A DNA stretch of 64,000 bases from a virus: positions 1 to 64,000 of IMG/VR virus record IMGVR_UViG_3300004369_000006; one strand, 5' to 3'. Under the pieces are notes generated by a model. It did not search any database, was not told the origin of the DNA, and saw only the letters and a list, made by a program, of their open reading frames with translations. Every line of letters begins with the position of its first letter. Position 1 is the stretch's first letter. The translations under genes and the position numbers were made by a program. Positions 1 through 64,000 of this stretch are shown here, piece by piece.

Positions 1-6
1 GGACAA

Positions 7-2028
7 ATGATTAAGCGTGCTGATGGTTCTTATAGTCGTAGAGGATTATGGGATAACATCCGTGCTAATCGTGGTTCAGGTAAAAAGCCTACTAAAGAAA
101 TGCTTGAGCAAGAACGCAAGATTAAAGCAGAAGAAAAAGCTATGGGTGGGGAAATGTATGCTCAAGGAGGTTCATTTGACAACCCAGGATTTAAAGCATT
201 ACCTAAAGAAGTACAAATGCAAATCATGGCAAACACAAATGCTTATGGTGGAGAGATGTACGCTAATGGTGGTAGCTTTGATAACCCAGGTTTCCGTGCG
301 TTACCTGCTGAGGTACAAGCTAAGATAAAAGGAGAAGCTATGGGTTATGGCGGTGAGATGTATGCACAAGGTGGAAGTATTGAAATAGACCCTGCTAAGC
401 GAGGTACATTTAAGGCACAAGCTACTCGTATGGGTATGAGTGTGCAAGAAGCCGCAGAAGCTATTTTAAATGCTCCTAAGGGAAAGTATAGCCCTGAGAT
501 GCGTAAGAAGGCAAACTTTGCTAAGAACTTTGCTAAAGCATACGGTGGCAATATGTATGCTTATGGTGGTGAGTTACCTTATAGTTTTGAGATGGGTGGT
601 GAAATGTTGCAGACTATTGACAACGGAGGTACTCATGAAGAAAATCCTAATGGCGGTGTACCTGCTACTCCTGATGGCATGAACTTAGTTGAAGAAGGAG
701 AAACTGTAATGAACGGTAACTTTGTATTTAGTAATCGTCTTAAAGTAACTCCTGAGGTTGCACGTGAGTTTAGCTTAGGTAAGAAAGCAGTAGGCAAAAC
801 TTATGCTGATGTATCTAAGACGTATAAAGATAAGGAAAGACCTAATGATCGCTTTATCAATAAAGCTAACAAGATAACTCTTGACAACTTAGCAGAAGCA
901 CAAGAATCTTATAAAGCTGTTGAACAAGCTAAGTATGAGCAAGATGCTATGGAAATGCAAAATGCTGTTATGCAGCAGCAAATGATGGAAGCTCAACAGC
1001 AACAAATGCAAGAACCTATAGATCCTAATAATCCTATGGTGCGGTCACAAATAGCACAGATGGGAGCTATTCAACAACAGCAAGCACAAGAAATGCAACA
1101 AGCTATGCTACAACAAGACATGGCTCAAGGACAACCTATGATGCCTCAACAACAGATGGGCTATGGTGGTAAGATGAAATATCAAACAGGAGGACCTTTT
1201 GGCAGTGTTCCTATGAATTTATTACCACAAGCATTAAATCAATATAATGCAATATATAATACAGATTATGACTTAGGAGAACCTGACCCTAGTATGGTTA
1301 CTCTTCCTTTAGCTTTTGAGGATACTCAAGCAGTAGACATGATGGATTTAATATTAACTCCTCAAGACTACGATTTAACTAGACAAAATATTGCAAAACT
1401 TAATCCACAAATCACTGAAACAACTCCTATAAATCCTAGTACGCGTAGACGTAAGATTGGAGAAGCATTATCTTATGCTCCCGCAGTTACAAGTGCTGCT
1501 GGAATGATTCAGGCTATGCGTGATAGGGTTCCAAATTTACAAGCTGCACAAACTGATATTCGTTTTGATCAACCTGCTATGGATATGACACAAGCTAGAG
1601 CAGATGCTGCTACAGCTATGCGTACAGGTATGCGAGGAGCTGCTGCAGGAAGTCGTGGTTCAGTAGGTACTTACTTAGATGCTACAGAAAGAATAACAGG
1701 AGCTACTGCACGTGCTCTTGGACAGACTGCTATGCAACAAGAAATGTACAATCGTCAGTTAGAGCAACAAGCAAATCAGTTAGCTTATCAACAAGCTGCT
1801 AGAAATGCTCAAGCTCGTATGATGGCTGATGACTTTAACATTGCAGGAGAAACTGCTAAGACAGATCGTATACTTGAAATGATGGCAGCCACAGGACAGA
1901 ATATTGGTAATATAGGAATAGATATCCAAAACCGTGAGATGGTAAATCAAATGCCGTACTTGTATGATATTTATGCTGGTTTTAAAGGAATGAGAAATAC
2001 AGGAAATACCGAAAATCCTAACGGATAA
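7..2028 (+). CDS. Internal virion / cargo-type protein with YGG(E/N)MYAxGG repeats (5' end may lie outside window)
   Basis: The frame is open to the left edge of the window, so the ATG at 7 may be internal. Seen: a Gly/Met/Tyr repeat of the form GGEMYAxGG near residues 47, 81, 115 and 180 (GGNMYAYGG), with a looser copy near 389. A second unit, SFDNPGF(K/R)ALP followed by (K/A)EVQ, occurs twice between the first copies. A GGTHEENPNGG segment lies near residue 208, a Gln/Met-rich low-complexity tract covers about 305-390, and an Ala/Gln-rich helical C-terminus follows. No cysteine. It is the first of six cargo-cassette genes and sits 23 nt before the next. No enzymatic motif was found. The role as a virion protein is inferred from position and composition. 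Confidence 0.7.
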   Translation: MIKRADGSYSRRGLWDNIRANRGSGKKPTKEMLEQERKIKAEEKAMGGEMYAQGGSFDNPGFKALPKEVQMQIMANTNAYGGEMYANGGSFDNPGFRALPAEVQAKIKGEAMGYGGEMYAQGGSIEIDPAKRGTFKAQATRMGMSVQEAAEAILNAPKGKYSPEMRKKANFAKNFAKAYGGNMYAYGGELPYSFEMGGEMLQTIDNGGTHEENPNGGVPATPDGMNLVEEGETVMNGNFVFSNRLKVTPEVAREFSLGKKAVGKTYADVSKTYKDKERPNDRFINKANKITLDNLAEAQESYKAVEQAKYEQDAMEMQNAVMQQQMMEAQQQQMQEPIDPNNPMVRSQIAQMGAIQQQQAQEMQQAMLQQDMAQGQPMMPQQQMGYGGKMKYQTGGPFGSVPMNLLPQALNQYNAIYNTDYDLGEPDPSMVTLPLAFEDTQAVDMMDLILTPQDYDLTRQNIAKLNPQITETTPINPSTRRRKIGEALSYAPAVTSAAGMIQAMRDRVPNLQAAQTDIRFDQPAMDMTQARADAATAMRTGMRGAAAGSRGSVGTYLDATERITGATARALGQTAMQQEMYNRQLEQQANQLAYQQAARNAQARMMADDFNIAGETAKTDRILEMMAATGQNIGNIGIDIQNREMVNQMPYLYDIYAGFKGMRNTGNTENPNG

Positions 2029-2051
2029 TTATATAAAATATACCATTAGAT

Positions 2052-4433
2052 ATGGCAATTAGTAAATACAGTAGGTCTATAAAAATGCCTCAATATACTC
2101 CACGTAGTATTGAGGAATACATGATGGTTCCTAAAGCAAGTACAGAAGCTTTACTAGGTAGTCAAGAAGCACTTAGCAATATGCTATTTGATAAAAACTT
2201 ATTACCTAAAGATAAAGCAAAATTACAAGAGATTATAGATCCTTTTAGTCAACGTATTGATGCTTTGTCTGAAAAGGTAGCTAAAGGAGATATTAGTCCT
2301 AATACTTTAATGGATTTAAATGTCTTGTCTACTGATTACAGAAGATTAGTATCTCCTACAGGAACTTATGGTCGTGCTGCTACTAATTATGACCTTGCTA
2401 TGGATTATGTAAGGACTGCTGCAAAAACATATGACCAAGATCCTTTAATTGCTCAAGCAGCAGCTACTGAATATATAAATTCTTTTTCTACTTATGGAGA
2501 TGAAGGATTTGATAATGGAGTTATGTTTGTAGGTAATGCAATGCCTTCTTTTGTAGATACTCAAGAATACATTACAAACTTAGCTAAGAATGTATCAGCA
2601 GATCGTTTTGCTGTATATCTAGATGAGGAAGGTAAAGCTATGCTTCAACAGCCTGGAATGAATTATACATTGTATGATTTACTAGGGCATATTGATCAGA
2701 AAAATGCTGGAAAAATTCAGCAACTTATTTTTGATACCGCAAAAATTGATCCTGATTTTGTTAAGAGTTATAACTTCCAAATGAAGTATCAAGGACTTCC
2801 TATGTTATACACTAGTCAAAGAGATGCTAAGGGAGAGGAAAAATATATTCTTAATCCCGCTACTCCATTTTATCAAATGACTAATGCATTAGCTAAAGGC
2901 ATGAGTAGCCGTAAAGAATCTTTTCAAGATACTACTCCTGCACAATCAAAAACGACTCAAATATCTGGAGGCGGTGATGTAGAACCTCCTGTAGCTAAAA
3001 CTTCAGAATTAAATGACATACAAGTTTTTAGAGATAATTATGTCGCAGTTCAAAGTTATACTGCAGTTGCAGATCAAAAAATGCAATTAGTAACAAGTGA
3101 TCCTGAATCCGCTAGTAATTTAACAGGATTAATGAATACAGATGAAAGTTTCTTTGATTTTGAAAATTCTACTGCGGGTATAAATCAAGCGCGTCAAAAC
3201 TTTTATGGAGGCGTATATGATTTTATAGCCAATTTAAATAATCCTGGGGTAAGTAAAGATCAAGCAATTCAAGCATTTTTAAATAAAAACCCACAAGTAG
3301 ATAAAGAACAATTTGTGCAGTATATATCAAATGAAAACAATTTGAATTATTTACTGACAGCTGCAGATGCTTTTGCTAGTAAAGATACAGGTGATGCCCA
3401 GTTAAGCTTATATGAAGCTAATGTAGATGCTGAATATCAAGAAATAATAAAAGCGTATGGTTCTCAAGAAGAATTAAATTCTGAATTAGGATTGCCTGGT
3501 ACTGGGTTAAGAATTTTACCAATAACTGGATCTAAGTTTATCAAAGGGGTTTTTAAAAATACTGATTTTGAAAAACGAGAAAAAGCAATTTATGAGAATA
3601 ATCTACGCTTTTTAATTACAGGAGGACGTCAAGCATACCTTGATGCAGTTAATCAAGATTATGCAAAATTAAAAGAAGAAATAAAAGCTAAGTATGCTGG
3701 TAACTCTGCTGTAATAAATATACTAGATAATTTTAATCTTGAACAAGGAGCTACAGAAAGCTATGTAAATAGAATTGCGGATAACTTCAAAGAAGAAGTT
3801 TTTGATAATAAACAGTTAAATCAACGTGTAACTCAAAGTAATATTAGCTACGATATACCTGATGTTCCTGATTTAGAAAATGATCGTAATAACTTATTAG
3901 GGCGTATTGTTGATAACGCTGCTACAGTAAATACAGTTGGAGGTACTACTTTATTAGATGCTCTTGAAAATGCTGGAATTAAAAAAGGTATTTATGATAA
4001 AAATAATTATCAATTAAATATAATTCCACAAGGCGGACGTAATTACATACAAATGGTATTTACAAATGACGAAGGAAAAAGTGTTGCATTTGTAATGCAA
4101 TTAGCTGGGGATAAAAATAATGCAGCAGAAAAGTTTATTAGTAAAGTAGCCAACAATCCGAAGTTTTTAAAGCAGACTGGTACAAGTACATCTGCGATGC
4201 TTATAAATCTGAATGATCGGCTTTTCCAAACTGGAATGACTCCTCAATATAATCAATTACGTTTAGCTAAGCCAGGAGAAAATATACAAGTTACTGTAGG
4301 ATTTGGTGTTGCTCAAGTAGAAGTAATAGAAGGCACTGTTAATAAAAAATCCTATAATATAACTATGCCCGATGGTACTAAAAAATCTATGGATACCGCA
4401 GAAGAAGTAATGAATTATATTTTATCTAATTAA
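2052..4433 (+). CDS. Large predicted virion cargo protein, 793 aa
   Basis: Unrecognised. The 793 residue protein has no signal peptide, no obvious transmembrane segment and no catalytic motif that I can see. It is Asn/Gln/Ala-rich with a probable helical first half and contains no cysteine. A short low-complexity Gly/Pro linker (GGGDVEPPVAK) near residues 309-318 may separate two domains. It follows the YGG-repeat gene by 23 nt and precedes the 1926 aa gene by 6 nt, so it belongs to the same transcript. The cargo/structural role is inferred from its place in a crAss-like cassette ending in the virion RNA polymerase. Confidence 0.65.
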   Translation: MAISKYSRSIKMPQYTPRSIEEYMMVPKASTEALLGSQEALSNMLFDKNLLPKDKAKLQEIIDPFSQRIDALSEKVAKGDISPNTLMDLNVLSTDYRRLVSPTGTYGRAATNYDLAMDYVRTAAKTYDQDPLIAQAAATEYINSFSTYGDEGFDNGVMFVGNAMPSFVDTQEYITNLAKNVSADRFAVYLDEEGKAMLQQPGMNYTLYDLLGHIDQKNAGKIQQLIFDTAKIDPDFVKSYNFQMKYQGLPMLYTSQRDAKGEEKYILNPATPFYQMTNALAKGMSSRKESFQDTTPAQSKTTQISGGGDVEPPVAKTSELNDIQVFRDNYVAVQSYTAVADQKMQLVTSDPESASNLTGLMNTDESFFDFENSTAGINQARQNFYGGVYDFIANLNNPGVSKDQAIQAFLNKNPQVDKEQFVQYISNENNLNYLLTAADAFASKDTGDAQLSLYEANVDAEYQEIIKAYGSQEELNSELGLPGTGLRILPITGSKFIKGVFKNTDFEKREKAIYENNLRFLITGGRQAYLDAVNQDYAKLKEEIKAKYAGNSAVINILDNFNLEQGATESYVNRIADNFKEEVFDNKQLNQRVTQSNISYDIPDVPDLENDRNNLLGRIVDNAATVNTVGGTTLLDALENAGIKKGIYDKNNYQLNIIPQGGRNYIQMVFTNDEGKSVAFVMQLAGDKNNAAEKFISKVANNPKFLKQTGTSTSAMLINLNDRLFQTGMTPQYNQLRLAKPGENIQVTVGFGVAQVEVIEGTVNKKSYNITMPDGTKKSMDTAEEVMNYILSN

Positions 4434-4439
4434 AATAGA

Positions 4440-7400
4440 ATGGCACAACAATTAAATAAGTTTAATCTACCTGAGCCTCCTGAAAAAGATAATAATAACT
4501 GGACTGCGGAAGATTATTTGGCACAAAATAGATTATTTCGTGTCAACTTTGCTCCTGAAAATACACAGCCTAAGTTTGCTCCTACTACAGGAGAGTTATT
4601 ATATGATCCTGAAATTGTTAGAAGGCAAACAGGAAATTTAGGATTAAGCTTTGATGTAAACAATCAGCAGGAAGAACAATACTTACCTGGTTTATATCAA
4701 CCTACTAGTCAGCGTATTGCAAATTTTGTTCCTACGTTATTAGCAAATATAGTAGGTGAAGCAGCACATATTGCAAGTGCTGTTCCTGATATGGTAGACT
4801 TAGTTGCTACAGGTACGGGTTTAACTAATGAACCTATTTTTGGTTGGTACGATAACATTGAATCTTTTAAGAACAAAGTTATAGATGAGAATATTCCTAC
4901 GTATATGACCAAAGAATATGCCGAGGGAAACCTGGGTTTTTGGGAGTCTTTAGGACATGCGGAATTCTATAATAAAGAATTAGCTCCTACATTAGGTTTT
5001 CTTGTCGGAGCATATGGTACAGGTTATGCAGCTTCTGCGTTAAAATTGGGTACACGTGCAGTAAACCTAGGAGTAAACATAAATAAAACTTTAAGTAATT
5101 CAAAAAAGATTACAGACGGAACTCGTTTAGCAAACCTTACTAATAAAGCTGACTTTGCTGCACAGGTTGCTACACAGACTATGTATGAGTCTATAGCAGA
5201 AGCTAACCATGTTCGTATGGAGATGCTTGAGTACTACGAGCCTTTAATTAAAGCAGGTACGATTGACCCACAAGTTGTTAATGAACGTATAAATGCTGCT
5301 GCGGGTAGAACTTTTTTAGCTAATGCCGCTTTACTTGGATTTACCAATGCAGGTTCTACTGCTATTATAAATAAAATATTTCCTACGCTTAAGCCTGCTG
5401 CTAGGACAGCATTAGATAAAGGACCTTTTTCACGAATGTGGGATAAGGCAGGACTCCTTGTAAGTGATCCTATTCGTTTTGGAGGTAAGGCATTTACTTG
5501 GGATGTAGCAAAAGGAGTAGGAGCAGGTATATTTACAGAAGGTTTCGAAGAAGGAGCACAGTCTATATTTAGTGATACCTATAAGCAATTAGCAAAATCA
5601 GACCGCATTAGCCAAATGGGTTATAATGTGTTAAATGATATGAGTGCATTTGCTATAAACTTATCAGGTCAGCTAGGTACTAGTGAGTTTAATAAAGCAA
5701 TTATTCTTGGAGGAGTTATTGGAGGTATGGCTGGGGGTATTGGTAATGCTCGTCAGTACTTAGGTGATGTTAAAAAAGCAGAAAATATTCGCACTAACCT
5801 TCAAGACCAATGGAATAATAATGTCAATATTCTTCGTGAAGTTTCTATAACTGATGAGAATGGTCAGATTGTATTTGATGAACAAGGTAATCCACAAATA
5901 AATGTTAGTCAATTAAAAAATGCAATCTCCCGTAACATTGAAAACAGCGCAGATCTTCAAATTTTAGAAAAGCTTGTTGAGGAGGGAGAAACAGAAAAGG
6001 CACAAGGATTCTTTATGTCACGTATGATGGCTCCTATGATACATCAGTATGTAGACCATCCTCAAGGTAAAGAATTTCTAATGGCTAATCTGCGTAATGC
6101 TCTTATTCAGAATGGTAGAGAAGAAGCAGTAGAAGCATTACCTCAAGAAATTGAAGATGCTGTAGGTAAATACTATGATCATTACAAAGCAGCTTATGAA
6201 GAAATATCTCCTGAGGTTGGTAACTACTTAAGGAGCAGAGTTTCTATTATTGGTAACCAAACTAAACTAAGTAAGTTATTAAAACTTAAAAACCGTTATC
6301 GTCCAGGACTTAAACAGGATATAACTGAAGAAGAAAAAGCAGAGTTTAAAGCTCAAAAAGAAATGTTTATTAAGAATGTAAGTTATGCTGCTACTAATGC
6401 GGCTACACGTAGAAACATTCTTAAAGAAGAAATTGAAGAGTTAGATAATGTTATACAGCAGTTAGAATTTGAATTAGAAACTGCAGAAAGTAAAGAAACT
6501 AAAAACTTAGTAAAGGTTAAGATTGAGGCTCGTAAAGATTCTCGTGCAGAAAAACTACAGCATAAAGCTATTGTAGAAAGCGAGTTATCATCTTTGTTTA
6601 CTCCTGAGTTTTATAATAAAGAGTTTAGTAAGTTTTTAGATTTAGACAAAAACTTTGAGTACTTAACTCAATATGAAGCCGAGATTCAAAAGACCATAGA
6701 TGCTCTTGAAAGAGATGCTAAAGCAAATGGTTATGAGTTTGGTCCTGCTGATAGTACTGAACTATTAGAAAGTCCTAGATCTAACGATGTTAGAGATCGT
6801 TTAAAAGAATCTGTATACTTCCGTAAGGGTAATGACTTCTATACTTTAATCAAGTCACCACAAGGCATAAGTTTTATGGCTAAGGTGAATAAAGATGGCA
6901 GTATAGATAGTAATATGAAACCTGTTTATTTAGCCGTAGCAGAAGACGCAGGATACTTTGATGGCATGACTATGCTATCTAAAGAAGAAAAGGATAAAAT
7001 TATTCAAGTATATAACATTAAGTCACAAGTTACTGCACTTAGTGAAGTACTTAATGAAGAACAGAATAAAGAAAATACTAATTTAAGTGAGTTACAAAAC
7101 CAACTTAGTGAAGTAAATAGAATTTTAAACAATGTTAGAAATAAACTTTCTTATCGGAAATCAAGGGTTGCGGAACTCCAACAAAATCCAACGGAAGAAA
7201 ACCTTCAAAAGATTCAAGAATACGCTGATGACATTGCTACGTTCACTGAGAAGGTTATTGAATTAAAAGGAATTAAAGAGCAATTACAAGCAACTCTTGA
7301 TACTGCTACAGAAGTTGGAAGTCAGTACAAACAAATATTAAATGCTATTGATGGTTATGTTACTCAGTATGGTAACTTAACTACTTTAGATGTAATAGAA

Positions 7401-10220
7401 GGAATGGAAGTTCTTCCTCTTAGCCAAGGTGTTATTAATAACTTCTTTAGCTTAGACGAAGTACAATCGGTATTTGGCAAAGTAGAAAATCCTCCTGTTG
7501 ATTTTGAATCATATAATCTTTGGCAAGAGCATATTAATCAATTACGAGAAAACTTTAAGCAGACCTCTAATCAAATTAAGGAGTTAGAAAAAACCATTAA
7601 GAAAACTAAGAAAGGAATTGTAAATACCATTTTATATAATCTTACGGGTTTAAGTAAAACTGCGGATATTCCATTGTCTGCTATTGCAGAATTTATTCAA
7701 GATGATGTTCCTAATGGAGAAGCTTTAGTAGAACTTATAAATGTTTACATAGCAAATCCTTTAAATGTTGGTACAGCATTTGAAACAAACATTAATAAGG
7801 ATGCAGAATACTATGATCAGCTTATATCAGGATTAGATATTGATAATTTGTCAAGTCAGTTTTTTACTGCGTTTACAGATTCATCTACTAGTCCTGAGAT
7901 TGTTAAACAAATCGAACAGTCTTTAAATAATCTTAGTGCGTTTAATAAATCCAAAATAGAACTTGACCAAAGTATAGGTCAGATAGAAGATGCTTTTACG
8001 CGATTCTTAAATTTACAAGAACAGCTAGATAACCTACAAACTGAAATTGAATATACTAATGACTTTGTAGCAAACTTAAATAGTATTATAGCTAAGGTAA
8101 GTGATTATGTCAATCAGATAGGTACGCAGGGATATATTATAGATCGTAATACTCAAACAAATACTGAACCTGATGTAGATCAGTCTACTGATGCACTTAC
8201 CTCAGAACGTGAAGCTTTTGGTTTACGTAAGTCTAATCTTATTACTACAATTAATGGTATTACTAAGATTGTAAATGGTCGAGTACAGTATGATCAAAAT
8301 GGAATGCCTATTCTTAATGAAGAAGAAGAAACATATCCTGAGAGTATAGCAGCTAATACTTGGATTAACAATCAAGATGCTACCACGTTTGCAAAGAATT
8401 ATAAAATGCGTATTGCAAGTGCTGCGCAGTTAGAACAAATCTTTGCTAATACAGATCAGACAGTACCTGTAACAGATGATACTGCATTATATGTAGTGCC
8501 TGTAGACAATGCAGGTAATCCTGTAAGACAAGATGGCTACATTGTATATTTTGGATTACCAAATGTTAGTACTACATTCCCTAGTGAAGGACGTTCTACT
8601 TTAAATGAGGGTTATGTAATCAATGAAGTATTTGAAATAGTTGATGATGTTGTTGAGTTTAACAATACCAAGTACGATTTAAAAAGCGCAGAGGACTACG
8701 CAATTGTTTTAGCAGAGGCTAATAAGATATTACAAAATCGCTACAGCAACTATCGTACTGAGTTACAACAACGTGCTCAGGCAGGTGAAACTATCCTCTT
8801 AGAGCCTGAAGGATTAAGTAAGGGAGTTGCGGTAGTTAATCGTGTTTTAAATAAGGATACAGGTGAGATAGAAACTGTATATCGCAGTGCTAATACCTTA
8901 GACAATGTAGAAAACATTGAAATAGCATACGACTCATCTATTGAAAATCCAGTAACAGGATTTATTGAACCTGCTATTCCAGGTTCAGTAATTGCATATA
9001 TGGCAGATGGTAAAGCTGCAACACTTAATACTCGTAAGCTTAATGATGCGCAGGTAGATACTGCAATTAAATTATTAGGGTATTTAGGATACAGTGCAAA
9101 TTTGCAAATGGCTGTAGATTATAATGGACAGGCTGTGTCTATCTTACCTACTAGTAATCAAAATGGTTTAATAGATTTGTTAATGCCTTGGGGTATTAGT
9201 TTCAGTGAAGAAGGTAATATTCGTAATCAAAACATTCTGATTACAGGTAAAGGTTTAAACAATCGTAAGCTTACTTATATGCGTAATGGTAACATTACCA
9301 ATATAGATTTGCAATCTATTGTTACTGTTAATAATGATGGTAGTCTAGAAGTAAATAGAGATAATCCACAAGTACTTGAGCTTATTGAATTCTTAAAAAC
9401 TAAAAGTCATAACGTTAATGGTAAGGCATTAAATAATCCTATGTTTGCAAATTCTTTTGCAATGCCTACAGACATTAATATAAAAACGGATAAGGTTACC
9501 TTAGGTAAAGAATACAAATCCTATGAAGCTTATGTATTAGATAACACAGTTACACATTTAGTACCTGATAATTCTAATGCTCCTCAGTTTTTAAATCGGT
9601 ATGTAATCTTACCTCAGACATTACCTGCTCGTCCTAAGGCACAAGCACCTAAACAAAAAGCTCCTACAGTTACTCCACAGCAAACTCAAAATGCAGGGGC
9701 TAAAATTCAAAAGGCGGACACATCTATTTTTGATGAAAAGGCTACTATTAATCCTACTAGTGTACCAAAATCAGATAATGGAATACAAGGGTCTTTACAA
9801 GTTGTGAGTGGAGGATTACGAGTTCTTGCTAATTTTAATTTAAATTCTAGAGGTGTATTTACTACACTAGGATCTAGGACTTTTACAATAGATGAAAATG
9901 GCAAAACTATTAATGAAATAGCTCCTGAAACAAATGAAGTAGTTACCAACGAGATATTTAAAGAATTAAATACTTATACAAAAACTTTAGATCAGAATTC
10001 AACTGATTTTAATTTTAAAGATTTAGTAGATAATTTGCCAATGAAAGATAGTGATATAGCATTTGCAGTTGATTTTACTAAAGAAGAAACTACTCCCACT
10101 CCACCTGAAACTCCTCCTGTAGAACAAGAGGAAGAAACACAATGTGGCACAGGATCAGGAAAGCCTGCAAGTAAGAGTAAAAAGCAAGGAGCTAAAACCA
10201 AAAGAAAATCAGCTAAGTAA
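4440..10220 (+). CDS. Giant virion cargo protein, 1926 aa
   Basis: Giant protein directly upstream of the vRNAP gene; the two overlap in a TAATG, suggesting translational coupling. Seen: hydrophobic glycine-rich stretches around residues 184-200 and 421-437, long charged coiled-coil-like tracts around 640-710 and 830-930, a beta-rich Asn/Thr-rich second half, then a Pro/Glu linker and a strongly basic Ser/Lys tail. The single cysteine is C1902, 24 residues from the end. No catalytic motif was recognised. Giant proteins adjacent to the RNA polymerase are packaged in crAss-like virions; the glycine-rich hydrophobic parts could allow membrane passage during ejection. That last point is inference. 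Confidence 0.7.
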   Translation: MAQQLNKFNLPEPPEKDNNNWTAEDYLAQNRLFRVNFAPENTQPKFAPTTGELLYDPEIVRRQTGNLGLSFDVNNQQEEQYLPGLYQPTSQRIANFVPTLLANIVGEAAHIASAVPDMVDLVATGTGLTNEPIFGWYDNIESFKNKVIDENIPTYMTKEYAEGNLGFWESLGHAEFYNKELAPTLGFLVGAYGTGYAASALKLGTRAVNLGVNINKTLSNSKKITDGTRLANLTNKADFAAQVATQTMYESIAEANHVRMEMLEYYEPLIKAGTIDPQVVNERINAAAGRTFLANAALLGFTNAGSTAIINKIFPTLKPAARTALDKGPFSRMWDKAGLLVSDPIRFGGKAFTWDVAKGVGAGIFTEGFEEGAQSIFSDTYKQLAKSDRISQMGYNVLNDMSAFAINLSGQLGTSEFNKAIILGGVIGGMAGGIGNARQYLGDVKKAENIRTNLQDQWNNNVNILREVSITDENGQIVFDEQGNPQINVSQLKNAISRNIENSADLQILEKLVEEGETEKAQGFFMSRMMAPMIHQYVDHPQGKEFLMANLRNALIQNGREEAVEALPQEIEDAVGKYYDHYKAAYEEISPEVGNYLRSRVSIIGNQTKLSKLLKLKNRYRPGLKQDITEEEKAEFKAQKEMFIKNVSYAATNAATRRNILKEEIEELDNVIQQLEFELETAESKETKNLVKVKIEARKDSRAEKLQHKAIVESELSSLFTPEFYNKEFSKFLDLDKNFEYLTQYEAEIQKTIDALERDAKANGYEFGPADSTELLESPRSNDVRDRLKESVYFRKGNDFYTLIKSPQGISFMAKVNKDGSIDSNMKPVYLAVAEDAGYFDGMTMLSKEEKDKIIQVYNIKSQVTALSEVLNEEQNKENTNLSELQNQLSEVNRILNNVRNKLSYRKSRVAELQQNPTEENLQKIQEYADDIATFTEKVIELKGIKEQLQATLDTATEVGSQYKQILNAIDGYVTQYGNLTTLDVIEGMEVLPLSQGVINNFFSLDEVQSVFGKVENPPVDFESYNLWQEHINQLRENFKQTSNQIKELEKTIKKTKKGIVNTILYNLTGLSKTADIPLSAIAEFIQDDVPNGEALVELINVYIANPLNVGTAFETNINKDAEYYDQLISGLDIDNLSSQFFTAFTDSSTSPEIVKQIEQSLNNLSAFNKSKIELDQSIGQIEDAFTRFLNLQEQLDNLQTEIEYTNDFVANLNSIIAKVSDYVNQIGTQGYIIDRNTQTNTEPDVDQSTDALTSEREAFGLRKSNLITTINGITKIVNGRVQYDQNGMPILNEEEETYPESIAANTWINNQDATTFAKNYKMRIASAAQLEQIFANTDQTVPVTDDTALYVVPVDNAGNPVRQDGYIVYFGLPNVSTTFPSEGRSTLNEGYVINEVFEIVDDVVEFNNTKYDLKSAEDYAIVLAEANKILQNRYSNYRTELQQRAQAGETILLEPEGLSKGVAVVNRVLNKDTGEIETVYRSANTLDNVENIEIAYDSSIENPVTGFIEPAIPGSVIAYMADGKAATLNTRKLNDAQVDTAIKLLGYLGYSANLQMAVDYNGQAVSILPTSNQNGLIDLLMPWGISFSEEGNIRNQNILITGKGLNNRKLTYMRNGNITNIDLQSIVTVNNDGSLEVNRDNPQVLELIEFLKTKSHNVNGKALNNPMFANSFAMPTDINIKTDKVTLGKEYKSYEAYVLDNTVTHLVPDNSNAPQFLNRYVILPQTLPARPKAQAPKQKAPTVTPQQTQNAGAKIQKADTSIFDEKATINPTSVPKSDNGIQGSLQVVSGGLRVLANFNLNSRGVFTTLGSRTFTIDENGKTINEIAPETNEVVTNEIFKELNTYTKTLDQNSTDFNFKDLVDNLPMKDSDIAFAVDFTKEETTPTPPETPPVEQEEETQCGTGSGKPASKSKKQGAKTKRKSAK

Positions 10221-13200
10221 TGAAGACTTGTGATGTAATTACATTCAGAAACTCCAAAGGAGAAATAGTTACTGCACCTAATACTATTTCTGATGATTTA
10301 GTACGGTTGTATAACTATAGCAAAGAGGCTGCTAATAAGATTGTTGAAGACTTAGTAAACATTAACTCTACAGGTCAATACAGTTTTGGTTCTTGGATTA
10401 ATAGTAGAACAATTGAAGAAGCTACTATAAATTATTATACAGATGGAAATGGGTTGCCTACTGCACAAGCTGTAGTAGCTTACATTAAACATCTAAAAAA
10501 TCAAACCGCAACATTAAAAGATCAAATAATCTTTCCTGATGGTACAGTAAATAAAATTTTATCTCTTGAGGTACTACAGGCTTATGCGCCTATTTTCTTT
10601 GCAGAAGTACAATCTAATGGAATTACATTTAACCATATTCTAAACGGAGAAGTAATCCCTGACGAGATTTACAAAACAGCATTTGATAGTTTGCTAGAAG
10701 ACTTAGATATCTACAAAGAAACTGCTCAACTAAATAATGAGGTAGGTAAAGCTAAAGAGTTAGACTTCTTAATTAAAAACATTCAACAAAACCCTTATTA
10801 TTTTCAATCAGCATTTAATAAATTCTTATCCAATTTTGATATAAAGGCTACAGAGTCTTTTAAAGAAGTTGTAGATACTATTGAAAATCAAAGTGAAGAA
10901 ATAGTTGATGAGCAAAAAGATGTTTTAGAAGGTGATGAAGAGTTAACGGATTTAGAAAACGAAGAAAACGAAACTGTTGTTTCTAGAGATAGTACTTTCT
11001 ACGATTCTAAAATGAAAGTAAACTATAAGGTACAAGCTCCTAAAGCTATACGTTTAATGTTTACTACCATGATGGATGTGGAAGTAGAACTTAAAGATCC
11101 TGATAGTAAGAAAACTCAATTTTCTAGGGACGACTTTGAAGTATATGCTTTACAGGATGGAATGTCTGGGCTAACTAAAGTTGCTCAGGCAAATAAACTT
11201 ATGTCCTTAGTGCATAATGTATTGGCGGATGTTCCTGGAAATATAGATGCCCATATTGCTGCTCTTAAGAAACAAGCAGATATCTTTTATACTTCTGCAG
11301 ATACGGCTTTGTTAGGAGCACAGTTAGATAATATTATCAAACGTATTGATACCTATACTAAAGGTTCAAAACTTAAAAATGAAATACAAGCTCTTAAAAA
11401 GAATCCTCCTAAGTCTTTAAATGATATATCGGATATCTTTTATAGAGAGTTACTACGTACACAATGGGTACAACAGTTTACTAAAACCAATAACCGTTAT
11501 TACAGTACCTTATATAATGAAACTAAGCAATTAAATCGCTACAACTTAAATAACCAAGCAATACAAACTCGTATTATTTCAGAGTGGCAAGCAAAGCTTA
11601 GTGATAATATTGTTAAGGCTGGTGGTATTACAGAGTTTAGAAAAGAACTTAATGCTTTAATTAAAAAAAGAGCTACGTTAAAAGCTGTTGATATAAACAA
11701 ACAAATCCTAGAAAAGCTAGGTATTGTAATTCCTAACATTGAAAGCTATTTAAAAATTGATATAGACGGTTTACCTACAAAAGGTAATAATAATGCGCTT
11801 AGTGTTTTTACAAGTAGCATAACTAGATTTGGTTTAGGTAGTGATTTAGCAATAAAAAATCTTTACAACTTTCGTCAGCAAAGTAATATACGTACCAATG
11901 CACGTAAGTTTGCGTTACTTATAGCACAGTATTCTACTAAAGACATTGACCTTGTTAGTTATAACATGGATGGTGAAAGAGTATATTCTATTGGATTACA
12001 CAACAGTATGACTCTTACTGCTACTAAGTATAACCAACGTTTATCAGGCGTTAATCGGCTTACTACTGCTACACGCAATGCGCAAATTAAAGCATTGGAA
12101 GATGATATTAATGTAGATATGTCTTTGCAAGCTAAAGCTCCTGCATTATGGACTAGCCTAATCATGGAAAAGCCATTACAGCTGGTAATTAATATTGAGA
12201 ATGGATTAGGTAAAGAACGTAGTGCGGATAAATTGTCTACACGTAAGCTTAATCCTATTGATCGTCTTATCTTAGATATGAAAACGGTTGCAAATAATGC
12301 TAGTCCATTATTGCAAGCAGGTGACCGTCCTGTATACATGAGTGTTTCTGTTGTAAATAAGTTAGACATTCCTGAATCATTAGGAACTAATAATCAAAAC
12401 CTACAGATATCCAGGATTAAAAATTCTATAAAGTACGAGCTATTACAGTCTAAGAAATACTTTGATGAAAATATAGGACGTGGATTAAAGAATGTAGATC
12501 ATTCTGATTTTAGAATGTTTAAGGGCTTAGCCGCTAAGTTAGGTATGACAATGGAAGAAATTGTTAATTTACCCTTAGCAGATGCTCCTACAGTTTATAC
12601 TCAACAAGCTTCAGTATTTAATGAATCTAAATACGAAAGTAAGGTTGATGAGTTTATTGATGAATTAGTTATTCGTAACCTAGAAGGGATTAGAGAAACA
12701 TTAGTTAGTTTTAAAATTAACATAGAAAAATCCCCTTTATTTAAGTTTGTAGAAAACGCATATCAAACTGATAAAGCTAACGGATTTAAAAGTTTTGTAC
12801 TTGCTCAATTAGCAAACTACTCAGAACAGGTTCGAATATTTACAGGAGATGCTACCTTGTTTAAAGATGCAGCAGACTTTGCAAAGCGTTACATGACTTT
12901 GAATTCTACTAAAAAGATTCAAAGGATAGATGATTCTATAAATGCTCTTATAGAGCTTACACAGCTTATGCCAAGTTTTGAGAATAAAGACAAAGGCAAT
13001 AATGCATCTTGGAGAGCCTATGCTCAAAAAATAATTACAGAAGGTCGTACACCTACCATTACTATTAAAGAGCCTACTACAACCATGGAGAAAGCTAATT
13101 TTGATTCTATGGTAGGTTATACTGCAGATTTATATAGAGCTCAAGGAATTAAAAATCCTGAGCAAGAAGCTCGTAAGAAGTTAGCTGCTTATGCTGAAGA

Positions 13201-16200
13201 GTATGAATATGCAGATGGTATAGGAATGATTACGTTAGATGCCTATAGAAGGTTAGCCTTACGTACAGAAACTTGGTCTAAGTATCATGAAAATATTTAC
13301 CAAGCGGTACTTAATAATCGTCCTATTGCTAAAAGTGATTTGCAGTCTGCACGATTTACTCCATTGAAACTACAGTATTCAGGTCCTTATATGACTGAAG
13401 CTCATAAAGGCGGAGGGTTTGTAGCAGTACGTAAATATGCTGTAATGCCTTTGATTCCAGGTATTGTAAAAGAAGGCACACCAATGGATTCTCTTATGCA
13501 ATCTATGCATCGCAATAAGATTGAACAAGCTATTCTTGAGAGTGGAGCTAAAGTAACTTATGGTAAAACATATAGCATAGAAAACTTTGAAGAAGAGTTT
13601 ACTCAAGCAATAAATGAAGATATGTATTCAGCTACGGATGATTTACATGATGCTTACATGGGTATTCAAACTAACCTTAATGAACAACCTAAAGGTAGTG
13701 TTACTCAATCAAAGCAGATGCGTAGACACACCTTGTTGAATATTAAAGACCGTGGTAAGTTTTTATCTGAAAATTCTGAGTTTCAAAATTTATTTGATAG
13801 CTATGATAAAAAACATGCGGACTTAGTAAATGAAAAATTTACTGATTTTATTGATGATATTGGATTTGAAAATATTGACAGTATAGCTTCTTGGCAAAAG
13901 GCAGACTTGACTCGATTTATTAATCAAGCTGTATATGCAGCAGAGAAACGTAACTTTCCTAACTCAACAATCCAAACTATTAATCAACTCAAAGAAATAG
14001 ATGAAGAGTTAAAAGAACGTGAGATTACCTTCTTGGATGAGCTTCCTATTTTTCATGAGTTGGAATATCTAGTTACAAAAATCTTTAAGGATAATGTAGT
14101 TAGTTTAAAACGTAATGGGGAATCTTTTATGCAGGTTCCTGACTTAGGTAACTCTATTGATTCTAGCCGTAGTTTACAGTTTTATCGTGTAACAGATGCA
14201 AAGACTATACTACCTATGGAGATTACTATGCCATTGCCTGATGAATTATTTGATTATGTAGCAAATAAATATGGTAATGGTAAGTTTACTCAGGAAGCTT
14301 TAGATAAGTTTAATGAGGATGTCCGTAAAGATGAAGATGCCTTTGTAGCTAATAAAGGTAAAAAGATGACTACGCTTACTAAGATACGTAGAGTAGTTGG
14401 ATTCCGTATTCCTCACCAAGCAAAATCATTTACTGAAACTGCACATGTAGTAGAGTATACAAATCCTATTTTATTTAATTCAGTTACTGTACCCCATGAG
14501 TTAGTAATTAAGAATAACTCTGACTTTGATAGTGATAAGTTTAATGCATATACTACTGAGTTTTCTGTACAGGATGGTAAAATTGTTTTACCTGAAGATT
14601 CAGTAATGAATGACCTACTTGATATTGAGTATAAGATTAATTTGCTCTATGATACTTTTGCTGAGCACATTATTCCTGCTAACGATAGTCTACTTGCAGA
14701 TACAGCAACTAAGATTGCTACGGATTTAAAAGGTATAGACTTGGTTAAACAACCTATGGAAAACCTTTTAAACATTGCAAAACAAATTGAAACATTTACA
14801 AAGTACAAGGAAGGTAAAGGTAACGTAGGTATTAATGTATCTAACGTAAGTTTACTTCCTGTTATCCAAAATAATAATTTTATTCACGTAGATAAAAAAG
14901 GATTTTTATCTTATGTACTTGATGATACTGGTGGAGTAAACTATTATGATTTTAGTAATATTACTACTCAAGAGGGTTACTTAAAATCTCAATTACTCGA
15001 TGAGTTTACTACTGCTTCACTAGATGCAGCAAACACCACAGGTTATCCATTCTTTATTAACTTATATGGACAAGGGTTAAGTGCTGCATTAGCAGGAGTA
15101 CATTTAGGATCTTTTAATAAAACGTTGTTGTGGCTTAACCAACCGATTATTACAGAATATTTACGTCAGTATTCATTCCATAATAGAGGTATAAGTAGTG
15201 CCAAAACAAGTAAGCAAATTATTCAAGCGCGTCTTTTAAAAGGCTATATGACTCTTGAACAATATAAGAATCTTACTCCTGATAGCTCTGTTAAAATTAC
15301 TATTAAGGATTTACAGATGGCTATTAAGAACCCAAATACAGATAAAGCTAAATACATTCAAGCAGTAGCTCTTAAAGTATTTGATGCGCTTAATGGTTTG
15401 AATAGTGAAATCTACGATATCAAGAAAGAAACTTCTGCAGATGATACAGGATACAAGACATTTCAAGAGTTACAAGCAAAAGAAAGTGAATTAAATCCAA
15501 CAGGAATAGGTTTAATACCTAAGGATTTAAAATTTATACAAGCATTAAAAAGTTCTATAAAAGGATTGCAGGATAAATTACGGTTTACCACAATGTCTAC
15601 TAATATAGGAATTGATTATGCTAGTCTTGAAGAAGCATTATTAAAAAAAGATTTTAATTTAAAGTTTAACGCAAAGAATCGTAATAAACTATTTAATGCT
15701 TTTCGTTCTCAGTTTACTCCTATTGCTATATCCTCATCGTTTTTGCCAGGCACTGGTTTTGATTATGTAAGAGAAGTAGAACGTTTGACTACAGGAGAAA
15801 ATAGTGTAGCACGTAGATTATATGAAATTCAAAATGATCCTGATAATGCTTATGCACGTGATTTATTCTTGAGTCAATTCCAACCTTTGATTGATTACCA
15901 AGGGTCAGGACGTGATATTGTGGTATCTAGGATGTCTGATAGTAATGTAGTAGATCAGAATATAATTGATGCTAAGCATGATGAGTTAATGCAATCTGAA
16001 TACGGAGATTTAGCAAGAGATTTAATTCGACTATCTTTGGTACAGTCTGGATTCTTACAAGGGAAATTTAATTTGATGCGTAATCTTAACAAGCAGTTGG
16101 TGTATCAGGAGTTACTACCTTATATTTCTCAGGTTAAAGAGATTATATTATCTGATAATCCTGTTTTGAAATCAAATATTCAAGAAGGTTATATGCCTGC

Positions 16201-16534
16201 ATTTATGTATGCTTATGTACATAACATGCCTATTTCAAGTCAAACTGTAGAAATATATGATCCTTATATGAAAGATATGACTATACTACCTGGTACTACT
16301 AAAAAAGTATTTACAACTTATTCTTTAGGTAAGGAAGATGCTAGGAAAAGACTAGAAGAAGGAAGTGTATATTTTTCTACAAATTCGGATGTGTTTATAA
16401 AAGAAATAGTTATGAAGGCCAAAGAATTTATGATTCCAGTTTCCAAAACCAAAGGTAAGGCTGAAGCTCCATTTGAACGAGATAACGCTCCTGATTTATT
16501 AGAAGCAGGTAAAAAACGTAAAAACGATTGTTAA
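10220..16534 (+). CDS. Predicted virion RNA polymerase (crAss-like, DxDxD)
   Basis: A 2104 aa protein carrying the two-barrel signature of the crAss-like virion RNA polymerase, a relative of eukaryotic RNA-dependent RNA polymerases and of multisubunit RNAP. The metal-binding motif DFDSDKF places D1435, D1437 and D1439. Upstream, KYAVMPLIPG (from residue 1072) and ESGAKV (E1107-K1111) match the other double-psi barrel region with its conserved lysine. The length is close to that of phage phi14:2 gp66, the characterised member. Such enzymes enter the host with the DNA and transcribe early genes. The start ATG overlaps the stop of the previous gene (TAATG). The only cysteines are C4 and the last residue, C2104. 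Fold and motif assignment are by eye. Confidence 0.88.
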   Translation: MKTCDVITFRNSKGEIVTAPNTISDDLVRLYNYSKEAANKIVEDLVNINSTGQYSFGSWINSRTIEEATINYYTDGNGLPTAQAVVAYIKHLKNQTATLKDQIIFPDGTVNKILSLEVLQAYAPIFFAEVQSNGITFNHILNGEVIPDEIYKTAFDSLLEDLDIYKETAQLNNEVGKAKELDFLIKNIQQNPYYFQSAFNKFLSNFDIKATESFKEVVDTIENQSEEIVDEQKDVLEGDEELTDLENEENETVVSRDSTFYDSKMKVNYKVQAPKAIRLMFTTMMDVEVELKDPDSKKTQFSRDDFEVYALQDGMSGLTKVAQANKLMSLVHNVLADVPGNIDAHIAALKKQADIFYTSADTALLGAQLDNIIKRIDTYTKGSKLKNEIQALKKNPPKSLNDISDIFYRELLRTQWVQQFTKTNNRYYSTLYNETKQLNRYNLNNQAIQTRIISEWQAKLSDNIVKAGGITEFRKELNALIKKRATLKAVDINKQILEKLGIVIPNIESYLKIDIDGLPTKGNNNALSVFTSSITRFGLGSDLAIKNLYNFRQQSNIRTNARKFALLIAQYSTKDIDLVSYNMDGERVYSIGLHNSMTLTATKYNQRLSGVNRLTTATRNAQIKALEDDINVDMSLQAKAPALWTSLIMEKPLQLVINIENGLGKERSADKLSTRKLNPIDRLILDMKTVANNASPLLQAGDRPVYMSVSVVNKLDIPESLGTNNQNLQISRIKNSIKYELLQSKKYFDENIGRGLKNVDHSDFRMFKGLAAKLGMTMEEIVNLPLADAPTVYTQQASVFNESKYESKVDEFIDELVIRNLEGIRETLVSFKINIEKSPLFKFVENAYQTDKANGFKSFVLAQLANYSEQVRIFTGDATLFKDAADFAKRYMTLNSTKKIQRIDDSINALIELTQLMPSFENKDKGNNASWRAYAQKIITEGRTPTITIKEPTTTMEKANFDSMVGYTADLYRAQGIKNPEQEARKKLAAYAEEYEYADGIGMITLDAYRRLALRTETWSKYHENIYQAVLNNRPIAKSDLQSARFTPLKLQYSGPYMTEAHKGGGFVAVRKYAVMPLIPGIVKEGTPMDSLMQSMHRNKIEQAILESGAKVTYGKTYSIENFEEEFTQAINEDMYSATDDLHDAYMGIQTNLNEQPKGSVTQSKQMRRHTLLNIKDRGKFLSENSEFQNLFDSYDKKHADLVNEKFTDFIDDIGFENIDSIASWQKADLTRFINQAVYAAEKRNFPNSTIQTINQLKEIDEELKEREITFLDELPIFHELEYLVTKIFKDNVVSLKRNGESFMQVPDLGNSIDSSRSLQFYRVTDAKTILPMEITMPLPDELFDYVANKYGNGKFTQEALDKFNEDVRKDEDAFVANKGKKMTTLTKIRRVVGFRIPHQAKSFTETAHVVEYTNPILFNSVTVPHELVIKNNSDFDSDKFNAYTTEFSVQDGKIVLPEDSVMNDLLDIEYKINLLYDTFAEHIIPANDSLLADTATKIATDLKGIDLVKQPMENLLNIAKQIETFTKYKEGKGNVGINVSNVSLLPVIQNNNFIHVDKKGFLSYVLDDTGGVNYYDFSNITTQEGYLKSQLLDEFTTASLDAANTTGYPFFINLYGQGLSAALAGVHLGSFNKTLLWLNQPIITEYLRQYSFHNRGISSAKTSKQIIQARLLKGYMTLEQYKNLTPDSSVKITIKDLQMAIKNPNTDKAKYIQAVALKVFDALNGLNSEIYDIKKETSADDTGYKTFQELQAKESELNPTGIGLIPKDLKFIQALKSSIKGLQDKLRFTTMSTNIGIDYASLEEALLKKDFNLKFNAKNRNKLFNAFRSQFTPIAISSSFLPGTGFDYVREVERLTTGENSVARRLYEIQNDPDNAYARDLFLSQFQPLIDYQGSGRDIVVSRMSDSNVVDQNIIDAKHDELMQSEYGDLARDLIRLSLVQSGFLQGKFNLMRNLNKQLVYQELLPYISQVKEIILSDNPVLKSNIQEGYMPAFMYAYVHNMPISSQTVEIYDPYMKDMTILPGTTKKVFTTYSLGKEDARKRLEEGSVYFSTNSDVFIKEIVMKAKEFMIPVSKTKGKAEAPFERDNAPDLLEAGKKRKNDC

Positions 16535-16535
16535 T

Positions 16536-17615
16536 ATGGGTGCAAAGTGTCCTAACATAAACTCTAACGAGTGGCAAGCATTAGTAGAACGTGTAGGTGA
16601 GGACTACGCATGGGGTATTTATACTCTCTATGATGATATTCCTTTAATTGTAGAAGATTTAGATGCAGAGTTAGTCAAACTAGGTTTACGTAATCAACAA
16701 GGTGAAGATTTACTTAAGACAAAAGATTTAAGTGAGAAGCTAAATAAGAAATATTTGAATCTAACGTTTGTTGCAGAAAAGGTAGGTAATAGATTTAGTC
16801 ATACGGTTACAGAGGATTACATTCCTTCTAAAGAAGAGATAGAAGCTATAGTTGAATCTATTAATACAGGTACTCCTAATATGTCTGAAGAGCTTATGAT
16901 GGAGGAAAGTATTCTAGATTCTGATATGGAAACTGAAGAACCTGTATTGGATAGCAACATATTTGATCCTAATACCAAAGAGATTAATACGTATTTAGAT
17001 CAGTTAGAAACTACCAATACTACATTGCCTTTTAACTCTAACATGAGTGCTGCATATAAGTCTTATGAAACAAATGTAGGTAGCATTGTAGATGCTCGTA
17101 ATGCTTTAGCACAAGTTCTAAGCCCTGAAACAAAGACACACATAGACGAAAACGTTGCTGACTTAGTAGGACAAGTATTTTATACAGCAGTTCCTGAAAG
17201 AGCTTTAAATAGCTTTATAGATAACTATAACTTACGTGCTAGTTTTGTAAATGAACGCAATGAGCCATTAGGTCATTCTGAATTGGTAACTGAATTTTTA
17301 AAATATATTCCTACTACACAGGTATCTGCAATTATAAAACGTCAATTAGATTTACTAAACAGTGTAAGTGAATATCTTAATGAGGTATCTAATACACAAC
17401 CTATTATTCAAGATACCTTAGCTACTATACAAGAGTACAAACAGTCAGTTCCTATTGTAGAGGAAACACTTCCTGTTAAAGATACGCAAGAGGTAGAAGA
17501 TTTAGAAACAGATAATAATATCATTAATAGTGAAGCTTTCCAAAGATTTAACGAAGAAAATCAATTTACTACCTTAGAGGAGAATTTAGATTATTACAAA
17601 CGCTGTAAATTATAA
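16536..17615 (+). CDS. Cargo-cassette protein, 359 aa, with N-terminal CPNxNSxEW module
   Basis: The gene begins one base after the vRNAP stop and ends 3 nt before the next start. The N-terminus (MGAKCPNINSNEWQALVERV) resembles a short module I associate with large crAss-like virion proteins (from memory, not searched). The rest is acidic and helical, with Glu/Asp/Thr-rich spacer segments near residues 115-150 and 310-335. Only two cysteines are present: C5 and C357, the third residue from the end. The protein is much smaller than its neighbours and could be a connector or accessory subunit of the injected polymerase complex. That role is inferred from position only. Confidence 0.65.
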   Translation: MGAKCPNINSNEWQALVERVGEDYAWGIYTLYDDIPLIVEDLDAELVKLGLRNQQGEDLLKTKDLSEKLNKKYLNLTFVAEKVGNRFSHTVTEDYIPSKEEIEAIVESINTGTPNMSEELMMEESILDSDMETEEPVLDSNIFDPNTKEINTYLDQLETTNTTLPFNSNMSAAYKSYETNVGSIVDARNALAQVLSPETKTHIDENVADLVGQVFYTAVPERALNSFIDNYNLRASFVNERNEPLGHSELVTEFLKYIPTTQVSAIIKRQLDLLNSVSEYLNEVSNTQPIIQDTLATIQEYKQSVPIVEETLPVKDTQEVEDLETDNNIINSEAFQRFNEENQFTTLEENLDYYKRCKL

Positions 17616-17618
17616 GTA

Positions 17619-20600
17619 ATGCGAAGCAATTATTGTGCAGTTATACCTGCTGATATAAAAGCAGAGTACGGAGAAGTAATAGGGCAAAGAATTATGTCTT
17701 ATTACCCTGATCGTATTCCAACGTTAGATGAAGTACGTTTTATAGGAGATGCTCTAAAGCGTGGTGTACGTGGTGCTAAACTACAAGCATATACTAAATT
17801 TCTAGATCAAGCTACTATAGAAGCAGAGATTGATAAAAGAAACGCTGAGGTACTTGAAGAAAAGATTATAGATGAGAATCGTGGAGAATTATACCAATTA
17901 AAGAATGGTAAAGTTCTTTTATATCGTCCTTCTCAAATTGCTAAGGAAACTATACGGGGTAAAAGATCTCGTAAGTCTTTACAAGGTTTGGAAGCATCTG
18001 CTAATAACCAAACATTAGCAACCATAGGTACAGAGTTGCATGAGCTTAATGAAAACTTTTACGTATACTTTGCGCAACAATCCCCTTTGCTACGGGTAAA
18101 GAGTAGAATTACTGCTCCTAAAATTACTCGTCCTGATTACTTATCTCCTGAAGCATACGAAGAAATCAAAAGTAGTATTAAGATACTTGTAGATAAAGCG
18201 ATTGCTAAACAGCAAACTATCAATGATCGTACAGGTAAAGAAGGTCAAGCTATTGTATATCCTGAAGTATTTATTCATAACGATAAAGACACAGGAGGTA
18301 CTATAGATGGTCTTGTAGTATATAGTAATAGTCGTATAGATTTCTTGGACTACAAGTTCATGAAGCAACAAAAGGAAATCATTACTACTGAAACAGGTAT
18401 AACAGAGTTTGTACCTTCTACTGAGATATCTGATATCAAACGTAGAACTTATCGTTTACAGACAGGGCAATACCGTGATATGCTTATTGATAGTTACGGT
18501 GTACAGAAAGAACAGTTTGATGAGATATCTATTATTCCTTTTATGATGGATATCCCTATTGATCCTGTATATAATGAAGACGGGACTTTAGTATCAAGTA
18601 GAAAACCTGGTGAATACAAGAACCCTAAGTTTCAGAAGAAAGTAAATGCTGTTATAGGTATCTCTTCAGAACAAGTAAAACAATTACCTACAGGATATCA
18701 ATTAACGGATAATGAAATCCTTGATGATATTATTGTTGAACTTGATAAGAAACTTAATATAGCTATTGAGAATGCTCGTAAGAGTTACTATTCAGATAGT
18801 GATTTAAAGTATGCTGAATATCAAGATGAGATTAGTAAACTAGAACGGCTTATAGAACATATCCAAAGAGAGAAAGATGCAAACTCTGTATTGGATTATG
18901 TACTTAATATGACGGACTATATCAATAAGAATAGCAATGCTATTACTCCTAATGACCTTACCTATTATCTTAGTGAGGTAGAGTATTTTAAAAACCTTCT
19001 TGAAACGGTTACTAAAATTACCAATAAAGAAGAAGACGAAACTATTGCTAATGAGCAATTACCTGAAGATAGCCACTTTAGAAAAGCTTTGAAAACCAAT
19101 GCTTTTAAAACAGGTTTATCTCTGCAATTATTAAATCAGGCAGAAGAAATCTTAAGGGGTAAGTTAGAGCTTAACTTAGAAAAATTAAACCCTGACATTG
19201 CTGAGGTTACATCTTATAACTTTGGTGAAAAGTTTATTCCTTGGAGTGAAATAGAAGAGCCTGTAATTCAAACTGCATATACTTTATTTAATGAAGCTGA
19301 AACTAAGAAGTATAAAGCTATTAAAGAACTGCAGGAAGAAATTAAAAAAGAAATAGATGCTCTAAAAGCCGCAGGTTACACTATGGAGCAGGCTAATAAG
19401 ATGATCTTTAATGACAAAACAGGTAATATTATTAGCAGATATGATTCAGAAAAGCGTAATCTTATATTTCAAGCAAGAGAAAATAACGATGTAGCATACA
19501 TTAAATCAATTTATGAACTGACTGATGAAGGTAAGAATCGTTATTTATTAGATTTAGAAACACGTAAAAATCGTTTAGCTGCGATACATGGAGAGTTTTC
19601 TGCGGCATATAACAAAGCGGTAAGTAAGTTTATTGATGAGAACGACTTAGCCAACTCTGAAAATGCTTGGTTAATTCGTGCAGCGGTAAATAAATATGCT
19701 AAGCTTAAGAGTGAAGAAGAGAACTACAGTGAGGAATATAAAAAATTACCACCTGCTGTAAAGAAGTATGTAGACTTCTATTATGCCACGATGCAGAAGT
19801 TTAATGCAGCTTTACCTAATGAGTATATCAGGGAAAACTTTGTGCCTAATCTTAGAGCACAATCTGCTGGTATTCTAAGACAATTATTAGGGGTAAGTGC
19901 CCCTAAAGATTTATTTAATCTTATCAAGCGTAACACGGTAGATGGATTGCGTTTACGTCAGTCTGAGATTACCTCTCTTACCATGGACATCAATAGTCCT
20001 GACTTGCGTGTACCCTTAGCATATAAAGATAACTTTGAGTACTACGATAAAGAAACTCATGAATATCGTGCATCATATACTCGTGAAGAAAACAACTTTG
20101 CTAAGAGTAAAGATTTGATGTATAACCTTATTATGTTTGGAGAAGCAGTGTATCACAAATCCTATATGGATGAAACTTTAGATACTATGCAAGCTCTTAT
20201 GCAGTATGCTAAATATAAGAAGTCTTATAAGCAAGATATTATTGGGGGTATCAAAGGATTAAACCGTGGTTATAGAACTCCTGAATTAGAGCAGTCTGAT
20301 CGTATTTCTAAAAATCTTACGCAGCTTATTCGTACTCATGTTCTACGTGAACACATTACAAGTAAAGATGTAATTATTGGCAAGAATATTTCAGCTAATA
20401 AAATGGTAAGTGCCTTAATTAATTCAGCTCGAAACATGGCTTTAGGATTTAACTATAAAGCTGCTTTTGCTGGGTTTATGACAGGACAAGCTAACCTATT
20501 AGCTTACAGTAGAAAGAATAGGCAGATTACTCGTAAGGGTCTTATGTCTGCATATAAACATATGCGCTCTGCTAATGCTCGTGCTATGAATGAGTACTTT

Positions 20601-21761
20601 GCAATTGAGAAAGAAAACCATACTCAACGTATAGCAAGGGAATCAAGTAAAAGTATTATAAATAGAATCTTTAATCGCGATACACTATATGTTTTTTATC
20701 GTGCTGAAGAAGTAACTAGTAACCTGGTACTAGGAGCTATGGCTCGTAACTATGGCGTAGATCCTTTAGATGGTAAAGTACGTAGGCTTGCTGAGATAGA
20801 TGGTGATGTTAAGAGTATCCATGATATGTGGAAAGAAGCTACAGATTCAGGTAAGACTATTGAAGACCTTCCTCTGACTGATGAGCAGTTTGCAGAATTT
20901 AGAACTATGGTTCGTACTACTTCACGTAGAATTAAGGGTACGAATATGAATGCTGATCAATCTGTATATTCAGGAAATATTTTAAATAAAGTATTTGGAA
21001 TGTTTAGGACGTGGCTTACTCCTATGCTTATGAATATCTATGGGGGTATCCGTTACAATAAAGGAATGGATGACTTTGAGGTAGGTTCTGCTCGTGTAGC
21101 ATTGCAAGAGTTAAAGGCTATGTATGACCTAGGATTACGTAAAGGAGCTGCGGGTCTTATGCGTATGGCAGCATCTAGTATTCCTTTCTTTGGTAGTCGT
21201 TTTAGTAAGATGTCAGGACTAAAGTATGAGCTTAGTAAAAAAGCTTCTTTAGAATCTTATGAGAAGTTTATAGCTCTTAATCCTATTTATGCTAATAAGC
21301 TAACGTTAGATGAATGGCATCAGCTTCGTCAAGATACTATGAATATGCATCATAGTTATGTACGTATGCTGGCTACTATACCTTTATTACTTGCAGTGTT
21401 AGGAGGTGACTTTGATGATGATGGAGAACGTGATAGTAAAAGTATTGGCGTTTTAAACTTAGCCCACCAATTGGTTTCTCGTTTTCAAACAGAAATGTTA
21501 TTCTTCTATGACTATTCTGCAATGCGTGAGATTACACAATCTCCTATACCTATTTTAGGATTCCTAAATCTCTATAAGAATGTAACAGTAAACTCTTTTG
21601 ATGAAGCACGAGATTATATTGCAGGAGAAAACAAATTAACTAAGACAGGTAAGTCTGCAGATAAAGCTGAACAATGGCATTATAGTAAAAGATTTGTTCC
21701 TTTTATCTATCAGTATGGTAATTTAATTGAAACTTTAAATTTAGATACAGAAGACGAATAA
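17619..21761 (+). CDS. Giant cargo protein with RecB/Cas4-type PD-(D/E)XK nuclease domain, 1380 aa
   Basis: Last gene of the cargo cassette. Residues 130-290 show the ordered motifs of RecB/Cas4-type PD-(D/E)XK nucleases: GTELH (G137, H141), an aspartate in TIDGL (D230), D244-Y-K246, then a QxxxY motif (LQTGQY) about 30 residues later. Cas4-type Fe-S cysteines are absent; the only cysteine is C6. Beyond the nuclease come long helical regions (about 390-700) and a C-terminal half containing a hydrophobic segment near 1251 (IPLLLAVLGG) followed by an acidic DFDDDGERD stretch. Likely packaged and injected with the vRNAP. Substrate unknown: host DNA degradation or genome-end processing are both possible. 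Confidence 0.72.
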   Translation: MRSNYCAVIPADIKAEYGEVIGQRIMSYYPDRIPTLDEVRFIGDALKRGVRGAKLQAYTKFLDQATIEAEIDKRNAEVLEEKIIDENRGELYQLKNGKVLLYRPSQIAKETIRGKRSRKSLQGLEASANNQTLATIGTELHELNENFYVYFAQQSPLLRVKSRITAPKITRPDYLSPEAYEEIKSSIKILVDKAIAKQQTINDRTGKEGQAIVYPEVFIHNDKDTGGTIDGLVVYSNSRIDFLDYKFMKQQKEIITTETGITEFVPSTEISDIKRRTYRLQTGQYRDMLIDSYGVQKEQFDEISIIPFMMDIPIDPVYNEDGTLVSSRKPGEYKNPKFQKKVNAVIGISSEQVKQLPTGYQLTDNEILDDIIVELDKKLNIAIENARKSYYSDSDLKYAEYQDEISKLERLIEHIQREKDANSVLDYVLNMTDYINKNSNAITPNDLTYYLSEVEYFKNLLETVTKITNKEEDETIANEQLPEDSHFRKALKTNAFKTGLSLQLLNQAEEILRGKLELNLEKLNPDIAEVTSYNFGEKFIPWSEIEEPVIQTAYTLFNEAETKKYKAIKELQEEIKKEIDALKAAGYTMEQANKMIFNDKTGNIISRYDSEKRNLIFQARENNDVAYIKSIYELTDEGKNRYLLDLETRKNRLAAIHGEFSAAYNKAVSKFIDENDLANSENAWLIRAAVNKYAKLKSEEENYSEEYKKLPPAVKKYVDFYYATMQKFNAALPNEYIRENFVPNLRAQSAGILRQLLGVSAPKDLFNLIKRNTVDGLRLRQSEITSLTMDINSPDLRVPLAYKDNFEYYDKETHEYRASYTREENNFAKSKDLMYNLIMFGEAVYHKSYMDETLDTMQALMQYAKYKKSYKQDIIGGIKGLNRGYRTPELEQSDRISKNLTQLIRTHVLREHITSKDVIIGKNISANKMVSALINSARNMALGFNYKAAFAGFMTGQANLLAYSRKNRQITRKGLMSAYKHMRSANARAMNEYFAIEKENHTQRIARESSKSIINRIFNRDTLYVFYRAEEVTSNLVLGAMARNYGVDPLDGKVRRLAEIDGDVKSIHDMWKEATDSGKTIEDLPLTDEQFAEFRTMVRTTSRRIKGTNMNADQSVYSGNILNKVFGMFRTWLTPMLMNIYGGIRYNKGMDDFEVGSARVALQELKAMYDLGLRKGAAGLMRMAASSIPFFGSRFSKMSGLKYELSKKASLESYEKFIALNPIYANKLTLDEWHQLRQDTMNMHHSYVRMLATIPLLLAVLGGDFDDDGERDSKSIGVLNLAHQLVSRFQTEMLFFYDYSAMREITQSPIPILGFLNLYKNVTVNSFDEARDYIAGENKLTKTGKSADKAEQWHYSKRFVPFIYQYGNLIETLNLDTEDE

Positions 21762-21781
21762 GCTTTATAATATAATTTTTA

Positions 21782-21789
21782 TATATTTG
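21782..21789 (+). promoter_or_regulatory. Weak -7-like element (TATATTTG)
   Basis: In the 93 nt gap before the phosphoesterase gene, TATATTTG fits the Bacteroidetes -7 consensus TAnnTTTG. There is no TTTG at the -33 position, so this is only a candidate for a separate start of the phosphoesterase gene. Confidence 0.2.
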
Positions 21790-21854
21790 GGGTGTAAAGC
21801 CAAATAAATTATGTATAATGGAAGCACAGTTGGGAAAGGTAATAACCCTACTAC

Positions 21855-22970
21855 ATGAAAATAATTGACATAGCAACACAGCATTATGATGAACTTTATA
21901 ATGCTGATAGTTTACGAGCTAAGTGCCGAGAATTAGCTGAGCAATATGCAGTAGATAAAACTGCAATTCGTAAACACTTCTACAAGCTAAGAAAAGAAAG
22001 AGAACATTCTGCTCTATATGACTTTGCTGATAAAAATGGGTTTGATGCCAGTCAAGTAAATCACTACTGGTATAAAGGCAAAAGCATCTCTGCTCATGTC
22101 AAGCCTGAACAAATTACCTACGATGAGATAAAGCAAGAGCTTATAGATGAGCTTAAAAATTATAGTCCAGAATACCCTACTCTAGAATATAAACAAACAT
22201 CAGAGCCACATCTTCTACTTATAGATCCTGCAGATGTACACATAGGTAAGCTAGCCACGTTTATTGAAACAGGAGATGAGTATAATACTCAGATTGCCTG
22301 TGAAAGGGTGATAAACGGAGTAGAAGGCATATTGAATAAAGCAAAGGGATTTGACATTGATCAAATCCTTTTTGTAGGTGGCAATGACATCTTACATATA
22401 GATACTCCTAAACGCACTACTACAAGTGGCACACCACAAGATACCGATGGTATGTGGTATGAGAACTTTACTGCAGCAAAAGAAATCTATATTAAAGCAT
22501 TAGAAACTTTAGTTACAGTTGCACCTGTACATTTTGTATTTAATCCGTCTAACCACGATTATACAAATGGTTTCTTCTTAGCAGATGTAATACAGACTTG
22601 GTTTAGGAAACATCCTAACATTACTTTTGATTGCAGTATCAGTCATAGGAAATACTACAGGTACTATGATAATTTAATTGGAACTACGCATGGTGATGGA
22701 GCAAAGCAACAAGACTTGCCATTGCTCATGGCTAATGAAGCAAAAGTAGATTGGGCATCGAGTACATATAGGTATATATACACGCACCACGTTCACCATA
22801 AAACAGCAAAGGATTTCGCTGGCGTTACTGTGGAAAGTTTAAGGAGTCCTTCAGGAGCTGATAGTTGGCACCATCGTAATGGATATCAACACGCACCCAA
22901 GGCAATAGAAGGATTTATACATTCACGTGACAAAGGACAAATAGCGAGATTAACACATTACTTCGTATAA
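21855..22970 (+). CDS. Calcineurin-like metallophosphoesterase with N-terminal HTH-like segment
   Basis: The 371 aa protein shows the metallophosphoesterase metal ligands in order: DxH (D127, H129), GGND (175-178) with H181, the NHD motif (N233-D235), then THGD and a final HHVHH-type motif about 70 residues later. Residues 20-50 look like a helix-turn-helix (ELAEQYAVDKTAIRKHFYKL), suggesting DNA binding. The family hydrolyses phosphodiesters and includes Mre11/SbcD-like nucleases, so a DNA-processing role is plausible. It follows the cargo cassette after 93 nt and ends at the convergent terminator. It has three cysteines, unlike the cargo genes, which argues it is not a packaged protein. Confidence 0.8.
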   Translation: MKIIDIATQHYDELYNADSLRAKCRELAEQYAVDKTAIRKHFYKLRKEREHSALYDFADKNGFDASQVNHYWYKGKSISAHVKPEQITYDEIKQELIDELKNYSPEYPTLEYKQTSEPHLLLIDPADVHIGKLATFIETGDEYNTQIACERVINGVEGILNKAKGFDIDQILFVGGNDILHIDTPKRTTTSGTPQDTDGMWYENFTAAKEIYIKALETLVTVAPVHFVFNPSNHDYTNGFFLADVIQTWFRKHPNITFDCSISHRKYYRYYDNLIGTTHGDGAKQQDLPLLMANEAKVDWASSTYRYIYTHHVHHKTAKDFAGVTVESLRSPSGADSWHHRNGYQHAPKAIEGFIHSRDKGQIARLTHYFV

Positions 22971-22997
22971 AAAAAGCCCCTAATTAAAGGGGCTTTC
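22971..22997. terminator. Convergent bidirectional terminator
   Basis: A perfect 8 bp inverted repeat (AAAGCCCC / GGGGCTTT, loop TAATTAAA) lies between the converging phosphoesterase and small leftward gene. The T-tract is long for leftward transcripts and short for rightward ones, so it should work best on the minus strand. Confidence 0.85.
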
Positions 22998-23005
22998 TAA
23001 TCACA

Positions 23006-23200
23006 CTATTTATCAGAGTTCAATAAGCTCATCAGCTTTTCTATATACAGGCTGAAATCCATAGCTTCCTCCTGCGCATGTTTAAGCCAATCTATTACTG
23101 AAAGATCATCTCGTTCTAGAGTTGTATTGTATTTCTCAATGCCTACTTTAGAACGCTCTCTGTACTTTGCAATAACTGATTCCACGTGCTTATCCGCCAC
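23006..23200 (-). CDS. Small MazG-like NTP pyrophosphohydrolase-like protein (tentative)
   Basis: The 64 aa helical protein resembles small phage nucleotide-pyrophosphohydrolase-like proteins: a KYRERSKVGIEKY start, then WLKHAQEEAMDFSLYIEKL, where EExxD-type acids would bind magnesium. It is shorter than full MazG/MazZ-type enzymes and would need to form oligomers. The start is GTG, preceded by AGGA about 7 nt upstream; no in-frame ATG gives the conserved N-terminus. Last gene of the leftward block, 8 nt after the previous stop. The function is a family resemblance only. Confidence 0.5.
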   Translation of the reverse strand: MADKHVESVIAKYRERSKVGIEKYNTTLERDDLSVIDWLKHAQEEAMDFSLYIEKLMSLLNSDK

Positions 23201-23208
23201 AACAAATC

Positions 23209-23673
23209 CTATTTTACAAAATTACTAAGTTTGACAAAGGTAAGATCATATTTGATACGAATGTCATTCATATCATCTTTGTTCTTAGCACTACGATTAG
23301 CGGCTTTTATAATCTCTGCTTTTGTAAATAGCAAAGGAGCTACTTGTGTAGTTCTTCCTGCGTCACTGCGCTTAGAAGGATCAAACAAAGACAAGAAGTA
23401 ATACTGGTCTTTACTGTTTACTTCTTTGTTCTTGTTGTCCATAATTACTACAGGTTGGCAAGGCTTAGATGCCAGGTACAAACTTGTAGCGTACTTCTTG
23501 CTGTTTTCTACAGATTTATTCTTGTACTTCTGTAGTTCAGCAGTGTGCCTGTTAAGGTCGTTTAAGTTCTCATCAATTAGTTCTTTTACATCCATGTTTC
23601 TTTTGTAAGCAATAACGCCTAGTAACCAAGAAATAATAACTAAAGCAAGAACCGTAATTACATAATAATTCAT
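23209..23673 (-). CDS. Membrane-anchored hypothetical protein, 154 aa
   Basis: An N-terminal hydrophobic helix (VITVLALVIISWLLGVIAY, about residues 5-23) is followed by a charged coiled-coil-like region and a C-terminal domain. This predicts a type II or N-anchored membrane protein. It lies downstream of a hairpin terminator, so expression may need read-through or a separate start. Function not recognised; candidates include inner-membrane functions such as exclusion or spanin-like roles, without support. Confidence 0.6.
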   Translation of the reverse strand: MNYYVITVLALVIISWLLGVIAYKRNMDVKELIDENLNDLNRHTAELQKYKNKSVENSKKYATSLYLASKPCQPVVIMDNKNKEVNSKDQYYFLSLFDPSKRSDAGRTTQVAPLLFTKAEIIKAANRSAKNKDDMNDIRIKYDLTFVKLSNFVK

Positions 23674-23705
23674 ACTGTAATGTTTTGGAATTCAACAAAT
23701 ATAGT

Positions 23706-23739
23706 AAAAAGGGACACACTTTTACATGTGCCCCCTTTT
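23706..23739 (-). terminator. Rho-independent terminator or attenuator (leftward)
   Basis: On the minus strand AAAAGGGGGCACA pairs imperfectly with TGTGTCCCTTTT around an 8 nt loop and is followed by TTTTT. It sits 9 nt after the stop of the DUF932-like gene. Confidence 0.75.
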
Positions 23740-23747
23740 ACATGGCT

Positions 23748-24458
23748 TTATACAACCTCTTCTAAGAAGTATTGAGTAATCTCCTTGTTCTGCTCTATAG
23801 CACCTAGATTACCTTTCTTTAGAACCTCTGTAATGTTATTGTATAGATTCCAAGCACTGCCATTACCATTAGGCATAGCAAAGTTCTCACTCTGTTCTAT
23901 CTCACGGGTAAGTGCAGTCAATTGATTAGCACGCAGTAACTCATGCTTATAGAATAAGTCACCGATAATATGTGCAGTATCTGTACGTCCTAGTTGTTCA
24001 GCATGCAGTACTTCTTTAATTGCTGCAGCTTTGTTAATTTGATGACGTAAAGAGTACGTAGTACTATATATCATTTCACCTAGATCATCAAACACATTTT
24101 TGGTGTGTCTACGCATATAGGTAATATCACCGATTACCATACCATTAGAACATATCATTACCATAGCACCTGCAGCTAAGGCTACCGACATACTCTTGTC
24201 ATAAGAGTTTCGGTATGCTAACATCATCTTAAATGCAGGATCAGGATTATTTAAGTCTTGGATTCCTAAGTAACCAATAACACGTTGTCCTCCGCTATAC
24301 AAAGTATGGTAGTTATTGGTAACTGTTAAACCTTGCGTAAATAATTGCTGAGTTAATGCATTGATTAAATACTCATTGCTAATGGGTTGATACGAAGTAG
24401 TTGGTAGTGGAGCTTTAGTTTTGTAAAGGTCTTCGAGATTTGAATTGTAATGTAACAT
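23748..24458 (-). CDS. DUF932-like phage protein, 236 aa
   Basis: The protein resembles the DUF932 / phage-plasmid family: an N-terminal 'Y..IS..YLINAL' region, a central beta segment, then RNSYDKSMSV and AGAMVMICSNGMV (near 88-113), matching the family's 'R.S.D.S...G..V..CSNG' pattern. The molecular function of the family is not established. It is usually found near replication or accessory genes of phages and plasmids, as here. It precedes a terminator and is the last gene before the hairpin in the replication transcript. Confidence 0.65.
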   Translation of the reverse strand: MLHYNSNLEDLYKTKAPLPTTSYQPISNEYLINALTQQLFTQGLTVTNNYHTLYSGGQRVIGYLGIQDLNNPDPAFKMMLAYRNSYDKSMSVALAAGAMVMICSNGMVIGDITYMRRHTKNVFDDLGEMIYSTTYSLRHQINKAAAIKEVLHAEQLGRTDTAHIIGDLFYKHELLRANQLTALTREIEQSENFAMPNGNGSAWNLYNNITEVLKKGNLGAIEQNKEITQYFLEEVV

Positions 24459-24469
24459 AATGATTAGAA

Positions 24470-24790
24470 TTAAAGGATTAAGAAATTAGTGTTGTTTAAT
24501 TCACGGATTAGTTTGTCTAACGTGAGATTGGGATTAATAAATCTAATGTGATCTAAAGTATTAGTGAGATAATAAGTATATAAACCATCTGCTCTTCGAA
24601 TGATATAGACATGCCCTGACGTAGTATTAAAGTCATGCACTAGGTTTATAGTAAATCGCAATACACGATCTTCATATAAACGAATGTCTGTAGTATTCCA
24701 AGATTTAGATAAGATTTTATTACACTTATCGAAAGCATCGTCAAATGCCTCTCCTTCAATTAACAACTTGTTCAAGTTTAACTTCGCCAT
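24470..24790 (-). CDS. Hypothetical protein, 106 aa
   Basis: Not recognised. Start placed at the ATG encoding MAKLNLNKL (24790); an upstream TTG would add four residues and overlap more of the DnaA-like gene. The overlap with that gene is 35 nt. Predicted mixed alpha/beta with a central beta hairpin (HVYIIRRADGLYTYYL). No motif points to a function. Confidence 0.6.
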   Translation of the reverse strand: MAKLNLNKLLIEGEAFDDAFDKCNKILSKSWNTTDIRLYEDRVLRFTINLVHDFNTTSGHVYIIRRADGLYTYYLTNTLDHIRFINPNLTLDKLIRELNNTNFLIL

Positions 24791-25229
24791 CTTTTTCTTC
24801 AATATTAGTTAATAGTTGTTCTTTGAGCTTTAGCAATCTGTCTATCTCTTGATTGATAATATGTAAGAAAGACTCAGGTGCTGTGTTGATATAGCGCACC
24901 TCTTTCATGATTTGCTCAAACTTTTTACGTTCATTAGGATACACATCTAACATACCATTATACGTCTTACAATGATATATTATAGTAGCATGGTTAGGTA
25001 TTACATTAACCATTCCTGTAGCGTAGTAGTAAGATTCCGCAATATGTTGATAGGGCATATTATATAATTGTCTAATTAGATAATAATATACCCTTCGTAT
25101 ATTGATCAGGGATTTTTCGCGGGATTTACTACCCACCATTTCAGGTGTCGTTTTGTTTAATGGATCAAGATGCTTAATAATTATAGTAAGTACCTCTTTC
25201 CAGTACTTTTCATTAGGAATTGATTGCAT
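24756..25229 (-). CDS. DnaA domain IV-like DNA-binding protein, 157 aa
   Basis: Residues 34-90 match the C-terminal DNA-binding domain of the replication initiator DnaA. They have the basic SKSREKS entry, an IRRVYYYLIRQL helix, a helix-turn-helix (MPYQHIAESYY) and the signature-like NHATIIYHCKT, the counterpart of bacterial (D/N)HxTVxxAxxK. The AAA+ ATPase domain is absent, so it cannot act as a full DnaA. Residues 110-157 form a charged coiled-coil-like tail. It may recognise a phage or host origin, or act as a regulator competing with host DnaA. It ends 2 nt or less from its neighbours in the replication block, between UDG and two small genes. Confidence 0.75.
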   Translation of the reverse strand: MQSIPNEKYWKEVLTIIIKHLDPLNKTTPEMVGSKSREKSLINIRRVYYYLIRQLYNMPYQHIAESYYYATGMVNVIPNHATIIYHCKTYNGMLDVYPNERKKFEQIMKEVRYINTAPESFLHIINQEIDRLLKLKEQLLTNIEEKDGEVKLEQVVN

Positions 25230-25230
25230 A

Positions 25231-25917
25231 TTATATCCATTTAATTTGATACTCTTCTCCGTTTATACCTGTAATGATTTCATTCGCCATCTTAAAATGA
25301 TTGCAACCTAGAAATCCTGCATCTAATTTACGTAGTTCTGCTGCAGGATGAGCTGCGGTTAATACATGATGAAATGACTTCATATACATATTCTCAAAAG
25401 ACTTCGCATGTTTACCCCATAACATAAATATAAGACCACTATTATTTTGTGCAATAAGGTCTATAATCTGCATGGTAATTGGTAACCATTCTGCACTGTG
25501 GCTATTGGCTTTGCCTTTATGTACAGTAAGAGCAGTATTAAGAAGTAATACACCTTGCTTAGCCCAAGACTCTAATGTATAATCAAAGTCTTTGCCTTCG
25601 CTTTGATACTCTCTATCTAATTCTTTGCGTATTACTTGCAAAGAAGGAGGTATAGTACCATTAGGATTCTTAACACCGAAGGATAGACCACTTGCCATAC
25701 CAGGAGTATGATAAGGGTCTTGTCCTAAAATTACTACCTTGAGGTCTTTGTAAGGGGTTAGTCTAAAAGCTTTGAAAATATCTTGACTTTCAGGGTACGT
25801 AGGGGCTTGTGATTGCCATTTAGCTATCTGTACACCAATATTCTGAAACTCATTGGTACTAGTGATAGCTTCTAAGGGTTCATACCATGTACCCAGCCAA
25901 GTTTTTAACACGCTCAT
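25231..25917 (-). CDS. ung: Uracil-DNA glycosylase, family 1
   Basis: Complete 228 aa family 1 UDG, which removes uracil from DNA by cleaving the N-glycosidic bond. Seen: the catalytic water-activating motif GQDPYH (65-70, D67), the LLLNTALTV uracil-pocket motif (124-132, with N127), and the DNA-intercalation histidine motif HPAAE (H190; HPSP in many relatives). With the dUTPase encoded 12 kb upstream in the same block, it would keep uracil out of phage DNA. Family 1 UDGs are common in crAss-like phages. It overlaps the next upstream gene by 38 nt. Confidence 0.95.
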   Translation of the reverse strand: MSVLKTWLGTWYEPLEAITSTNEFQNIGVQIAKWQSQAPTYPESQDIFKAFRLTPYKDLKVVILGQDPYHTPGMASGLSFGVKNPNGTIPPSLQVIRKELDREYQSEGKDFDYTLESWAKQGVLLLNTALTVHKGKANSHSAEWLPITMQIIDLIAQNNSGLIFMLWGKHAKSFENMYMKSFHHVLTAAHPAAELRKLDAGFLGCNHFKMANEIITGINGEEYQIKWI

Positions 25918-26764
25918 ATTCTTGTTTTGATATTAATTGTGATTCATAAAGTCCATCTATGCCTTCGATATCCATTGCTTGGTATAGCTCAATATTACTA
26001 GGTAATTTCATATTGAGTTTTTCTTCCCAAGCTTCTATTAGAATGTCAGACTTAGAAGTTATGCTACTAATAAAAATGTAATCTCGTTTAGGAAGACTAT
26101 TCTTTAGATAACTCATATAGGTTACAGGTAGTAAACTGTATTGACTACGCATAATTGTATTGTAAGATTCAAACCAATAAGGCTTTGCAATCTTGCTTAG
26201 TACAATATAATTATCGTTACCATATGGAGTAGTAAAGACATAATTTTCTTCTAAACATTGAGATTCTACTAGATCTTTAAGTAGTTTAAATTGCTTATCA
26301 TTTCGTATTTGCTTGTTATAATGCAATAAGAAATGCACAGCATAACGATATTTCTCTTGTTCTAGTTCAGGATAATATGCAAAAACACCAAGGAATAAAG
26401 GACTTTCCATAATGTTAAATGCAATCTTACCTGCCGTAGCTGCAAGAAATACCTTAGAAGGATTCTCAATAAAACTATGTAGGGTAATCTTCTTCATTGA
26501 TTTGCTAAGATCAAACGTAGATATCTTAGCAATCTTAAATGGCAAAGACATTTTAATATTTATATCATCAGCAATAATAATATCTCCTACATTAATTACG
26601 TGATCTCCTATATAGAAAGTACCGCAGTAAGATTCCGTTACATTAATCTCTCCTTCGGCTTTTTCTTTAGTTAGGATAGTGCATTCATATCCACTTACAT
26701 GTACTTTGGTATTAGCATTTCTAATATCAATTACCTGTGGCTGGGTTGATGGTTGTATACTCAT
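25880..26764 (-). CDS. Hypothetical protein in replication block, 294 aa
   Basis: Not recognised. Start placed at the ATG at 26764 (MSIQPS); a TTG two codons upstream is also in frame. The N-terminal ~80 residues look beta-rich (KVHVSGYECTIL, TFYIGDHVINVGDIIIADD), and the C-terminal half is helical with a YFISSIT-like hydrophobic strand. It overlaps both neighbours (UDG and the RecB-like nuclease), implying translational coupling and a role tied to DNA replication or repair. No catalytic motif was found. Confidence 0.65.
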   Translation of the reverse strand: MSIQPSTQPQVIDIRNANTKVHVSGYECTILTKEKAEGEINVTESYCGTFYIGDHVINVGDIIIADDINIKMSLPFKIAKISTFDLSKSMKKITLHSFIENPSKVFLAATAGKIAFNIMESPLFLGVFAYYPELEQEKYRYAVHFLLHYNKQIRNDKQFKLLKDLVESQCLEENYVFTTPYGNDNYIVLSKIAKPYWFESYNTIMRSQYSLLPVTYMSYLKNSLPKRDYIFISSITSKSDILIEAWEEKLNMKLPSNIELYQAMDIEGIDGLYESQLISKQEYERVKNLAGYMV

Positions 26765-27818
26765 TGACAATTACTTTACCGTTAGACTTACGTACATCCA
26801 TGGGATAATCATAGCTACCAAGCTGTAAGTACTCTTTGTATTCATCAATGAGCTGTTCATAACCTTTTGTAGGCTTACCACTTGCTAGGCTATAACCTCC
26901 GTTAGTGCCTACTTCTAAGTCTATATCAGACATTTGGAAGATTCGTGGTCTGCCTGTAGATGTAAATGATTCTACCGCAAAATAAGGATTTTCTATTACT
27001 AAGTCTAATCCTTCTGCTTTTAGCCAATGAGATAATGCAAGTTTATAAAATGCACCTTGTAAGTCATACCTAAATTTACGATAAGAATAATCAAAAGAAC
27101 TTACTGGTCCTTCCTTGACTTTGATGTCAATGATTTGCGCAATGCCTTCATTAGGATTAATACGCACAATATCTAGCATACTCTTACACTTTACTCCTTT
27201 ATACTCAAAGTATATCGGTAGCTGATACAAGTATGCCCAGTCATCTACATTTTCTTGTTGAGTAATATACTTAGTAGTATAAGGATGATTGCGTAAAGAC
27301 TCCGCAGTTCTAAGAGCCATATCATATCCTTTTTCACTAAGTATTTCTTTATCCTTAGCTTGTAGAATAAACTCAAAGTACGTCTTACCTTCTTTGGCAA
27401 ATCTCTCATATACAAACTTCTCAAAGTTATCACGTTTAATATCTGTATTATCATACGCAGCTTGAAAAGCATCCATGTTGACATCTTCAATCTTCTCTAA
27501 TCCTCTTTGCCAGCATATCTTATACAGGTTATGGCAGAAGGTCAGCATCTGCCCCGTAGGGATAACACCAGGATAAACATCAAAGATCTCATACATGGAC
27601 GATTCATCAAGACACAGCAGTGCATCAACAGCAGTACCTATCTTCATAGGTGTGTCACTAAAATCTGGAAACTCAAACTTCTTTTCTTGTTCTTTCTGTT
27701 TCATAATATCAGAAAGTAAGAAGGGATCTACACTTAGTTTAGTAAGCATAGATTGGGATACTCGCTCTTGCTTGTGATAGTCCTTCACAGCAAAAGCATT
27801 TGAATTAGTTGCAATCAT
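26727..27818 (-). CDS. RecB-like PD-(D/E)XK exonuclease, 363 aa
   Basis: The motifs of RecB/RecE-type nucleases are present in order: GTAVD (61-65, where many relatives have GxxxH), D216 in KSMLDIV, D231-I-K233 (the DxK core), and QxxxY (Q254 to Y258). This family resects DNA ends or degrades single-stranded DNA. Located in the replication block and overlapping a second PD-(D/E)XK gene by 4 nt, it is probably a recombination or repair exonuclease. The His to Asp change at the first motif resembles RecE/Exo VIII-like variants. Activity is inferred. Confidence 0.8.
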   Translation of the reverse strand: MIATNSNAFAVKDYHKQERVSQSMLTKLSVDPFLLSDIMKQKEQEKKFEFPDFSDTPMKIGTAVDALLCLDESSMYEIFDVYPGVIPTGQMLTFCHNLYKICWQRGLEKIEDVNMDAFQAAYDNTDIKRDNFEKFVYERFAKEGKTYFEFILQAKDKEILSEKGYDMALRTAESLRNHPYTTKYITQQENVDDWAYLYQLPIYFEYKGVKCKSMLDIVRINPNEGIAQIIDIKVKEGPVSSFDYSYRKFRYDLQGAFYKLALSHWLKAEGLDLVIENPYFAVESFTSTGRPRIFQMSDIDLEVGTNGGYSLASGKPTKGYEQLIDEYKEYLQLGSYDYPMDVRKSNGKVIVNEYTTINPATGN

Positions 27819-28402
27819 AACGAATTAAGGAACTGATTAAATGATGGGGCTTTGAACTTGCCAAAAGAATAAACGTGCCCCGTTTTAGCGTTTACTCTAT
27901 AGTCTTCAGGTACAAATGTATTGTGTACTAAAGCACGTGCTGAATTACGCACTACTATTTTTTGTACATAGATACCTAAGGTGGCATAAATAAATCGTTG
28001 AGTCAAACCAAATACCCTAGCAGCACACATGTCAGCACCAGCAGGGGGTTTAACGTCAATGTAGGATGTAAAAGGTTCCCAATCTCCTTTACTTAATTGT
28101 TCTGCGTAAAAGTAAACCTTATTGTTATACTCTATATTTTTGATGTCTTTATAGAATATACCTTCGGCTTTTTTATTCCACACAATTACAAAGTCAGGGG
28201 TATAGGTAGTATTAGAAAGTAACTCTTTAGTCACAATCTTATCTTCCTTAGTCACACGTGGTACTTTGTAATTAACAGTTAAATTAGGAGCTACTTGTGG
28301 GAAGGTAGGTTCATAGTCAAAACTATCTACATAACCGTGGTCTTGTAGTGTCTGTAAGTATGAAGCCATAATCTCTTCATCCTTACTCCTGTATTCTACC
28401 AT
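27815..28402 (-). CDS. PD-(D/E)XK endonuclease (DUF1064-like), 195 aa
   Basis: An N-terminal acidic helix (RSKDEEIMASYLQTL), the YTPDFVIVW strand near residue 68 and FTSYIDVKP near 110 give the E...PDF...DxK pattern of small phage endonucleases of the DUF1064 type, some of which are predicted Holliday-junction or structure-specific nucleases. The C-terminal TQRFIYATLGIYVQKI strand-helix completes the fold. It overlaps the next nuclease gene by 4 nt, so the two are likely co-translated. The specific substrate is unknown. Confidence 0.72.
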   Translation of the reverse strand: MVEYRSKDEEIMASYLQTLQDHGYVDSFDYEPTFPQVAPNLTVNYKVPRVTKEDKIVTKELLSNTTYTPDFVIVWNKKAEGIFYKDIKNIEYNNKVYFYAEQLSKGDWEPFTSYIDVKPPAGADMCAARVFGLTQRFIYATLGIYVQKIVVRNSARALVHNTFVPEDYRVNAKTGHVYSFGKFKAPSFNQFLNSL

Positions 28403-28526
28403 TTTTAGTTAGTTTAAGAAATTCCAAGGCATAATAGATACCCTTGGCTTCAAAGTTCTGAAACTCTAAGTCTGAGTTTTCTAGTTCTTCTGCAATATCT
28501 AATAACTCTTTAACTAATTCTTTCAT
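28383..28526 (-). CDS. Small acidic helical protein, 47 aa
   Basis: Starts with ATG overlapping the stop of the preceding gene and ends 20 nt inside the nuclease gene start, filling the gap exactly. The product (MKELVKELLDIAEELENSDL... ending NGRIQE) is an amphipathic acidic helix. No function recognised; support comes from tight packing and coherent composition. Confidence 0.5.
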   Translation of the reverse strand: MKELVKELLDIAEELENSDLEFQNFEAKGIYYALEFLKLTKNGRIQE

Positions 28527-28810
28527 TAATAATAATAATTTTTGTGACCGCCATTAATCCTTTCAATAGATTCATACTCTCCTCTTGAATATGAAGATGA
28601 ATCTCCTGATATACTAATACCTTGACCTACTTTTAGACCCGCTTTATCTAGCATTTCAATAACATCGTCTGCAATTTCATCGGGAGCATTCATGCCATCT
28701 ATAATTTCAATTGAATTCCATTTAGGAACATACATAACAGTAATTCGATGTTCTGAATTTTCTAAAACGTTAACGACTTTATCAAAGTCTTTCTTAGTTA
28801 CTTTTATCAT
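28526..28810 (-). CDS. Hypothetical protein, 94 aa
   Basis: Start placed at MIKVTKKDF (28810), 2 nt after the primase stop; an upstream ATG at 28834 would run inside the primase C-terminus. Mixed alpha/beta with a Ser/Gly-rich segment (GQGISISGDSSSYSRG) and a Gly-His-Tyr-rich tail. Function not recognised. Confidence 0.6.
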   Translation of the reverse strand: MIKVTKKDFDKVVNVLENSEHRITVMYVPKWNSIEIIDGMNAPDEIADDVIEMLDKAGLKVGQGISISGDSSSYSRGEYESIERINGGHKNYYY

Positions 28811-28812
28811 TT

Positions 28813-29832
28813 TTAATTGTTTTTGTGTGTACATATAAGTTCACTGTGAATAATTGAGTAAGCTTTATCATATCCTACATTAGCTACAAGATCAGACGGA
28901 TCTTTACTCTTGTATTTAGCAGGTATCTTAAGGTTCTGCTTGATAGAAGTAAATGTATTAATTATCTTTTTTGCTTGTATCTGACCCCAATTATTTGTTT
29001 TGTTATAATCGTTGTCATAAAGCAAAGAGATATTTAAGAATCTTCTTTTAAGCATATCAATTAACTCTTTGTCAGGCATCTGCATCTCACTAGATAATGC
29101 AATAGCATGTATGCCCATAGTATGTAACACCATAACATCCTTCATAGAAGATGTAATTACAATGTTATTACTTGTGTAAGGTAACTGATCTATACCTTGG
29201 ACTGTACTTGTATTGGTATTGGATAAGAATTTTAGTTTCTTACTCCGAGGTTGGTATATCTTGACTTGTGTATTATTCTCCATAAGGTATGCAAAAGCAA
29301 GTTTATCTGCCTTGATGTAATTATCATTGACATAGAAACTCTTTAATGATACCACGTTATAATAGTTTAATACATACTCGTCTATTCCAAACTTCTTCCA
29401 AAAAGCCAAGTCATCCGCAGTAAAGTTTTGAACTTTAAGTACAAACTTAGTCTTCTTCTTTTCAGGCTTCTGATAGGTAGTCTTCTTAGGTACTTTAACG
29501 TGCTTTATATTTGTCGATTTATACAATCCCAAATTAAAATCACTGTCAATCATGATAAGCGCATCCTTAAAACTGATATCGTATAATAGTTGCACGAACA
29601 TAATGCAGTTACCATGTTTATTCATACCAAAATCTGAAAACATTAGCGTATCATCTCCCTGCCATATACAAAAAGAAGGACTGCTATCATCTTCACGTAG
29701 AGGACTAGATATAGCATTACCTATAGTAATGGAAACCCCTGAATATCTATTGAAGACATCCAGGGGGTTAACCATTTTTAAGATATTATCAGCAGTGAGT
29801 GTTGCATCACTACTCCTGCTTGCTATTGCCAT
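28813..29832 (-). CDS. DnaG-type primase, 339 aa
   Basis: The N-terminus resembles the DnaG primase entry domain: SPLREDDSSPSF (about 43-54), then MFSDFG and HGNCIMFVQLL, but without the cysteine ligands of the zinc ribbon. The TOPRIM region follows: NIVITSSMKDVMVLHTMGIHAI, then LLYDNDYNKT with the DxD metal ligands. The usual first acidic residue of TOPRIM is replaced in SSMKDVM, a pattern I recall from other crAss-like primases. It would synthesise RNA primers for PolA at the fork opened by the DnaB helicase encoded 2 kb upstream. Shorter than bacterial DnaG (about 600 aa); the helicase-binding C-terminal domain is missing. It abuts the SSB-like gene. Confidence 0.85.
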   Translation of the reverse strand: MAIASRSSDATLTADNILKMVNPLDVFNRYSGVSITIGNAISSPLREDDSSPSFCIWQGDDTLMFSDFGMNKHGNCIMFVQLLYDISFKDALIMIDSDFNLGLYKSTNIKHVKVPKKTTYQKPEKKKTKFVLKVQNFTADDLAFWKKFGIDEYVLNYYNVVSLKSFYVNDNYIKADKLAFAYLMENNTQVKIYQPRSKKLKFLSNTNTSTVQGIDQLPYTSNNIVITSSMKDVMVLHTMGIHAIALSSEMQMPDKELIDMLKRRFLNISLLYDNDYNKTNNWGQIQAKKIINTFTSIKQNLKIPAKYKSKDPSDLVANVGYDKAYSIIHSELICTHKNN

Positions 29833-30620
29833 TATGCAAATATGCTTTTAATATCATCGTTAGAATCAGTGGAAATAACTTCTGCCTTCTGCTCTTTAAC
29901 TTCTTGAACAGATAGGTCAGATGGATACACCGCATCCCATGCAGTATATTCATTCTCTAAGGTACGTAAGAAACCTTTCTCATTGAAGTAGGTAAGACGA
30001 CCAAAGAACTTGTTGTACACACTTTGTACAAACTTATCATTGTTCATCGTTACACCACCTGCTAAGAGTACTACACGGTTTTCTTTAAGTTGAGTAACAT
30101 ACTCTTTCAACTCTGTGACATTCCCTTTAGCGAGTTCCTCACGGTTATCTAAACGACATTCACCTTCTGTAGCTACGTTAGCCCATGCTTTGATAAACAT
30201 CATTAGATCTTCCTCGCCTACAAATGCTTTAACAGCACTCTTCTTATCAACCCATTCTTGTAAATCATCTACACTACCAGCCCATCCTGTAGTACCAAAG
30301 GCATCAATGTATTGATTCTTATCACCTGCTTTATTAGTACGTAGTTTAGGACGCACAATAAAGTTTACACTAGTGGTAATTGGGTTCTCAATAGCAGAAC
30401 TATCAGATTGTACAATAAACTTAACTACAACAAAGTCATCACCGTTCTTATCTTTCTTGCGATATTCAGGTTTGTTATCAATTGTAGTGTTGTAGAGTTT
30501 CTCAAGCTCTGCTTTAGTAGGATTAACGGACAATACCTTAAAAGGAATTAAACCACCATATACGGTGTTGTCTTGTCCTGATACTACTTTCTCGTTACTG
30601 TTGTTGCTTTGAATAGCCAT
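29832..30620 (-). CDS. Candidate single-stranded DNA-binding protein, 262 aa
   Basis: Located between primase and NTPase/helicase genes. The N-terminal half is beta-rich (YGGLIPFKVLSV, VVVKFIVQS, TTSVNFIVRP) as for an OB fold. The extreme C-terminus is acidic and ends in an aromatic stretch (NDDIKSIFA), as in SSB proteins that recruit partners through their tail. The length and position match the SSB gene annotated in crAss-like phages. No diagnostic motif exists, so the call rests on context and the tail. Confidence 0.6.
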   Translation of the reverse strand: MAIQSNNSNEKVVSGQDNTVYGGLIPFKVLSVNPTKAELEKLYNTTIDNKPEYRKKDKNGDDFVVVKFIVQSDSSAIENPITTSVNFIVRPKLRTNKAGDKNQYIDAFGTTGWAGSVDDLQEWVDKKSAVKAFVGEEDLMMFIKAWANVATEGECRLDNREELAKGNVTELKEYVTQLKENRVVLLAGGVTMNNDKFVQSVYNKFFGRLTYFNEKGFLRTLENEYTAWDAVYPSDLSVQEVKEQKAEVISTDSNDDIKSIFA

Positions 30621-30631
30621 TTTAGTTTAAT

Positions 30632-30970
30632 TTATTGGTTACTATCATCAATTACTCGGAAAGGCAAACGATTACTTCTACGGGGTTTGCGATTAAATAA
30701 GGCTGGATAGCGAGAAAATAGCGTATCTATATCTTTCTTATCATGCCCAATCATAACTGCAATTTCCTCACGATCAAAGCCCTCTTCTAAGAAGTCAATA
30801 ATCTGAGTAATACGTACCTCTTCCCAAGGTTCTTTTGCAGGAACTACATCCCATGCTAGGGGTTTGTCGTTCTTTACTTTAATAGGTTCTTGTTCAACCA
30901 TAGGTTCTGTTTCTGTGTCTATATCAGGTAACCTTTCCTGTGTAGCCCAATCATAAGTTATTCTATCCAT
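30632..30970 (-). CDS. Small HTH-like protein, 112 aa
   Basis: An acidic N-terminal half is followed by a probable helix-turn-helix (ITQIIDFLEEGFDREEIAVM, then IGHDKKDIDTLFSRYP) and a basic tail (NRKPRRSNR). Likely DNA-binding. Its position between the SSB-like and NTPase genes suggests a role in replication or its control. The gene overlaps its upstream neighbour by 13 nt. Confidence 0.6.
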   Translation of the reverse strand: MDRITYDWATQERLPDIDTETEPMVEQEPIKVKNDKPLAWDVVPAKEPWEEVRITQIIDFLEEGFDREEIAVMIGHDKKDIDTLFSRYPALFNRKPRRSNRLPFRVIDDSNQ

Positions 30971-31170
30971 ACTTTTGCAAATTCTCCTAGTGCATCTAAT
31001 TTAATTACATAAGATGAAGAATTAGATTGTGGAATTATCCCAACCTTTTCTCCGTTAAGTTCAGCTTTCATAGCTTCACTCAAATACAACTTGGTTCTAT
31101 AGTGGGTAACATAAGGTTCCCCTTTTCTGTTGTATTTAACTTCCTGCGTTCTTGGTCCTGGCTTTGCCAT
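30958..31170 (-). CDS. Small basic hypothetical protein, 70 aa
   Basis: Start chosen at MAKPGPRTQEVKYN (31170), 35 nt inside the NTPase gene; an earlier ATG at 31212 adds 14 residues from another gene's frame. Basic N-terminus with a beta-rich remainder (SSSYVIKLDALGEF). Function not recognised. Confidence 0.55.
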   Translation of the reverse strand: MAKPGPRTQEVKYNRKGEPYVTHYRTKLYLSEAMKAELNGEKVGIIPQSNSSSYVIKLDALGEFAKVWIE

Positions 31171-31858
31171 CTTTAATTGAATTAAGTCCGTAATAATCTC
31201 GAATAGTTGCATCGACTTCTAATAGATCATTATCTACTAAAGAGTCTTCAAACATTCCTACAGGAGTCTTACAAGTGTCACGACCTGTAGTTTGGGTTCT
31301 GAATTTGTACTGCACTCCTTCAGCTTTCTTTTGAACATCCGCATATAGTACAATAGTGCTTTTGCTTTCAGGTCTAACCTTTCTCAGCATACCCCCGTGT
31401 ACTGCTATGCGCATTTCAATAAGCCCTGTATCCTCGTTTAATGTTTCTTCAGGATGTGCCATCAGATATACATACATATCATCAGGCGTATTATCACGTA
31501 TGTAATTAAACAATTGATACTGATTCGCAGCCATCTCACCCCACTTGGTCATGTAGTCTTTACCTTGCTTGCGAAACTCTTCACTAAATACAAGATCATT
31601 GACATTCATGTTCCAAGTATCTATCACGATAATCTTCTTATCATTTTCAGCACCGTACTTGATAATAGCACGTATGTCTTCAATGTCAGAAGTTTCGAGA
31701 TAGTTTTTGAGTTCCTTATTCCACTGCTTACCATACTGCCGCCAAGGTAATTCTTTCTTGTCGGTGTTAATGATAATACATTTTTCAGGGGGTAAGTTCC
31801 TCATGGAGTAGCTCTTACCCATACCAGTATTAGCTACAATAAAACATAATCTACCCAT
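31136..31858 (-). CDS. RecA-fold NTPase (AAA_24 / Sak4-like), 240 aa
   Basis: Walker A is ANTGMGKS (9-16) and Walker B is KKIIVIDTW (D80). These resemble the single-domain RecA-like ATPases of crAss-like and other phages (labelled ATP_43b or Sak4-like), which may promote single-strand annealing or recombination. A sensor-like YVYLMAHPEE segment lies near 129. It is directly downstream of the DnaB helicase, sharing one base with its stop (stop/ATG overlap), so the two are co-expressed. Confidence 0.8.
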   Translation of the reverse strand: MGRLCFIVANTGMGKSYSMRNLPPEKCIIINTDKKELPWRQYGKQWNKELKNYLETSDIEDIRAIIKYGAENDKKIIVIDTWNMNVNDLVFSEEFRKQGKDYMTKWGEMAANQYQLFNYIRDNTPDDMYVYLMAHPEETLNEDTGLIEMRIAVHGGMLRKVRPESKSTIVLYADVQKKAEGVQYKFRTQTTGRDTCKTPVGMFEDSLVDNDLLEVDATIRDYYGLNSIKDGKARTKNAGS

Positions 31859-32931
31859 TACACATTGGTTTTGATATTGGTTACTAATTCATAGCGTTGT
31901 GGCGACATTTCCTCTGCTTTGGGCATTTCTTCAAAGATACTAGACTCACCTATGAACAGCATAGGAATACGCTTTTGTGCGCTACCATATCTGTTCTTAA
32001 GTACAATGCCTGCACGGAATCTGTCTTGCAACTGCTCAATGTCATATCCACGATATTCAGTTAGTTCAAACTGCCTAGGATTAAACAAAGCAAAGACGGT
32101 TTCTGCATCTTGTACAGTGTTACCTGAATCTTTGAAATCATTAAGGGTAGGTTCTAATTTATTAAGCCTCATGCGATCAGTGCTTGCAAAACTACGATTT
32201 AACTGCTGAACTACTACAGGGCTAATACCATAAGTATTCCTCAGGTTAATCATGTACTCTGACATCTTGTCGATGTTGGCTTTTACATTAAAACTTCTCT
32301 CCTTCTTAATCAGACTAATATGGTCAATGATACACAAGGTATAATTGTTCTTACCGTTGGGTATAAAACCATTAACATACTGCTTGTCATTACCATCATC
32401 ATCTGTAAATGTACCATACGTAGGTGTACCTAAATTCTCATGGGCATATCGAGTTAAAGTTTTCTCTATTCCCGTAGGGTTTTCAGGTATGTCGTTTACC
32501 ACTAATACATCCTCTAATTTACTAAAATACTCCCTGGTTTCCAAGACTTTAGAGTAAATTTCTTGGCTAATCCTGTTCTTACCACGTGATAAAACATAGT
32601 TTACATCAGCCACTAAACCATACTGATAATATAGCTTACGGGTAATGGCTTTAGTCAGAATCATCTCTGTCTTCAACTCGAAAGAAAAGTAGAATATCTT
32701 GAGATTACCTTTGTCAGGAAACTTCATGACATCTTCAAAGGGATTAAGTACAAATGCATTGAGGGTAAACGTAGATTTACCTGCACCTGGATCACCACCG
32801 ATTAGATAGTAAGTACCCTTTTGTACATTAGGTATATGAGTCCGTAGTCTTGGAAAGCCCATGTTAAGACCTTCATTAAGACCTGCTTTGCCGTCTTCAA
32901 TCCATTTAACGGTACTGTCAAAGTAACTCAT
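31858..32931 (-). CDS. DnaB-type replicative helicase, 357 aa
   Basis: RecA-fold helicase: Walker A GGDPGAGKST (45-54), Walker B LCIIDHISLI (near 200), and a VVVQQLNRS motif (the H/Q motif of DnaB-family helicases) followed by DSGNTVQDAETV. Only the ATPase/helicase domain is present; the N-terminal DnaB domain is missing, as in several phage helicases. It unwinds the phage replication fork and sits between the candidate loader gene upstream (4 nt overlap) and the RecA-like NTPase. Confidence 0.87.
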   Translation of the reverse strand: MSYFDSTVKWIEDGKAGLNEGLNMGFPRLRTHIPNVQKGTYYLIGGDPGAGKSTFTLNAFVLNPFEDVMKFPDKGNLKIFYFSFELKTEMILTKAITRKLYYQYGLVADVNYVLSRGKNRISQEIYSKVLETREYFSKLEDVLVVNDIPENPTGIEKTLTRYAHENLGTPTYGTFTDDDGNDKQYVNGFIPNGKNNYTLCIIDHISLIKKERSFNVKANIDKMSEYMINLRNTYGISPVVVQQLNRSFASTDRMRLNKLEPTLNDFKDSGNTVQDAETVFALFNPRQFELTEYRGYDIEQLQDRFRAGIVLKNRYGSAQKRIPMLFIGESSIFEEMPKAEEMSPQRYELVTNIKTNV

Positions 32932-33542
32932 ATGTCTTCTGTAAAATCAGTAGTAGGTGTAGTAGTTTCTCCTTCTCTATAAGCTTCTATGTAACCCATA
33001 AGCATAGACACTCCATTCTTCTCAATGAAGTAATCTGCACAAGTCATCTTCTCATAGAAAGTATCCTTGGCTTTGCCTACATAAATCTTAGTAGCTTCTA
33101 TAATCTCTGTAGGGGTTACATCAGGGTTATCACGCATTAGTTTCTGCATCTTCTTAATGCAACCTTTGCGGTCACCCTTGACTAGTCTACTACCTGTATA
33201 CACACCTGATGGAAATAGCTTACGATACTCATCAATGATATTCATAACTAGATGATCACTAGCACCTATAAATGCTTTACCATCTTGGGTTATCAATAAT
33301 TTCTTAAGTACTTTGTGAGCATATTCCATGTGCAATCCCGTAGGAGATTCATTGGGATCTCTCATGCGTATAAGTCCTTTCTCATAGAGATACAAGAAAG
33401 AAACATTAGAAAACAAGAATGGGTTATTCTCTACGAGTTTCTGAACATCACCATCCTCTGCACTATTAAGCAATAGCAATGTAAAGTATGCTCCTGCATC
33501 AATATCTACAACTTTACTTAGATGTTTCAGATTTATCTCCAT
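32928..33542 (-). CDS. Candidate replisome organiser / helicase loader, 204 aa
   Basis: The gene overlaps the DnaB helicase start by 4 nt, a common arrangement for helicase loaders and phage replisome organisers. The N-terminal half looks like a winged-helix protein (FTLLLLNSAEDG, LYLYEKGLIRMRD). The C-terminal half has helices with VTPTEIIEATKIYVGKAKD and TCADYFIEKNG, reminiscent of phage O-like and DnaD-like proteins that contact helicase. No ATPase motif. The call rests on context and overall pattern. Confidence 0.5.
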   Translation of the reverse strand: MEINLKHLSKVVDIDAGAYFTLLLLNSAEDGDVQKLVENNPFLFSNVSFLYLYEKGLIRMRDPNESPTGLHMEYAHKVLKKLLITQDGKAFIGASDHLVMNIIDEYRKLFPSGVYTGSRLVKGDRKGCIKKMQKLMRDNPDVTPTEIIEATKIYVGKAKDTFYEKMTCADYFIEKNGVSMLMGYIEAYREGETTTPTTDFTEDI

Positions 33543-33651
33543 CTTTCCATTCGGCTTCTAGGGTTAGTCTTTGAATTTTAATCATCTCAGCAGCTTCATC
33601 AGTTTGATAACCTGCATCAATTAATTCTAAATAGCGTTTAGTCCAGCTCAT
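33514..33651 (-). CDS. Small helical protein, 45 aa
   Basis: The ATG lies 13 nt inside the SF2 helicase gene end, and the ORF ends 29 nt inside the next gene, bridging the gap. The sequence has a short HTH-like pattern (YQTDEAAEMIKIQRLTLEAE) and a charged tail. No function recognised; supported by tight packing. Confidence 0.5.
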   Translation of the reverse strand: MSWTKRYLELIDAGYQTDEAAEMIKIQRLTLEAEWKDGDKSETSK

Positions 33652-34852
33652 TGTACTTCTGTTTTAAATCCATAAATCCATTACATTTTACTAATTGATA
33701 ATCTGCAAACTCTAATCCTTCCATCATTTTATTAAACCATCCTTCTTCGCGAGTACCCTCTGTGCAGAATATGATAACCTTTAGAGGTCCAAATTCTCCA
33801 CCACGAGTTCCTCTACCTATTCGTTGAATAAGGTCTTTGGATTTGCTAAAATATGATGTGATAATTATAGCATCTACATAACCAAGGTTTTCACCCTGTT
33901 TAAGTTTATGAAAAGAACCTATCTGTTCTATGTGTCCTTTCCTAAATCGTTCTATCAGTTGTTGATTCTGATATTTACCACTGCGATAGCTCACTACATA
34001 AGGTACTATCTTCTGTATAAAAGAGATGTTATTGCCAAACACAATAACCTGTCCTTTGGTTACATCTTTAAGTATCTTCTTAGCAAGTCCTATCTTACTG
34101 CGTAGGTCATAGAGTATCTTAGAGTACTCTGCCATAATTTTATTAATCATAAAGCTATTCCTACGCATACCGTAGTACTTTAGCTTATTCTTATAATACT
34201 CAATAGCAGATATTTCATTGTACTTCTTGCCTTTGATATTTACTTCATACTTATCATCAGCTTCATGCTTAACCTTATAGATAATAATATCACGGTTAAA
34301 CTTCATGTAGCTATAGATTACAGGTGCGACTTTATTAATTAAATCGCCTTTAGTAAACTCATAGCCATCTGAGGTGCGATAAGTTGTAGAAGTATCAATT
34401 GTTGCTGACAAGCCAAGTATATGGGTAAATTTAGTCTGTATGTACAGTTTACCATACTGTGGTGTTAGTGAGTCGTGAATCTCATCTGCAATAATAAGGT
34501 CATAGGTATTACCTTCTAAGCGTTTATAACTTTGATAACACTCAAAGGTAATGTCATGTCCTAGGTCTTCTAAAGGGTTAGTACCAAAGATTTCTTTGTA
34601 CTTCTGACCTTCTACCATAAAGCTCTGATCACGGTTGTTGCGCTCATAAGCTATTAAGACAGTAGAGTTAGGTGGTATCATACATAAAGCATGCATAGCT
34701 ATAAAAGTCTTACCGTTACCAGTAATAACTTCTGCAGTACCTATGCCTTCTGCTTCATACCACTTTTGCAATGCGTCTTTGTGAATGGAATTGCGAAAGT
34801 CAACCTCTAGAACTTCATCACTGATGAGTTCGTGGGGTTGTTTAGCAAGCAT
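33638..34852 (-). CDS. SF2 DNA helicase, 404 aa
   Basis: Superfamily 2 helicase motifs: I ITGNGKTF (43-50), II ADEIH (122-126), III LSAT (148-151), and VI IQRIGRGTRGG near residue 350. This is the helicase labelled SNF2/SF2 in crAss-like replication modules. It would translocate on duplex DNA and could help fork restart, recombination or removal of bound proteins. Located between the polymerase and the loader/helicase genes. The 66 nt-scale spacing to neighbours is small, so it is in the same transcript. Confidence 0.87.
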   Translation of the reverse strand: MLAKQPHELISDEVLEVDFRNSIHKDALQKWYEAEGIGTAEVITGNGKTFIAMHALCMIPPNSTVLIAYERNNRDQSFMVEGQKYKEIFGTNPLEDLGHDITFECYQSYKRLEGNTYDLIIADEIHDSLTPQYGKLYIQTKFTHILGLSATIDTSTTYRTSDGYEFTKGDLINKVAPVIYSYMKFNRDIIIYKVKHEADDKYEVNIKGKKYNEISAIEYYKNKLKYYGMRRNSFMINKIMAEYSKILYDLRSKIGLAKKILKDVTKGQVIVFGNNISFIQKIVPYVVSYRSGKYQNQQLIERFRKGHIEQIGSFHKLKQGENLGYVDAIIITSYFSKSKDLIQRIGRGTRGGEFGPLKVIIFCTEGTREEGWFNKMMEGLEFADYQLVKCNGFMDLKQKYNELD

Positions 34853-34862
34853 AATGGATTAA

Positions 34863-35033
34863 TTAGTCGATAAATGTAGAATTGGAAGTCCAGTAATATC
34901 CCCCCTGATTATCAAGTGGATTTTCAACATCCTTAATGTGGTCGAGAATATACTCAACTTGTTTAGGAGTCAATCCATCTTTTGCATCAGAGAGATATTC
35001 CTTTATCCAATAGAAAAAATCTTCCTTGTTCAT
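34863..35033 (-). CDS. Small acidic hypothetical protein, 56 aa
   Basis: Start placed at MNKEDFFYW (35033), 4 nt after the polymerase stop; a TTG-initiated longer form would overlap the polymerase. Predicted helical with a GLTPKQVEYILDHIKDV helix-turn-helix-like stretch. Function not recognised. Confidence 0.55.
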   Translation of the reverse strand: MNKEDFFYWIKEYLSDAKDGLTPKQVEYILDHIKDVENPLDNQGGYYWTSNSTFID

Positions 35034-35037
35034 GTTG

Positions 35038-36915
35038 TTAATCTTTAATCCAATAATCAGCAATATCAGGATTTACTTCTACCCCAATACGAGGACAGTA
35101 TAACTTAGCTGCATCTTCCATACATTGCTTCATGATGTTTTTCCACTTTTCTGCATCCCTTGATGGAACCTCCAAGTGAATTTCATCGTGAACATACGCA
35201 CTTAAAAATACTTTTCCAAGTTTACCTTCCTTAATTATTTGATCAAAGATAGCAATACTAGCAAGTTTAACCATACCTGCGGCACTAGATTGTATAGGAT
35301 AATTCATGGCTCGTCTTTCATATTCGCCTTTAGCAATGAAATGACGTCTAGCTACTTGCTTATCATTTATATAGCCACGAGCACCACGTTGTATAATAGC
35401 AATATCATCATGATATACTTTGCGTTTTAAGACACGGTCTACATCAATATATCCTTGTGCTATAGACTCACTCTTAATCTTATCAAAGTATGCCCTAACA
35501 TCAGGGAATGCCTTGAAGTAAGCTGTTTCTACCTCGTCACCTACCTCTTTAGTTACAGATAAGTTATTGGCTATAGTAGCACCATTGCCACCATAAGCCA
35601 ATGCAAAGTTAGCACCCTTAGCTTTCTTACGCAGATCCCCATATTGATCTTTAATCTCATTGTAAGATAGTTCGCCTAACACATCAGGGTATAGCTTCTG
35701 TGCTACGAAAGAATGAATATCTCCCTTACCGCTAAGATAAAACTCTAGCATAGAGGATTCATTAGCATACTCAGCAAGGATTCTAGATTCCTGCGCACTA
35801 TAGTCACCTACAATCAAAGTTCTGCCTTGCTCTACAGAGAAGCATTTACGTATCTCTTCTGTAGCAGGAATATTCTGCAGGTTAGGATTCTTAGATGATA
35901 TGCGACCAGTCTTTAGTATTTGCCAATAGTCAGTATGTATTCTACCTGTGCTTTCATTGATATACTTTAGAAAGTCATAGCCATACGTACTTGCTCTCTT
36001 AGCCCAGTAACTACGTTCTAGCAGTTGCTTTACTATAGGATGGTCAATAGTTGCAAGCTTCTTCTTATCTACAGTATCTACGTCAACTCCTACTTCATTA
36101 AGCAGTTTAATCACCTGTTGAGAGCTATTCCAGTTGATGGTAATCTCTTGGTAGTCATCAAACAAAGTCCTAACGTGCTTAATAAATGGCTTGATGTTAT
36201 GCATAAGGATATACTGATTGAGTTGATTGGTTATCTCAACCAGTTTCATTTTACTATCCGCAGATATCTTCTTCCATGCTTCTGCATCTATAGACATACC
36301 ATGAAACTCAGTATATGCCAATACCTTGACGTACTCATACTCTACCTTAGCAGTAATAAGCAAGTCTTTGCTTTTTAGTTTGGCTAACTGCATCTCATAT
36401 ATCTTATGCAGATACTTTACATCATCAGCAGAATATACTATAACCTCCTCGTCATATATAGTATCCTCAGTAATACGATCACGAACACCTTTATCTAAGT
36501 CTATATCTAGATACATCTTAGCCAGTTTACCTAGTCCCTTAGATACATTATTATTACCCGTGTATAGTATCACTTCATTGAGCATAGTATCTATAACGTT
36601 AGTCGGGTATATCCTATGTTTATACAGAAACTTCAAGTCAAACTTGGCGTTGTGCATAATGAGGATTTTACTCTCTAACTCGCTCTTAAACAGGTTAATA
36701 GATACCTTAGTAAGATCTATAACAAACTGTCGGTTATAGTTACCGATTTGCAGTGTTAGTAGCTTACAAGTATGAGGATCAAACCCAGATGTTTCTGTAT
36801 CTACAGCTAGTATAGTCTGATGAGATATCCAATGGAAGAAACTTTCATACTCATAGAGCTGTAACTCATTGTCTATAAATGTGATTTCTTCTAATCTAGA
36901 TTTGATATCTTCCAT
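35038..36915 (-). CDS. polA: Family A DNA polymerase with 3'-5' exonuclease
   Basis: Complete 625 aa family A polymerase. Exonuclease: Exo I VDTETSGFD (D39, E41), Exo II HNAKFDLKF (D93), Exo III YSADD (Y161, D165). Polymerase: motif A VGDYSAQESR (D371), motif B RKKAKGANFALAYG (from R429), motif C VHDEIHLEV (HDE 576-578). All catalytic residues are present, so both polymerising and proofreading activity are expected. No 5' nuclease domain, as usual for phage enzymes. This is the replicative polymerase of the module; crAss-like lineages carry either family A or family B. Confidence 0.95.
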   Translation of the reverse strand: MEDIKSRLEEITFIDNELQLYEYESFFHWISHQTILAVDTETSGFDPHTCKLLTLQIGNYNRQFVIDLTKVSINLFKSELESKILIMHNAKFDLKFLYKHRIYPTNVIDTMLNEVILYTGNNNVSKGLGKLAKMYLDIDLDKGVRDRITEDTIYDEEVIVYSADDVKYLHKIYEMQLAKLKSKDLLITAKVEYEYVKVLAYTEFHGMSIDAEAWKKISADSKMKLVEITNQLNQYILMHNIKPFIKHVRTLFDDYQEITINWNSSQQVIKLLNEVGVDVDTVDKKKLATIDHPIVKQLLERSYWAKRASTYGYDFLKYINESTGRIHTDYWQILKTGRISSKNPNLQNIPATEEIRKCFSVEQGRTLIVGDYSAQESRILAEYANESSMLEFYLSGKGDIHSFVAQKLYPDVLGELSYNEIKDQYGDLRKKAKGANFALAYGGNGATIANNLSVTKEVGDEVETAYFKAFPDVRAYFDKIKSESIAQGYIDVDRVLKRKVYHDDIAIIQRGARGYINDKQVARRHFIAKGEYERRAMNYPIQSSAAGMVKLASIAIFDQIIKEGKLGKVFLSAYVHDEIHLEVPSRDAEKWKNIMKQCMEDAAKLYCPRIGVEVNPDIADYWIKD

Positions 36916-36917
36916 AA

Positions 36918-37376
36918 TTATAGTTCACCAACGTTTTGATAGGAATAATAGCCTTCATGACTAATGATAAGATGGTCTATAAGCTGAAAATCTAGTAGTT
37001 TACTAGCCTCTTTCATTTTCTGTGTCATCTTATCATCTTGCTTACTAGGCTTTAATAATCCGCTAGGGTGGTTGTGTATTAAAATAAATGCTGCTGAGTT
37101 GGCTAAGTTAAACAATATCTTAAATACTACCGTAGGGTCTATTAAAGTTCCTGTGGTACCACCTATACTTACTACGTGATAACCCAGTACTTCATTACCT
37201 CTATTTAAGGCAAGCATAACCATACGCTCTCTTAACTGCATGTCTTGGAATACATTGTCCCATAAATGTTTAGCAAGATTATAAACGTCATCGGGGCATG
37301 TAATCTTATAATTTGTTTTTGCTTTATATCCGACCTTTACTTTGATCTCGGATATATTAGAGATTTCATCAATCAT
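36918..37376 (-). CDS. RadC-like JAMM/MPN domain protein, 152 aa
   Basis: RadC-family JAMM signature: H101-N-H103-P-S-G, then S111 and D114 (HxH-x7-S-x2-D), preceded by the conserved glycine-rich VSIGGTTGTLID. A zinc-dependent isopeptidase-like fold is expected; the biochemical role of RadC proteins is unsettled. Start placed at MIDEISN (37376): a longer TTG-started form would include the upstream terminator hairpin. The first ~45 residues lack the RadC helix-hairpin-helix domain. It directly precedes the polymerase gene (2 nt). Confidence 0.85.
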   Translation of the reverse strand: MIDEISNISEIKVKVGYKAKTNYKITCPDDVYNLAKHLWDNVFQDMQLRERMVMLALNRGNEVLGYHVVSIGGTTGTLIDPTVVFKILFNLANSAAFILIHNHPSGLLKPSKQDDKMTQKMKEASKLLDFQLIDHLIISHEGYYSYQNVGEL

Positions 37377-37392
37377 AATATATATAATAATT

Positions 37393-37423
37393 AAAAAGGG
37401 CAGCCCCATTGCTAGACTGCCCT
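37393..37423 (-). terminator. Leftward terminator after dUTPase
   Basis: AGGGCAG / CTGCCCT 7 bp stem with a 13 nt loop, followed on the minus strand by TTTTT. It separates the dUTPase end of the upstream transcript from the RadC/PolA genes. Confidence 0.8.
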
Positions 37424-37463
37424 CTACATAACCAATCAAAACACAAACATGAAAGATGCAATG

Positions 37464-37925
37464 TTACCTTCCAGTAGAACCAAATCCTCCATCTTGACGA
37501 TCAGAGTTATCTAGTACACTAACTTCTTCTGTTAAAGTAATATCAAAATAGGGTACAATTACAAGCTGTAGTACTCTGTAACCAATAATCTCAAACTTAA
37601 AATAGCTCTGTGCTTCATTCTCTGTGGTAGGCTCTAGAAATTGAAACCTAGCACGTATTTCACCACGGTAGCCTGAGTCTATAATACCTACATTATTAAT
37701 CATACGCATCTTCCTATTGGTGCTACTACGTGGTACTAACATACCAAAGTAACCTTGAGGAATCTCTACTGCAATAGCGGTATTGATTATAAACTCTTCA
37801 ATGATATTGGGATTATTGGCAGAACGGATTACATCTACACTGTGCCCTGCTAAATCTGTTCCTGCGTCACTACTCCTTTTCTTAGGATGGATAATGACAT
37901 CTTCACTCAGCTTCTTGTATTTCAT
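37464..37925 (-). CDS. dut: Trimeric dUTPase, 153 aa
   Basis: All five motifs of trimeric dUTP pyrophosphatase are visible: SSDAGTDL (18-25), PRSST (65-69), NNVGIIDSGYRGEI (77-90, including the catalytic Asp and Tyr), a GYRVLQLVIVP strand (115-125), and the Arg/Phe C-terminal motif RQDGGFGSTGR (143-153). It converts dUTP to dUMP and PPi, lowering uracil incorporation and feeding thymidylate synthesis. It complements the UDG encoded in the same block. A terminator follows it. Confidence 0.95.
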   Translation of the reverse strand: MKYKKLSEDVIIHPKKRSSDAGTDLAGHSVDVIRSANNPNIIEEFIINTAIAVEIPQGYFGMLVPRSSTNRKMRMINNVGIIDSGYRGEIRARFQFLEPTTENEAQSYFKFEIIGYRVLQLVIVPYFDITLTEEVSVLDNSDRQDGGFGSTGR

Positions 37926-37926
37926 C

Positions 37927-38343
37927 TTATTTGTACTGATATGCTACACTACAATGTTCTTCTCCTACATGCAAATATACAGTACAAAGACCTACCTGTG
38001 CTTGGTATAGGATACTACCTGTTTCTTGTTCGGTAATTAGGTCAATCATGTAGTAGTCATCTGCATCTACAAAGTCAGGCATGTATGCTTTGTTGACATA
38101 GCGAGCACCTTGGATGTCTTTAAAGAATTGATTGTGCCCACTAGCAATACCTACGCTATTATGTTTAAATGAACGAATGTAAAATTTATCTTTGGTAGAA
38201 TAAATAAGGTTTTCATCAGCATCTTGATAATAACCAGGTTCTCCAGGTATTTCTTTGTAGTTTAAATACGCGTTTTTAGTTGGGATTTGTGCAAAGGCAA
38301 CTGATGTGGCAAACAAAGCCACTGATAAGATAATAGATTTCAT
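37927..38343 (-). CDS. Secreted/periplasmic small protein with signal peptide, 138 aa
   Basis: A clear Sec signal peptide: KS positive start, hydrophobic IILSVALFATSVAFA and AxA-type cleavage at AFA-QIP (near residue 18-19). The mature part is small, Tyr-rich and acidic. No lipobox cysteine at the cleavage site; the single cysteines lie near the C-terminus. Being exported by the host, it could act at the envelope during infection, for example in exclusion. Function not recognised. Confidence 0.7.
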   Translation of the reverse strand: MKSIILSVALFATSVAFAQIPTKNAYLNYKEIPGEPGYYQDADENLIYSTKDKFYIRSFKHNSVGIASGHNQFFKDIQGARYVNKAYMPDFVDADDYYMIDLITEQETGSILYQAQVGLCTVYLHVGEEHCSVAYQYK

Positions 38344-38351
38344 AGTAATGA

Positions 38352-38546
38352 TTATTTAGATAGTTTGTGAAAGCGGCGCATAATCTCTATAAGAATATAG
38401 AAATATATCATTAGCATACTGCAAGCCAATAAGTCTAGTAATAGCCAACCTGTACCATTTACAAATAGCATAATTAATAGAAATAATCCAACTGCCAATG
38501 CAATGAGGTGAGCGATACTGAAATTGATATTAAGAATCTTGATCAT
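38352..38546 (-). CDS. Small membrane protein, two TM helices, 64 aa
   Basis: Two hydrophobic stretches (about residues 10-28 and 32-52, VGLFLLIMLFV and LLLDLLACSMLMIYFYILIE) give a helical hairpin in the membrane with a short basic C-terminus. It overlaps the next upstream gene by 17 nt. Function unknown. Confidence 0.6.
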   Translation of the reverse strand: MIKILNINFSIAHLIALAVGLFLLIMLFVNGTGWLLLDLLACSMLMIYFYILIEIMRRFHKLSK

Positions 38547-38940
38547 CTTCTTTGGGTTTAGATTGTTTGTTTTTAGCTACAAGGGTAGCACGAATTTCAA
38601 GTACACGTTGAAAGAGTCTTTTCTCTATCTGTGTCATTTGAAACTTACTAATGCCAATGTCCTTAGCCATGTCTTTAATTAGCACACTAGGTAGTGTAGC
38701 TGCAGACATGATAAGAGGCATTTCTTCTACGGTATACTCTCTATCTTGTGTAAAGTCTAGTAAGTATGCCCAAGCATTAATTACTTCGTTTAGAGGTGCT
38801 CCTCCATTGCTTTTAATAAAACTTTGTCCTTTTCGTGTAGCTAATACGAAATAGTAATCTTCAGAACCAATCTCAACAGAGTTGATTCCATCATTGAGCT
38901 TCTCAATTAGTTCGAGAAACTCCTCGTTATTTTCTGACAT
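38530..38940 (-). CDS. Hypothetical protein, 136 aa
   Basis: Predicted helical, acidic N-terminus, a possible helix-turn-helix (KDIGISKFQMTQIEKRLFQ) near residues 90-110 and a charged low-complexity tail. Not recognised. Tightly packed: 1-2 nt from its upstream neighbour. Confidence 0.6.
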   Translation of the reverse strand: MSENNEEFLELIEKLNDGINSVEIGSEDYYFVLATRKGQSFIKSNGGAPLNEVINAWAYLLDFTQDREYTVEEMPLIMSAATLPSVLIKDMAKDIGISKFQMTQIEKRLFQRVLEIRATLVAKNKQSKPKEDDQDS

Positions 38941-38941
38941 A

Positions 38942-39142
38942 TTACTCTGGGTTTTCTACTCCTTCCAAATTAATAATAACTTCCACATTTTCTAGAGAGG
39001 TCATCTCTTCGATATATTTTTCTCCATATAACAATTCATCCACGGCATCTCTAGCTGCAGCTTCGCTATAGCCTTCAACAACCACGTTAATTGAGCTTCC
39101 TACATCAACGGTGAATTTATATACTTTAATAGTATCGGACAT
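38942..39142 (-). CDS. Small hypothetical protein, 66 aa
   Basis: A short alpha/beta protein with a VYKFTVDVGSSINVVVEGYSE beta-hairpin and helix start (SEAAARDAVDEL), of a type common in small phage accessory genes. Function not recognised. Confidence 0.55.
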   Translation of the reverse strand: MSDTIKVYKFTVDVGSSINVVVEGYSEAAARDAVDELLYGEKYIEEMTSLENVEVIINLEGVENPE

Positions 39143-39178
39143 GGTGAAGTTATTTATTACAAAGTAAGCAATAATAAT

Positions 39179-39409
39179 TTAATTATTAGGACCTTGTTTG
39201 ATGATTAATACCAAAGCATCTATATCAGAGTGAGCTAAATGGTACTCTAAAATAGGGGAAGAACCTTGTTCTACCTCCATAGCAGCTAAGTCATATAAAT
39301 CTACAAACTCTTCTTTGTAGTCAGGATATTGAATACAGTATTCATCAATCTCTTTCTTCAACTTTTCTAGTGATCCCATCATAGTTTTTTTTATAAAATT
39401 CTTCTCCAT
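39179..39409 (-). CDS. Small hypothetical protein, 76 aa
   Basis: The long form (39409) overlaps the upstream gene by 65 nt; internal ATGs at 39382/39379 (MMGSLEKL) give a 66-67 aa form with less overlap, so the true start is uncertain. Acidic helical protein with no recognised motif. Confidence 0.5.
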   Translation of the reverse strand: MEKNFIKKTMMGSLEKLKKEIDEYCIQYPDYKEEFVDLYDLAAMEVEQGSSPILEYHLAHSDIDALVLIIKQGPNN

Positions 39410-39617
39410 CTTCAGTAGTGCCGTAGAAGCCTCCTATTCTACCTGCATCATAAGCAGCTATAATATGATTCTTTTCTTGTTTTTTAGCTTCTGCTAGAAA
39501 CTTATCTCGCCATTCACCTCCAGTATGTGCTGATATTTCATCTCTATCACGCATCCAAACAATATATTCTAGTCTTTCAGCTAGAAATTCAACAGGTGTC
39601 TTTCGTTGTTCTGACAT
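39345..39617 (-). CDS. Hypothetical protein, 90 aa
   Basis: Charged helical protein with a C-terminal IGGFYGTTEDGEEFYKKNYDG segment. No recognised function. It lies in the run of small leftward genes. Confidence 0.55.
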   Translation of the reverse strand: MSEQRKTPVEFLAERLEYIVWMRDRDEISAHTGGEWRDKFLAEAKKQEKNHIIAAYDAGRIGGFYGTTEDGEEFYKKNYDGITRKVEERD

Positions 39618-39667
39618 ATAATTATTGATTTAAAAGGGTTATTAATTGTTATTGCATATAATAAGTT

Positions 39668-39862
39668 TCATGTTTCGTTTATTTCGTTTATAAGTCTGAG
39701 TACTTCTTCTACAGGTTCTAATACTTCTAAGGTATTATTCTGTTTGCTACTGAAAAGTATTATAGAACTGCCTTTAGTAGTAGTATTAGGCATAATCACT
39801 TCTATACTGTTTACATTGACATAAATAAACCTATGTTCTGTATTAAGCTTAATGAATTTCAT
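39668..39862 (-). CDS. Small beta-rich protein, 64 aa
   Basis: Start at MKFIKLNTEHRF (39862), a natural start; an upstream ATG at 39883 adds seven residues within the previous gene. A series of strands (FIYVNVNSIEVIMP, SIILFSSKQNNTL). Not recognised. Confidence 0.5.
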   Translation of the reverse strand: MKFIKLNTEHRFIYVNVNSIEVIMPNTTTKGSSIILFSSKQNNTLEVLEPVEEVLRLINEINET

Positions 39863-39995
39863 TGTCTGTAGGTTTAGTGACATGTTCTATAAGCTTACCT
39901 ATAAACTCTATCTCGTTAAACTTGTAGTTCTTGCGTACTTTCTCAAAGTTGTAGGTGTACGTCTTACCGTTTTCATCTTTAATTGTAATTTTCAT
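39849..39995 (-). CDS. Small hypothetical protein, 48 aa
   Basis: Start at MKITIKDENG (39995), just after the SPL-like stop; the longer frame continues into that gene. A beta hairpin followed by a helix. Overlaps the next gene by 14 nt. Function not recognised. Confidence 0.5.
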   Translation of the reverse strand: MKITIKDENGKTYTYNFEKVRKNYKFNEIEFIGKLIEHVTKPTDNEIH

Positions 39996-39996
39996 T

Positions 39997-40875
39997 TTAA
40001 AATATGTATCTGATTTTGTTCCAAGGAATAATCTCATCATGCAGTGCAGTCCATTCTTTGATAAGTTTGTCTTTTAGTTGCCACTTATAGCGAATGTTCT
40101 TACCACCATACTGAGATGTTTTTGCTTCTTGTATTTTAGGAACCCATAACAGGTTTTCACCTGGTAGGTTATTGCTAAGGTTATCTAAGTGCTTTTTCTC
40201 ATTGTGAGTAAGAAAGATAACTTCTGCTTTTACAATGTCTTTATAATCGACATAGTTATCTACCATTTCAAATAGTTCACGGTAGTCCTCTATCCATTCT
40301 CTGTATACTACAACAGGAGAAAAGTTAAAGTGTACATCATACCCAGCATCTATGAAGGCATCTGCTGCTTTAATGCGATCTATTATAGGAGCAGTATTAG
40401 GTTCTAGTATACTGCTGATATGTTGGGGCATTAAGCTAAAACGAATACGTACTTTACCTTGAGGATCATAGTCCAGGTATTGCGTAGGTATAGTCTTAGT
40501 AGCAAGCGTAGCCATTGCTTTTGGGTGCTCTTTAAAGAAATCAAATATCCTTCTCCAGTCATGGTACTTATGATGTAATGCAAAGTCTTCGTTGCATGAG
40601 ATATCGTAAGTATATAGACTGTCATGAGTTTGATTAGGCTTAGGAGTATCCGCATAGAAATAAGCATGATTGTTAATGGATGTAAGGATATCACCTACAT
40701 TAGTGGCGATATCCAATCCATCATTTCTATTTCTCTTGCAGTAACAATAGTGGCAGTTAAATAGACATCCAAAACCAAAAGAAGGAGTAATGTAATCAGA
40801 TGATCGATTACTTATTTTAATCTCAAACTTTCTTCTTGTTACTTCACGTACTTTAGCTAAGGCAGTTTGTGGCAT
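39997..40875 (-). CDS. Spore photoproduct lyase-like radical SAM protein, 292 aa
   Basis: The radical SAM cluster motif CxxxCxxC is present at C37, C41 and C44 (FGCLFNCHYCYCKRN), the Fe-S site that cleaves S-adenosylmethionine. The arrangement FGFGC...CHYCY resembles spore photoproduct lyase (SPL), a repair enzyme for UV-induced thymine lesions. SPL-like genes are a recurrent crAss-like feature. Substrate in the phage is unproven; repair of phage DNA is plausible. Overlaps the upstream membrane protein gene by 19 nt. Confidence 0.85.
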   Translation of the reverse strand: MPQTALAKVREVTRRKFEIKISNRSSDYITPSFGFGCLFNCHYCYCKRNRNDGLDIATNVGDILTSINNHAYFYADTPKPNQTHDSLYTYDISCNEDFALHHKYHDWRRIFDFFKEHPKAMATLATKTIPTQYLDYDPQGKVRIRFSLMPQHISSILEPNTAPIIDRIKAADAFIDAGYDVHFNFSPVVVYREWIEDYRELFEMVDNYVDYKDIVKAEVIFLTHNEKKHLDNLSNNLPGENLLWVPKIQEAKTSQYGGKNIRYKWQLKDKLIKEWTALHDEIIPWNKIRYIF

Positions 40876-41102
40876 ATCTTCTCAAATAAATAGAGGTTTG
40901 CGACACTAAGTATAAATACACCTAATGCAAAAGCACATTGTGCTAAGTCTTGAGATAGTAATACCGCATTCCAATTTAGTATCTTAAACAATATGATAGA
41001 TAGTTTAATACCAGTGTTTACTGCAGTACCGAATAAAAAAGCAATGCTTAAAACATAGTAGATATTAACTAGATGCTTGCTTAATAATTTGCTTTTTGAC
41101 AT
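40857..41102 (-). CDS. Small membrane protein, 81 aa
   Basis: Two hydrophobic segments (about residues 11-38, IYYVLSIAFLFGTAVNTGI, and 53-73, LAQCAFALGVFILSVANLYL) indicate a membrane hairpin. Overlaps the next upstream gene by 38 nt. Function unknown. Confidence 0.55.
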   Translation of the reverse strand: MSKSKLLSKHLVNIYYVLSIAFLFGTAVNTGIKLSIILFKILNWNAVLLSQDLAQCAFALGVFILSVANLYLFEKICHKLP

Positions 41103-41511
41103 AATAAATCAATTTAAATAATAGATCCCCGTCTGCTTCCATATTTGCATGACGGGTTTTGTTGTATTTATTGGCTTCGAAGATATGCTTTTTAACACCG
41201 CTAAACAGAAGAAAACTCTCGGAGTTATATCCACTTTTGTTTTCTCGTTTAACAGGCGTTACACTCAAGTTATACCCTCTAGGTTCTACACTACCTGTGA
41301 AGTAGTTCATGCCTCCCATAGAATAAGATATACCAATCTTTAGGAAGTCATATTCTGTGGCTTGTGGAAAGTCTATTACTTCATAACCATCAGTGATGTG
41401 TACATCCATCATTGGAATGTATAATACTTTACTGCGATGTTTATTTACATCACAGTTTTTTACCATATCAGCAAGCTCACTAACATGGTATTTAATAAAA
41501 GTTTCAGTCAT
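41065..41511 (-). CDS. Hypothetical protein, 148 aa
   Basis: Alpha/beta protein without a recognised motif; a Gly/Ser/Met-rich segment (SYSMGGMNYFTGSV) lies near residue 65. Member of the small-gene run. Function unknown. Confidence 0.6.
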   Translation of the reverse strand: MTETFIKYHVSELADMVKNCDVNKHRSKVLYIPMMDVHITDGYEVIDFPQATEYDFLKIGISYSMGGMNYFTGSVEPRGYNLSVTPVKRENKSGYNSESFLLFSGVKKHIFEANKYNKTRHANMEADGDLLFKLIYYVKKQIIKQASS

Positions 41512-41743
41512 GATTTAATATATTACGATTAATAATTCTAACACGTGGATCTTCTGTAAGTATATCACCACGTTTGCTGACTACTATATTGATAATCTCA
41601 GGGTCTTCTGCCAACTGCTCGAGCATAGCCACATAGTTTGCGTGTAAGAGCTCTTTAATGCTTTTGGCTGACCAAGTGCACTTATCATCTAAAAGTGCGT
41701 CAGCGTTTTTGTAAAATTGTTTTAAGACTTCAGATCTAGTCAT
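41504..41743 (-). CDS. Hypothetical protein, 79 aa
   Basis: Helical N-terminus (SEVLKQFYKNADALL) and a C-terminal strand-rich part. Overlaps the next gene by 8 nt. Not recognised. Confidence 0.55.
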   Translation of the reverse strand: MTRSEVLKQFYKNADALLDDKCTWSAKSIKELLHANYVAMLEQLAEDPEIINIVVSKRGDILTEDPRVRIINRNILNHD

Positions 41744-41769
41744 GATATAAAAAGATAAAGGTTAATAGT

Positions 41770-42213
41770 TTAGGATTTATAGTACGTATGCACATACTCT
41801 TTAAAGTCGTCAAACTTATTCTCTTGTATCCACCTAGACACAGAGAGATATTTACCTACTACATCATATTCTGCACCATAGGCAAGTACAGTTTGGATAC
41901 ATCGGCTTTTGGCTTGTGCACCGTTAAAGTAAGTAGGATTTACCGCTTTCATAATCTTGACTAGACCACGATAGTGTGGTGTAGTACTCTTGTAGTAATT
42001 ATCCTTTAACTTTTTGCTTTTAAGCGTAGGATTTAACCACACGGTAAACTGCTTACCTTCGGGAGTAGTAAAAGAATATTGCTTTTGCCAACCATCACCG
42101 TTAGGTATCTCGTCACTTGGTATAATCTCTTCGTAATTGTAAGAGTCATCCTCCAATGGGTCAAAAGCCATAGCTTTTGTTTCTTCTAACGTTTCTTCTA
42201 ACATAATACTCAT
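41770..42213 (-). CDS. Hypothetical protein, 147 aa
   Basis: An acidic N-terminus (DPLEDDSYNYEEIIP) is followed by a beta-rich QKQYSFTTPEGKQFTVWLNP domain. Function not recognised; spaced 1 nt from the upstream gene. Confidence 0.6.
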   Translation of the reverse strand: MSIMLEETLEETKAMAFDPLEDDSYNYEEIIPSDEIPNGDGWQKQYSFTTPEGKQFTVWLNPTLKSKKLKDNYYKSTTPHYRGLVKIMKAVNPTYFNGAQAKSRCIQTVLAYGAEYDVVGKYLSVSRWIQENKFDDFKEYVHTYYKS

Positions 42214-42214
42214 T

Positions 42215-42496
42215 TTATTTATTTGTTTTTAATTGATAGATGTAACCTTCCTCCACAGCTTCTGTCATGTTACCGCATATGGTATCTTTGAAACTGCTAT
42301 AGAAGTCTTTAAATTGATTGCTATTCATAAGTCGTGATATGGGATTCTCTTTGATAGTATCCAAGTAAGAGGTAAGACTGCACTGGCAGATTTCCATTTC
42401 TTGGGTTACAAATACCATATCGCTTTCGATGTCTTTAGCAGCGAGTACAAGTACTTCGCTATCATCATTGTACAATACGTGATACTCTAGATTCAT
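42215..42496 (-). CDS. Hypothetical protein, 93 aa
   Basis: Small acidic alpha/beta protein overlapping the stop of the GHKL ATPase gene by 4 nt, so probably co-translated with it. Function not recognised. Confidence 0.55.
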   Translation of the reverse strand: MNLEYHVLYNDDSEVLVLAAKDIESDMVFVTQEMEICQCSLTSYLDTIKENPISRLMNSNQFKDFYSSFKDTICGNMTEAVEEGYIYQLKTNK

Positions 42497-43815
42497 GCTA
42501 ATTGATGTTTAGAAATTAATAATTTAGATAGATTAAATATTAGGATGTCTTGGAAGTGTCTAGTGCAATCATCTACATTGAAGTCAAGATGCATAAATTC
42601 TTCCAATAGTAATCCTGTGATAAAAGGTAGATTTAGTTTGTCACTACGGAATTCTATTTCCGAGTTAATGACAATCAGGTTTTTACTGCGGTCTGCTAAA
42701 CCCCATATTACAGAGTCTGTATTCATGCTTTTGATCTTAGCATATGTAATATCAAACATGAAGATGTTACTAAACTCACTAGCTATAACGTCTTTAGCTT
42801 CTTCGACTAACCGTCTTAGCTCTATACTTACAAGGTTAATATCCACAGGTCTGTATATCTTATCATCCTGGACATGAGTGTCTGAATCATATACAGAAGA
42901 TATTACTGCATAGAACGAAGAACATACATACAGTACATCTTGATCAGGACTGCCTATTACTTCTTCGATATTCTTCAAGCTAACAGGTTGAATCTTTAGA
43001 CTATTAAGCACCTGAATAAACTCTGCACTAAAGTTAGGAGTACATAGACTGCTAATCTTGTTATACTCATAAGTATCAGACATAGTAAACCGATGGATAA
43101 ACTGTTTGATTAATAGTTTATCTTGTAATTCAAAGAGGTCTTCAAGATAGTGATACGAAGCCAAGTGATTATAGATACGTCTTTCATCTATGGTAATGGA
43201 CTTAGTAGCATCTATATTAAACATAGCAGGATACTCTTTGATATCACCTGCATAAAAGCCTTGGTAATATACTTTGGCTTTCTCTGTTTTACATAGGTTA
43301 TACTTATTACGTGCCCCTTCAAATAGCCATGTGTCTACATAGACGCTATGTAAGCTTCTGACAAGGTCATAAGTATCTCCAGGTCCTGTATAGATAACCC
43401 ATGTCAGAGTGTTATCATCCATCTGTACGATATAGTCATCTGCTTCCGTATAGATATTAGCATTAACATCTTGGTCTTTGGCATTAGACACCAACTCACG
43501 CAGTATCATCCATGGCTCCCAATCAGGACCTATTTCTGTACTGATATTGGTATTGATACCATTGATTGTGATACAGTCTGTAGTATGCACACCACGGTCA
43601 GAATACATTTCTATTTCTTCTGTGCTGATATCTACAGGTTTTGTACCATTATATAGGTAAAACTTAATTCCTTTTCTTAGAAGCAAAGCAAGAGCGTATT
43701 TAATACCACTGCCAAACTGACCAAACTTGGTATTATCATCTCTCTTGGTGCTAAAGCCTATGACTTTAAGGAACTGAAGGTCTATACAACCATTAGATTG
43801 GATTATAATCTTCAT
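42493..43815 (-). CDS. GHKL-type ATP-binding protein with C-terminal zincin-like motif, 440 aa
   Basis: Two GHKL (Hsp90/gyrase/MutL) nucleotide-binding signatures appear: FGQFGSGIKYAL (31-42), like the glycine-rich GxFGxG loop, and RELVSNAKDQD (106-116), like the 'ELxxNAxDA' motif I. Their order is the reverse of Hsp90, where the NA motif comes first, suggesting a circularly permuted fold. The C-terminus has LLLEEFMHLDFN (402-413), similar to the HExxH-like zinc metallopeptidase end of a widespread phage ATP-binding family, but with E in place of the first H. Active ATP hydrolysis and the peptidase-like role are both unproven. Confidence 0.65.
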   Translation of the reverse strand: MKIIIQSNGCIDLQFLKVIGFSTKRDDNTKFGQFGSGIKYALALLLRKGIKFYLYNGTKPVDISTEEIEMYSDRGVHTTDCITINGINTNISTEIGPDWEPWMILRELVSNAKDQDVNANIYTEADDYIVQMDDNTLTWVIYTGPGDTYDLVRSLHSVYVDTWLFEGARNKYNLCKTEKAKVYYQGFYAGDIKEYPAMFNIDATKSITIDERRIYNHLASYHYLEDLFELQDKLLIKQFIHRFTMSDTYEYNKISSLCTPNFSAEFIQVLNSLKIQPVSLKNIEEVIGSPDQDVLYVCSSFYAVISSVYDSDTHVQDDKIYRPVDINLVSIELRRLVEEAKDVIASEFSNIFMFDITYAKIKSMNTDSVIWGLADRSKNLIVINSEIEFRSDKLNLPFITGLLLEEFMHLDFNVDDCTRHFQDILIFNLSKLLISKHQLA

Positions 43816-43826
43816 TGTAATTTAAT

Positions 43827-44438
43827 TTAGTATTTGTATTTAATAAATTCAACAAATTTAATAGCGGTTTCTTCTGACCAATTAGCAACCCTCTTAGCTT
43901 TAGGGTCTTCATCATAGATATAATGCGTTACAAAATACTCAAGTGCATTAGCTAATTCTTCAGTAGATTTATCATTACTATACCCCCATATGTAATTACG
44001 GTTTTCATAATCCATAGGAAGTTTATATTGTATTTGAAAGTATAACCTTCTAATAGTACTCATTAAACTTTTATCAGAAGGTGTATCTAGACAAAACTCA
44101 AAGTCTTCACTATTATACTCGATAATCTCTTCGGTATTATCACCTATAAAACTGTGAGTCTTATGATCATAATGTGCTTCTCCATAAGCATGAAAGTCAC
44201 CAGCCCATGATCCATAGCCTAGTTGATCGTTAATCATTTCTTCTAGACGATCAAATATAGAATAGTCAAAAGAGCTTTCAGGATTGACAATAGCACCATC
44301 TACGGTAAAGTATACCATACCACTGTCATTGCCTCCATCCCAGTTAGCAACAATCTCATGTCCTTTATTTACGAGGTCATCGAGATAAACATAAATCTCT
44401 TCATTAGACATTACTAAGTCATTAATTAAATTTTTCAT
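43827..44438 (-). CDS. Hypothetical acidic protein (DUF6878-like?), 203 aa
   Basis: A strongly acidic protein with a NWDGGNDSGMVYF segment (near 34-46), seen in some phage proteins such as DUF6878, followed by FHAYGEAHYDHKTHSF. The histidines and acidic residues could bind metal. The family link is from memory and tentative. It shares one base with the next gene's start. Confidence 0.5.
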   Translation of the reverse strand: MKNLINDLVMSNEEIYVYLDDLVNKGHEIVANWDGGNDSGMVYFTVDGAIVNPESSFDYSIFDRLEEMINDQLGYGSWAGDFHAYGEAHYDHKTHSFIGDNTEEIIEYNSEDFEFCLDTPSDKSLMSTIRRLYFQIQYKLPMDYENRNYIWGYSNDKSTEELANALEYFVTHYIYDEDPKAKRVANWSEETAIKFVEFIKYKY

Positions 44439-44845
44439 TAGTCTGTAATTGTTTTAGAATTAGTATTAAATCGGATATCACTTGTATCCTCTGATAGGGT
44501 ATTAAGGGTTTGTTTACTTACGCCACGTTTAAAGATCCATGTAATCTTAGAATCATCTAAAGAAGTGAGGTAATCTTTAATGGTTGGTATCCAACCTAGG
44601 TCTTCCATGATATGCTGTTCGGCAATAGCACGTATAAGAACTTTTTTGCCATCGGTATTATAAAGTATAGTACCAAAGTGTTCTTCACACCAGAAGATAC
44701 CTTCTGCGTGATGTCTGAGTGCTCTATGCCGCATATCAGGCATATGTTTCTTGGTTTCGTCAAACCATTCATGGATAGCAAGGTAATCTAAGTACTGACC
44801 TCCATGTTTCTTTGCGCTACTAATAGCATGATGATAAGGATGCAT
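44438..44845 (-). CDS. DUF6915-like protein, 135 aa
   Basis: The N-terminus HPYHHAISSAKKHGG, the FDETKKHM region, RHRALRHHAEGIF (39-51), EEHFG and the conserved AEQHIMEDLGWIPTIKDYL fit the DUF6915 family that I recall from phages and bacteria. The many histidines suggest metal binding. No biochemical function is established for the family. Confidence 0.72.
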   Translation of the reverse strand: MHPYHHAISSAKKHGGQYLDYLAIHEWFDETKKHMPDMRHRALRHHAEGIFWCEEHFGTILYNTDGKKVLIRAIAEQHIMEDLGWIPTIKDYLTSLDDSKITWIFKRGVSKQTLNTLSEDTSDIRFNTNSKTITD

Positions 44846-44847
44846 AA

Positions 44848-45177
44848 TTAATCTAATTTATATTCGTTTTTAATGTGTTGTACAAACTCAGGATCACTCT
44901 TTAGGATTCTGCACATATCTACATAGCGATGTAGTATATCACCATGAGTACGTGTTTCACCAAATAGATAGTTCTCAAGATTACGTATGCCTACCATATC
45001 AATCATGATAGCATACTTAGTCAAGTCTTCATCTCGCATGATTTCAAAGTATGTAATGTTATCTAATGTTTGATAGTATGCATTCTGTATGTCATACTCT
45101 TCCTGATTCTTAGCGATGTATACATCTCTTTCAAGACGCAACTCTTCAGGGTCTAAATTACTGTTGTAATCTAACAT
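44848..45177 (-). CDS. Hypothetical protein, 109 aa
   Basis: Helical, acidic and Tyr/Asn-rich. It starts the transcript segment after the 45.23 kb terminator. Its upstream region has a short inverted repeat (GTTCA/TGAAC). Function unknown. Confidence 0.6.
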   Translation of the reverse strand: MLDYNSNLDPEELRLERDVYIAKNQEEYDIQNAYYQTLDNITYFEIMRDEDLTKYAIMIDMVGIRNLENYLFGETRTHGDILHRYVDMCRILKSDPEFVQHIKNEYKLD

Positions 45178-45197
45178 GTGTTTAATAGATTTAAGTG

Positions 45198-45214
45198 TTC
45201 ATTGTACGTGAACG
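45198..45214. promoter_or_regulatory. Small inverted repeat upstream of a leftward gene
   Basis: GTTCA and TGAAC flank a 7 nt centre (TTGTACG), 21 nt upstream of the start at 45177. It could be an operator-like site or coincidence. Confidence 0.25.
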
Positions 45215-45230
45215 TTATAGAATAGTGAAA

Positions 45231-45257
45231 AAAAAGCCCCGCTGTTACGCAGGGCTT
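45231..45257 (-). terminator. Leftward rho-independent terminator
   Basis: AAGCCCTGC / GCGGGGCTT stem (one A-C mismatch) with loop GTAACA, followed on the minus strand by TTTTTTTT. It lies 37 nt after the 86 aa gene. Confidence 0.85.
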
Positions 45258-45293
45258 CTCCTAGAAACTAAAACCTCCTCAGATTGAGGAAGA

Positions 45294-45554
45294 TCATGAA
45301 AAGAACGACTCTTCTTCGCCAAACATATTATCCCACTGACTAGGGGAATAACCTGTAATCAACAACTCACGTTGCTCAGCAGGGATGTTTGGAAAAATAT
45401 TTTGAATGTTTTCTTCGTCCACTAGCAGTCTTTGATACTGGTCTTCATGCACGATAAAATAGTGTGCGTTACCATCCGTGTCAATGACTTGCATTTGGAC
45501 TTGTCCTGGCTCAAGAGTCAAAAGCCTTTTGATAGAAATATTAGGATTTCTCAT
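45294..45554 (-). CDS. Hypothetical protein, 86 aa
   Basis: Acidic small protein: N-terminal strands (QVQMQVIDTDGNAHYFIV) and a C-terminal helix, no recognised motif. Followed by a strong terminator. Confidence 0.6.
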   Translation of the reverse strand: MRNPNISIKRLLTLEPGQVQMQVIDTDGNAHYFIVHEDQYQRLLVDEENIQNIFPNIPAEQRELLITGYSPSQWDNMFGEEESFFS

Positions 45555-45589
45555 GATGTAAATATAGGATTTAATTAATAAAAAGAAAA

Positions 45590-45688
45590 TTAACTATGGT
45601 ATAATCCATAGAAGGTTAATAAAGCGATGTAAACCACTATAGCAATAGCGATATAGTCGTACTTAAAAAGAACGGTTTTAAATTTCAT
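45590..45688 (-). CDS. Small single-TM membrane peptide, 32 aa
   Basis: The ATG overlaps the stop of the 99 aa gene. The peptide has a basic start (MKFKTVLFKY) and a hydrophobic helix (IAIAIVVYIALLTFYGL). It resembles a small membrane-inserted phage peptide. Function unknown. Confidence 0.5.
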   Translation of the reverse strand: MKFKTVLFKYDYIAIAIVVYIALLTFYGLYHS

Positions 45689-45984
45689 TTGTGTAGGTAT
45701 TTAGGGATTTCAGGAGCATGATTATGAACCCATCCATCCATGTAAATAGAAAAGGAACTGTTGGTAAACCATAAAGTACCACGTATTTGCATATAGAAAT
45801 GGTCTTTGATGGTATAGTCTAACTCATCCATGAACTTATCAATTTGTTCTTGAGTATAGTCCACTGGAAGTCGGTATTCATATCTACGGTTTGTCTTATA
45901 GTCTTCTACAGATAACTCCGCACACTTTAAAGACACATCACCTAGACTGATGATGTGTCTAACAATAGATTGTTTAATAGTCAT
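45685..45984 (-). CDS. Hypothetical protein, 99 aa
   Basis: Small protein: Tyr/Arg-rich centre (DYKTNRRYEYRLPVDYTQ) and beta-rich end with two Trp (TLWFTNSSFSIYMDGW). No recognised function. Confidence 0.55.
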   Translation of the reverse strand: MTIKQSIVRHIISLGDVSLKCAELSVEDYKTNRRYEYRLPVDYTQEQIDKFMDELDYTIKDHFYMQIRGTLWFTNSSFSIYMDGWVHNHAPEIPKYLHK

Positions 45985-46042
45985 GATTCTTGCTGATGTA
46001 AATGGTTAGTATAAGAGATTAGTAAAGCCAGTAAACATAAGA

Positions 46043-46753
46043 TTAGTCCTTCCATGGTGAATTGGATTTAAAGTGTATCATATATTGACAGTTATCCATA
46101 TCGTAACCTATATGTTCTAAATAGCTCTTGATACCATTTTTGAATAGAACATAAGGATAAACTTGTACGGTATTTGTAGTATAGTCTAAGACCGTAACCA
46201 TAAGTTCTGTATTATCCTCTTCATCTTCTACATCATCATAGTCAAAGTCTTTCTGCAAAGAACTATGTACATGTTTATGTATACTACGGCAATAGTTTTC
46301 CAAAGCACCGCAGATATCATCTAACATATCCTTAGGTGTATGACTATCTAACATGTTCATAAGCTTATTAAAGAAATCAACTTCTTCCTTGTCAAAGACT
46401 AAACTATTAAACCTAGTAGCTATAGAGATACGGTAATCTAAGGTAGGAATCAAGTTATGTAACTTTATCACATAAGGAATACATCCCTCAATACTAGGAA
46501 ACTTACTCCCTGCATAATAGTCTATAACTTCTTCAGTACTATAGTAGTCAACTAAATCCTGAATAGTCACATTACATAACTCACCAATATGTATATCATA
46601 AAGAATATAAAAGACTTCACCCACTAGATTAACCCTACTCATAAACAGAATCTTATTCTCCTTAGTAACCTCTTCTAAGAGTCTATAATAGAATTCTGTA
46701 TTATACTTCTGACCATAGTAATAAGAAAGCTTGTAAGTATCTGTATGTGCCAT
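46043..46753 (-). CDS. Hypothetical protein, 236 aa
   Basis: First gene downstream of the 46.75-47.06 kb non-coding region, so possibly the first early gene of the leftward block. Predominantly alpha/beta, Tyr-rich, with an acidic stretch (DYDDVEDEEDN) near residue 172. No recognised motif; it could be a host-takeover protein on the grounds of position only. Confidence 0.65.
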   Translation of the reverse strand: MAHTDTYKLSYYYGQKYNTEFYYRLLEEVTKENKILFMSRVNLVGEVFYILYDIHIGELCNVTIQDLVDYYSTEEVIDYYAGSKFPSIEGCIPYVIKLHNLIPTLDYRISIATRFNSLVFDKEEVDFFNKLMNMLDSHTPKDMLDDICGALENYCRSIHKHVHSSLQKDFDYDDVEDEEDNTELMVTVLDYTTNTVQVYPYVLFKNGIKSYLEHIGYDMDNCQYMIHFKSNSPWKD

Positions 46754-47058
46754 AACAAATAAATTTTAATTGATTAATTACACTTAAAACATTAATGATT
46801 ACACTCTCAGTAGTAATCTACTCTGTTTACTTATTCTTATATATATTAAAACACTATTCTCTAATTATAACATATACAAAGACAACCAAATAACCCACTA
46901 TGGTTCCTCTAACCCACACCAACTAATGCATGAATACTTGATTTAACGTAGCAATTAGTACCAAATATCACGGGTATATAACCATATGGATTGATTTAAC
47001 GTATAAGCGGTTTACTTACCCACCCATACTAGTGTATAAACCCACCCCTTGAGTCCAT
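46754..47058. other. Gene-free control region (possible origin/early promoters)
   Basis: An AT-rich stretch of about 305 nt with no ORF. It contains two copies of TTGATTTAACGTA (46938-46950 and 46991-47003), TAACCCAC twice (46891-46898, 46910-46917) and variants TTACCCAC (47016-47023) and AAACCCAC (47038-47045). I see no host-type TTTG/TAnnTTTG promoter pair on the minus strand here, so the leftward block may use another polymerase, such as the virion RNAP. Roles are inferred. Confidence 0.45.
46938..47003. repeat. Direct repeat TTGATTTAACGTA (two copies)
   Basis: Two exact 13 nt copies at 46938-46950 and 46991-47003, starts 53 nt apart; TTAACGTA also occurs at 47476-47483 on the other side of the small gene. 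Confidence 0.6.
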
Positions 47059-47065
47059 TATAAAA

Positions 47066-47103
47066 AAGACAAGGCCTGCACTTCGCAAGCCCTGCCTTGT
47101 TTC
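47066..47103 (-). terminator. Leftward terminator after the 107 aa gene
   Basis: ACAAGGC / GCCTTGT 7 bp stem with further internal pairing, followed on the minus strand by CTTTTTTA. It ends transcription of the 107 aa gene before the control region. Confidence 0.8.
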
Positions 47104-47106
47104 TAA

Positions 47107-47430
47107 TTAGCTGAGAACGTCTACAATGCGTAGTTTGCCCTCAATCATCGCAGTAGCAACTGTCTGCCCTTCACTCAACATTCCTAGCCACTTGGATGGA
47201 CCATAGATAGTGCCTCCTGCGGTTAATCTTACGGTCTTGCCGTTCTCTAAGATGACAAGTTCATTGCCCGCAGAATTAGGAATAATCTTCGAGATGGCGA
47301 CCTCTTCTCGCACGTCTTGCAAGAACTCTGCAATCTCGCTTTCTAAGGATTGCTGTGTTACAGAAGCTTTGGCTTTCTGCTCTGCTTGTGCCACTAAGGC
47401 GTCAACGTTAAGGTTAGCTAAATCTAACAT
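47107..47430 (-). CDS. Hypothetical protein, 107 aa
   Basis: Isolated leftward gene between the two parts of the control region, with its own terminator. The protein has a coiled-coil-like N-terminus (LVAQAEQKAKASVTQQSLESEI) and a beta-rich C-terminus (NGKTVRLTAGGTIYGPSKW). No recognised function. Its isolation and its own candidate promoter suggest independent regulation. Confidence 0.65.
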   Translation of the reverse strand: MLDLANLNVDALVAQAEQKAKASVTQQSLESEIAEFLQDVREEVAISKIIPNSAGNELVILENGKTVRLTAGGTIYGPSKWLGMLSEGQTVATAMIEGKLRIVDVLS

Positions 47431-47505
47431 AACTGATAAAATTTAAAATAACGCACCAACTTATCCGCGTGATGCTTAACGTAGCCCGAGGTAGTTCCCC
47501 AGTGC

Positions 47506-47513
47506 CAAATCTA
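47506..47513 (-). promoter_or_regulatory. Candidate -7 element for leftward transcription
   Basis: On the minus strand TAGATTTG fits TAnnTTTG. The -33 position (21 nt upstream) reads TTAC rather than TTTG and overlaps the TAACCCAC motif at 47536-47543. It would drive the 107 aa gene. Confidence 0.35.
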
Positions 47514-47586
47514 CGGGGGGTTCTCTATGTAGGTGTAACCCACAGTCAATAGTAATAGGGCTCAAATTTTTTTTAAAAAATATTTT

Positions 47587-47619
47587 TTTGGCGTATGGAT
47601 TATTTATTTATTACATTTG
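47587..47619 (+). promoter_or_regulatory. Bacteroidetes-type promoter of the rightward operon
   Basis: TTTG (47587-47590), 21 nt spacer, TACATTTG (47612-47619): an exact match to the Bacteroidetes primary sigma consensus (TTTG, 19-21 nt, TAnnTTTG). The expected start site lies around 47626, about 33 nt before the RHH gene. A poly-A/T tract lies just upstream. Confidence 0.75.
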
Positions 47620-47658
47620 TGGGTAGCCAAAAGAAATGATATAGGCTAAAAGTGACAC

Positions 47659-47820
47659 ATGGAAGGAGGAAAAAGTAATAAGGTTCGGATTAGTTACCGT
47701 GTTTTAGAGCGCACTAAGGATTGGTTAGAGTGTAGGGCTAGTGAGAGGGGTATGACGGTAAGTGGGTTTATTGATTACTTGTGTATGTTTATGGAGGACA
47801 GTGATATTTTAAAGAAGTAA
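47659..47820 (+). CDS. Ribbon-helix-helix transcriptional regulator, 53 aa
   Basis: First gene of the rightward operon, starting about 40 nt after the promoter's -7 element. Its sequence fits the RHH (Arc/MetJ) fold: a basic beta strand (KVRISYRV, 8-15), helix A (ERTKDWLECRASERG), the turn MTVSG and helix B (FIDYLCMFM). RHH dimers insert the strands into the DNA major groove. It may autoregulate the divergent region, whose repeated octamers are candidate sites. Confidence 0.8.
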   Translation: MEGGKSNKVRISYRVLERTKDWLECRASERGMTVSGFIDYLCMFMEDSDILKK

Positions 47821-47824
47821 TATT

Positions 47825-48217
47825 ATGGAGGGCAAGGTAATTAGTATAAAGGCTGGGGATGTAAGGATGATGGTTAAGCAGTATTTGGTGTTATTGACTC
47901 CTTTGCATAAGTTAAGTCCTAAGGAGGTAGAGTTATTGACGGAGGTGATTTATGAGTATTTGGTTAGGAGGGGGGATTTTGCTAAGGAGGAGGATTGTTG
48001 GGAGAAGGTGTTTCACTATACTACGAAACGTGAGATTAAGGACAGGTTGATGATGGAGGATCAGACTTTGCAGAATAGGTTGACGCAGTTACGGAGAAAG
48101 AAGGCTATTACGAAGAATAGGGTACGGCAAGATTTGATTCCTGATATAGGATCTAGAACAAGTAATGCTTCGGAAGTTTTTAATATGACGTTTAGGTTTA
48201 TATACAGATGGGAGTAA
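47825..48217 (+). CDS. Conserved-type hypothetical protein, possible winged helix, 130 aa
   Basis: Second gene of the rightward operon. Contains LSPKEVELLTEVIYEYL and, near 80-95, a HTH-like stretch (LQNRLTQLRRKKAITKN). The pattern suggests a DNA-binding, sigma- or MarR-like fold, but I do not recognise a named family. It overlaps the IHF-like gene by 10 nt. Confidence 0.6.
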   Translation: MEGKVISIKAGDVRMMVKQYLVLLTPLHKLSPKEVELLTEVIYEYLVRRGDFAKEEDCWEKVFHYTTKREIKDRLMMEDQTLQNRLTQLRRKKAITKNRVRQDLIPDIGSRTSNASEVFNMTFRFIYRWE

Positions 48218-48492
48218 ACGATAATTCAAAATACAAGAACATAGAGATCTATCGGAGGGTAGCGGAGGAGTTAAAGGTGTCGGTAGATTTTGTGCATGAT
48301 GTATTTATGAGTGCGTGTAAGGAGGTGCATGAAACGATTATGGAGGTAGATCCTTATGAGGAGAAGTTGCCGAATGCGTATTTTTATAAGTTAGGGACCT
48401 TTTTTTGCCCTACGGGCATACAAGATAAAATAAATCAAAGTCGTTTAAATAAAAAAAAGAAAAATGGAAAAAGCGGAAGACGTAAAGTTTAG
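48208..48492 (+). CDS. IHF/HU-like DNA-binding protein, 94 aa
   Basis: Matches the HU/IHF pattern: a helical N-terminus (IYRRVAEELKVSVDFVHDVF), a second helix (ACKEVHETIM), then KLGTFFCPTG, like the family's GFGTF turn, and a basic C-terminal tail (RLNKKKKNGKSGRRKV). The family's DNA-bending arm is short here. IHF-like genes beside the terminase are a known crAss-like trait. It could bend DNA in packaging or at the control region. Confidence 0.72.
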   Translation: MGVNDNSKYKNIEIYRRVAEELKVSVDFVHDVFMSACKEVHETIMEVDPYEEKLPNAYFYKLGTFFCPTGIQDKINQSRLNKKKKNGKSGRRKV

Positions 48493-49177
48493 TAGTCCTT
48501 TTGAGAAGATGCAAAGCATCATGGATAATGTGTTGGTCTTGGACTGGCTAATGCATGAGCCTACTAAGGATAAGATGATAGTACGGGAGTACCCCATCAA
48601 CATGAGCAGTATATTAGGAGGTATGGAAGGAGATACTTTGAATATGCTGACGGGTATTCCCTACTTGGTATTGAAAACAGGTCCACAGGTTGCGGAAGTA
48701 GAACCAGGCGATATCATTGATATGTCCAAGAGCTTTTGGTTAGAGGAGTACAATGAGAGTAAGGGTACACGTCCTAATATGATGAAGATTAGTATTGCTT
48801 CTTCAGGAGGATGGGTGATTATGGTTAATGAAGGCAATACGACTGCTATTAAAGACCGCCTTGACTTGGACAAGTACTTCGATGGTAAAATCTACAGTAC
48901 CGATAAAACGACTAAGACTACCATTATGCAGGTAGGTAAGTATGTTTTTATGACCTATCTAACCTCAAATAAGACATTTAGACTGTATGAGATACCTAAG
49001 GAGTATGCAAACATTAAGGAATGGATTAAGGAATCCAAAGCAAAAGACCTTATAGAGTTTATCTCGCATGTGGAAAAGCAGAATTTTATAGAAGTAGAAA
49101 CAGCAGAAACTTTAAGCGGACTGCATTATCGACTTTCTAAGGCGATAGAAGATAATGGTACTACTTATTTATATTAA
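48464..49177 (+). CDS. Hypothetical protein, 237 aa
   Basis: Follows the IHF-like gene with a 29 nt overlap and precedes a terminator, so it closes the first unit of the rightward operon. Alpha/beta protein with a SGGWVIMVNEGN strand segment near 113-124; no recognised motif. Could be a regulator or head-assembly protein. Confidence 0.6.
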   Translation: MEKAEDVKFSSPFEKMQSIMDNVLVLDWLMHEPTKDKMIVREYPINMSSILGGMEGDTLNMLTGIPYLVLKTGPQVAEVEPGDIIDMSKSFWLEEYNESKGTRPNMMKISIASSGGWVIMVNEGNTTAIKDRLDLDKYFDGKIYSTDKTTKTTIMQVGKYVFMTYLTSNKTFRLYEIPKEYANIKEWIKESKAKDLIEFISHVEKQNFIEVETAETLSGLHYRLSKAIEDNGTTYLY

Positions 49178-49202
49178 AAAGTCCCACTTATTAACATTCA
49201 CT

Positions 49203-49235
49203 ATAGGGTTATTCACAAAGGATAGCCCTATTTTG
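49203..49235 (+). terminator. Terminator between regulator and packaging genes
   Basis: ATAGGGTTAT / ATAGCCCTAT 10 bp stem (one G-U pair), 9 nt loop, then TTTTGTTT. It lies 26 nt after the 237 aa gene and 17 nt before the next start, so late genes need read-through or antitermination. Confidence 0.75.
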
Positions 49236-49251
49236 TTTAATTTAGCGCAAT

Positions 49252-49803
49252 ATGAAATTATTTGAGTTTAGGAATCACAGTTTGCATATTTCAGAGATGG
49301 CATATGCGTTAGATCCGTTTAGAAAGATTTGGACTAGGGACAAGACCCGCAATAAACAAGTTGCTCAGAGTGAGTTATCGTATATTTATTTTATGTATGA
49401 CTTCCGTAGTGACTTTGTTGAGCAGTATGGTACAGAAGCAGAAAGAAATGAAGCAGTCTTGGAAACCTTAGGAGCACTAAAACCTACGTGGAAACCTGAC
49501 AAAGTAGTTAAAGAAGCTATTGATTTTTATTTAAACCATAGCGAGAATATAAAAATGAAAATGGTCAAGGATGTAATACAGTCTTTGCATAAGCTTAGAA
49601 AGTATTTTCAGACTATTGACTTTACGTTATTGGATGACAATGGTAAGCCTGTGTATGACATTACCAAGTACAGTAATGTAATTAAAGATTTAGAAAAGAA
49701 TATGTCTACCTTGGATAAGATGAAAGCTTTGGCATTAAAAGATGCGAAGGAAGCAGAAGCACGAGGTAGTATTGAAAAGAATGTATTTGAAGATGGATTC
49801 TGA
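49252..49803 (+). CDS. Hypothetical protein upstream of terminase, 183 aa (TerS candidate)
   Basis: A helical, charged protein directly upstream of TerL, the position of small terminase subunits in many phages. I see no TerS motif; the N-terminus is not a clear HTH, and the C-terminus is coiled-coil-like (KDLEKNMSTLDKMKALALKD). TerL overlaps its end by 11 nt. The packaging role is inferred from position. Confidence 0.55.
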   Translation: MKLFEFRNHSLHISEMAYALDPFRKIWTRDKTRNKQVAQSELSYIYFMYDFRSDFVEQYGTEAERNEAVLETLGALKPTWKPDKVVKEAIDFYLNHSENIKMKMVKDVIQSLHKLRKYFQTIDFTLLDDNGKPVYDITKYSNVIKDLEKNMSTLDKMKALALKDAKEAEARGSIEKNVFEDGF

Positions 49804-52153
49804 TATCATATTCCAAGATGACCCTGATATGCCTATCATAGGCGTAAACAGATACACTACGGCTATTACCGAAGAGCTAAAAGGTTCTATGCCTCCTGAG
49901 TTGTATGGGGATCTAATAGATATCATGAGTTCTATACACTTGGTTCAGGCTTTAAGTAAGAAAAATCGCAAGAGAGCCAAAGACTTACCTAAGGACAGTA
50001 CAGGCAGAATAGAGATAGATTTAGAAAACCCTCACATCCTTGAGGGAATGGATTACTTCCGCCAAGCAGCATTGCACTTTGAGGAACACGATAAGTACAC
50101 GTATCACTTCCCTAGTAAGTCAAAGACCAGTCCTTACTATCAGTTTTGGCAACAGGAAGTAGAACGATGCAAGTATGGGCTTATCCGTCCTGAAGATGGA
50201 GAGTGGATTACAGGGTATCATTATTTCTATTTGAACTATTCACGCATTGATAAGACGGTAGTTTTAGATGCCAGTATCCGAGATACTAATGCAGATGCTA
50301 TACGCGCAGAGAGGGTAGAAGGATTTCCTAACTTTTGGGATGGGGATTACTTGTTTTTTCACTACATCGAGAAAGCAGAGAGGCAGGGTAAGTACGCTAA
50401 CTTGCTGAAAACCAGGGGTCGAGGATTCTCATTCAAGATGGGAGCTATGTTAGCTCGCAATACGTTGCTGTATAAGAAGTCCAAGAATTATGCGATGGCA
50501 TCAGAAACAGAATACCTGACTAAGGATGGTATCTTGAACAAGTGCTACCGTGACTTAGATTTTTGTGCAGAAAGTACGCCATGGCCTAAGCTACGGATTA
50601 CAGACCAGGGAATGCACAAGGTATTAGGGTATCGCAATACCGAAACAGGGGTATTGTCAGGTATGCAGTCAGAAGTGATAGGGGTTACTACGAAAGACAA
50701 CCCTGATAGAGCACGGGGAAAGAGGGGTAAGCTAATTATCTTTGAAGAGTCAGGTAAGTATCCTAAGCTCGACAAGGTGTGGTCTATTGCTCGTCCTTCT
50801 ATGGAACAGGGTTCACACGTCTTTGGTATGATGGTAGCAGGGGGTACAGGTGGTACTACAGGAGCAGACTTTAGCACAGCTCTTAGGTTCTTTTACAGTC
50901 CCATTGGTTATCGGATATTACATACCAAGAATGTCTACGATAAAACACGTGGTAATGGCGTATGTTCTTTTTTCTTTCCTGAGTATTTAAACCGAGAAGA
51001 GTGCTATGACAAAGACGGTAACTCAGACGTGGTTAAAGCACTGGTAGAAGTCTTACACAAACGCTATGAGGTAAAGTATGGATCTGATGATCCTATGGCT
51101 TTAACACAGGAAAAAGCGGATAGACCTATTACGCCACAAGAAGCGGTAATGCGCACAGAGGGTTCTTTGTTTCCTATACAGAAGATTAAAGACCACTTGT
51201 CGCAGATACAGCCTAACCTGGCAGACTTTGTATCAGGGCATTATGTAGGTCGCATAGTACGTGATAGTTTAGGACAGCCTGAATGGAAGGTAGATGCTAA
51301 CCTACAGCCTATACGCAATTTTCCGCTTGCTAAGGACGAAAAAGTCTTTGGTGCTATAGAAATCTATGAGATGCCTAAAAAAGCAGCAGGGCAAAGCAAA
51401 CCTCCTATATGGCGATACATTGCAGGGATTGACCCCGTAGATGATGACTACGTAGTACAATCGTCTTCATTGGTATCTATCTTTGTGTTTGATACGTTTA
51501 CAGACAAGATAGTAGCGGAGTTCACAGGTCGTCCTAACCTTGCAGAAGAATTTTACGATATCTGTATTGACTTGCTAGAGTTTTATAACGCTATTGCAAA
51601 CTACGAAAACGATAAGAAAGGTTTGTATACCCACTTCTACAACAAGAAGAAGTTGCACTTGCTGTGTGATACGCCTAAGATACTACGGGATATGAACATG
51701 ATATCTGCAGTAGGACGGGGTAACAAGTCAAAGGGTACAGGTTCGTCTAAGCGTATTAACCAGTTTGGCAGACGTTTACAGCGCGACTGGATGCTTAAAG
51801 AGTCGGTAGGTAACCCTGACATTCAGAACCTATATACCATTCGCTCTGTGGCTTATTTAAAAGAGGCTGAGCAATGGAATCCCGATGGTAACTTTGACCG
51901 TGTATCTGCTATGGGTATGGTTATGATACTACGGGAAAATATACAGTTGCAGTTAGACTATCAAAACAGTGATGACTTCTCAGATGACAATTTATCAGAA
52001 GATCCATTTTGGGGCAAAAACTACGCTCCTTATGATGCCTACCAAGCTAAGTTTGCAGCAGAGGGTATAGATCAGAGGTTGGTAGATGCTTTGGTGTCCG
52101 AGCAACAAAAGAAACAAGTACAAGACAAATTAAACGAAAATTTTAACTTATAA
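49793..52153 (+). CDS. terL: Terminase large subunit, 786 aa
   Basis: The start is the ATG at 49793 (MDSDIIFQDD); an earlier ATG at 49742 adds 17 residues inside the upstream gene. The ATPase region has a P-loop-like KTRGRGFSF (206-214), lacking the standard GKT, and Walker B KLIIFEE (313-319). The TerL nuclease starts at AGIDPVDDD (D547), with a later LLCDTPK region. TerL cuts and pumps DNA into the procapsid through the portal encoded next. Size and order fit crAss-like TerL. It contains about seven cysteines, unlike the cargo genes. Confidence 0.9.
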   Translation: MDSDIIFQDDPDMPIIGVNRYTTAITEELKGSMPPELYGDLIDIMSSIHLVQALSKKNRKRAKDLPKDSTGRIEIDLENPHILEGMDYFRQAALHFEEHDKYTYHFPSKSKTSPYYQFWQQEVERCKYGLIRPEDGEWITGYHYFYLNYSRIDKTVVLDASIRDTNADAIRAERVEGFPNFWDGDYLFFHYIEKAERQGKYANLLKTRGRGFSFKMGAMLARNTLLYKKSKNYAMASETEYLTKDGILNKCYRDLDFCAESTPWPKLRITDQGMHKVLGYRNTETGVLSGMQSEVIGVTTKDNPDRARGKRGKLIIFEESGKYPKLDKVWSIARPSMEQGSHVFGMMVAGGTGGTTGADFSTALRFFYSPIGYRILHTKNVYDKTRGNGVCSFFFPEYLNREECYDKDGNSDVVKALVEVLHKRYEVKYGSDDPMALTQEKADRPITPQEAVMRTEGSLFPIQKIKDHLSQIQPNLADFVSGHYVGRIVRDSLGQPEWKVDANLQPIRNFPLAKDEKVFGAIEIYEMPKKAAGQSKPPIWRYIAGIDPVDDDYVVQSSSLVSIFVFDTFTDKIVAEFTGRPNLAEEFYDICIDLLEFYNAIANYENDKKGLYTHFYNKKKLHLLCDTPKILRDMNMISAVGRGNKSKGTGSSKRINQFGRRLQRDWMLKESVGNPDIQNLYTIRSVAYLKEAEQWNPDGNFDRVSAMGMVMILRENIQLQLDYQNSDDFSDDNLSEDPFWGKNYAPYDAYQAKFAAEGIDQRLVDALVSEQQKKQVQDKLNENFNL

Positions 52154-52156
52154 GAA

Positions 52157-54523
52157 ATGGATAGAGTATTAAGTGAGTTTCCAAGACAGAAGCTCCCAAT
52201 TAGCAAAAAGAACAAGAAGTGGCGTGAGCAGTGCGTTGATGCCTTAGACATCGGCGGATACTTTGTATCTGAGCACACCCGTAAGTCAGTACGTGACAAG
52301 AAGATTAACATGGACTTGTACTACGGTAAAGTAGATAAATCTGAAGTAGTAGCGGTATGTAATCCTACAGGGTTGCAAGAGCTGAATATCGTACCTGATA
52401 ACCTACAGCATTATCCGCTTATATCACCCCGTGTAGATATCCTACTTGGTGAGGAAGCAAAAAGACGATTTGATTGGAAAGTAATGGTAACGAATCCTAC
52501 TGCTATTTCCATGAAAGAATCACGGCTTATTGAAGAAGTACGTAATCGTGTAGTCAGTCTTATTCAGAATACGGCTATGAACCAACAAGAGTTGGAGCGT
52601 GAGATGAAAAAGTTACAAGACTATGTAAGCTACGACTATCAGGATATGGTAGAGGTAGTAGGTACTAAGATTCTTAAGCACTACTGGAATGAGTATCAGA
52701 TGCATGACATCTTCAACCGTGGCTTTTTTGATGGCTTGGTTATGGGTGAGGAAATCTATTATTCCTATGTCAGCAACGGTGAGCCTATCTTACGTAAGCT
52801 AAATCCTCTTTCAGTACATACTCTGCGGTCAGGATACTCTAACAAGATTGAGGATTCTGATATCATTGCTATTGAGGAGTATTGGTCACTAGGACAAGTA
52901 CTTGATCACTTCCATGACTTTTTAAGTCCTAAGGATGTAGACAGGGTAGAGCGTTGGGCTGTAGGGTCTAAGAACAATGCTAAAGATCCTTTTGTTTCCG
53001 AGCAGCCTTATGAGCCCATTATCGGGTCTATAGTAGCGGCAGATGGTTCAGAGGATTTCTTAATAGATACCTTACAGCATACCTTGCAAATGAATGGTGC
53101 ATCTATTGGTCAACCATTTGATTACTCAGGTAACATTCGTGTATTGCAGGTATTTTGGCGCAGTATGCGTAAGATGTTGAAGGTACGCAGATTGGATGAA
53201 TTTGGAGATTGGATAGAAGAACTTATGCCTGAAAACTACATCATTCGTGCTGATGAAGGTGAAACTGCAGAAACAGTTTACATCAACGAATGGTGGGAAG
53301 GAGTTAAACTAGGAACAGATGTGTATCCTTATGTACGTCCTAAGATGGAGCAGTACCGTAAGTTAAATAACCCTAGCGTATGTTTTCCTGGCATTTCAGG
53401 GATTATCTACTCACACAATGGACAGCAAGCTCATTCGCTTGTAGACAGGGCTAAGAACGTCCAATATTTGTATGATGTAGTACACCACCGTCTTAACGAA
53501 GCATTAGCTACTAACCACGGTAAATTACTTGAAATGGACTTTGCATCAGTGCCTAAAGGTTGGGATGTAAAGCAATGGCTTACTTACGCTAAAAAAGCTA
53601 AAATTGTAGTACGTGATAGTTTCAAAGAAAACACTAAAGGTGCTAACGTAGGTACAATATCAGGCAACATGGCACGTGGGGGCCACGGAGTCATAGATGC
53701 TGAACAAGGTGCATTCCTGCAACAGCACATTGCCATTATGGAATATCTACGTAGGCAGATAGGTGAGATTACAGGTATTACTGAACAGCGTTTGGGTAAC
53801 ATTGCCAACCGTGAAACCGTAGGCGGTGTAGAGCGTTCTGTAGCACAATCATCTCATGTAACCGAGTATTGGTTTGCACAACATGAGCAAGCTAAGATTA
53901 AAGCTCTGGAGATGTTTTTAGAAACTGCTAAGCTTGCACTTAAAGGCAAGAACAAAAAAGCGCAGTACATCTTAGACGATGCTAGTATTGAAATCCTTGA
54001 TTTAAATCCTGAGGTTCTACTTAACGCAGACTTAGGTATCTCTTTGGTATCTAGTGTACAATCGCAAGAACTTAAGCAGAACATTCAGCAACTTGCTCAT
54101 GCCGCAATGCAAAACGGAGCTATTCAGTTGTCTACTCTTGTAGATATCTATACCGATGGTTCTATTGCTACTATGCGTAAGCGTATTAAGGACGGAGAAG
54201 ATTCTATTATGCAACGTCAAGAGCAACAGCAACAACAAACTATGCAACTTCAACAGCAGCAATTACAAATGCAAGCGTTGAAAGAGCATAACAATATGTT
54301 AGCGGATATGCAGAAGTTTACCCTGAATTTAGATCTTGAAAATGCTAAGCTGTCAAGTAAGGAACAAGTTGAGCTAGAAAAGATCCAAATAGAAAGGGAA
54401 AAAGTAAACCAACAAATGTTGCAGTTTATTCAGGAACAAACTAACAAGTTAAAAATGAATCAAGACGACAACAATACGGATAAGTACGTAGCTGACAAAA
54501 GAAATACTCAGCGAAATACTTAA
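52157..54523 (+). CDS. Portal protein, 788 aa
   Basis: Begins 3 nt after TerL. N-terminal wing region with ISPRVDILLGEEAKRRFDW (94-112), typical of the large crAss-like portals; extensive helices; a central region with IYSHNGQQAHSL and a conserved GITEQRLGN near 536 (portal ring core); the C-terminus is Gln-rich coiled coil (QQQQQTMQLQQQQLQMQ), the barrel/crown. Dodecameric portals form the DNA channel and head-tail junction. The identification rests on size, order and core sequence pattern. Confidence 0.85.
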   Translation: MDRVLSEFPRQKLPISKKNKKWREQCVDALDIGGYFVSEHTRKSVRDKKINMDLYYGKVDKSEVVAVCNPTGLQELNIVPDNLQHYPLISPRVDILLGEEAKRRFDWKVMVTNPTAISMKESRLIEEVRNRVVSLIQNTAMNQQELEREMKKLQDYVSYDYQDMVEVVGTKILKHYWNEYQMHDIFNRGFFDGLVMGEEIYYSYVSNGEPILRKLNPLSVHTLRSGYSNKIEDSDIIAIEEYWSLGQVLDHFHDFLSPKDVDRVERWAVGSKNNAKDPFVSEQPYEPIIGSIVAADGSEDFLIDTLQHTLQMNGASIGQPFDYSGNIRVLQVFWRSMRKMLKVRRLDEFGDWIEELMPENYIIRADEGETAETVYINEWWEGVKLGTDVYPYVRPKMEQYRKLNNPSVCFPGISGIIYSHNGQQAHSLVDRAKNVQYLYDVVHHRLNEALATNHGKLLEMDFASVPKGWDVKQWLTYAKKAKIVVRDSFKENTKGANVGTISGNMARGGHGVIDAEQGAFLQQHIAIMEYLRRQIGEITGITEQRLGNIANRETVGGVERSVAQSSHVTEYWFAQHEQAKIKALEMFLETAKLALKGKNKKAQYILDDASIEILDLNPEVLLNADLGISLVSSVQSQELKQNIQQLAHAAMQNGAIQLSTLVDIYTDGSIATMRKRIKDGEDSIMQRQEQQQQQTMQLQQQQLQMQALKEHNNMLADMQKFTLNLDLENAKLSSKEQVELEKIQIEREKVNQQMLQFIQEQTNKLKMNQDDNNTDKYVADKRNTQRNT

Positions 54524-54578
54524 TCTACTTTGTTGGTATTAAAAAACTATACCTACCTAAAAGTACACTTTATATGCC

Positions 54579-54609
54579 TTGTTATTATACTTTTATGGTT
54601 GTAGTTTTG
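54579..54609 (+). promoter_or_regulatory. Candidate Bacteroidetes-type promoter before capsid genes
   Basis: In the 122 nt gap, TAGTTTTG (54602-54609) fits TAnnTTTG. A partial -33 (CTTG, TTG at 54579-54581) lies 20 nt upstream. It could boost capsid expression. An AGGAG-like run lies at 54621-54626. Confidence 0.5.
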
Positions 54610-54645
54610 TAAAGAAGCAATAGGAGAACTTTAAATTAAAATAAT

Positions 54646-55833
54646 ATGTCAACAGAAAACGACAATTTATTTAGCGATGTTAGCTTTGAGGATGTAGCAG
54701 ACTTCCTCGATAATACCATGGCTGATGTAGAGCAAACGCCTGATGTCCCTGAAATGGACACAGACACCACCGAAGTAAACGATTCTGTAATCCAGGAATT
54801 ATCCGATGAGGATCCTGTAGATTTAGATGGTTTTGATAATATAAATACCAGTGAGGGTGCAAGCCTAGAGAACGTAGCTGGAGAAAGTCAAGAGAGTGCA
54901 AGTAGTGCACCTTCCAGTCCAAGTTCTCCTTCCAGCGTTTATCACGCCCTTGCTTCCGCTTTACATCAGGAAGGTGCGCTACCCTCTTTTGATCCTGAAA
55001 AACAAAAAGTTGAAGATGTAGAAGGGCTTATTTCTGCCATCCAAAACGAAATCAGGAATCAAGAATTAGCGCATTTATCAGACCGACAAAAGCGTGTGCT
55101 TAAAGCCTTTGAAACAGGAATCCCTGAAGAAGAGATTGTAAGCTACGAAAAATCTATTGATGACTTGTCTAGCATTAGCGATGACGAAATCAAAGAGAAT
55201 GTCGAGTTACGTCAGACTATTATTACCGAAGCTTATAAAGCTCAAGGTATGAGTGCTGACAAAGCGCAGAAGTTAGCTAAGCGTGCATTTGATGCAGGTG
55301 AGGATTTAGAAGAGGCTATGGAAAGTCATCAGTTCCTCAAGCAACAAATGGAAGCTGAATACGAGAACCGTCTTAAGATGGAACAAGAACAACGTAAGCA
55401 GTACGAAGCTGAAGCTAAACAACGCATTGAGGACATCAAGAAAACCGTATTTGATGAGAAGAATGAAATCATCAAAGGCGCACCTGTAACAAAGAACATT
55501 CGTACTAAAGTGTATGAGTCTATGACTAACGTTGCAGGTCATGATGAACAAGGTCGTCCATATAACCAAATTATGCAGGCACGTATGGAAAACCCAACAA
55601 ATTTTGAGATTGCATTGCACACTGCTTTTGTACTTACTAATGGATTTAAAGACATGAGTAAGCTAGTACAAAAAAGCAAGAGTGATGCAGTATCTGAACT
55701 AGATAAAACATTACGCAGTGGGGTATTAGATTTTGGCATTGGTTCACCAGCGTCATCTACAGACCCAGGAGCTCCTAATGATCCTAACTTTGGTAAGGAA
55801 CTTGAAGAGCTAGCACGTAATTTATTAGGTTAA
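54646..55833 (+). CDS. Scaffold-like/head assembly protein, 395 aa
   Basis: Acidic N-terminus, Ser/Pro-rich spacer (residues 88-101), then a long charged helix (about 220-285, EYENRLKMEQEQRKQYEAEAK) and no cysteine. Its position just before the capsid gene and its coiled-coil acidic character match phage scaffolding proteins. No protease motif was seen. Followed after 25 nt by the capsid gene. Confidence 0.65.
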   Translation: MSTENDNLFSDVSFEDVADFLDNTMADVEQTPDVPEMDTDTTEVNDSVIQELSDEDPVDLDGFDNINTSEGASLENVAGESQESASSAPSSPSSPSSVYHALASALHQEGALPSFDPEKQKVEDVEGLISAIQNEIRNQELAHLSDRQKRVLKAFETGIPEEEIVSYEKSIDDLSSISDDEIKENVELRQTIITEAYKAQGMSADKAQKLAKRAFDAGEDLEEAMESHQFLKQQMEAEYENRLKMEQEQRKQYEAEAKQRIEDIKKTVFDEKNEIIKGAPVTKNIRTKVYESMTNVAGHDEQGRPYNQIMQARMENPTNFEIALHTAFVLTNGFKDMSKLVQKSKSDAVSELDKTLRSGVLDFGIGSPASSTDPGAPNDPNFGKELEELARNLLG

Positions 55834-55858
55834 TATTAAAAGCTAAATTTTATAAACA

Positions 55859-57373
55859 ATGAGTCGTATAAGTATCTTACAAACGTCCGCGTCAAAAGCG
55901 TGGTCAGGATTTACCGACAAAAATCACATCGGTCAAATCTTCCATTCAAAGCCACAAGTTGCTAGCAACATTGTGAGCCGTATGCTTGCTCAAACTCATG
56001 GTTCTTCATTGAACATGACTTTGGACAGTATCCCCGCCCTGTATCTTGATACAGATGATGATTACACTTGGCAGTTAATTGGTAGCTCAGATCGTAACAT
56101 CGAGCTTGTAGAAGCTTGGAGTGATCCTACTGGAACTGTTATTTTATCTACTGACACTAACATTGGTATCGCAGGACAAGAGTTTTATCTTGTATTCCCT
56201 GAGCGTTGGTTTTCTGATGTAAACGTAATCGTAGGTGAGAAAAACGAAATTTATCCTATTCAAGTAGTAGCTGATCCACAGCCACACGGAACCGACTGGG
56301 TTTACAAGTGTGTTATGTGGGGTGATGCTCAGACTGAAGGTATGCCTGGCGAAGAACTCGTAGGTGGTAAGCGTTTCAGCAAAGAAGCATCTCCTGTAGA
56401 AGACGCTCTGTCTGTAAAAGGTGGTGAAGTTGGGTTCAGCTCACCAATCACTTTCCGTAACCACTTCTCACAAATTCGTATGCAGTATGAAGCTCCTGGC
56501 AACATGCGCAACATGAAGTTTGTTGGTTCTAAAGTGCCTTACGTAGACAATTCAGGAAACAAAAAAGAATTTGTTACTTGGATGGACTGGTTGAACTATG
56601 AGTTCGAATATCAGTTTGATCGTGAGAAAACAAAATGGATTTGGTTTGGACGTAGTGCTCGTGATGCAGGTGGTCGTTTCTTGAACAAAGGAAAATCAGG
56701 TCGTGTAATTCGTGCAGGTGCTGGTATCCGTGAGCAAATGGAAACTGCTAACACTTATTACTACAACTACTTCTCGATTGACTTGCTTACAAACATCTTG
56801 ACTGACTTGGCTGAAAACAAGTTGGAGTATGATGAGCGTAAGTTTGTTATTCGTACTGGAGAGCGTGGTGCTATCCTTTTCCACAAAGCTGTATCTGATG
56901 TAGCTTCAGGATGGACTCCACTTCAGGATTCTACTGCTCAGTCTAGCACCCAATCTATGTTGCATGAAAATGCTCGTAAATTCGGTTACCAATACACTGA
57001 GTACATGGCTCCTAACCAGATTCATGTGAAAATCGAAGTAGATCCTTTGTATTCTGATCCTGTACGTAACAAGATCCCTGCACCTTCTAATGGTCACTTC
57101 ATTGGAGGTTTGGCAGAGTCTTACCGTATGGACATCTTAGACATCGGTACTATTGATGGTGAGCCTAACATTCGCAAGGTATATCCTAAGAATGAGCCAG
57201 ATGTAACTGCTTACATCCCTGGACTTCGTGATCCATTTAGCCCAACTGGTGCTAAGCCTAAGCAAATTGCAAGCCCTAAAGACGGTTACTATGTAACTAA
57301 GTTTGCAACTTGTTCTGCGATGGTGAAAGACCCAACTCGCACTGCAAGCTTGATCCCATCAATCTTGCGTTAA
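55859..57373 (+). CDS. Major capsid protein, 504 aa
   Basis: Length and context (after portal and scaffold-like gene) match the crAss-like HK97-fold capsid protein. The N-terminal MSRISILQTSASKAW and the RMLAQTHGS region are as I recall for the family; the P-domain-like beta region is in the middle. Two cysteines. A strong hairpin follows the stop, as expected for a highly expressed gene. The codon choice is even and enriched in GCT, ACT and GGT compared with replication genes, indicating high expression. Confidence 0.85.
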   Translation: MSRISILQTSASKAWSGFTDKNHIGQIFHSKPQVASNIVSRMLAQTHGSSLNMTLDSIPALYLDTDDDYTWQLIGSSDRNIELVEAWSDPTGTVILSTDTNIGIAGQEFYLVFPERWFSDVNVIVGEKNEIYPIQVVADPQPHGTDWVYKCVMWGDAQTEGMPGEELVGGKRFSKEASPVEDALSVKGGEVGFSSPITFRNHFSQIRMQYEAPGNMRNMKFVGSKVPYVDNSGNKKEFVTWMDWLNYEFEYQFDREKTKWIWFGRSARDAGGRFLNKGKSGRVIRAGAGIREQMETANTYYYNYFSIDLLTNILTDLAENKLEYDERKFVIRTGERGAILFHKAVSDVASGWTPLQDSTAQSSTQSMLHENARKFGYQYTEYMAPNQIHVKIEVDPLYSDPVRNKIPAPSNGHFIGGLAESYRMDILDIGTIDGEPNIRKVYPKNEPDVTAYIPGLRDPFSPTGAKPKQIASPKDGYYVTKFATCSAMVKDPTRTASLIPSILR

Positions 57374-57384
57374 TATATATAGCT

Positions 57385-57421
57385 AAGGAAACGGGGGAAG
57401 AAAACTTCCCCCACCTTCCTT
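57385..57421 (+). terminator. Nested hairpin after the capsid gene
   Basis: Inner stem GGGGGAAG / CTTCCCCC (8 bp, AAAA loop) inside an outer AAGGAA / TTCCTT. The following AAAATAG has no T-tract, so it may stabilise or attenuate mRNA rather than fully terminate. Confidence 0.6.
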
Positions 57422-57459
57422 AAAATAGTAATTTGGAAGCAATTAAATAAGGAGAAAAA

Positions 57460-58323
57460 ATGGCAACAAAAACAAAGACAAGTTCTTTTACATTACCTGA
57501 CAAAAAGATTAGGATTGTACCTAACAAGAAAGGCACAGCTTTCATTCCTGACACTTCACATCCTGCAAGTTTCTTGATGGATGGGTGTAAGAATGTTTAT
57601 GTAGTACCACAATTGCGCAATGGACAATTGCAGAATCCTTTGACTGACGAGGAAAAAGATTTCTTTGAAAACTCATCAGAATCAGGATTAAGCTTTGAAG
57701 CAGGAGAGTTGAGTATCTACAAGAAGAAAGATAACTTTTGGAATAACTTCTCGGTGGAGTTAGGCAAGAGTAGTAAAACATTGGATTTAAGTAATCCATA
57801 TGATTATTTTGAATACAAAGTCTTATTGTTAAATTCTGAGTTCGTAGCACCTGATTATGATTCACGAAATGACAAGCGGACATATAAATATTATTTAGTT
57901 GACGATTTAGATGAAGCTAAAAGCAAATCAGCAGAATACGGCAAAGAAGCTGCAGCGTGGAGGTACTTCGATGAGGTCACCAAAGACCGAGCAAAAGTGC
58001 GTAGTGTTCTGCGACTTATGGGTAACTCTACGTCAACAGATGACTCAGACGACTTTTTAGCAAAAGAGTTAGGGTCAATTATTAAGAATCCTGGAGGTAT
58101 CGATAGGTTCTTAAGTATAGTTGAAGACGGAGATATTGAGTTAAAGATGTTTATTCATCAGGCTTTAGAAATCCGAGCTTTAACTTACAAGAAAGGAAAC
58201 TACTACTTAAACGGTAAAACAAGTCCAATTGGAGATTTTGAAGCAGTAGTGAAATTCTTTAAAGAAGATGAGAATAGTGAACTTATGGTTACTATTAAAG
58301 CTAAAATTAAATCAGTGCTATAA
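57460..58323 (+). CDS. Structural protein, 287 aa
   Basis: Gene after the capsid with a new upstream region (AAGGAG purine-rich run 4 nt before ATG). Soluble alpha/beta protein with a Lys-rich start, a helical C-terminal half and one cysteine. Not recognised beyond belonging to the capsid/neck cluster. Confidence 0.6.
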   Translation: MATKTKTSSFTLPDKKIRIVPNKKGTAFIPDTSHPASFLMDGCKNVYVVPQLRNGQLQNPLTDEEKDFFENSSESGLSFEAGELSIYKKKDNFWNNFSVELGKSSKTLDLSNPYDYFEYKVLLLNSEFVAPDYDSRNDKRTYKYYLVDDLDEAKSKSAEYGKEAAAWRYFDEVTKDRAKVRSVLRLMGNSTSTDDSDDFLAKELGSIIKNPGGIDRFLSIVEDGDIELKMFIHQALEIRALTYKKGNYYLNGKTSPIGDFEAVVKFFKEDENSELMVTIKAKIKSVL

Positions 58324-58326
58324 TAT

Positions 58327-59085
58327 ATGAACGCACAAGAGTTTAAAGTAAGGTTTGAAACATTGTATCAGAGTGGCGGAAGAACATTATCTTCTGCCCC
58401 TCTTGATGATTATGAGATATCTGTATTTCTTACAGATGCTCAGATGATGCTTATTAAGCAACATTATAATCCTTACGGTAATACTTATCAAGAAGGCTTT
58501 GAACGCTCTGAGAAAAGACGTAGAGAGTTTTCTGAGCTTGTGCGTAATAATAGTTCTGCACCTCCTTTTACAGATAACACATTACAGATTGGCGATAGCA
58601 CAAGTTTGTTATTTAATTTGCCACAAGATGTAATGTTTATTGTACAAGAAAAAGCATTGGTTCGTTCACAGAATCCTTGCTATAACGGAACTTATGTGGA
58701 CATTAAACCTATTACACACGATAGGTATAATTCCCACAAGAAGAATCCCTTTCGTAAGCCAGACCCTGAAATTATTTGGCGAATGGATTTAGGGGATAAC
58801 AATAACGATAATACACGAGGTATTGTAGAATTAATTTTTGATCCTATTATATTTCCTATTCGTTATGATTGTCGCTATGTGAAGAAACCTAGTCCTATCA
58901 TTGTAAGTGACGTATCATTGATTGATCCAACACTTACTATTGAAGGTATTACGGGTCCTTCAGAGAGTGATATAAGTGATGAATTTCACGAAGAAATAGT
59001 AAAACTTGCAGTATCATTAGCATGGGGTTACCAGGGTAATCCTTTAACACAAGTCGGTATAGGCTTGGCTAGAGCTGCTGAATAA
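58327..59085 (+). CDS. Head-tail connector/ring-like protein, 252 aa (tentative)
   Basis: Size and order fit the connector (tail-stabilisation, P22 gp4-like) protein of crAss-like neck clusters. Seen: a helical N-terminus (AQEFKVRFETLYQSGG, FLTDAQMMLIKQHYN), a beta-rich middle (IVELIFDPIIFPIRYDC) and a conserved-looking FHEEIVKLAVSLAWGY helix at the C-terminus. It starts 3 nt after the previous stop. A connector role is inferred. Confidence 0.55.
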   Translation: MNAQEFKVRFETLYQSGGRTLSSAPLDDYEISVFLTDAQMMLIKQHYNPYGNTYQEGFERSEKRRREFSELVRNNSSAPPFTDNTLQIGDSTSLLFNLPQDVMFIVQEKALVRSQNPCYNGTYVDIKPITHDRYNSHKKNPFRKPDPEIIWRMDLGDNNNDNTRGIVELIFDPIIFPIRYDCRYVKKPSPIIVSDVSLIDPTLTIEGITGPSESDISDEFHEEIVKLAVSLAWGYQGNPLTQVGIGLARAAE

Positions 59086-59122
59086 CTTTGTAAATTTTGT
59101 TTAATTAATACCTTTTTCAAAA

Positions 59123-60355
59123 ATGAGCGAATTTCAAAAATCAACATTCCAAGTGCTCGTTGCAGGTACTACCGCAGGCTCTTATCAGCCTACTGGTACA
59201 TTTAGTGATCTAAATGACTTCCTTGCAAACGGTGCTGACTTGGAGCTCGCTATGTTTGACGCTGCAGGTGGTGCTGTAGGTTCAGGAGATTCTTTCTTCT
59301 TCGTACTTAAAAATGCAAAAGAAGCTAATGGATTTGTCCGTTCAGAACTTATTAACCCTGCTAAAATTTCAAGTGCACGCTATGCAGACTTTGCTGCTGG
59401 CACAAACCAAGTATCTTACATTGGGTTTAACGGAACTTCAGGATCATTTGATACACCTGCTGGTGGAGCTGGATTGCTTTACCAAGCTAACTTCATGATT
59501 CCTGAGTATGGTTCACACAGTGCAAATGACTTTGCAATCCGTCAAGGACACTACCAAGCTGCTGCTGCAGATGGTCAAGTACAAGTTGCTAACGGTCTTA
59601 CCCAAAGTATTGTTTGGAACATGAGCCGTGATGCAGACACCATTATGCGTCCTCATCGTATTACTAGTAGTACTACTGCTACTCCAGCAGCTGGTGCTAT
59701 TGTACCTACACTTGGACAAAAAGTAGTATCCGTTACTACTGCTCTTACAACTGCTATTCCTGCTGTAGGAGATTACTTAGGAATTACTGTATCTGTAAAC
59801 GGTTCTAACGTAATTACTTATTACAAAGTAGTTGCTATTAACAACGTAAACGGTGGTACAATTACTTTGGATACTGAATTCCAAGGACCTACTGGTTCTG
59901 TAGCATTTGGTGCTCTTCGTGTTGTAACTGCTGCTAACGCTGCTTTAGGTAACTGGGGTATTGCTCTTGTAGGTGGTGACAAGAAATTTGTACTTGGTAA
60001 AATGGAACTTGGTAAAATGAAGTTCACTACCACTTTGATTGACATGGGTACTACTACTCTTACTGACAAAGCTACTTCAGCTTATGTAGGTAATGGAGAT
60101 GGTCGCCGTGTACAAGAGCTTGAGTGGGCTGGACAAGGAAATGAGCGTGATCTCTATCGTACGGGAGAACCTTATTTGTTTGACGAAGTAATCAATGCAG
60201 TTGCTGCTGCTTCTTATGATGTTGTAGCATTTAATTACTTCTCTGAAACAGAAAGTGAATTTGTGAATACACGTTCACCACGTCAGCTTTATGTAGCCGT
60301 TGAAGAATCAGAAGCTTCTTTGAAAGCAGACTTAACTGCTGCAGGGATTATCTAA
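59123..60355 (+). CDS. Abundant structural protein, 410 aa
   Basis: A beta-rich, Ala/Gly/Thr-rich protein without cysteine, with a repeat-like central Ig-like region (ITVSVNGSNVITYYKVVAI) and codon usage like the capsid gene. A strong terminator follows it. It probably makes an abundant virion component: auxiliary capsid, major tail/ring or tube protein. I cannot choose among these from sequence. Confidence 0.6.
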   Translation: MSEFQKSTFQVLVAGTTAGSYQPTGTFSDLNDFLANGADLELAMFDAAGGAVGSGDSFFFVLKNAKEANGFVRSELINPAKISSARYADFAAGTNQVSYIGFNGTSGSFDTPAGGAGLLYQANFMIPEYGSHSANDFAIRQGHYQAAAADGQVQVANGLTQSIVWNMSRDADTIMRPHRITSSTTATPAAGAIVPTLGQKVVSVTTALTTAIPAVGDYLGITVSVNGSNVITYYKVVAINNVNGGTITLDTEFQGPTGSVAFGALRVVTAANAALGNWGIALVGGDKKFVLGKMELGKMKFTTTLIDMGTTTLTDKATSAYVGNGDGRRVQELEWAGQGNERDLYRTGEPYLFDEVINAVAAASYDVVAFNYFSETESEFVNTRSPRQLYVAVEESEASLKADLTAAGII

Positions 60356-60390
60356 TAACTTCGACTACTTATTGCTATAAGTATTGTATA

Positions 60391-60426
60391 AGAGAGGGGT
60401 ACATGTATTGTACCTCTCTTTTTTTA
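60391..60426 (+). terminator. Strong rightward terminator
   Basis: AGAGAGGggTACA / TGTACCTCTCT stem with a 2 nt bulge and TTTTTTT tail, 36 nt after the 410 aa gene. Confidence 0.9.
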
Positions 60427-60457
60427 TTTCTAATTTTATAGCTAAATTCCTTATACT

Positions 60458-61042
60458 ATGAACTTTACTGCAACAGCAGCTACTAATCAAAAGTCCATTG
60501 TTTTAGTGACAGATCTTGCAACAGTAAATGCAGATTATCCCGTATTAGAAATCTATATTAATAATACCCTGTTTGGAACGCTAGTTGTTGGAGGAAGTGT
60601 TACAGTAACAAATGGAACTACATATACTACTACATCAGGTATGTCTAACCTATTATTTACTGCATTAGGTTTAGACATGACTTTTAGTATTACTACTTCA
60701 GTACTAGGGCTTACAACACCTCCTGCAGCAGATGATATTTTAAACACTGGTATTTATCAATTCAAGTTGATTCCACAAAATGACAGTGTAAATTCAGAAC
60801 AATACGCAGGAGAAGCAATTACACATGAGATTATGTGTTGCATTACGGATAAGCTATCTGATTTATATTGTGGAAATAGTACCTGCGACAAAGGCGATGT
60901 ACTAAAATCTGTTAGTAATATTAACGGAGCTATTACAGGGGCACGATATAGTGCTTTACAATTAAAATTTGATGATGCTATTTGTCTGTATAACGTAGCA
61001 AGTTCACTCTGTGGTTCTGACTGCGGATGTGGATGTAGCTAA
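60458..61042 (+). CDS. Cys-rich structural-operon protein, 194 aa
   Basis: N-terminal two-thirds is beta-rich and cysteine-free; the last ~80 residues hold nine cysteines, ending in CGSDCGCGCS. The cysteine cluster could bind metal or crosslink in virions. Located after the terminator, before another Cys-rich gene and the fibre genes. No named family recognised. Confidence 0.6.
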   Translation: MNFTATAATNQKSIVLVTDLATVNADYPVLEIYINNTLFGTLVVGGSVTVTNGTTYTTTSGMSNLLFTALGLDMTFSITTSVLGLTTPPAADDILNTGIYQFKLIPQNDSVNSEQYAGEAITHEIMCCITDKLSDLYCGNSTCDKGDVLKSVSNINGAITGARYSALQLKFDDAICLYNVASSLCGSDCGCGCS

Positions 61043-61052
61043 AAGATAAGCC

Positions 61053-61418
61053 ATGGCAAAGTATTTTGATGACGCATATATAGATGATTTACTCGGACAG
61101 CTTTCTCAAGCTATTTGGCGTAAATCAGCTAAACTATGTCACGGGGTAGAAACAGGTGATTTTGATTGCAACTTTCTTGAGATTGAAGAAATCACTATCC
61201 TTGCAGATATTATTAAGAATCATCCTACTTGTATCAAGTCAGATGCTTCTTGGAATTGTATTATAGATCGGGTACAAGACTTTATTGATACTTGTAACAT
61301 TCCTGGTCCTGTATTACCGCCACAAATAGTAGTACCTAGCTGTGACGATAACAACATATTAACTGAAAACTTATTCTGTATCATTACAGAACAAGGAGAA
61401 TTTGTAATTATAGAATAA
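61053..61418 (+). CDS. Cys-rich small protein, 121 aa
   Basis: Seven cysteines spread over 121 residues (in LCHG, DCNF, TCIK, NCII, TCNI, SCDD, FCII). Helical N-terminal half and Pro-rich linker (PGPVLPP). It shares one base with the fibre gene start (TAATG), suggesting a partner or chaperone of the fibre protein. Confidence 0.6.
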   Translation: MAKYFDDAYIDDLLGQLSQAIWRKSAKLCHGVETGDFDCNFLEIEEITILADIIKNHPTCIKSDASWNCIIDRVQDFIDTCNIPGPVLPPQIVVPSCDDNNILTENLFCIITEQGEFVIIE

Positions 61419-63352
61419 TGGCTACAAAGAAGGTATCGGGGATGACTCCCCTAACAATAGCTAATGTGACCTCTAATCACTTGATTATGTCTGCAGATCC
61501 TTCAACGGTGAATAACTATTCAACTCCGTTTGAAGATTTGTTTCATAGTCTAGCAAATGCGCAGGTATCAGGTACAAGTTTATGGAGTGGTTTTAGTCGA
61601 ACTACTTTGACATTTAAAACCTTACTTGCAGGTAGCAGTAAACTTACTATTGCTGATAGTGGTACTGCTATTACACTTGATGTAAATGAATCTGCTCTTT
61701 CTTTAGCAAATATGACAGGGGTTGTGCCTTTGATTAATGGAGGTACACAAACTGCACTTACTGCTCCTCCTACCAATGCTTTAATGTATTGGAATGTAGC
61801 AACTCAGCAAATGATGTGGTTGCAGTTAGGGACATATCTTAGTATTCAAGGAGGTAACACATTGGTATCTGCTGATTCAGATACTACATATACTGCAGGT
61901 AATGGATTGAACTTAGTAGGTACAGTATTTAGTGCCAACTTCGGTTCTACTGCTAATACAGTTACTGAAGGAGATACACAATATATTTTTACTGCAGGTT
62001 CAGGTATGTCGGGTGGTGGAACTATTACTTCAGGTGCAGGAGGTACAATTACCCTTACTAATGCAGACAAAGGTTCTGACCAGTTAGTATTTAAAAGAGT
62101 TGTAGGAGATGTAGGTGGATATGATACCGTATCTAATACTGACTTTCTTAATGTGTTAGGTGGTACAGGTATTGGTACAGTTGTTACTCCTAATACAGTA
62201 ACCATCAATAGCACCCTGAATATATGGAGCACAATCACCGCAGACTCTGGCAGCACAGCACCTTCAGTAGCAGCAGACACACTAACTATTGCGGGTGGTA
62301 CAGGTATAAGTACGACTTTAGTCGGAAACACTCTAACGATAAACAATACAGCAGGTGCAGCTGGAGAAGCAAATGATGGTATCAATATTGGTACTGGTGC
62401 AGGTTCTATATATGCAGGAAAGTCAGGAGTAAGTTTACAGTTTAAATCTCTTGCTGCAGGTACTAATGTGAACATCACAAGTACTGCAGATACCATTACC
62501 ATTAACTCTCCATTCCAAAATACCTTTAAAACTATTGCAGGCAATCTAGGAAACTATACAGCTTTAAGCTCTGCAGATACTATAAACTTTATTGGAGAAG
62601 ATGGTATATCAACTACCGTAGCAGGTAGCACTGTAACTATTACAGGAAACACTGCAGATAGCGGTTGGTTACCATTACCTATATGGACAGGTGCTACTGG
62701 GGTACAGAACATTTTAAATATCCCTGAGCCACCTGAATTCCGTGTAGTGGGTCGTCAAGTATTCTTTAAAGGTTGGTTAGTTATTCCATTGGATGATACA
62801 TCAGGTGGTCTTGTAAATGACTTTGTAGCTATCCGTAGTACAAATGGCAATACGCCTTTGACTTCAGGTACGGGTATCAGTATTACAAATCTTACTGTGA
62901 GTATGCCTCCTATCTTTGCTAGTGGTACGTTATATCCTGATCAAACAATGCGTTTTAATGGATTGTTAGGATTCCGTAGAACTACGACATCTGATACTTT
63001 TGATATGGTAACTGTTGTAGATCTTGAGTTTGACCAAGCAGGAGATGTATTTGTACATAGTATCCGTGATCGTGAAACTGCAGGTGGATCTACTTTAATA
63101 TACAATCAACTACGTAATATTATTACTGTAGTTGCTGCAGCAGATAGAGCTTTAGATTGGAGTACATATCGCAGTTCTGCAAACAGTGGTGGTACATTAC
63201 AGAATCTAGTTACTGCGGGTACAGATACATTCCCAATATCTTTTGATGGTACAGATGCAGAAAACTTTGGTGGCGTATATATTCCATTAGATGGATTAAG
63301 TTATCTTGTAGATCCTGATGACGATGTAGATACCATCCATTCTTCATACTAA
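61418..63352 (+). CDS. Fibre-like tail/receptor-binding protein, 644 aa
   Basis: Beta-rich, Gly/Thr/Ser-rich repetitive protein of fibre type: repeated GGT, TLTF and SADTITI units (residues 60-420) and a distinct C-terminal domain (about 430-644) beginning WLPLPIWTGATG and VGRQVFFKGW. The N-terminal ~190 residues are paralogous to those of the next gene. Presumably a tail or capsid-fibre subunit with the N-terminus attached to the virion. No catalytic motif seen. Confidence 0.75.
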   Translation: MATKKVSGMTPLTIANVTSNHLIMSADPSTVNNYSTPFEDLFHSLANAQVSGTSLWSGFSRTTLTFKTLLAGSSKLTIADSGTAITLDVNESALSLANMTGVVPLINGGTQTALTAPPTNALMYWNVATQQMMWLQLGTYLSIQGGNTLVSADSDTTYTAGNGLNLVGTVFSANFGSTANTVTEGDTQYIFTAGSGMSGGGTITSGAGGTITLTNADKGSDQLVFKRVVGDVGGYDTVSNTDFLNVLGGTGIGTVVTPNTVTINSTLNIWSTITADSGSTAPSVAADTLTIAGGTGISTTLVGNTLTINNTAGAAGEANDGINIGTGAGSIYAGKSGVSLQFKSLAAGTNVNITSTADTITINSPFQNTFKTIAGNLGNYTALSSADTINFIGEDGISTTVAGSTVTITGNTADSGWLPLPIWTGATGVQNILNIPEPPEFRVVGRQVFFKGWLVIPLDDTSGGLVNDFVAIRSTNGNTPLTSGTGISITNLTVSMPPIFASGTLYPDQTMRFNGLLGFRRTTTSDTFDMVTVVDLEFDQAGDVFVHSIRDRETAGGSTLIYNQLRNIITVVAAADRALDWSTYRSSANSGGTLQNLVTAGTDTFPISFDGTDAENFGGVYIPLDGLSYLVDPDDDVDTIHSSY

Positions 63353-63362
63353 AAGCTAAGTA

Positions 63363-64000
63363 ATGCCTACAAAGAAGTATTCACAGTTTACCGCCATAAC
63401 ACTGAATGAAATCGACAGCAATAAGTTGGTTACATTCGGTGATCCAGTAGCGGTAGATAATTACTATATTCCTTATCCTGAGTTATTCCCACAAGGAAAT
63501 ACTGCAGGAGGCGGTACTTCTTTGTTGGAAAGTGTAGTAAAAACTACGCTTACATTTAAAAGCCTTACAGAGGGTTTAGGCATTGACATTAACGAGAACG
63601 TAGCAGGAGAGGTAGAAATAGCCGTAAACCCTGCGGAAATAAATATAAACGCATTCTCAGGTGTCTTATCCCTAGCCAATGGAGGTACAGGTTCTTCACT
63701 TAGTGCACCAGGTGGTGCTGCATTCTTAGCATATGATCCTGTTAGTGGATTAGTAGATTGGACTTTAGTAGGTGGAGGATTAACTATTGGAGGTGGTACA
63801 GTAAGTGCCAATGCTTATTATGCAGGTACAGGTCTTACGCTTACAGGTGGAGATACTTTTAATGTGGTATATGGAGGCTTTCCTAGTACAGCAGTAGAGG
63901 GAGATACACAGATTATCATTAATGCAGGTACTGGATTAGCAGGTGGAGGAACTATCATCTTAGGTTTAGGTGGTAGTGTAACGCTTACCAATAACGATAC
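63363..64000 (+). CDS. Second fibre-like protein (truncated by window end)
   Basis: The ORF begins at ATG 63363, 10 nt after the previous stop, and stays open to the window end (212 complete codons). The N-terminus (MPTKKYSQFTAITL, then DPVAVDNYYIPYPELF) aligns with MATKKVSGMTPLTI and DPSTVNNYSTPFEDLF of the preceding protein. TLTFKSL and GDTQIIINAGTGLAGGGTI also match its TLTFKTL and GDTQYIFTAGSGMSGGGTI. So the two genes are tandem paralogues. Confidence 0.8.
   Translation, partial: MPTKKYSQFTAITLNEIDSNKLVTFGDPVAVDNYYIPYPELFPQGNTAGGGTSLLESVVKTTLTFKSLTEGLGIDINENVAGEVEIAVNPAEININAFSGVLSLANGGTGSSLSAPGGAAFLAYDPVSGLVDWTLVGGGLTIGGGTVSANAYYAGTGLTLTGGDTFNVVYGGFPSTAVEGDTQIIINAGTGLAGGGTIILGLGGSVTLTNND

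Follow-up and report, generated by a model that had tools for sequence, protein, structure and literature searches.

Giant RNA polymerases are believed to travel inside the particles of crAss-like phages and to enter the cell along with the DNA, where they begin transcription of the early genes. The crAss-like phage phi14:2 encodes a virion RNA polymerase (vRNAP), gp66, for which a review reports activity in vitro and a role in rifampicin-resistant early transcription (PMC10136315). The products of g067, g066 and g065 carry a mass-spectrometry note in the phi14:2 record, and 6VR4 (gp66) is the only solved crAss-like structure returned by our profile and fold searches. In crAss001, virions are reported to contain RNAP-associated proteins (PMC10172136), and expression of the RNAP-block genes gp49 and gp50 is described as middle-stage (PMC8375218).

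We analysed the first 64,000 nucleotides (the window) of an 83-kb viral record, IMG/VR IMGVR_UViG_3300004369_000006, in which an ATG-initiated open reading frame (ORF) of 2104 aa is very probably the gene for a virion RNA polymerase catalytic chain of crAss-like type (Table 1). A sequence-only reading had placed DFDSDKF (D1435/D1437/D1439) and K1111 in this ORF and likened them to the two-barrel active site of gp66. Translation confirmed the positions, with DFDSDKF starting at residue 1435, KYAVMPLIPG at 1072 and ESGAKV, which contains K1111, at 1107, and the proposed identity was upheld by profile and predicted fold. Among the 80 fetched relatives, a set that includes phi14:2 itself (L071), the extended motif G-x-D[FY]DxDK lies within the matched ORF in 78 and in the next ORF in the other two, L033 and L037. 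Judged from these sequences, the motif context in the 2104-aa ORF is not a product of chance.

Table 1. Features of the transcription block and of structural genes in the window.
Feature	Position	Strand	Evidence
1926-aa protein, counterpart of phi14:2 virion protein g067	4440..10220	+	blastp E 1.1e-22 over 76-693; order, overlap
Catalytic chain, very probable virion RNA polymerase (2104 aa)	10220..16534	+	blastp, profile, AlphaFold2 model, fold matches
Predicted first double-psi beta-barrel (DPBB-B), residues ~1049-1162	13364..13705	+	model strands, fold matches, invariance
Invariant K1072, in DPBB-B	13433-13435	+	alignment invariance
Invariant K1111, in DPBB-B	13550-13552	+	alignment invariance
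Predicted second double-psi beta-barrel (DPBB-A), residues ~1297-1456	14108..14587	+	model strands; AR9, PhiKZ beta' matches
Putative catalytic triad loop DFDSD	14522..14536	+	aligned with gp66 D1361/D1363/D1365
Trigger loop start, D1602-N1605	15023..15034	+	Asn at position of gp66 Lys-1615
359-aa protein	16536..17615	+	first 62 residues match cr108_1 1714-aa chain residues 1-77, E 1.6e-8
1380-aa protein, counterpart of phi14:2 RNA polymerase associated protein g065	17619..21761	+	blastp
Terminase large subunit and portal	49742..54523	+	phrog_6681 E 3e-108, phrog_6547 E 3e-128
Major capsid protein	55859..57373	+	phrog_11589 E 4e-115

A profile of 67 relatives, built without the window sequence and without phi14:2, matched residues 844-1986 of the protein (E 3.6e-130), and the same profile matched none of the 179 other window frames, the 500 shuffles or the reversed sequence. 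Direct comparison with gp66 by blastp gave E 1.7e-12 over residues 983-1483, and tblastn against 50,697 phage records (E 1e-5) returned four records, namely phi14:2 and cr108_1, each twice. No match was detected for residues 1-840. PHROGs, Pfam and NCBIfam held no family matching the chain, and phmmer against PDB sequences gave no credible relative, its one match (E 0.13) being a phosphoribosyltransferase; searches with single sequences thus make the relationship look weaker than it is. Among viral contigs, neither the 2104-aa protein alone nor its 1380-aa neighbour led to a confirmed relative. Of 150 candidates from one scan of bacterial and archaeal genome contigs, one was confirmed, a 57-residue match in a Bacteroidetes MAG contig. 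The A2 profile matched 6VR4 among PDB sequences at E 3e-261, which is not counted for the window protein because gp66 is among the 69 rows of that profile. Neither phmmer nor the A2 profile gave a sequence match to QDE-1, RDR2 or P23-45 gp96/gp64.

The predicted fold points the same way. An AlphaFold2 model of residues 905-2104 (pTM 0.80), made from an alignment with gp66 as one of 69 rows, matched 6VR4 first in VIA-align (Z 22.3, 905 aligned residues, 3.6 A) and in Foldseek (E 5.9e-29), where the rows below it, from E 0.041 onwards, carry no evidential weight on their own. In the structural comparison that the sequence-only reading had proposed, gp66 is the best solved match of the predicted core. 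The outcome which that reading had named as refuting, a structure without two double-psi beta-barrels around the motifs, did not arise: strands and fold matches of the models place both barrels, by prediction, within one polypeptide, followed by a bridge helix and a trigger loop. When the first barrel, with K1072 and K1111, was folded alone and gp66 was left out of the alignment, 6VR4 again came first, followed at weak scores by RDR2 and the p97 N domain, a double-psi barrel. After 6VR4, the 905-2104 model matched the RNAi polymerases QDE-1 and RDR2 (Z 11-14) and P23-45 gp96/gp64 (Z about 9), which share the modelled two-barrel fold in a single chain, while the AR9 and PhiKZ beta' subunits matched model positions 391-582, the second barrel and Asp triad (Z 7.6-8.0). 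A cellular multisubunit RNAP (beta/beta') was considered and rejected, since the model has both barrels in one chain and PF00623 (beta' family), which matched 14 of 14 control genomes, was absent from the 83-kb record. PF00940, for T7-like single-subunit RNAPs, had no match in the record, and none in the control genomes either.

In its surroundings the gene resembles phi14:2. The order g067-g066-g065 is kept, and the RNAP ORF shares a single base with the gene before it, as g066 does with g067 in phi14:2. One g065 there corresponds to two ORFs in the window (359 + 1380 aa). The larger of these matched the 1714-aa chain of cr108_1 (E 3.7e-42) and g065 (E 1.5e-5) by blastp, and its counterpart in relative L026 is fused behind the RNAP core. 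The nearest matches of the terminase are Crassvirales phages (top-ranked cr111_1, 43%). These flanks and terminase relatives mark the locus as a crAss-like transcription block of the ordinary sort. Neighbouring large proteins are probably part of the working enzyme, so the earlier description of the polymerase as a single chain fits the two barrels, placed in one polypeptide by the model, but not the holoenzyme.

In crAss001, cr111_1 and cr128_1 (Steigviridae), too, the RNAP is a separate chain (about 2280-2430 aa), and an 'RNA-polymerase subunit' gene comes after it; some environmental relatives have a separate chain as well. By RNAP tree distance from the window protein, crAss001 is 69th and cr128_1 70th of 73, and the common layout therefore does not amount to close RNAP ancestry. 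The giant RNAP ORFs of Suoliviridae and Intestiviridae (cr1_1, cr4_1, cr50_1, jaberico) and of most fetched environmental relatives have a homologous catalytic core, but it lies there inside ORFs of about 4100-4800 aa. The motif lies at least 1,862 residues after the start in 55 of the 63 fetched relatives with a complete ORF start. From position only, one might guess that g067 has been fused into the giant relatives; phmmer found no homology between their N-terminal extension and g067.

From homology to phi14:2 and crAss001, we infer virion packaging and host-independent early transcription. The polymerase would be packed in the capsid with its large neighbours (1926 aa; 359 + 1380 aa), pass through the tail squeezed and partly unfolded, and refold inside the host. 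There it would transcribe the early genes of the replication side, on the minus strand at 23-47.4 kb, the first barrel contributing the conserved K1072 and K1111 and the second the magnesium-binding triad D1435/D1437/D1439, and the late genes would then be taken over by the host enzyme. A crAss-like RNAP acting mainly in the cycle of its own synthesis, on middle or late genes, would fit the middle-stage transcription of crAss001 gp49 and gp50, and the crAss001 authors themselves raise same-cycle use on late genes (PMC8375218). We consider this improbable, since the RNAP gene shares its strand with the structural genes, the phi14:2 record lists the counterpart among virion proteins, and early transcription of phi14:2 is, according to the review, rifampicin-resistant (PMC10136315). 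A perfect Bacteroidetes-type promoter also faces the late strand at 47587-47619, although such matches are no commoner than in shuffles.

Elements common to the upstream regions of minus-strand genes were sought as possible early promoters. Two minus-strand regions, 46754-47106 and 47431-47658, upstream of the first two early genes, have in common GCTACGTTAA followed by ATWAGTTGGTG, with a local alignment score that 22 of 1000 shuffled pairs reached; the pattern was absent from 86 loci. We treat this common element, GCTACGTTAA...AGTTGGTG, as a lead towards a candidate early promoter. With at most one mismatch, CTACGTTAA has 37 matches in the window, a number reached by none of 100 shuffles (mean 18.87), but most of these are intragenic, and both strands carry them. 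For the Bacteroidetes promoter consensus there was no enrichment in the window (5 matches; shuffle mean 3.16; 20 of 100 shuffles reach 5), in the remainder of the record (2 matches, reached by 40 of 200 shuffles) or in 41.5 kb of phi14:2 (3 matches, reached by 61 of 100).

The enzyme family is a known one, to which the window protein is a new and very divergent addition. Relatives were found by patterns covering about residues 998-1006 and 1393-1400. The core alignment comprised 75 loci and the window (76 rows, or 69 once near-identical rows were dropped); five of the 80 loci were omitted as incomplete (L028, L029, L050) or split (L033, L037). Rows without the motif, two in number, did not enter the alignment. 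K1072, K1111, Q1166, G1300, R1396, P1398, Q1400, D1435, D1437, D1439, K1440, D1602 and P1642 are invariant in the 69-row alignment, where conservation in the pattern and motif stretches is biased because relatives were selected by those patterns and motif-less rows excluded. The 2104-aa protein retains every invariant Asp and Lys. The fixed elements of the family (the Asp triad, the lysines of the K1072/K1111 type, K1440, R1396, D1602 and P1642) can in this way be told apart from those that are free to change (the Gly before the triad and the trigger-loop Lys). Compared with gp66 (2180 aa), which also has both barrels in one chain, DFDxDK is aligned and K1111 corresponds to K1065, but identity in the aligned core is about 23% and the window protein reads NSDFDSD where gp66 reads GSDFDID.

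By tree distance from the window protein, phi14:2 is only 61st of 73. The five nodes nearest the window in the 74-row tree have support of 0.86, 0.40, 0.46, 0.00 and 0.23, and because of this poorly resolved placement the RNAP is not assigned to a subfamily. Two sequences, cr111_1 (GSDLDVDK) and jaberico (GSDFDIDS), lie outside the tree, their variants having been missed by the motif filter, and cr108_1, whose gene is split by an intron, is in the upstream-half tree only. The window protein deviates at 6 of 29 near-invariant columns (set median 0) and has the second-longest branch in its set. Among the most divergent of that set and apparently intact, it adds a deeply divergent example to the family. 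Given these column changes, the long branch and the replaced trigger-loop Lys, catalytic activity is likely, not certain. The same features would also fit a structural or ejection protein that kept the polymerase fold and lost catalysis, but such a loss is very improbable: the three aspartates, K1072, K1111, K1440, R1396 and D1602 are retained, other relatives also lack the trigger-loop Lys, and neither the crAss-like vRNAP profile nor the cellular beta' model found a second RNAP gene in the 83-kb record. That the DxDxD arose by chance or serves to bind metal in an unrelated giant structural protein is scarcely credible, for although the bare pattern is evidence of little weight, occurring at 7 places (two overlap) in the 86 predicted genes of the record (26,812 residues), and the protein has no Pfam, PHROG or NCBIfam family, the profile match and the fold matches to 6VR4 contradict it.

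The trigger loop carries one difference, N1605, an Asn where gp66 has the trigger-loop Lys K1615. A Lys is also reported in the trigger loop of QDE-1 and RDR2 (PMC8713982), and the basic residue at this site (His in cellular RNAPs; Lys in gp66, QDE-1 and RDR2) is thought to position the incoming nucleotide. With Asn in its place, substrate closure would have to lean on the remaining contacts. Of 73 other sequences, 10 have likewise lost the Lys, which on a tree of weak resolution takes at least 8 changes. The window vRNAP may, tentatively, belong to a scattered crAss-like subset that works without a trigger-loop basic residue, a reading to which we give somewhat less than even weight. If true, the repeated natural loss would mean that two-barrel polymerases of the single-chain type can dispense with the residue or compensate for it, and Lys-less vRNAPs would be natural material in which to test the contribution of the trigger loop. 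The variation bears on the role of the basic residue and is testable in gp66. The Lys is retained in crAss001, cr111_1 and cr128_1.

The window encodes a new, divergent member of an already known polymerase family. The sequence-only reading had proposed a crAss-like virion RNA polymerase (RNAP) as a single 2104-aa chain, and an ORF of that length lies at 10220-16534 (+), with DFDSDKF starting at residue 1435; KYAVMPLIPG (residue 1072) and the lysine at 1111 are as claimed. Bare DxDxD occurs at seven places in the record's 86 predicted genes and is thus little proof on its own; profile, fold and active-site conservation bear out both the identity and the mechanism class.

A tblastn search of 50,697 phage records with the protein gave matches at or below E 1e-5 in four, which represent two phages in duplicate: cr108_1 (E 1e-15, window residues 999-1999, two pieces) and Cellulophaga phage phi14:2 (E 9e-7, residues 999-1483; gene annotated 'Catalytic RNA polymerase subunit'). 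By blastp, this phi14:2 subunit, gp66, was matched at E 1.7e-12 and the two cr108_1 pieces at 1.4e-21 and 2.6e-11. An IMG/VR search from a three-row alignment returned 267 relatives, the best 80 of which were kept, phi14:2 included; 78 carry G-x-D[FY]DxDK within the matched ORF, the other two in the ORF that follows. A profile from 67 relatives, window and phi14:2 excluded, was run at E up to 10 on 692 sequences (180 window frames, 500 protein shuffles, the reversed protein and 11 phi14:2 or cr108_1 proteins). It recovered the window ORF (E 3.6e-130, residues 844-1455 and 1462-1986), gp66 (g066; 2e-217) and the cr108_1 pieces (3e-152, 2e-110), with no other match among the 692. In the whole record, a profile of this family finds only this polymerase. 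The window RNAP has no match among Pfam, PHROG or NCBIfam models, and the cellular beta' model PF00623 matches nowhere in the record, in agreement with the extreme divergence described for crAss-like RNAPs (PMC7886860).

The proposed structural comparison with gp66 came out as expected. Residues 905-2104, modelled template-free on 69 rows including gp66 (pTM 0.80, mean pLDDT 76, mostly >80 across the core), matched the gp66 structure 6VR4 first in Foldseek (E 5.9e-29; second match 0.041) and in VIA-align (Z 22.3, 905 residues, 3.6 A). Further VIA-align matches were RDR2 and QDE-1 (Z 11-14), the P32 and P74 phage RNAPs (gp64, gp62) with P23-45 gp96 (Z 8.9-9.5), AR9 and PhiKZ beta'-type subunits (Z 7.6-8.0, on model residues 391-582, the second barrel with the Asp triad) and cellular largest subunits (Z about 7); by the tool's own note, Z below 8 possibly reflects just a common arrangement. 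Folded alone on 67 rows without gp66 (pTM 0.75), the first barrel (residues 990-1188) again matched 6VR4 (E 5.6e-6, Z 14.2, 183 aligned, 6.3 A). Its next matches were weak: RDR2 (Z 4.2-4.8) and the p97/CDC48 N domain (Z 2.8-3.7, ~73 residues), which contains a double-psi barrel.

Thirteen columns are invariant across 69 rows of the core alignment: K1072, K1111 (aligned with gp66 K1065), Q1166, G1300, R1396, P1398, Q1400, D1435, D1437, D1439, K1440, D1602 and P1642. Apart from these, the window RNAP is an outlier in its set. It departs at six of the 29 columns with at least 95% agreement among the other rows (R1169, F1404, T1414, N1433, V1540, L1601), a maximum shared with locus L024 (the median is 0), and has the second-longest terminal branch of 74. 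N1433 replaces a Gly found in 80/80 relatives (best 80 of 267); cellular enzymes carry Asn there (NADFDGD).

The only point of wider interest here is the repeated loss of a trigger-loop lysine. In phi14:2 (Lys-1615), RDR2 (Lys-923) and QDE-1 (Lys-1119), lysine occupies the position of the invariant His of multisubunit RNAPs that contacts the incoming nucleotide (PMC8713982). The gp66 loop reads VDNAKDP, with Lys at +3 from the invariant Asp; the window loop is LDAANTT, and N1605 is the equivalent residue because the alignment is gap-free from the Asp to that position. Lys is present in 65 of 76 core-alignment rows; the other 11 carry N (window, L024, L027, L044), S (L012, L020), A (L061, L066), R (L010), T (L026) or G (L042). 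On the 74-row tree these require at least eight changes (shuffled labels: mean 10.5, minimum 8), a rough count since deep nodes are weak; the non-Lys rows are scattered over the tree. All six named tree phages (phi14:2, crAss001, cr128_1, cr1_1, cr4_1, cr50_1) keep the Lys, as does cr111_1 by pattern. A limited literature search found no mention of this variation, which may already be reported. The role of the Lys is directly testable in gp66.

Features of the window
Feature	Coordinates	Strand	Basis
RNAP chain	10220-16534	+	2104 aa
Lys to Asn, trigger loop (N1605)	15032-15034	+	core alignment vs gp66
RNAP-associated protein	17619-21761	+	1380 aa
PDDEXK-like nuclease	26727-27818	-	DUF3799, E 2e-6
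Spore photoproduct lyase family protein	39997-40875	-	PF20903, E 1e-27
GCTACGTTAA ... ATWAGTTGGTG, two copies	46888-46951; 47446-47484	-	before first two early genes
TTTG-N21-TACATTTG, perfect	47587-47619	+	divergent intergenic region, toward late genes

The flanking gene order is that of phi14:2: a 1926-aa g067 counterpart (E 1.1e-22), the RNAP, then 359- and 1380-aa proteins where phi14:2 has a single g065 and cr108_1 a single 1714-aa chain. In L026 the RNAP continues into a counterpart of the 1380-aa protein (E 9.5e-38) and in L052 into one of g065 (E 1.5e-80), fusions that support a joint function. The 1380-aa protein, without a Pfam match, carries a GGDFDDDGE motif of its own close to the C-terminus (residue 1264) and a putative PD-(D/E)XK nuclease-like N-terminal stretch, judged by eye. 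The RNAP is a separate chain of 2180-2431 aa in the four examined Steigviridae with an uninterrupted gene (phi14:2, crAss001, cr111_1, cr128_1). In the fifth examined, cr108_1, the gene, unlike that of the window, is split by a group I intron inside the DxDxD codons (RF00028, 80 bits, E 8e-19; L002:15325-15643), and the motif-side half ends a 2967-aa ORF. RNAP ORFs reach ~4100-4800 aa in the three Suoliviridae and one Intestiviridae examined. The crAss001 motif, GSDFDVDK (L085:10549), lies inside the gene annotated Gp50 (L085:6109-13347) and Gp49 has no DxDxD, whereas gp49 is treated in the literature as the catalytic subunit or gp66 homologue (PMC8375218, PMC10172136).

By homology, the window RNAP would be injected into the host and would transcribe the early and replication genes on the minus strand. 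Early-gene transcription in phi14:2 is rifampicin-resistant, with polymerase activity shown in vitro (PMC10136315), and crAss001 virions contain RNAP-associated proteins, probably within a capsid cargo zone, that must be partly unfolded to traverse constrictions <50 A (PMC10172136). An alternative to such early transcription, raised for crAss001 (PMC8375218), is a role on late genes within the same infection cycle.

The element shared before the early genes is a weak promoter candidate, its score being equalled in 22 of 1000 shuffled pairs. TTTG-N21-TACATTTG, the Bacteroidetes promoter consensus, is overall no commoner than chance.

Portal, MCP and TerL have PHROG matches at E 3e-108 or better; all 156 terminase matches in phage records are <60% identical, the top-ranked being cr111_1 (43%). 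An exact direct repeat of 99 bp at the two ends of the record (window 1-99 and L084:19189-19287, beyond the window) makes it probable that the record is the whole of a circularly mapping genome (83,188 bp), smaller than most crAss-like records among those listed. The PDDEXK-like nuclease lies in the replication block, a known crAss-like trait (PMC7886860). On the presumed circular map, a gene for a 614-aa protein with an endolysin/LysM-like C-terminus (L084:17180-19024; phrog_380, E 1.6e-8) lies shortly upstream of the transcription block. Over 7,894 bases, window 49122-57015 shares 98.5% identity with a 7,896-bp contig of another IMG/VR record (L087), so a separate assembly contains a phage very closely related to this one.
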